Positions 1 to 21,544 of a stretch of DNA of 21,544 bases are shown here, piece after piece. The first letter of the stretch is position 1. Each line of letters opens with the position of its first letter. Source of the stretch: a virus; the IMG/VR virus record IMGVR_UViG_3300021961_000732, positions 1-21,544 of that record. One strand, given 5' to 3'. The notes beneath the pieces were generated by a model, which ran no database searches, had not been told where the DNA came from, and worked only from the letters and a program-made list of their open reading frames with translations. Made by a program: the position numbers and the translations under genes.

Positions 1-366
1 TGCTTTAGCATCATTTGAAGGCTTCTTTTCACGGTCAATAATGGTCTTTGTGAGCAGGTCGCAAGTGGGACATGCACATGATTTAACCATGGTTGGTTTC
101 CCCCCGACTCCCTGTTTCTTTGAGCGTTTGCGGCGCGTAGCGCGCTCCTTCTCCGCCGCGCTCATAGAGCCTGCCGTTTTAGGCGTTTTGGATGATACCT
201 TCTTTTTGGGTCGGCACTTTGGATAACCCTTGCTGTCGGTTTTCGCCTCACTGCGGCCACAGGGAGGGTGTTCTCCTTTCTTGTTCTTACGGGAAACATC
301 AACCCATTCCTCTTCAAACCAACGCCTCAAGTCTTTGAGGATGATAGAGGATGGACGCGTAATCAT
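1..366 (-). CDS. Lysine-rich CGR/YPKC-motif protein (DUF5872-like), 3' end off the window
   Basis: The frame is open from an ATG at 366 to position 1 (122 codons) with no stop, so the C-terminus lies beyond the left edge. The start ATG overlaps the stop of the preceding gene in an ATGA junction, suggesting translational coupling. Visible features in order are WFEEEWVDVSRK (about residues 16-27), PPCGRSEAK (35-43), KGYPKCRPKKKVSSKTPKT (46-64), a basic helix rich in Lys/Arg, GGKPT, then a cysteine cluster SCACPTC near residues 96-102. The CGR, YPKC, TPKT and MS..E order matches short basic proteins of unknown function that are common in aquatic viruses and often annotated DUF5872; that name is from memory. 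The CxCxxC cluster could bind a metal, which is inference. The basic character suggests nucleic acid binding, but no activity can be assigned. Confidence 0.75.
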   Translation of the reverse strand, partial: MITRPSSIILKDLRRWFEEEWVDVSRKNKKGEHPPCGRSEAKTDSKGYPKCRPKKKVSSKTPKTAGSMSAAEKERATRRKRSKKQGVGGKPTMVKSCACPTCDLLTKTIIDREKKPSNDAKA

Positions 367-587
367 TTTTTCTTCCCCTTCTTTTTCCATCCTCCGCCTT
401 TCGATTTATACCACTTGGCGGCCCAACCGTTTGCATAGGCTGATGGATAAACCTTGAATTTGGATCGGGCCTTGGACTTTGCCTCCGCCCACAGGGAGGG
501 GTTGGTCGGTGCGTTTTCGCCTTTGTCATCGGACTTGGCTATGTCGTGTTGGATAATCCACCACGCTTGATTAAATGCTTCAGTCAC
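363..587 (-). CDS. Small Lys/Trp-rich viral protein with KVYPSAYANGW motif
   Basis: A 74-aa basic protein beginning at a GTG codon. GGAG sits eight bases upstream of that codon (599-596), and the only nearby ATG leads straight to a stop. The second half reads ARSKFKVYPSAYANGW and then KWYKSKGGGW before a run of lysines. This motif recurs in small uncharacterised proteins of cyanophages, other marine phages and large DNA viruses; I know of no function for it. The N-terminal half contains WWIIQHDI and NPSLWAEAKSKA and looks helical. It is followed immediately, with an ATGA overlap, by the CGR/YPKC-motif gene, and in other viruses I recall these two small basic families occurring near each other. 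A nucleic-acid or packaging role is only a guess. Confidence 0.75.
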   Translation of the reverse strand: MTEAFNQAWWIIQHDIAKSDDKGENAPTNPSLWAEAKSKARSKFKVYPSAYANGWAAKWYKSKGGGWKKKGKKK

Positions 588-595
588 CCTTGTCT

Positions 596-599
596 CTCC
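596..599 (-). promoter_or_regulatory. Shine-Dalgarno site supporting the GTG start at 587
   Basis: GGAG lies eight bases before the GTG at 587-585. It decides the start of the 74-aa gene, because the ATG overlapping this site opens only a five-codon frame. Confidence 0.55.
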
Positions 600-634
600 A
601 TTAAACGCCTTTGTAAAGCCCTATCTTTTTCACC

Positions 635-775
635 TCAATACGGTTTGCTCCATCGGCCTGCTTCATCTATTTTGCAGGTAACACAACGGTCGCCCATTTT
701 TGCCCCTTTGCATCCCCTACAAACAGTTGCGAATCTCACTTTATTGGGGAGGCGTTGTCGAACACGATGTTTCAA
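635..775 (-). CDS. Mini zinc-binding protein (CxxC-x8-CxxC)
   Basis: A very short frame ending at 635. I place the start at the TTG at 775, which overlaps the stop of the preceding gene in a TTGA junction and gives 46 aa. An ATG at 844 in the same frame would give 69 aa but would overlap the upstream zinc-ribbon gene by about 70 bases and has no ribosome binding site. A GTG at residue 13 of the short form is another possibility. The product is basic at the N-terminus and then carries CRGC, eight residues, CVTC, ending RWSKPY. Four cysteines with this spacing are typical of a small zinc-stabilised knuckle. Function is unknown; transcription- or replication-associated zinc mini-proteins are common at the ends of viral operons. 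The frame may be real with a different start. Confidence 0.5.
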   Translation of the reverse strand: MKHRVRQRLPNKVRFATVCRGCKGAKMGDRCVTCKIDEAGRWSKPY

Positions 776-960
776 AGTGTCATATCGGACTTTAAGCGTG
801 GCCGAACCCCCTTCCATACATGTAAGCACATAGGGCATTCCCATAAAAAAATTCGGTCACGACTTCCGCCGTAGAATCCGTTGATTCGCACAGCAAGAAC
901 AGGTTCTTTGCAGGAAGGACAGTCCTGCTCAACCTTGTTTTGATAATGTTTTGGCTTCAT
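772..960 (-). CDS. Small zinc-ribbon protein
   Basis: A 62-aa protein starting at the ATG at 960, four bases after the stop of the 388-aa gene. An upstream in-frame ATG at 981 would overlap that gene; I prefer 960 because a GGATGA stretch lies at ribosome-binding distance. Two cysteine pairs, CPSC (about residues 14-17) and CPMC (about 42-45), are separated by a segment containing AVRINGFYGGSRDRIFLWE. This is the layout of a C4 zinc ribbon, as in TFIIS-like, Ogr-like and many stand-alone phage zinc-ribbon proteins. The basic C-terminus VRPRLKSDM could contact nucleic acid. No specific target can be inferred. It is followed at once by another CxxC mini-protein. Confidence 0.7.
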   Translation of the reverse strand: MKPKHYQNKVEQDCPSCKEPVLAVRINGFYGGSRDRIFLWECPMCLHVWKGVRPRLKSDMTL

Positions 961-964
961 GTTA

Positions 965-2131
965 TCATCCGTGACACGCATGGGTGTAAGTTATGACATA
1001 ATGTGTAAGGTTGAGGGGGTTAAGAGGAGGGGTGGGGAGAGGGTATGTTGCAGGGTCGGTGATGGTAATTTGAGTTGGAGAAACGGTGTAATCTATCCCT
1101 TGAACCAATTGATGACGATCACCGCCCAAAGTGTTATTGTGCATGTAAATGTCAACGAGATATACCGTATTATCGTCTTCGGAGGCCAAAGGTGCAAACA
1201 ACAGTGATGTTGGCCCCCCCGCACCATAGGTCAAAACGCCGCCAGGAATAGATGCGTAAGTCCCCATTTTTGTAGAGGTTCGATGAACAGGTGTGATTTG
1301 ATATGTCCCCCCACCGCCAGGTATCGGGCTGTCTCCTTGATCGCTGTTAAAAAACAAATGAACCTGCCCGTCGCCTTGCGTTCCCCCCCCGTGAAATCCA
1401 GTGGGATCACGAGCAAACAAAACACCCATGTTTGAAATTGGGAAATCGGCGGCGTTGAATCCCGCCACGAAGTCATTCCGCAAATTTGAATCTGTTCCAT
1501 CGGAATGAACCGTTTTAGCAAGAGGGAGGGGGCCTGCTCGAAAGAAAGAACGCTTATCCTCAATTGCTAAGACGACAGGCGTTGATGGCCCTTTGCCAAC
1601 ACGAACCGATGCCAAAACAACTGATTGCCTGTTCAAGTGAGCGGAGGGCGACGAAGGATAAAGCCCCGATGAAGTGTCCACAAATGAACCAAAGACGATA
1701 CCGACATTGTTTGGCAAACGGGGGTCAACATAAATCAGCATGATTGCTTCATCATTTGCACCAGCAGGATTTGTGATGGCAGTTGATGAATGGGTGTTGT
1801 GAAGGTTTGCCGTGTTTGTTCCCAAGTTGTAGGTCGTCTGCGAAAGTGAGAAAAACATACCATCCAAACACACGGTTCCTGCATCAACAATGACACTGCT
1901 GGTTGAACCAAGCGACCCGCTCAATCGAACAGTGCAATTGCCAGTCAAAGTGTCGTTTCGTGTGGTGCTGTCGTAGGCGTTCAAGGTGACTGGGACAATC
2001 CCATTCAACATACCCCTCTCAAGGAAATTTGACAGCGTAGGACTTGACAAAACATCCGAGTCCCGTAGGCCATCGTTTTGATACGAAGCAGGCGAATTGA
2101 GATGCCCTTCGGCAAGGTTTGAATTAGCCAT
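965..2131 (-). CDS. Putative tail tip or fibre protein, glycine-rich C-terminus
   Basis: A 388-aa protein. The start ATG at 2131 sits in a TGATG junction with the previous gene and has a strong GGAGG seven bases upstream; a TTG one codon earlier is in frame but less likely. I recognise no catalytic motif. The N-terminus (about 1-45) has LNSPASYQNDG and RDSDVLSSPTLSNFLERGML. A beta-rich middle (about 50-190) contains GTVCLDGMFFSL and then VVLASVRVGKG, reminiscent of baseplate or fibre domains that bury a ligand-like loop. The last 150 residues have repeated glycine loops (HGGGTQG, PGGGGTY, PGGVLTYGAGG), as in fibre tips. Its position as the last large gene of the tail module supports a role at the tip or in receptor contact. 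Two long G tracts in the coding strand are treated as a separate observation. Function is inferred from position. Confidence 0.6.
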   Translation of the reverse strand: MANSNLAEGHLNSPASYQNDGLRDSDVLSSPTLSNFLERGMLNGIVPVTLNAYDSTTRNDTLTGNCTVRLSGSLGSTSSVIVDAGTVCLDGMFFSLSQTTYNLGTNTANLHNTHSSTAITNPAGANDEAIMLIYVDPRLPNNVGIVFGSFVDTSSGLYPSSPSAHLNRQSVVLASVRVGKGPSTPVVLAIEDKRSFFRAGPLPLAKTVHSDGTDSNLRNDFVAGFNAADFPISNMGVLFARDPTGFHGGGTQGDGQVHLFFNSDQGDSPIPGGGGTYQITPVHRTSTKMGTYASIPGGVLTYGAGGPTSLLFAPLASEDDNTVYLVDIYMHNNTLGGDRHQLVQGIDYTVSPTQITITDPATYPLPTPPLNPLNLTHYVITYTHACHG

Positions 2132-2472
2132 CAACGAACCTCCATCAAAATGTCAACCCGAACCTCGGTGTTCTCGTCCATGTTGAAAGGAAGAAAAGTC
2201 CCACGATATGCAGGGGTGTCAAGTTGGTTTGCGCCGTGAATTGAAATCTCTCGGATTTGTGAAGCAGTGACCTGTTGCGTGTCAAAGAAAGCAGTGATTG
2301 AAAGAGTCCTGTCGTCAATTTTTTGGATGGTGGGGGTGACTGATAACTGGCTGTTGCCAATGCCTCCATCTCTCGACGAGGAATCGCCTCCTGTTGACCC
2401 AAGGCTCACCTTTGAAATGAGCGTCTTCATGTGGTCTGCCAAGGCCGCTTTCATTGAATCAAGAACAGGCAT
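2131..2472 (-). CDS. Small baseplate/fibre-adapter-like protein
   Basis: A 113-aa protein starting at the ATG at 2472 in a TGATG overlap with the hub gene, with GAGGTG five bases upstream of that ATG. The N-terminus (about 1-25) is a short helix, PVLDSMKAALADHMKTLI, followed by a serine/glycine linker with GGDSSSRDGG. The C-terminal 65 residues read QLSVTPTIQ, then TLSITAFFDTQQVTA, IREISIHG, YRGTFLPFNMDE and RVDILMEV. This beta pattern, with I-x-E-I-x-I-x-G, then R-x-x-F and a final alternating strand, resembles the N-terminal attachment domain of tail-collar or fibre proteins. I infer that it links the hub to the 388-aa protein encoded next. No database search supports this. Confidence 0.55.
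   Translation of the reverse strand: MPVLDSMKAALADHMKTLISKVSLGSTGGDSSSRDGGIGNSQLSVTPTIQKIDDRTLSITAFFDTQQVTASQIREISIHGANQLDTPAYRGTFLPFNMDENTEVRVDILMEVR
2139..2143 (-). promoter_or_regulatory. Shine-Dalgarno site (GGAGG) fixing the ATG at 2131
   Basis: GGAGG is seven bases upstream of the ATG at 2131-2129. It is inside the last codons of the 113-aa gene. It favours the ATG over the TTG that precedes it directly. Confidence 0.65.
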
Positions 2473-5400
2473 CACTTCACCTCAAAGAAACGGCTCTTTG
2501 ATTGCCCTATGGGTTTCCCCCTTTTATTGCTGTCCCTTGTGCCAATTTGACCCAAACCGCCACCATGCTTTGCACCAATGATGAAGTGTTGTGAGTTGTT
2601 ATGACGAACATAACGCTTGACAACGGCAATCACACGAACACTTCCATTTAACGCCAACTCATTCAACTCATTCTTCTTTTGTGATTCCGATTGGCGGGTT
2701 GGGTTGCTCGTTGCGGCTTGAATGTCCGACAACAGGCCCTCAATACCCTTTTCGTATTGAGCAACAATGAGGTTTGAGGTGGCCTTTGTATAGGAATGCG
2801 AGGCCTCAAACACTGCAAATCGCCCTTTCACGCCATGGATAGGGAGGTCAATTTCTATGATGTCGCCAGGATTTACGGATGTTGCCTTTAACAGCCCCTC
2901 GATTGAAACCAACGGCGCACCGTTTTCAGCACGACTCAACAAAGCCTTGGCGACCGTCAATGCTTCCTTCATTGTTTTGAGGCCTGGCACTTCTTTCTGC
3001 AAGGTTCGCACGAGATTGTCTTCTGCGTTTGACCCTGCCGCTTGACGCATTCTTTCCAAGTCTTTGACCACGACCTTGACGGTTTCATTTTCGGCCACTT
3101 GGTCGCCAATGATGATCACTTGATTTGGCGAGTCAAACATCCGACTTACACGAACCAGTTGCGCTCCACTATCACTTCCTATGCGGTTTTCCGTTTCATT
3201 GAACGCTTTCTCGGAATAAACCATCACGCCATTCTTCTCAACGACCAGTTGCCTCCCATCCACCTCCGTAAGACTCTTGATGACTTCCATGACATTCAAG
3301 CCTCGTGTGGGCCGTGAAACATAGGTCTTGCTATGTTGATTCATCAAGTGGAGAGCGGGATGAGCATCAAGTGTATTTAAAGTCTTGAATGTGTTTTGTG
3401 TGATTGAAGAAGACGGCATAGCCATGAAACCTGCCAAGGAACCTGCCGATTTGTCCAAAAGTTGTAGGGCGACATCGCTTGTTCTTAAGCCGATGGCCCC
3501 GTATTGTCCTGCGATCACATTCCCCAACTCAAACCCACTTTGAGACAACAACTCGCCTTCCGTGTTTCGGAACACAGCGAAGCGTTTGTTCTGCTTTTCT
3601 TTGATTTCCGAAACGCGCCACAAATGCCCTGCTGAATCGAAGAGGTATGGAGGGAAGAAAGAAGCGGAGAGATTTTGTCCATCAATTTGAATGAATGAGC
3701 GATTGTAGGCCTTCACCAAACCTTGACTTGAGCCATCGAACAAAATGAAGGGCGATTGGTTCACCATGATGAAATCAGTCGGGTCATAAGGAAGCAGACC
3801 TTTGAAATTCACAGTTGTTTTTGCCACAGCATCAATGCTTGAATCGTATCTACGCCATGTGTTGTTTTGGACTTTGGACAAAACCACGGAGTTGTCAATG
3901 AATGATGGAGCAGTGACATTTGCAGGGGTGTGAGAGATTGCATCCCGTAGTGTTCTCGCAGTGGTCGTATCAGTGCTGTCGGTTAAATAGAGGTCAACCC
4001 CCGAATCAAAATCAATGCTCGCTGTTGAACCTGCGTGAGAGATACCCTTTAACACATAACCATCAATGCTGGTGTAGGTGATGTAGCCCACCACGCCAAC
4101 AGCCATCAATTTGCCCGACGCTGGTAAGTCCAATCGGCGTTCAGCCAACAGCCCGACCGAGAGGTTACGGATGATGCGAACAGCAGGTATAGCGTCAAGC
4201 ATAGTTGAGGACTGTCGATATTCTCCTTCATCGGTTTGCTTGGCAAAGTCTCCTCCAACGCCTGTTCCATCAGCCGCATAACGAGACTCGGATTGATACA
4301 ATTTCTCGTCGCCCCCTGCATGGGTGATTTGTGAAAAGCGAGCGTCAATGTCCGAAACAATCTCGCCATCATTCTTACGAACCGCATCGGATTTGAAGTG
4401 CTGAAGCATGTTGCTGGTCGGAATCAAATGCCAAACCACATCATGCTCGTTTGCATCGGGCCATTCTATTTCAAAGGCCCCGTTTGCAGAAGAAATCAAG
4501 TCAACTTGATTCAAGGCACGATCAGCGTTGATTTCAAAGACTCCATATCGTTTGTCTCGTGTGAACGGTTGGAAGCCCAAGCCACCACTGTTTGAGGTTG
4601 AACACCTTGCGCCCAAAAGCCAGCCGTCCTGCATGAGATTTGATGCGAAACCATACATTTTCAGTGGTCGAACCAAGCGAACAGCGTAGTCCACATAACG
4701 ACGCTTAGGAATGGAGGCTTGAGCGATTGTTCCGCTTGCAGGTATGTCGCTTCCACGGCCCCCCTCTTCTGCTCGGTTGAGGTATGATTTTCGCAGAATA
4801 AACACGCCACCCCAAGCAGGAAGGTCGCCAGCACCTCGAACAGTCCAAACATCCTTGCCGTGAGTCATGGCATCAACACGAACCGAATCCCCGCTCACGG
4901 TGATTGCACCTTTTGTTGCATTGGTGTCGGGCGACCAAACAGGCTTTTGGTCGATGTTCACAACGGTATGAGAAACACTTCCACCTGTGGTTGTGAAGGC
5001 CTTGGTTGTGAATTGTGTGTTCATTGACCACGAGGGGAGGACGGGGTAAATTTGTCCGATTCCCAAATCGGTGTTTAGTGAAACAGCCTTGGTTGACAGG
5101 ACTTGATATTCGGTGTTCTTTGCATCCTTTCGCTCACTTTCAACCTCCATCACAAGCCCCAAACGAGGTTGACCTTTGGATTGAAGGTGGCGTTGTTCAC
5201 TGATTTCGGATAGAGGAATAGGGGCAACAGACTGGACTGTTCCGCTTGATTCCGAGCCAATACCCCAACCAGTGACAGGGTAGTGGTCGTTGGCAGTTGA
5301 ATAATGCACTGAAGCGGCATTCGTCTTGAGAGCATTTCCTTTGAGGGTAAAGAAATCGGCACTTGCGCCAAAGTCTCCCGAAGACTTGGCTAAAGCCATT

Positions 5401-8400
5401 GGTGACTCGGATTGCGGGTAGGATGTAGAACCTTTGAATTGAACGAGGTCAATGTGCGGATCTAAACCCTTGTTTTTGGGAATCATGTCCAAACTCTCGT
5501 TGATTGCGTAAGGATGCGGTGAAACCAAAGTGAAACCGTATTTTCTTGCCAAATATCCCTCAACGGCTCTCTTTTCATCAGTCGTAAGCCCACGGTCATA
5601 TTGAATGACTTCAGCAATTTTGCCGTTAAGGAAAAATGATGACGGGACATTCCCCACCGTATATTCTCCATTATCGGCTTTCCAAAAATTGCCTGTCGCC
5701 GTATAATTTCCTGCCCCTTTCAAATCAAGAGTCACTGTTGCACTGCTTCCTGCTCCATCACCTCCTGTGATAGAGGCAGTGACCAATTCGGGTTGCCCAC
5801 CCACTGCGCTGTTTGTTGCTGAACTTACCGTTGTCCATGTGGTATCGCTACCTGCCCACCACTGCCATTGGTTGTTTGAGTCCATTCGGATATAAAGATT
5901 GAATCCACTACGGGTAACTGGACTACTCGCCCTTGATTCGATTATTCCATGAATTGCATTATCGTCCGAATCAGCCCAAGCAACTACGAAAGCCGTTATT
6001 TCAGCCGTGTTTAATTTCTCGCTGAAAGGCGTGAACAATTTATCATTTCCGTCACAATCAACAACAGGCATGTCGTTGACATAACTTGATGATTTGATGA
6101 AGGTTGGCTGTGCCGAAGCGGTGCTTTGACTGAAAACAAAACCATTATCCGATGAATCAACCCATTCCGAAATAGCGTCCCCATCATTGAGATTCAAGGA
6201 GTCTGCTTTTAACCAAAGCACAGGGCTTGAAACGGGAAGCGTTTCCGATCTTATATCATCCACGGAGACATCCCAATGGCCGCTTGCGTGAGCCATTGGA
6301 GAGAGCATACCGAATTCAGTGAGATTCAAACGCCTGCCGATGCCGATTTGTTCCTCATGTGAAAGAACGGGGGTGTTTGAAAGACGGCGAAGGCCGAAGA
6401 ACGGCGTGGCCTCGGTGGTGTGGCCCGACATCACGATGCCAACTGGGAGGTTGCGTTCAATGCCTGCATAATTCGCTGGCATGTTCCAATCAGCACCATA
6501 CGCTGTGGCATCGGGGATGAGGTTCATTGAATCGTGAATGCCGCCATCAAAGCGACCCTTGCCCTCAATCTTTTGAGCGTTTTGATTTTCAGTGGGGTCG
6601 CCAGCGAGCATGTCCAGTGCGTCCGAGGCTGTCCTCGTCCCCCATGCTCGAATCGGCAGGTGGCGTGAATAATTGACCGTTGTTCTTGAGTCCATCAAGA
6701 AATAGAATTTCGTGGTAGCCTCTCCATCACTGTCTGTATCAACGGTCAAGCGAGAACCCTCCTGCAAGGGGTCTATACCGTCGCCTATGCCCTCTCCTCG
6801 TGTCAAACGCTCCGAACCACTGGTGGGCTTGATAATTCGCATAGTCCCTGCTGGTTCACGAATCGTGGTGTGGCCCATCAACACCGCACCAGCAGAACGC
6901 AATCCCTTGACATTCCCATGGCCGCCTGCATTCAAACCATTGAAGCCTTGATTTTGTAGCCATTGGACAGCATAAAGGCGTTCAAAGGCTTGAGCGTTCA
7001 CCGCCTGTCCTGCTGTGGTGTTTGGCGAATAATTCCGCAGAAGGATTTGCCGTGTGGCTGGATAGTTGGTAGAACGGGGCATCCCCGCCTCACGGTATCG
7101 GAAAGTCATGAAGTGTTCTCGGTTTGTTCCAAAGAAGGCGGGGTGTCCGTATTCTGCCAACCACGAACAAAGGAAAGCATCGGGAACACAACCAGTGTTT
7201 GTGTCGCTTTCCTTCAACAACCCCATGTCAAGACTTCCAGTGACCACATAATTTAAGCCGACACGAATAGGTGTAGCCGAAGCATTCAGCATTTCGGGAT
7301 CGTGTAAGAGCAAGGGAGGGACGGTGGCTAATTCAGTTGCACTACGAACAGCGATTGAGCCATGGGGTGAACCCGAAACATAGAGATTGCTTGCATCCGA
7401 AGTGATGATATTTGGTTGAGGTCGGCCACCGAAGAGGGTGCAATCACCAACCAAGAAACCGTTGACCATAAATTCATTCGCAACATTCCCCCTGTTGTTG
7501 AAAGTCAAAGCATCAGTGAGGGTAAGGTGTGTTGGCGTTGCTACGCCCGAAATCGTGGTGGTGCTTACCGTTGCTTGTGAAACACTTTGATTGCTTCCCT
7601 CGACTTTCGCATGTTCTTGACCTGGCGCAATCAAATAATCAACATTCTTTCTTGGAGTCGTAGAAGAATAGTTGCGTTTGTGATTATCAAGACGAGATCC
7701 GCCGATTTCCTCTTGAGGCAAACCGTCGCTTGAGAATGAACCCGTTGCTTCATCATACCCCGAAGTGCCTTTCAAATCCAAGGTGTCAAGGTCATAGCGA
7801 GTTGTTGAGTTGGTCGATGCCCCCGAACCAAATCCGAAATGCTTGTGTTCACTTTTCGTTTCAAACATGAGGCTATACGACGAACCGAAAGAACGGTGTA
7901 GTTGTCGTCGCAGGTTCATTGGAGTCCCACGATGCCCGATAGGAGAGACAAATGAATGCCCCTGCCGTCCAAAGCGGATTCGATGATGCGGATATAACTC
8001 TCCTGTCGCAGTGCCGTTGTTTGTCTGTTTCAACACCGAACCTCGCTCGGTGTGGTCGCTGATTTTGTGAGCAGTGAAGAAGCGTGTAGTCCCACTTGGT
8101 TGACTCCCTGCGGTGATGTTTGAATCAATTCCTGTCAAGGACATGCTCGGATGCAGAATACGCTTGCAGTGGAAAATCAACATCCGATCATGCGTGTCAA
8201 ATTGAGATGCCTCATTGGATGCCTCGGCCACACCCGCTTTCCTTGGGTCGGGGGGAGAAAGACCGCCCATGCCCCATGAAAGGTTTGACCACGCTTGCAC
8301 ACGGTCATGCCCCGACCGAACAAAAATTTCGCCAGGTATCTGCGTTTCATCGGGCAGTTGAATTTGTAAGTTGGGAGAGAAAGTGTCGTTGGGAGAGGAC

Positions 8401-9884
8401 GGGCCAACTATGTTTTCGTCGTCAATCTCCCTTGCATTCTGCAACTTAAAATCACGAATGACTGTCCCAAACGGCGATCCGCCTTTGAGAATCAATTCGT
8501 TGCCTTGGTCATCAACAACGGGCAGGTCTTCAAAGACCAACTCTTCATTTGAAATAACCAAACCTTTGACACGCTCACTGTTGACCGTGTTTGTTGTTCT
8601 AAAAGGACGAGAATAGGTTTGCACATTGTCATCATTGATTCCATAATTCAAGGTGTCGGCAGTGTGGCTTACACTTGAAATTGTAGTGCTGTCCCTCGCA
8701 GGCATCATGTTGTTGACATCTGCCGACAAAGCCGAAGTGTAACCGTTCTCAAGGGATATGCCCACTGTGTCGCTCTCTCCAAAGAAATTTGACCCGTATT
8801 CCAATGTCTCAATGTTGAGATCGCCAGTGGTTGTGGGTTGCGTAGTTGCCGCCGTCAAGACTCCCTCGACAGTGGGGGCAGTGATGTTGTAGTCGGGAGG
8901 AGGTATATTGGGCGTGATGCAAGAATTCAACCCTTCAATGGAAAACCGACTGAAACCCGATGTAGCGGCCCCGTCAACATCTGCTGATTTACCACTGCGG
9001 GACACTGCATTGACCGCAGGCAACGCCATGTTCCCTCCATCCATGGGCTTTGCCAACATTTTCCATTGAGGCACTGTTGTCCCGATTCCTTGGATAATAG
9101 GGCCGAGGTTTGCCCCCGACCAATACCCTGCATCACTGGATGGGGCATTCTTTTCCCATGACAGGACAACAGTGTGCTTTGGCGGCTCGGCATCAAAGGT
9201 GACTGAAGTTGCTCCCGTGGAACCAACGGGGATGCCGTGGCTGGCAATTGTCAACTTGACATAAGCAAGGGTGCTTCCGAGAAATCGCAGGCTCAAATCA
9301 GTGTAGTTGTAAGTCCCTGCGGCGGTTCCACCGACAACAACAATCCGCCCTTGTTTGGGAAGGTCGGACGGATAGCCATGTTGATAGGGGATGTCCAACG
9401 AAACCGACATGGTGTTGGTGTCAAGACCGCCAAAGGAAGAACCCGTGATTGTTTCTCGGCCCGACATTCGGACATAACGAGCGCGCAGAAGCCGTGTCAA
9501 TCCTCGCTCGCTCACCTGCTTTGCTTTACGACTGTTGATTTTGGCGGCGATAAGTCGGGTCGCCTCTTCTGTCCCCAAGTCGTAAGTGAGCGAAAGGCCA
9601 CCTGCCGTAGCCGCCGCCGCCGCCGCCTTCAAGTCAACACCGATCACATTTGTTGCTTCAGTGGGAAGGGCTTCGTGGGCAATCGGTGTGCGAACAACAA
9701 CAGTGAGTCCCTGCTTCCAATTCGATGAAGCGTTTGTCCCGTATTCCCAATCGGTGACATCATCATCGTAAGCGGTGTCGGGATAGGTGATGTGCATAGC
9801 AAAAAGACCGCTCTTGGGATAGCCTGTTGAAGAAGCAAAAGGCTGTGCCGTTGCGGGGTAAAGGGTCTTTTCATACCTCGCCAT
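2472..9884 (-). CDS. Giant (2470 aa) tail tip protein with LamG-like region and C-terminal baseplate-hub-like domain
   Basis: Starts at the ATG at 9884, five bases after GGTGA and just after the stop of the 1592-aa gene. Layout: residues 1-1200 are mostly unrecognised, with a six-alanine run near residue 88 and a His/Arg-rich patch at about 625-690. Residues about 1217-1452 form a LamG/concanavalin-A-like region that opens with PVLWLKADSL and W-x-D-x-S-x-N and closes with IAEVIQYDRGLT and GYLARKYGF. About 1500-2100 is beta-rich and unrecognised. About 2150-2390 resembles the gp27 / gpD-type hub: GLNVMEVIKSLTEVDGRQLV, an LERMRQ helix, KALLSRAENGAP, then VNPGDIIEIDLP and GRFAVFEASHSYT. The tail of the protein is basic. 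The hub-type end suggests that it caps the tube, with the long N-terminal part forming an adhesive tip. Typical hub proteins have a few hundred residues, so this is exceptionally enlarged. No peptidase, lysozyme or transglycosylase motif is visible. Confidence 0.7.
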   Translation of the reverse strand: MARYEKTLYPATAQPFASSTGYPKSGLFAMHITYPDTAYDDDVTDWEYGTNASSNWKQGLTVVVRTPIAHEALPTEATNVIGVDLKAAAAAATAGGLSLTYDLGTEEATRLIAAKINSRKAKQVSERGLTRLLRARYVRMSGRETITGSSFGGLDTNTMSVSLDIPYQHGYPSDLPKQGRIVVVGGTAAGTYNYTDLSLRFLGSTLAYVKLTIASHGIPVGSTGATSVTFDAEPPKHTVVLSWEKNAPSSDAGYWSGANLGPIIQGIGTTVPQWKMLAKPMDGGNMALPAVNAVSRSGKSADVDGAATSGFSRFSIEGLNSCITPNIPPPDYNITAPTVEGVLTAATTQPTTTGDLNIETLEYGSNFFGESDTVGISLENGYTSALSADVNNMMPARDSTTISSVSHTADTLNYGINDDNVQTYSRPFRTTNTVNSERVKGLVISNEELVFEDLPVVDDQGNELILKGGSPFGTVIRDFKLQNAREIDDENIVGPSSPNDTFSPNLQIQLPDETQIPGEIFVRSGHDRVQAWSNLSWGMGGLSPPDPRKAGVAEASNEASQFDTHDRMLIFHCKRILHPSMSLTGIDSNITAGSQPSGTTRFFTAHKISDHTERGSVLKQTNNGTATGELYPHHRIRFGRQGHSFVSPIGHRGTPMNLRRQLHRSFGSSYSLMFETKSEHKHFGFGSGASTNSTTRYDLDTLDLKGTSGYDEATGSFSSDGLPQEEIGGSRLDNHKRNYSSTTPRKNVDYLIAPGQEHAKVEGSNQSVSQATVSTTTISGVATPTHLTLTDALTFNNRGNVANEFMVNGFLVGDCTLFGGRPQPNIITSDASNLYVSGSPHGSIAVRSATELATVPPLLLHDPEMLNASATPIRVGLNYVVTGSLDMGLLKESDTNTGCVPDAFLCSWLAEYGHPAFFGTNREHFMTFRYREAGMPRSTNYPATRQILLRNYSPNTTAGQAVNAQAFERLYAVQWLQNQGFNGLNAGGHGNVKGLRSAGAVLMGHTTIREPAGTMRIIKPTSGSERLTRGEGIGDGIDPLQEGSRLTVDTDSDGEATTKFYFLMDSRTTVNYSRHLPIRAWGTRTASDALDMLAGDPTENQNAQKIEGKGRFDGGIHDSMNLIPDATAYGADWNMPANYAGIERNLPVGIVMSGHTTEATPFFGLRRLSNTPVLSHEEQIGIGRRLNLTEFGMLSPMAHASGHWDVSVDDIRSETLPVSSPVLWLKADSLNLNDGDAISEWVDSSDNGFVFSQSTASAQPTFIKSSSYVNDMPVVDCDGNDKLFTPFSEKLNTAEITAFVVAWADSDDNAIHGIIESRASSPVTRSGFNLYIRMDSNNQWQWWAGSDTTWTTVSSATNSAVGGQPELVTASITGGDGAGSSATVTLDLKGAGNYTATGNFWKADNGEYTVGNVPSSFFLNGKIAEVIQYDRGLTTDEKRAVEGYLARKYGFTLVSPHPYAINESLDMIPKNKGLDPHIDLVQFKGSTSYPQSESPMALAKSSGDFGASADFFTLKGNALKTNAASVHYSTANDHYPVTGWGIGSESSGTVQSVAPIPLSEISEQRHLQSKGQPRLGLVMEVESERKDAKNTEYQVLSTKAVSLNTDLGIGQIYPVLPSWSMNTQFTTKAFTTTGGSVSHTVVNIDQKPVWSPDTNATKGAITVSGDSVRVDAMTHGKDVWTVRGAGDLPAWGGVFILRKSYLNRAEEGGRGSDIPASGTIAQASIPKRRYVDYAVRLVRPLKMYGFASNLMQDGWLLGARCSTSNSGGLGFQPFTRDKRYGVFEINADRALNQVDLISSANGAFEIEWPDANEHDVVWHLIPTSNMLQHFKSDAVRKNDGEIVSDIDARFSQITHAGGDEKLYQSESRYAADGTGVGGDFAKQTDEGEYRQSSTMLDAIPAVRIIRNLSVGLLAERRLDLPASGKLMAVGVVGYITYTSIDGYVLKGISHAGSTASIDFDSGVDLYLTDSTDTTTARTLRDAISHTPANVTAPSFIDNSVVLSKVQNNTWRRYDSSIDAVAKTTVNFKGLLPYDPTDFIMVNQSPFILFDGSSQGLVKAYNRSFIQIDGQNLSASFFPPYLFDSAGHLWRVSEIKEKQNKRFAVFRNTEGELLSQSGFELGNVIAGQYGAIGLRTSDVALQLLDKSAGSLAGFMAMPSSSITQNTFKTLNTLDAHPALHLMNQHSKTYVSRPTRGLNVMEVIKSLTEVDGRQLVVEKNGVMVYSEKAFNETENRIGSDSGAQLVRVSRMFDSPNQVIIIGDQVAENETVKVVVKDLERMRQAAGSNAEDNLVRTLQKEVPGLKTMKEALTVAKALLSRAENGAPLVSIEGLLKATSVNPGDIIEIDLPIHGVKGRFAVFEASHSYTKATSNLIVAQYEKGIEGLLSDIQAATSNPTRQSESQKKNELNELALNGSVRVIAVVKRYVRHNNSQHFIIGAKHGGGLGQIGTRDSNKRGKPIGQSKSRFFEVK
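9610..9627 (-). repeat. (GCC)6 trinucleotide tract coding for polyalanine
   Basis: Six perfect GCC units on the plus strand (GGC on the coding strand) encode most of a six-alanine run near residue 88 of the 2470-aa protein. It is a simple repeat that could change length by replication slippage without breaking the frame. Confidence 0.8.
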
Positions 9885-9889
9885 TTAAT

Positions 9890-12800
9890 TCACCACACAG
9901 ACTTCCCGTTGAAGAGGGTTTGGGCTTCTGCAAAGGTCAATGCCCTTCGGAATATCGCAACATCGGTTATGTAGGTGTCGTCCATGTAAATTGGGCCAGC
10001 GTTGTTTGTTCCTGTTGTTCCCGACCCCACATCTCCAAATTGTCGTGTAACCACGGAGGCCCCCTCTTGATTGAAATATCCCTCAAGGGTTATTCCCGCA
10101 TCCAAGGCAAAAATCAAACTGCCACCATTTGTAGTCGCAGGCGCGCCAGGCACAGGTGTTGCCGTTGGATCTAACACAACATAAGGTGCGCCGAACAATG
10201 CCATTCCGATTGCGACCATGCCCCTTTCTCTTTGACTTCCGAGACTGGAATGAATGTCGGGATGATCTGCTGTTGAAGGCGATAGTCCGTCTGCACCTGT
10301 TTGGAATCCCAAGGGATCGGTATTTGGTGCGCTTCCTGCGTAGTTGTGGTCTTGGACATCAGCCATGTAATTCGTTAAATCAATGATTCCGTTTGTGACC
10401 GAGGGTGTGCCGCCGCTATCAATGTAGATGTTGCCTTCACTTCCAAAATAACAGAAGAAACGGCTATTGTCGGCATCATAACCCGCAACGATGTGCATCC
10501 ATTGTTGCGTTTGATATTTGACAATCCCAAGAGTCGTGGCCTGTCCAAAAAGCACCCCTGCTCGAACATCAAAAGGAGCGGCTGTCGGACGCGTCACTGC
10601 AACAAATAACTGCCCGAAGCCTGTTCCAGCACCGCAACCGCCTATGCTCAATCCATAGGGTTTATTTGGACTGTTTTTAGCGATTCCATGCAATATCGGC
10701 CCCGAAACATGCGTGTCGGTGGGGTTCTTAATCCAAGCACTGATTGTCCATGAATTCTCACCAGTGAAGTTGTTGCTCACTGGATGGTCGTATTGCACCC
10801 CCGAATTCTCTTCAGCGAGGGTCACTGCATCACCGACAGTGAATTGTATCGCTTTGCTTTCCTCGTCTTTGCCCGAAGCGTATGCTGGCCCATTTGCTAA
10901 GGCTCTTGCCCCTGCTGTGGTCAAATAAACTGCTTTGCCATACAACTCATCTTCAATTTTGGTGGCATCCTCGGTGACTGCTCCCGATGTTGCCACATTT
11001 GTTCGTATGTAGGTCAACGCTAAATCAGTCGGCTCACCGTTTGAATCCAACTCCATTTTGTGATGAAAACCTCGCAAAGTATTGTCGTTAATCGTGTCAT
11101 TGTTCTTCAAATCCGTGAAGTCAAGCACCGCCGATGCAGTGGAGACATCTCCAAGGTTTTGAAACCCACTAAATCCAGTTGGCCCCTTTGAATAATGGTG
11201 TTTGTAAAAATCCGAATAATCCTTGTTTGTTCCGTCGCTCACATCGAAGGTTACCCCCGTATGGCCGCCACCAAAGAACAGAATCCCCTTTGAATCAACT
11301 ATCGGCTCAAAAATTTCAACGACTACATCCTGCAATTCAGTGGTTCCATCGGTTGCGAAAAGGGCTTCATAGAATTGTTGTGTTTCTTGATATGGTCGTA
11401 TGTTTTGAATTTGAAATGAATCGGTTGAAGCATTGATTCCAACAATTGAATTCAAGCCTTCAAAGGTCGCCAACCTGCCATTGATTCTCAAAATACCTTT
11501 GTTGCTTGAAGACACTTTTCTTGCTCCACGAAGAAGCACTTCTTGAGCAGAAATGTCAACCGATATTCGGTTGATGGGCGGATCTAATGCGGGATTGAAT
11601 GATGCGGGGGCTGGACTCACGATTGCGCCTGCCCCGCCAATGTCAAGAGTTGGGGTTTTTGTGACCACTGAAAAATTTCCTCCTAAACCATCGTAAGAGC
11701 GAAGGGTATCGTTGAGATGTGTTGCTCCGTGAGGCGCACCCGTAAATGTGGTGATGGGAACAAAGGTTTCGCCATCAAGTCCTAAAGGAAGTGGCGCAGG
11801 GAATGAGTTGGCTTTGTAGTGGCGGCTATTTGTCGCCAACAAACCACCAAATCCAACTGCTTGCTTGGGCTTGTAAGCGTAAGGTGAATTGTTGGTCAAC
11901 CACACTGCAAAGTTGCGACCCGATGCGCCAGGCACAGTGCTGTGAATGACAATCGAAACGCCGTTCTCGCCCGTCCTGCTCTCCACCGATGAGCCAACAA
12001 ATGCACGAACATACCCCATGTGACTTCCAGTGTTTGCACTTGAAGGACTCGCCGTAAAGAGCGGGGGCGGGTCAAACGCACTGCCCCCTGTGCTATTCTT
12101 GGCATCGGGATGTCCTGCCATGTTAATGCGCCGAATGACTTCTTCAACCACACTGGCAAAATCCTTCTCAACACTTGCTATTTCTCCCAAGTTGATAGTC
12201 ATCGGTTGAACATAATCCAAGGTATCGTCGCTCTTTTTTCCTTTCAAAGAAAGTGCCGCAGGGAAGCAATCAACAGGCAGAATTGTGTTCCTGTCATTGT
12301 TTGATTCTTCCAACTCAAACGGATCGAAAACAAAACCATTCATGTTCGTCCCATCGGGGTGAATGTAAAATTTGGTGTCGTCGTTGTAGTCAACAAACAC
12401 CTTTTCTGTTGATGAAGTCCAGTTGAACAGGGTTCGGATTTGTGAGGCTATGTCGCCAGCCAAGGTTGCGTTTGTTGTGTAGGTTGTGCTGTCGGGGAAA
12501 ACGAAACCACCTTTGATGACAGGCATACCCTCAAGAAGCGTAGGAAGTGGACTTGGTGTGCTGTTATCGAAGGCGTATTTCGTAAGCACGATGTCAAGAC
12601 TGGTTGATGTCAAGGCACTGATTTTTCCATAATACCCGTAGGTGTTGAGGAATCCTTCGCCAAACGAGACATATTCGTTGACAGCAAAACCCGTAGTGTC
12701 GTCAACAGTCAAGGTGATGGTTGAACCAGCAGTTGAGGATGTGGCGGTGCAAACGCACTGCTCCGATGGTCTTTGACAGCGAATAGAGGTTCCTGCATCA

Positions 12801-14668
12801 GTCAAATTATTGACCTTGAAGGCGGCGGCTGGTTCATACATCCCCCAGTCGATTGAATAACGGTTCTCGTATTGCGACATGTGCGGCCTGTTCATGGCTG
12901 TCATGGTGCAATCAATCATCAATTCCAGTGATTTGTTCGCTGGCAGGGGGTCGCCCTTTTCTGTTGTTGTTGACAGGATTTCTTGAACATCAAACATTGA
13001 TGAAGGGAAAATTGGGATTTCAACGAGAGCGCGTGTGGACGCATAAAGTGTGGAGGTTGCCTTGTCATTCCGAACCGATGGGTTCCCAGTGGTTACCACA
13101 CGGTCTTTCCAACCGTCCAAGAAGGAATGTTGTTCGTAGTCCGTTTTCGCATCAGCCATTCCCTGCCCTGCGCCACCGAGACTGATTGAAACGGTTGGCG
13201 ATCCCATGTCACCGATTTCTTTCACAGGCGTTCCTTCGCTCAAATTGAAGTCGGTATCGGAACGCTGGTCTGCTATGTCCATCAGTTGTGAACGGCCACG
13301 AATGTTTGCTATGGGCGAACCCATTGAATCCGTTTCGGGCGAAATTTCTTCGACACGGGCTTTCATCACCGTCAATTCAATGGACACCAAACATGGGTCG
13401 GAGGGGTTATCAGTGGCAGTGACCAAGTCGCTTAACGCCTCATGCTTCATCCGATTGCTTGGTTGAATGAGTAACAAATTTTCATTGTTCTCAACTTCGT
13501 TATCTATGATGTCAAAAACGGTCAAGTTGCTTCTTGAGAATGCAGAAGGTGTAGCCTTTGAAGAAGAATGGGCGGTGCGGTCGTTGCCTCCCAATGAAAT
13601 AACCGACAAGGTGTGAAAGTCGCTGTTTGCATCCTCGTCGGGGGTCATCAAAGAAGGAATGGCCTTCGGGCGGCCATATCCATTTTTTGAGGTCTGCGCC
13701 ACCACCACGCAATCTTCAACATTGACAAACACCGATGGAGAAACATCTCCGAAGGGAGCCGAAGTCAAGGTGTGAGACTTCAAAGGGCGGTTGAAATTGG
13801 TGGTCGGCACTGAAACAATTCCCCCTGCCGCAGTGATGTCAAGGAGAATGTCATCGTGGTTTGAAGGAACGCTTAAATACGGCTTCAACAACAATTCTGC
13901 AATCGTCTTCGGAGTCCCGCTCACGGACAGAACAGTGCTTGCAGGGGGGAACATTTCTTTGACAATCAAATACCCTTTGTCCCCCGACGCATAATACGGG
14001 CTGAAAGCAGTGTTGACATTTCCCGAACCAATGCTCGTGCCTGCAACCACTTCACCAGTGAGATCTATGGCCTCATAGTGAACAAGGATTTTCGACGGGC
14101 CACCGTTTGAAGAGATGATGGAAGGCGCAGTGATTGTGGCAATACGGGCATTCTTTTCGGGAGTCAAATGCCGAATGTAGTGTGGATTTGTTGGTTTGTT
14201 GTTTTTCAAATCAGCCCTGTGTTCATAGTCCAACGATTTTAACAGAAACGGTCGAACATCCTCCACAGCGATTGCGATTATTTCATTGTGTGATGAAGAA
14301 TTAAAATTGGCCGAAGAAAGGTTGCTATATTGGCCGATGCCGCCTTCAAACACAATTCGGTTAAAGGGTTGACTGGAACCATCAGTGGCTCTTGAAGTGG
14401 TGCTTTTGTTGCGAAAATCCAACAACTCTCCATTGAAAACGGTTTCAGTGACTTTGACCGCATCATTTTCTTGAATCATTGAATTGACTTCTAAGTTATC
14501 CGTTTGATAATTGAAAGTGTCTGCGATCCCCTGCACTGTTTTCTTGACCACTTGCGATTCGGGGATTGGCAGTTGCCTCAAGAAGAATTCTCCATCCACG
14601 AGGTTGTAGGAGGTGACTCCTGCGCCACCCACTTCTGCGGTATCGGATGATTCGTTTAAACTGCTCAT
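9890..14668 (-). CDS. Large (1592 aa) tail tip protein with C-terminal LamG domain
   Basis: Starts at the ATG at 14668, preceded by GAGGTG five bases upstream that overlaps the stop of the 778-aa gene. The N-terminal 90 residues include LVDGEFFLRQLPIPESQVV and look like an attachment segment. Residues up to about 1250 are beta-rich with no family I can name; one stretch near 640-670 reads TLTVDDTTGFAVNEYVSFG and another near 880-970 has GRNFAVWL. The last 325 residues are a recognisable LamG/concanavalin-A-like domain: NSWTISAWIKNP, then QWMHIVAGYDAD, and the closing ITDVAIFRRALTFAEAQTL. LamG domains in viral tail proteins usually bind carbohydrate, so I infer a host-surface adhesin or a tip scaffold. 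It lies between two other LamG-bearing genes. No signal peptide or enzyme motif is visible. Confidence 0.65.
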   Translation of the reverse strand: MSSLNESSDTAEVGGAGVTSYNLVDGEFFLRQLPIPESQVVKKTVQGIADTFNYQTDNLEVNSMIQENDAVKVTETVFNGELLDFRNKSTTSRATDGSSQPFNRIVFEGGIGQYSNLSSANFNSSSHNEIIAIAVEDVRPFLLKSLDYEHRADLKNNKPTNPHYIRHLTPEKNARIATITAPSIISSNGGPSKILVHYEAIDLTGEVVAGTSIGSGNVNTAFSPYYASGDKGYLIVKEMFPPASTVLSVSGTPKTIAELLLKPYLSVPSNHDDILLDITAAGGIVSVPTTNFNRPLKSHTLTSAPFGDVSPSVFVNVEDCVVVAQTSKNGYGRPKAIPSLMTPDEDANSDFHTLSVISLGGNDRTAHSSSKATPSAFSRSNLTVFDIIDNEVENNENLLLIQPSNRMKHEALSDLVTATDNPSDPCLVSIELTVMKARVEEISPETDSMGSPIANIRGRSQLMDIADQRSDTDFNLSEGTPVKEIGDMGSPTVSISLGGAGQGMADAKTDYEQHSFLDGWKDRVVTTGNPSVRNDKATSTLYASTRALVEIPIFPSSMFDVQEILSTTTEKGDPLPANKSLELMIDCTMTAMNRPHMSQYENRYSIDWGMYEPAAAFKVNNLTDAGTSIRCQRPSEQCVCTATSSTAGSTITLTVDDTTGFAVNEYVSFGEGFLNTYGYYGKISALTSTSLDIVLTKYAFDNSTPSPLPTLLEGMPVIKGGFVFPDSTTYTTNATLAGDIASQIRTLFNWTSSTEKVFVDYNDDTKFYIHPDGTNMNGFVFDPFELEESNNDRNTILPVDCFPAALSLKGKKSDDTLDYVQPMTINLGEIASVEKDFASVVEEVIRRINMAGHPDAKNSTGGSAFDPPPLFTASPSSANTGSHMGYVRAFVGSSVESRTGENGVSIVIHSTVPGASGRNFAVWLTNNSPYAYKPKQAVGFGGLLATNSRHYKANSFPAPLPLGLDGETFVPITTFTGAPHGATHLNDTLRSYDGLGGNFSVVTKTPTLDIGGAGAIVSPAPASFNPALDPPINRISVDISAQEVLLRGARKVSSSNKGILRINGRLATFEGLNSIVGINASTDSFQIQNIRPYQETQQFYEALFATDGTTELQDVVVEIFEPIVDSKGILFFGGGHTGVTFDVSDGTNKDYSDFYKHHYSKGPTGFSGFQNLGDVSTASAVLDFTDLKNNDTINDNTLRGFHHKMELDSNGEPTDLALTYIRTNVATSGAVTEDATKIEDELYGKAVYLTTAGARALANGPAYASGKDEESKAIQFTVGDAVTLAEENSGVQYDHPVSNNFTGENSWTISAWIKNPTDTHVSGPILHGIAKNSPNKPYGLSIGGCGAGTGFGQLFVAVTRPTAAPFDVRAGVLFGQATTLGIVKYQTQQWMHIVAGYDADNSRFFCYFGSEGNIYIDSGGTPSVTNGIIDLTNYMADVQDHNYAGSAPNTDPLGFQTGADGLSPSTADHPDIHSSLGSQRERGMVAIGMALFGAPYVVLDPTATPVPGAPATTNGGSLIFALDAGITLEGYFNQEGASVVTRQFGDVGSGTTGTNNAGPIYMDDTYITDVAIFRRALTFAEAQTLFNGKSVW

Positions 14669-14677
14669 TCAAACACC

Positions 14678-17014
14678 TCAAATGAACCCGTATTTTTCAG
14701 TGAAATAACCGTGGACTACGCCCCTATCATGCTCGCTTAAAACCGTGTCGTATATGAGGACTTCCGCCACTCGAAAATTGATTGGGGCCAACAGCGAACC
14801 AGTCCCCGAAGAAGGGTTAGCACTGTTGAATGATGTGGTGTTTCCAAACAAAGCGAAATTATCCGATGAAGCAAAATCGAAAGCATTTGGCAATCCCCCT
14901 ATGAATGAAGTTGACAATACCCCGTGATGGTAAATGTGAGCGTTTTGGTTTGTTCGGTCAATCACAATTGACACTAAAAGCGATTCTTGGTCTGTTGCTA
15001 AAGGGGACGAAGTGGAGGAATAAAGTGCAGTGTTTTGTAGTGAATAATTTGCCGAAGTCTTGTCTCCTGCTATGTTGTTCCGATCCGTTCCAAACAATCG
15101 AACCGTATGACTTGACGACCACACTGGCCGAATCATCATGAACACAGTCATGTCTTCTGTTGGTGAATCAATGGCAACACTTTCGCCAGCGAATGAACCA
15201 GTTGTTGTCCCATTGTGAAGCATAGCGGCGGTGGTCGCTACAAGACAAGCCCTGTTGTTGAAATGAACACTTGATGCCTCATATTGCCAATATCCCACAG
15301 GATAAACACCAAAGTTGTTTGAAGTCAAATCTAACCATTTCTTGAGGTTTCCTCCCGAAAAGTCGTTGGTTGTGTCCAATGCTTCAGCATTGAGCCATAA
15401 TTTCAAATTGGTTTGAAGAGGTTCGGGGTCATTGACCAATGTTGTTCGTGCGGCTGTTCCCGTGGTTATGCGACTACGGGTGTTGATGAAATAGGCCGTG
15501 TTATCCAACCCCGACTTATCATTGAACCGTTGTCCCTTGGTGAAGCGAGCGCGTGTAAATGCGTCTTTTTGACGGGTTACACCATTTACCGCTTTCTCTT
15601 TGTTCCCATCGTCAATGATGAGATCGGCGTTGCCAAGCGTAAGCCATATCGGGGTTCCATCATCGTGATGAAAAAGAAAGCCTTGGTCTTCGGGATGATT
15701 TTTTGTTCCAAGAACCGCTTTGTTCTTTACCTTGACCGAATGGCAACCAACGATTCCTGTTAAGAAGTTGAGCGAGACAATTCGGATTCTTTCGATTGGA
15801 TTCACCATGGGGTCAAGGTCTGCGGAATTTCCTATTCCCATGATGTTGCCCGATGTGTTCTTGACGAGACTTGAGGGTGTTTTAGTCAACCCTGTTTTTG
15901 GGTGAGTCCCTGCTTGATTTACAACACCGTTCAAGGGAGAGGCCACCAGCGTTGAATTGTTGATGTAACCTTCTGCATTGTTTGTCCAACGCTGTGCGCC
16001 ACTGATGGTCAAGGTGGCCCCCGAATAGCGTTGACGAACCTGTTCGGGCGTGAGGCCAGTCACATAGGCCCCTAACAACTCAATGCCGCTATAATAGTCA
16101 GTGACTCCACTTTCGTTAGCAGGCGGGTCATAGATTCGGAATTGACCCAAAGTGCCATTGTTGCTGAAGTCGTAAGCAATCAACACAAATGGCTTTTGTA
16201 GCCGCCCTGTGTGTTCGCCCGAACCATCTCGTGATTGCGTGGGAGATGCCTCGAAAGCATTGTCAAAGAAGTGAATATCGGGAACCTCTATGTCGTCGTT
16301 GAAATCCCAAAGACCAATCGTTTCGTTTGTCGCCAAAAGGTTGCCCAAAGCAGGGTTTGTGATGCCACGGTTCAAGCGAACACTTTCAATGATGCCACGG
16401 TATTCACCTCCACGACCTCCGATGAACATGTCCGAGGATGTGTTCTTGAGAATTCTTCGCTCAACCAAATTCATTTCAGCAACCAATTCTCCATTCAAGA
16501 ACAACTTGATTTCCTTTCCAGTGAATTGAGCAGTGACCAACATCAATGGCTGTGCGCCAAGCGTGAGGTCTTGGGGCTTATGTTCTCCCCCCGTGTAGGT
16601 TCCCGAATGCGATTCAGCAAGGACGGGCATGTTGAATGAGGTTTCAATGGTGAAATGTCCTCCCACAGTCTCAACGCTGAAGGTAAGTGCGTCTTCTTTG
16701 AACGGATCACCAGCCTTCAATTGAAAGCAACCTGGCTTTTCCAACACCACGCCTCCGTAGTCGGGGACAATAAAGGCATCAATCGTGAATTCTCCAAAAA
16801 TGCCGTTGAGGGGGTTTGCTTGATTGGGATAATGGATGCGGCCAACCTTCGTGGCATGACTCATTCTTGTGTTCGCATTGGTTCCCGAAACAGCGTCATA
16901 CGCAGGCCCCAACAGGTCAACCCCGCTTTCTTTGAATTGACCAGTGGGGACGACGATTCCATCCGTAAAACCATTGAAGCGAATGGCTTTGCTACGAAAT
17001 TTGTGAACGCCCAT
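14678..17014 (-). CDS. Tail tip protein with two LamG/concanavalin-A-like regions
   Basis: A 778-aa protein starting at the ATG at 17014 in a TGATG overlap with the preceding gene, with GGTGGG seven bases upstream. Residues about 10-255 are a LamG-like domain: FNGFTDGIVVP, GEFTIDAFI, LVTAQFTGKEIKLFLNGELV, DMFIGGRGG and IIESVRLNRGIT. The middle (about 270-530) is beta-rich, with VLIAYDFSNNGTLGQFRIYD and LTPEQVRQRYSG. Residues about 533-778 are a second concanavalin-A-like domain, opening LKLWLNAEALD and W-x-D-x-T-x-N and closing VAEVLIYDTVLS and GYFTEKYGF. The closing pattern is nearly the same as that of the LamG region in the 2470-aa protein, so one was probably copied from the other. Role: glycan binding or tail tip architecture, inferred from family and position. 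Confidence 0.7.
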   Translation of the reverse strand: MGVHKFRSKAIRFNGFTDGIVVPTGQFKESGVDLLGPAYDAVSGTNANTRMSHATKVGRIHYPNQANPLNGIFGEFTIDAFIVPDYGGVVLEKPGCFQLKAGDPFKEDALTFSVETVGGHFTIETSFNMPVLAESHSGTYTGGEHKPQDLTLGAQPLMLVTAQFTGKEIKLFLNGELVAEMNLVERRILKNTSSDMFIGGRGGEYRGIIESVRLNRGITNPALGNLLATNETIGLWDFNDDIEVPDIHFFDNAFEASPTQSRDGSGEHTGRLQKPFVLIAYDFSNNGTLGQFRIYDPPANESGVTDYYSGIELLGAYVTGLTPEQVRQRYSGATLTISGAQRWTNNAEGYINNSTLVASPLNGVVNQAGTHPKTGLTKTPSSLVKNTSGNIMGIGNSADLDPMVNPIERIRIVSLNFLTGIVGCHSVKVKNKAVLGTKNHPEDQGFLFHHDDGTPIWLTLGNADLIIDDGNKEKAVNGVTRQKDAFTRARFTKGQRFNDKSGLDNTAYFINTRSRITTGTAARTTLVNDPEPLQTNLKLWLNAEALDTTNDFSGGNLKKWLDLTSNNFGVYPVGYWQYEASSVHFNNRACLVATTAAMLHNGTTTGSFAGESVAIDSPTEDMTVFMMIRPVWSSSHTVRLFGTDRNNIAGDKTSANYSLQNTALYSSTSSPLATDQESLLVSIVIDRTNQNAHIYHHGVLSTSFIGGLPNAFDFASSDNFALFGNTTSFNSANPSSGTGSLLAPINFRVAEVLIYDTVLSEHDRGVVHGYFTEKYGFI

Positions 17015-18243
17015 CAAATACCCACCAGTTGTTCGATTGCCGCCATTGAAAGACGATATGTGAAAACAGAATCACCAGCCTCAAAACTTGGCTCAAACGA
17101 CAACAGAACGGCTGGTATGGCAATCCCTGTGCGAATAAATGGGTTTGGTCGGACAATCTCTCCGTTGACTGTTTCGGAGGGGTCAAAGGCTTCTTTATTT
17201 TCACTTGCAGGGTAGTCTGTTGTTTTACCTGCGGGTAGAACAAATTGTCGTAGAATCCTTTGGTTGTTTGGCGAGGAAGCCAGTGATTCGTAAGGAATGC
17301 GAATCCCGACGATGTATTTTGAAACAACCTTGCTCTCACCAATGTTGAGGAACCGAGAGGTGTCAATGGAGGGTATGGACGAAGGGAGGTCAACCAAGCC
17401 GCCAGCAAGCACATTTGGATTTATCAGTGCGCCGCCAGCACTTGAATTCATAATGATGTTCATCAAGTCCTGCAACTTATCCCCTCTCGTCATTTGAGAG
17501 GTTGCTGTTCCGCCTGTGAAATTGCTGATGAAGAATTGAGAAGGCCAATTGCCTGTTGACTTCTTTCTTGAAACATTGAGGTTGCCGTCCTCGCCAAGCG
17601 TTTTATTCTTCAATTCAATGCGTTCCTTCGTGGACACGCTGGTTCCTTGAATAGCGGCAGAAAGGGCCGCCTGCTGTCCTGTTTTTTGGGTGATGTCAAA
17701 AATGGAGGAAAACGCCACTGTTGCACCATTCACTTTGACATTTGCAGAACCAAGAGCGGTGTTGATCGCATCCGAAATACCTTCAGTGGTGGTCGTTGCG
17801 CTGATGTCCACCTCAATGATGCTCTTTGTCGCCACAGTAGTTGCCGTGTTGGTGTCATTCAATCGGATGGTGATGTTCTCGCCCAAGTCTGCATCAACTT
17901 GACCTGCACTCTTGAAAGTGAATTGCGCTCCATAGGTGTTTGTAAGGAGGCTGGCAAAGGAAGCGAATTGTTGGCGGAAGGTGGGGTGGGGTGAGGATTG
18001 AGACACGCCCACTGAAAGGTCAATTGCCATGGACGCACCTGTTCCTCCCGTCGCATCCGTATCGTCTGTGAGGATGCCGTCAACTGAAATACCCACCGTG
18101 ACTTGAGACAGGTCGATACCTGCTCGCACTGCGATAATCGGGAATGCTTGAAGTGAAACGGCTCGTTGAAGGCTGAAAGTGATGTTGGTTGCCTCCAACT
18201 CAATGACTCCACCATCCCTACGGATAAGTTGAATCATGGGCAT
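17014..18243 (-). CDS. Distal-tail/baseplate-like protein following the tape measure
   Basis: A 409-aa protein. I start it at the ATG at 18243, two bases after the tape measure stop, because GAGGGGG lies eight bases upstream; a TTG at 18249 would overlap the tape measure stop. The N-terminus, MIQLIRRDGGVIELEAT, and the C-terminus, with VLLSFEPSF, GDSVFTYRLSMAAIEQL, look like a compact beta domain of the distal tail or baseplate type. That domain is expected directly after the tape measure gene. Residues about 105-255 look like an inserted or added module: NITIRLNDTN, EGISDAINTAL, GEDGNLNVSR and FFISNFTGGTA. This is the order A-x-x-I-N, G-x-x-G-N, F-T-G-G-T seen in repeated domains of many phage and surface proteins. 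The exact family is not certain. Confidence 0.6.
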   Translation of the reverse strand: MPMIQLIRRDGGVIELEATNITFSLQRAVSLQAFPIIAVRAGIDLSQVTVGISVDGILTDDTDATGGTGASMAIDLSVGVSQSSPHPTFRQQFASFASLLTNTYGAQFTFKSAGQVDADLGENITIRLNDTNTATTVATKSIIEVDISATTTTEGISDAINTALGSANVKVNGATVAFSSIFDITQKTGQQAALSAAIQGTSVSTKERIELKNKTLGEDGNLNVSRKKSTGNWPSQFFISNFTGGTATSQMTRGDKLQDLMNIIMNSSAGGALINPNVLAGGLVDLPSSIPSIDTSRFLNIGESKVVSKYIVGIRIPYESLASSPNNQRILRQFVLPAGKTTDYPASENKEAFDPSETVNGEIVRPNPFIRTGIAIPAVLLSFEPSFEAGDSVFTYRLSMAAIEQLVGI

Positions 18244-18245
18244 GG

Positions 18246-19718
18246 TCAAATCCCCCTCGTAAAGCCACTTCCACGGCTTCTGTTGCGGAAGGTTCGTGCA
18301 ACCTCTTCGCTTACCTTCTTTGCGATTTCATTTGCATTCCCGCCGCCTGTGACGCTGATGTTGAGGGTGATATTGTCTCCGCCTCGTGGTTGAGTCATAG
18401 CCCCCTTCATTTCAACGGGAATGCTTCGACCGTTGGGGAGGGGGACAATGGCTTCTGTTCCGTGGAGGGCAACGGGATAACCGCTCGATGGCCCTTTAGC
18501 AATCCCGCCATCACTGAATCCGAGGAGGCTCATTCCTCCGCTCACAAAGCCCCCGATTCCATCAACAACTTTACCCACGCCCTCAAGAATCGGATCCAAG
18601 AATTCCATCACATTCTCGAACATGTCTTCAAACAAACCAGCAACTTTTGTCACTATGTCGTCGAAAATGTCAATGATGCTTTGACAATGCTCCAAGAATC
18701 CATCAATGTCGCCCGAAAGCAGGGCTACAATTCCACGGAAGCCTGCCAAAACAATGCGAAAGGCCCCAATGACAATCGCAAGAACAATCTCTATGCCGTT
18801 GAGCATGGCTTTGTAGAACGGCATCACATACGGGCCAATAAGCGCAAACCAAGCGATAAGAACGGCAACAATCACGCCCAAAGCCTTCATCAAAAATTGA
18901 ACAGTCTCACCGATAGCAAGAGCCACTTCTGCGAAGAAATCAAAAATTCCCGATGTCATCAAGAAGTTGATGAACACATCAATTCCTTCTTCGATGGCTG
19001 AAATGACATCCTCAAAGGTCATCTCGCTATCACCGAGAACCGCCTTAATCGTGTCAAAGAACACCATAAAGGAGCCAAGAATCATACCGATTGAGTCAAT
19101 GAGGGCCTGCCCCAGTCCCGAACCATAAATAGCGGCCAGCAAGTCGAAATAGCCAGCCAAAATAACTCCAACGACCGCCAAAGTTGCAGATGAAAGTTGA
19201 AAAATAATTCCAATAACCACCCCGATTCCTTGAACGATTGGTGAAAAGTCAAGACCCGCAATCGCTGAAATATAATTCATAACCGAATCCTTCAAACCTT
19301 CAAACACGCCCAATAAAACACCGATACGATCAGTGATGCCAGGCATGATTGAGTCCATTTCACCAAACGAACCAGCCATCAAGAATATGACACCGACAAT
19401 CGCCATGACGATGCCGACCATGAGAATTAAAGAGGTCATAATCATTTTGAAGCCGCCTCCAACGCCGCCCAACACGGACTCCAAATTCTCCATGTTTTCG
19501 GTCAACTCTTCTGTTGGTTTGTTCAGTGCTTCAAATGATTCGCCAACGACCTGCCCCACCTGTTTGACTGAAAGAAAAATGTCAAGGAATGGGCCGAATG
19601 CTTTCTCCAACAACTTGTATTTGATTGCCATCAACTGAATGCCTTTCGTGTGCTTCTTCAAAGGAACATTCGCTTTGGCGAAAGCGTTGATGAATTCAGC
19701 ATACGATTGGTCGGCCAT
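18246..19718 (-). CDS. Tail tape measure protein
   Basis: A 490-aa protein starting at the ATG at 19718, two bases after the stop of the chaperone frame, with GAGGA upstream. It sets tail length and travels in the tube lumen with the genome ejection apparatus. The first 90 residues are helical. Residues about 90-360 hold several long hydrophobic segments, such as MIMTSLILMVGIVMAIVGVI, IGVVIGIIF, VIVAVLIAWFALIG and GIEIVLAIVIGAFRIVLAGF, typical of the membrane-inserting core of tape measure proteins. The C-terminal part has GGIAKGPSSGYPVALHGTEA then IVPLPNGRSIPVEM, the familiar GG-x-x-x-GP ... G-x-EA-x-x-PL signature. It ends in a basic Ser/Arg-rich tail. It is short for the family. No lysozyme, peptidase or transglycosylase insert is visible. 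Position after the chaperones and before the distal tail gene fits exactly. Confidence 0.88.
   Translation of the reverse strand: MADQSYAEFINAFAKANVPLKKHTKGIQLMAIKYKLLEKAFGPFLDIFLSVKQVGQVVGESFEALNKPTEELTENMENLESVLGGVGGGFKMIMTSLILMVGIVMAIVGVIFLMAGSFGEMDSIMPGITDRIGVLLGVFEGLKDSVMNYISAIAGLDFSPIVQGIGVVIGIIFQLSSATLAVVGVILAGYFDLLAAIYGSGLGQALIDSIGMILGSFMVFFDTIKAVLGDSEMTFEDVISAIEEGIDVFINFLMTSGIFDFFAEVALAIGETVQFLMKALGVIVAVLIAWFALIGPYVMPFYKAMLNGIEIVLAIVIGAFRIVLAGFRGIVALLSGDIDGFLEHCQSIIDIFDDIVTKVAGLFEDMFENVMEFLDPILEGVGKVVDGIGGFVSGGMSLLGFSDGGIAKGPSSGYPVALHGTEAIVPLPNGRSIPVEMKGAMTQPRGGDNITLNISVTGGGNANEIAKKVSEEVARTFRNRSRGSGFTRGI
18252..18258 (-). promoter_or_regulatory. Shine-Dalgarno site (GAGGGGG) fixing the ATG at 18243
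   Basis: GAGGGGG sits inside the final codons of the tape measure gene, eight bases before the ATG at 18243-18241. It supports that ATG rather than the TTG at 18249. Confidence 0.55.
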
Positions 19719-19720
19719 GT

Positions 19721-20074
19721 TTATTCCTCACGCATTTGTTGGTTTATCCTGTCGAAGAAGTCATCGTTTAGGCTGTCGCTGGTAGTCCGTAGTGGCCGCC
19801 CTCCTTTAGAACCACCGCCGCTTTTTGACTTTCTTTCCATGTCTTTCTGCATTTTCTCAACACTTTCTTTCTTGATTTCATTCGCAATTGAAACGAAATA
19901 GAAATCCAACAGGACGCGCTGTGCAGGTTGGTCGTCCCACGAATGCGGGGGGCAGTTGAAGTGAGAACCCAACATGAAAGTGATGCTTTGAAAGGTAAGA
20001 ATCCGTTGCTGTTCAGCACTGATTTCAACTTCTTCGCCTTGGATGAATTTCTTCAAATCATCTTGGCTTAACCC
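19721..20074 (-). CDS. Tail assembly chaperone, frameshift extension (gpT-like part)
   Basis: This frame lies between the first chaperone frame and the tape measure. It has no independent ATG; the only start-like codon is a TTG at 20056 with no ribosome binding site. The frame is open only from 20083, just after a TGA at 20086-20084, and overlaps the end of the upstream gene, whose TAA is at 20070-20068, in the -1 frame. I therefore read it as reached by a -1 frameshift at CCCTTTG, giving a 233-aa fusion with 117 residues from this part, starting GLSQDDLKKFIQGEEVE. The middle contains SWDDQPAQRVLLDFYF and the C-terminal third is highly charged (KKESVEKMQKDMERK, then a Ser/Gly-rich linker). 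In lambda the matching product is gpGT, which binds the tape measure. The TAA-ending non-shifted product would be the major form. Confidence 0.72.
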   Translation of the reverse strand, partial: GLSQDDLKKFIQGEEVEISAEQQRILTFQSITFMLGSHFNCPPHSWDDQPAQRVLLDFYFVSIANEIKKESVEKMQKDMERKSKSGGGSKGGRPLRTTSDSLNDDFFDRINQQMREE

Positions 20075-20080
20075 AAAGGG
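20036..20080 (-). promoter_or_regulatory. Programmed -1 ribosomal frameshift signal: slippery CCCTTTG, 6-base spacer, hairpin
   Basis: Read on the minus strand, CCCTTTG occupies 20080-20074 and sits in the zero frame as C-CCT-TTG, which fits the X-XXY-YYZ rule. The spacer GGTTAA follows (20073-20068) and contains the zero-frame stop. A hairpin then spans 20067-20036: GCC pairs with GGC at the base, a small internal loop, GATGA pairs with TCATC, a T-T mismatch, two more A-T pairs and a five-base loop. Slippage continues into the tape-measure-adjacent frame. The geometry is that of classical tail chaperone frameshift sites. Confidence 0.7.
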
Positions 20081-20421
20081 CTTTCACCACCAGCAAAGGT
20101 TCCCACGATTTCAAAAATGGAGGGCAGAACCCTTTGGACGCAAGCCCCGACATCGGGGTGGAGGTTGAGCAATTCTTCCTTGGTCAATGAAGGGTCGGTT
20201 TCAACGATACAATTCGTGAACACATAACGCCAATAACCTGCCAAATCAATTTTCGGTTGAATGTCTCCCTTCACGGTTACAAAGTCAACGAAACGAGACA
20301 TGGCTTCCTGTTGTTGAATCCAAGAAAGAGGTCGAACAGCGACGACCAACTCACCCATCGGGGTTTCCAAGGTGTGTCGGACTGGTTCGCTCGACAGAAT
20401 AAAATCATTCTTCCGAGCCAT
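20068..20421 (-). CDS. Tail assembly chaperone (gpG-like)
   Basis: A 117-aa protein starting MARKNDF at the ATG at 20421, with GAGGGTGA five bases upstream; an earlier in-frame start (20460) would lie deep in the previous gene. It overlaps the SAP-motif gene by 17 bases. Visible segments are VRHTLETPMGELVVAVRPLS, WIQQQEAMSRFVDFV, GYWRYVFTNCIVETDPSLT and a C-terminal helix before GGESPLG. A beta-hairpin followed by helices is usual for tail assembly chaperones. The assignment rests mainly on position, between tube and tape measure, and on the frameshift architecture with the next frame. The chaperone binds the tape measure and prevents its aggregation until the tube polymerises. It is not part of the mature virion in well studied phages. 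Confidence 0.75.
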   Translation of the reverse strand: MARKNDFILSSEPVRHTLETPMGELVVAVRPLSWIQQQEAMSRFVDFVTVKGDIQPKIDLAGYWRYVFTNCIVETDPSLTKEELLNLHPDVGACVQRVLPSIFEIVGTFAGGESPLG

Positions 20422-20767
20422 TTTCTTCACCCTCTTCAACAGGTGCGGCATCGTCTTCAATCAAACGCTCAACGAGATCTGCCTTTGTTCCACCAAGATT
20501 CAAGCCTCGCTCTTTGAGAATAACGCGTAAGTCGGTGACGGTCATTTCATCGTAAGGGGTTGCTGGTTCGGGGAGCGGGGTGACTTCGGGGACTTCTTCA
20601 ATTGGAGAAACGAGGGTTCCCGAAGTGTTGTCCAAGTTGGGAAGGTCGATGTGGACTTTCACATCCTCACAGGGAAGTCCTGCGCCTGCTTCAATTCGTG
20701 TTCCGTAAATTCGCCAATCAAGGGGGACTCGCACCCCATTCACCGTGATGCTTCCAGTCAATCGCAT
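20405..20767 (-). CDS. Small protein with C-terminal SAP motif
   Basis: I choose the ATG at 20767 (120 aa), with GGTG eight bases upstream. Upstream alternatives at 20785 (ATG) and 20806 (TTG, overlapping the tube stop) are less well supported. The N-terminal 50 residues (ITVNGVRVPLDWRIYGTRI, then VKVHIDLPNLD) look like a small beta domain. An acidic/proline linker, EEVPEVTPLPEPATPYDEM, joins it to TVTDLRVILKERGLNLGGTK, ADLVERLIEDD (about residues 78-108). That is the helix-turn-helix pattern of a SAP/HeH motif, with conserved L-x-x-x-L...G-x-K-x-x-L-x-x-R-L. It ends in a strongly acidic tail. SAP motifs usually bind DNA or RNA, and related HeH motifs occur in phage proteins. The location between tube and chaperone genes suggests a tail-completion or assembly role, but this is open. 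Confidence 0.7.
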   Translation of the reverse strand: MRLTGSITVNGVRVPLDWRIYGTRIEAGAGLPCEDVKVHIDLPNLDNTSGTLVSPIEEVPEVTPLPEPATPYDEMTVTDLRVILKERGLNLGGTKADLVERLIEDDAAPVEEGEENGSEE

Positions 20768-20775
20768 ATTTAACA

Positions 20776-20779
20776 CACC
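20776..20779 (-). promoter_or_regulatory. GGTG-type ribosome binding site for the SAP-motif gene
   Basis: GGTG lies eight bases before the ATG at 20767-20765, in the 35-base gap after the tail tube stop. It is the main reason for choosing that ATG over the ATG at 20785 and the TTG at 20806. Confidence 0.5.
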
Positions 20780-20802
20780 TACCATTTCTGTTATAAATCC
20801 TC

Positions 20803-21544
20803 TCAAAGCACGAGGTATGGACTATTCTCCACGATTTTCATGTGGCGCACAGCCAACTCAACATCAACAATCACCGCTCCTTTGTCATCGGGGATTTGAT
20901 GGTCTGCCTTGGTGATAGTGTAGTCCTCAATGGTGATGGTGGCATCCTGTCGGGTGCTTGCAGAACCAGGCTTGTTCAAGCGCAGAACAATGTCGTTTGT
21001 GTTCTTGTGGTGTCGTCGGGTTCGCACCTCCTCCCATAGCCTGTCGTCTTCAACAATTGCTTGAAACGACACGGTGTAGTTGCGCTGTGCTTCGGTGATG
21101 TCCGAGGCGAATTGAGTCCCGCCTTGCTGGACTTGATCGGCATCAGCAGACTGTCCTTCGTAGCCACGGATATACCAGCGAGCCGTATTTGTGTTGTTAA
21201 TTTGGATGTTAATCGAAGTGCCACGGAGAACCAAACGCCCGAAGGCCTCAATGGTGAGGTTCATGAACAAATACGGTTTTTCACCATCAATTGCCAGCCC
21301 CGATACCTTTCGATTGGCGGCGTTGTTTGCAGTGTTCTCAAACATCCTGTGAGGCGTAAATACGCTGGCCGTATCGGTGTAGTGTCGGGCGGCCTCATAA
21401 TTCAAAGCAACCTTCAACTCGCCCTCGGTATCAGCCGAGATTGTAGCGTCCGAGATTTTGCACCCCGAATAGATGCGTAGCAACTGTTCCACGCCAGGCG
21501 TTGCATCCGTTTGACGGAATGACTGTTCGATTGAGAAGGTAGGA
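20803..21544 (-). CDS. Tail tube protein, 5' end off the window
   Basis: The frame stays open to the right edge: codons before the internal GTG at 21492 read PTFSIEQSFRQTDATPG, so that GTG is not the start and the N-terminus is missing. 246 residues are visible. The continuous text TFSIEQSF...TDATPGVEQL, LRIYSGCKISDATISADTEG, ELKVALNYEA matches the tube-protein pattern in which a Y-x-G-C-K-I-x strand is followed by a strand with SA-x-x-E-x-G and L-x-V-x-x-x. Later segments are KPYLFMNLTIEAFGRLVLR, WYIRGYEG, YTVSFQAIVEDDRLWEEV and VIVDVELAVRHMKIVEN. The hexameric tube forms the inner channel through which DNA passes. Its place upstream of the chaperones and tape measure is canonical. No tail sheath gene is visible in the window, so siphovirus or myovirus morphology cannot be decided. 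Confidence 0.78.
   Translation of the reverse strand, partial: PTFSIEQSFRQTDATPGVEQLLRIYSGCKISDATISADTEGELKVALNYEAARHYTDTASVFTPHRMFENTANNAANRKVSGLAIDGEKPYLFMNLTIEAFGRLVLRGTSINIQINNTNTARWYIRGYEGQSADADQVQQGGTQFASDITEAQRNYTVSFQAIVEDDRLWEEVRTRRHHKNTNDIVLRLNKPGSASTRQDATITIEDYTITKADHQIPDDKGAVIVDVELAVRHMKIVENSPYLVL

Follow-up and report, generated by a model that had tools for sequence, protein, structure and literature searches.

Three giant tail-tip genes of a probably archaeal marine virus, with a hub-like domain and alternative insertion sites

What does a virus build from three consecutive giant genes at the end of its tail module? The viruses concerned are seen here as metagenome contigs only, and host recognition must therefore be read from such genes. 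The window, the whole stretch of DNA analysed here (positions 1 to 21,544 of IMG/VR record IMGVR_UViG_3300021961_000732; 21,544 nucleotides), carries three such frames in succession, P0007, P0008 and P0009, all on the minus strand. They had been proposed to be three tail-tip genes that form an elaborate adhesion device. The genes considered are:

20803..21543, minus strand: P0001, tail tube protein, cut off at the edge of the contig (Pfam Phage_tube_2 and PHROG 290)
18246..19718, minus strand: P0005, tape measure protein, 490 aa
17014..18249, minus strand: P0006, 411 aa, distal-tail/connector candidate, by position only
14678..17014, minus strand: P0007, 778 aa, N-terminal part of the P0007+P0008 protein
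14669..14677, no strand: P0007/P0008 gene break, absent from fused relatives
9890..14668, minus strand: P0008, 1592 aa, C-terminal part of the P0007+P0008 protein
2472..9884, minus strand: P0009, 2470 aa, putative baseplate hub protein with a giant N-terminal extension

The three consecutive frames are real, at the coordinates above. The P0007 start overlaps the P0006 stop by 1 base, and gaps of 9 nt and 5 nt separate P0007 from P0008 and P0008 from P0009. The suggested search of viral contigs recovered the same gene block: numerous IMG/VR contigs carry it, with identities of about 43-58%, and the order tape measure-P0006-P0007/P0008-P0009 was kept among relatives. P0009 relatives were free of internal stops in three of four related records (56-57% identity). 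A search with a three-sequence alignment gave 40 loci, and a 22-sequence alignment gave 104 matching stretches in IMG/VR, of which 80 were kept; the P0009 frame was split into two ORFs at three of these loci (L230, L265 and L268). Scans of viral contigs with a single P0009 or P0008 sequence found none, whereas the alignment-based scans did find relatives. When 50,697 phage records were searched by tblastn, neither P0008 nor the P0006 of a relative found a match, and P0009 matched through its LamG part only, in 3 records; the last 367 residues of P0009 gave four tblastn rows only, all with E of 2 or higher. Misassembly was rejected as the source of the three giant frames, since related frames are open across numerous contigs, and no capsid or enzyme identity appeared.

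P0001 has counterparts of 726-738 aa in three relatives, and P0005 gave PHROG tape-measure matches (best 4.2e-10). P0006 received no family assignment, and none of 10 HCTV-5 genes matched it when profiles were compared; its position makes it a candidate Dit or connector. The original prediction set a tape measure of only 490 aa against a tip that would outweigh the machinery forming the tube. That the length is anomalous was rejected, as HCTV-5 has a tape measure of 480 aa and the HFTV1 paper refers to tape measure residues up to 341.

P0007 and P0008 are halves of one protein of about 2100-2400 aa in other lineages. Among 74 P0006 loci the two were fused at 25 and split at 43; at 5, only P0007 lay in the stretch, and 1 ended inside P0006. 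These counts are per locus and cover 74 of 78 loci (L002-L005 were not recounted), many on contigs from the 40-locus search. L033, L159 and L220, which represent one virus, carry a further ORF of 544 aa next to the fused protein; they were counted as fused. Alignment of the junction showed that the window copy is split where a LamG-type domain and a stop/start sit in the linker; the change may have been a fusion or a fission. The idea of three separate tip genes thus stands for the frames and fails for the proteins: three independent receptor-binding proteins were rejected because P0007 and P0008 are fused in relatives.

The tail-tip label is right, because P0009 ends in a baseplate-hub-like domain, and the fixed order after the tape measure agrees with it.

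2754..3203, minus strand: predicted hub domain core (gp27/Tal/gp44-type), P0009 residues 2228-2377, region 553-702 of the AF2 model of P0009 1676-2470

The first VIA row for the hub core was an HFTV1 tail chain, 9h4p_BD, with 121 residues at rmsd 5.6 Å and Z 9.8, a value little above the 7-8 that is typical of the tool for models without a clear match. The VIA row names this 953-residue chain as tail only, and we take it to be the HFTV1 hub gp44. Other matches to the hub region were JBD30 (Z 9.8), the MuSo2 43-kDa protein (9.0) and Mu gp44 (7.8); an unrelated PilZ protein scored 6.3 on the same region. In Foldseek, the best 26 rows for P0009 1676-2470 were all phage or prophage tail, baseplate, pyocin/monocin or contractile-injection-system entries, with poor whole superpositions (TM 0.14-0.18 by query, rmsd mostly 17-20 Å). 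The AF2 model is itself weak (mean pLDDT 48, pTM 0.26) and well covered only at about 553-711. Pfam YQBQ was detected in 14 of 22 P0009 homologues at E<=0.1 (best 1.3e-4; window protein 0.042). Among 10 HCTV-5 genes, gene 132 was the best fit to the hub region, with an hhalign E of 0.0023 and a probability of only 12%, and a PDB profile search with the P0009 C-terminus found nothing significant. Together, the matches indicate a hub-like fold at the P0009 C-terminus, as predicted from a modest model. The domain lies at 2228-2377 of 2470 residues, not N-terminally as in Tal proteins with an N-terminal hub and a C-terminal extension; its gene lies downstream of the tape measure inside the tail module, as for gp27/Tal-type hubs.

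The P0009 family has three insertion sites, A, B and C, each either empty or filled with a cassette.

5502..6272, minus strand: slot A, P0009 1205-1461, filled in the window with a LamG-type cassette
4860..4919, minus strand: slot B, P0009 1656-1675, empty in the window; 192-481 residues in 16 of 54 homologues
8790..8864, minus strand: slot C, P0009 about 341-365, empty in the window; filled in 11 of 54 homologues

Slot A was filled in 14 of 36 homologues and in 19 of 54 in the larger set, and slot C held 399-736 residues in its 11 filled cases, compared with 96 in the window (residues 335-430). The 54 complete homologues comprised 19 with A filled, 16 with B, 11 with C, 8 with none and 0 with two, a zero that we do not claim as a rule because it is confounded by phylogeny. 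At 90% identity, 40 homologues gave 14, 10, 9 and 7, again with none doubly filled. The 36 homologues include near-copies (25 at 90% identity; 32 different cores in the tree), and the larger set adds 18 complete P0009 proteins, none shorter than 2150 aa. These 18 exclude proteins truncated at the edge of a contig, those whose BLAST scores to P0009 summed to <800, those that strongly matched P0008 and those whose last 1500 residues were identical. L226 has about 80 extra residues near slot C and was not counted as filled.

In the 36 proteins slot lengths were discrete, with 5-11 or 255-264 residues in A and 14-22, 192-210, 371-380 or 478-481 in B. Between L031 and L057, two loci that are 96-98% identical, the net length difference in slot B is 1,071 bp, a 1.07-kb cassette. 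Slot A is a case of a carbohydrate-binding-type module inside a tip protein and absent from relatives. A tblastn search with a slot-B cassette found none, perhaps owing to low-complexity filtering. Presence and absence of cassettes might arise as an assembly artefact in repetitive sequence, and slot B cassettes do contain degenerate repeats. We regard such an artefact as very unlikely. Slot states track the core tree, with one change for slot A (SH-aLRT 94) and three for slot B; 0 of 500 shuffles were as low for either, near-copies helping. Slot lengths also recurred across different contigs, and the frames were open in the counted proteins.

LamG-type domains were found in P0007 and P0008 as well.

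16280..17014, minus strand: P0007 N-terminal LamG-like domain, residues about 1-245, sub-threshold match at 160-214; mean identity 61%, 15 homologues
14681..15430, minus strand: P0007 C-terminal LamG-type cassette, residues 529-778, same family as slot A
9893..10921, minus strand: P0008 C-terminal LamG-type domain, residues 1250-1592, poorly conserved

The P0007 C-terminal cassette and slot A are homologous (hhalign probability 98.6%, E 5e-16), and the P0008 C-terminal region was related in 38 of 38 sequences compared (single linkage). Slot A matched Laminin_G_3 (PF13385) at E 5.5e-6 and 27.0 bits, against a cut-off of 27.6; window proteins and their pieces scored 22.4-27.4 bits, just under that cut-off, while the slot-A homologue of L020 reached 40.7 and that of L024 gave none. 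The isolated P0007 C-terminal cassette found nothing in Pfam or PHROGs, and hhalign found no link between the P0007 N-terminal domain and the other LamG domains.

Conservation differed among these domains. Mean identity was 32% in P0007 529-778, compared with 61% and 48% elsewhere in P0007. In P0008 1201-1592 conservation was 0.21-0.29, compared with 0.46-0.66 in nine of the twelve preceding blocks (gaps counted as differences). Slot A was not fast-evolving (mean 52%, 13 homologues). The giants could instead serve mainly as building material of a big, stiff baseplate or of side fibres, with LamG domains making protein-protein contacts within the virion. The P0007 N-terminal domain, the best conserved part of that protein, and slot A, conserved like the scaffold, suit such an internal role, and the slot-B cassette is present or absent between very close relatives. 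We nevertheless think a mainly structural role improbable: in both P0007 and P0008, the long stretch with the lowest conservation is the C-terminal LamG-type domain, as would be expected of an exposed part. The lectin-type domains, their position and their partly fast evolution suggest adhesion by the tip.

The lectin-type domains agree with the proposed adhesion device; only about one quarter of P0007-P0009 residues are LamG-type, however, and the bulk is conserved scaffold without a family match.

6273..9884, minus strand: P0009 N-terminal half, residues 1-1204, conserved, no family found
11069..14629, minus strand: P0008 core, residues 14-1200, no family found

Family and PDB sequence searches returned nothing significant for some 2,400 aa of scaffold. 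None of 22 homologues of the P0008 core matched a PHROG at E<=0.01, and its best PDB profile E was 1.2; a PDB profile search with the P0009 N-terminus found nothing significant. Most of the three proteins had been described as matching no recognised family, and the window proteins indeed gave only sub-threshold Laminin_G_3, weak YQBQ, one PHROG virion-protein match (P0009 1219-1460, 1.3e-13) and chance-level rows. Structure prediction with structural search, the check first suggested, yielded the hub-like match and was uninformative for P0009 1-1200 (pLDDT 40); structural searches speak only for folded parts. Foldseek rows of this N-terminal model (endosialidases, best E 4.8e-4; GH110) were unusable, at about 30 Å rmsd. 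A similarity between P0009 about 322-503 and P0008 about 28-220 (hhalign E 0.003, uncorrected for many comparisons) is not claimed as kinship. By eye, the first 60 or so residues of P0009 showed no hydrophobic helix.

Many His/Arg/Asp/Glu positions were invariant in P0009 1-1200 across 22 homologues. These would fit a scaffold enzyme that opens an archaeal S-layer or its glycans, with LamG domains only targeting it, and the HFTV1 paper reports some structural similarity of that hub to xylanases and glycosaminidases. Such a penetration enzyme seems unlikely here. No significant enzyme family was found in Pfam (22 members each of sets A2 and A3), PHROGs (window proteins and 22 P0008 cores) or PDB profiles, and the endosialidase rows come from the pLDDT-40 model.

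The reading we favour, and consider likely, is that P0007-P0009 make up a baseplate, facing the host, of a marine virus that is siphovirus-like and probably archaeal; its elements would be a hub, a giant scaffold and LamG-type cassettes. The P0009 C-terminal domain (about 2135-2390) would close the tail tube, as gp27/Tal/gp44 hubs do, and the N-terminal part of about 2000 residues would be an extensive scaffold at its periphery, with P0007 and P0008 presumably attached to the hub. The LamG-type domains at the P0007 N-terminus and P0008 C-terminus, and in the window lineage also in slot A and at the P0007/P0008 junction, would bind host-envelope glycans and trigger hub opening. Within a conserved scaffold, cassettes come and go or are exchanged at set positions.

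The marine virus is probably archaeal, judging from the portal of relative G001, which matched 11 records, all archaeal viruses. The thermosome of relative G004 is archaeal-type: 80 of its 291 matches were listed, all with archaeal titles, at 39-45% identity, and they do not indicate a phylum. A TerL candidate beside the G004 portal gave no match. The family-B DNA polymerase PF00136, a mark of Magrovirales (viruses of Poseidoniales), was found in 0 of 23 related contigs, of which one is 108 kb long and any may be incomplete; the control was positive in 5 of 14 genomes, and the window itself is a fragment. A scan of genome contigs with profile A3 found none, so there is no provirus or host link. 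Xu et al. 2023 (PMC10160649) classed Laminin_G_3 domains among the auxiliary metabolic genes in magroviruses; by analogy, these may include tail-tip domains.

More tentatively, and with less confidence than in the baseplate reading, we propose a widespread marine archaeal virus lineage whose giant baseplate scaffold, of two new families of about 1200 residues and possibly new folds, might serve as a plug-board. Receptor-binding cassettes would alternate among three set positions in the hub protein, of which our sample never showed two filled together, and specificity would shift by cassette exchange while the hub stays constant. The close pair differing by one cassette makes receptor modularity testable, and the block of hub plus giant scaffold is a recognisable marker across the stretches matched in IMG/VR.

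Our literature search, of incomplete coverage, found no description of the P0007-P0009 tip, and we do not claim its absence from print. Several known systems resemble it in part. Druskaviridae HCTV-5 has a portal related to that of G001 (32%), its tape measure of 480 aa and, in the tip region, a gene annotated 'Laminin G domain' (136). Its genes 131-137 past the tape measure total 2321 aa, compared with 5251 aa for P0006-P0009, and sequence kinship is weakly detectable (tape measure E 0.0024, hub E 0.0023, probability 12% each). HFTV1, a haloarchaeal virus whose tail is non-contractile and whose tape measure is short, shares the hub fold (gp44, PDB 9h4p; VIA Z 9.8). The match lies at residues 201-346 of 953, with the proposed carbohydrate domain at the C-terminal end, whereas the P0009 hub sits behind an extension of about 2000 aa, without a PDB sequence match.

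The chains of the roseophage R4C and RcGTA entries, which we take from length and range to be the megatrons, match the P0009 hub region at VIA Z 7.4 and 8.0. The megatron is described as carrying a carbohydrate-binding domain inserted into the long N-terminal part that precedes its central domain, an N-terminal iris/penetration segment and a C-terminal fibre-binding domain of about 320 aa (PMC10276861). P0009, by contrast, has only about 90 residues past the hub, is about 1.7 times longer and offers alternative insertion sites. Its central domain matches weakly, its slot A contains a LamG-type domain, and modelling of its N-terminal part was uninformative. Some dairy siphophages have 'evolved' Dit or Tal proteins, with carbohydrate-binding modules inserted into tip structural proteins (PMC7291167). 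P0007-P0009 differ in their modules (LamG-type, GSGYT-type repeats), in the sites used, in the giant scaffold and in the gene break at one insertion point. By analogy, the P0007-P0009 tip appears to belong with CBM-decorated Tal and megatron-like hubs, as a variant of them.

The structural genes of this 21.5-kb virus record lie on the minus strand and read from right to left as follows.

Right end of the window, (-): P0001, tail tube, truncated
20405-20806, (-): small SAP-domain protein (SAP E 6e-13), between tail tube and tape measure
Next, (-): two small proteins
Next, (-): tape measure, 490 aa
Next, (-): P0006, 411 aa
14678-17014, (-): P0007, 778 aa
9890-14668, (-): P0008, 1592 aa
2472-9884, (-): P0009, 2470 aa
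Next, (-): P0010, 114 aa, and P0011, 389 aa

An ORF check bore out the positions and sizes originally predicted for three giant tail-tip genes, P0007 to P0009. P0006-P0009 sum to 5251 aa, compared with 2321 aa for genes 131-137 after the tape measure of the haloarchaeal virus HCTV-5, the named virus with the best portal match. The tip was also predicted to outweigh the tube-forming machinery, given a tape measure of only 490 aa; on this comparison the tip is large, but the tape measure is of ordinary length (490 aa against 480 aa in HCTV-5).

The neighbourhood search proposed with the original prediction showed the block to be real and widely distributed, its gene order recurring in relatives. 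In the four relatives reached through P0006 the genes stand in this order, and the main matches have 33-72% identity. Searches with P0009 found 40 loci from a three-sequence alignment and 104 matching stretches, 80 of them kept, from a 22-sequence alignment. Among 50,697 phage records, P0008 found no relatives and P0009 matched three, through its LamG part only. At three loci (L230, L265, L268) the frame of the P0009 homologue is broken into two ORFs; fission and sequencing error are both possible.

Sequence comparison shows P0007 and P0008 together to be the counterpart of a single protein. In 74 newly fetched P0006 loci the two were separate in 43 and fused in 25; five yielded P0007 alone and one ended inside P0006. 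In fused relatives, P0007 from residue 1 to about 484-530 runs straight into P0008 from about residue 2-19, the junction alignment showing a short linker. In the window the linker contains a LamG-type domain of ~250 aa and a stop codon, with translation starting anew nine bases further on. This C-terminal domain of P0007 had no Pfam or PHROG match of its own and gave a profile match to the slot-A domain of P0009 (probability 98.6%, E 5e-16). One LamG-type cassette family is present in two tip proteins of the same virus, at 14681-15430 (P0007) and 5502-6272 (P0009). In five loci (L177, L178, L198, L200, L204) the P0007 homologue is 1142-1184 aa long and has a match to P0009 as well, which an extra LamG-type domain may explain.

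P0009 is predicted to be a baseplate hub protein with its hub domain at the far, C-terminal end. The AF2 model of residues 1676-2470 was modest (pLDDT 48, pTM 0.26). The top 26 Foldseek rows were all entries for phage or prophage tails, baseplates, pyocins/monocins or contractile injection systems, and a capsid protein came next, in row 27; whole-model superposition was poor (TM by query 0.14-0.18). Locally, VIA placed first a tail chain of the haloarchaeal virus HFTV1 (Z 9.8, 121 residues, 5.6 A), which we take to be the hub gp44. JBD30 tied at Z 9.8, followed by Sf11 (9.7) and then mostly other hub-bearing entries. For comparison, unrelated proteins reached Z 6.2-6.6, and the tool names 7-8 as usual when a model has no clear match. 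Pfam YQBQ, found in 14 of 22 P0009 homologues, agrees with a hub. Since the hub region occupies residues 2228-2377 of 2470, the huge extension is N-terminal.

Most of the three sequences had been said to match no recognised family, and for the scaffold regions of P0008 and P0009 database searches agreed. For P0009 1-1200, no significant match was found in Pfam with 22 homologues (the two rows at E about 0.07 each came from a single member) or in PDB profiles (best E 0.13, antibodies), nor in PHROG for the N-terminus of P0009 as encoded in the window. P0008 14-1200 had no significant match in PHROG with 22 homologues or in PDB profiles (best E 1.2). The scaffold may still have a known fold, because the sole AF2 model, of P0009 1-1200, was not usable.

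Insertions in P0009 fall at three slots. Among 36 aligned homologues, slot A (residues 1205-1461 of P0009 in the window) is 5-11 residues long in 22 proteins and 255-264 in the other 14. Slot B (P0009 residues 1656-1675) measures 14-22 residues in 20 proteins and 192-210, 371-380 or 478-481 in 16. None of the 36 had both filled. A third site, slot C, lies at about residue 341-365. Another 18 complete proteins brought the set to 54, of which A was filled in 19, B in 16, C in 11 and none in 8, and no protein had two slots filled; at 90% identity these reduce to 40 (A 14, B 10, C 9, none 7). This exclusivity is at least partly inheritance, because the core tree of the 36 has few state changes (one for slot A, SH-aLRT 94; three for slot B). 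Between loci L031 and L057, which are 96-98% identical in aligned blocks, slot B accounts for a net difference of 1,071 bp; smaller stretches at other places downstream differ too. GSGYT-type repeats occur in the slot-B cassettes. Four of five cassettes tested had matches to PHROG virion families with E no higher than 1e-8 (the fifth reached 0.002 at best), these being head closure, baseplate wedge, tail fibre and other structural families.

Conservation in P0007 was 61% in the N-terminal LamG-like domain, 48% in the middle and 32% in the C-terminal cassette. In P0008, with gaps counted as differences, nine of the first twelve blocks of 100 scored 0.46-0.66 and three 0.27-0.34, and residues 1201-1592 scored 0.21-0.29; this C-terminal region was still related in 38 of 38 sequences compared (single linkage). 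On these alignments the best candidates for receptor binding are the weakly conserved C-terminal LamG-type domains. Slot A is disfavoured as the main specificity determinant, because it evolves no faster than the scaffold (52% versus 46-58% for P0009 blocks).

Accessory ORFs often carry near their start, and sometimes internally, the short motif F-x-x-[ATSV]-W-x-x-[LIVM]. It occurred 14 times in locus L015 (0.4 in shuffled sequence), five times in L010, three in L011 and once each in L014 and the window (363-587, (-)), and was absent from L009 and L016. It is possibly a docking or packaging tag.

Clues to lineage come from related contigs. The portal of G001 had 11 phage-record matches (some duplicate deposits), all archaeal viruses, the best being Halovirus HCTV-5 (32%); the capsid-region protease of G001 also matches hundreds of bacterial phage records (491 matches in all). 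Contig G004 carries an archaeal-type group II chaperonin gene (L016:12139-13710; Pfam Cpn60_TCP1 E 4e-141), the best 80 of its 291 matches being all archaeal, and an HMGL-like gene of the HMG-CoA lyase family (L015:9653-10519). HMG-CoA lyase is among the magrovirus genes that Xu et al. (PMC10160649) list. Family-B DNA polymerase was found in none of 23 related contigs. The magrovirus family Apasviridae is described with this polymerase (ICTV profile); for Satyavativiridae, another Poseidoniales virus family, replication is given as unknown, possibly host-driven (ICTV profile).

The module is a real, conserved, large tail tip, made of a hub and a scaffold protein split in two, with lectin-type cassettes as plug-in parts. 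Adhesion, as originally suggested, is its likely role. In the HFTV1 chain the region matching the hub lies at 201-346 of 953, unlike 2228-2377 of 2470 in P0009. No sequence relation to CBM-decorated Tal or megatron proteins was found, and the domain order of Tal differs, but the tip module works like these proteins. In the R4C megatron (PMC10276861) the central domain likewise comes after a long N-terminal part that carries a carbohydrate-binding insert; this is the nearest precedent found for the domain arrangement of P0009.
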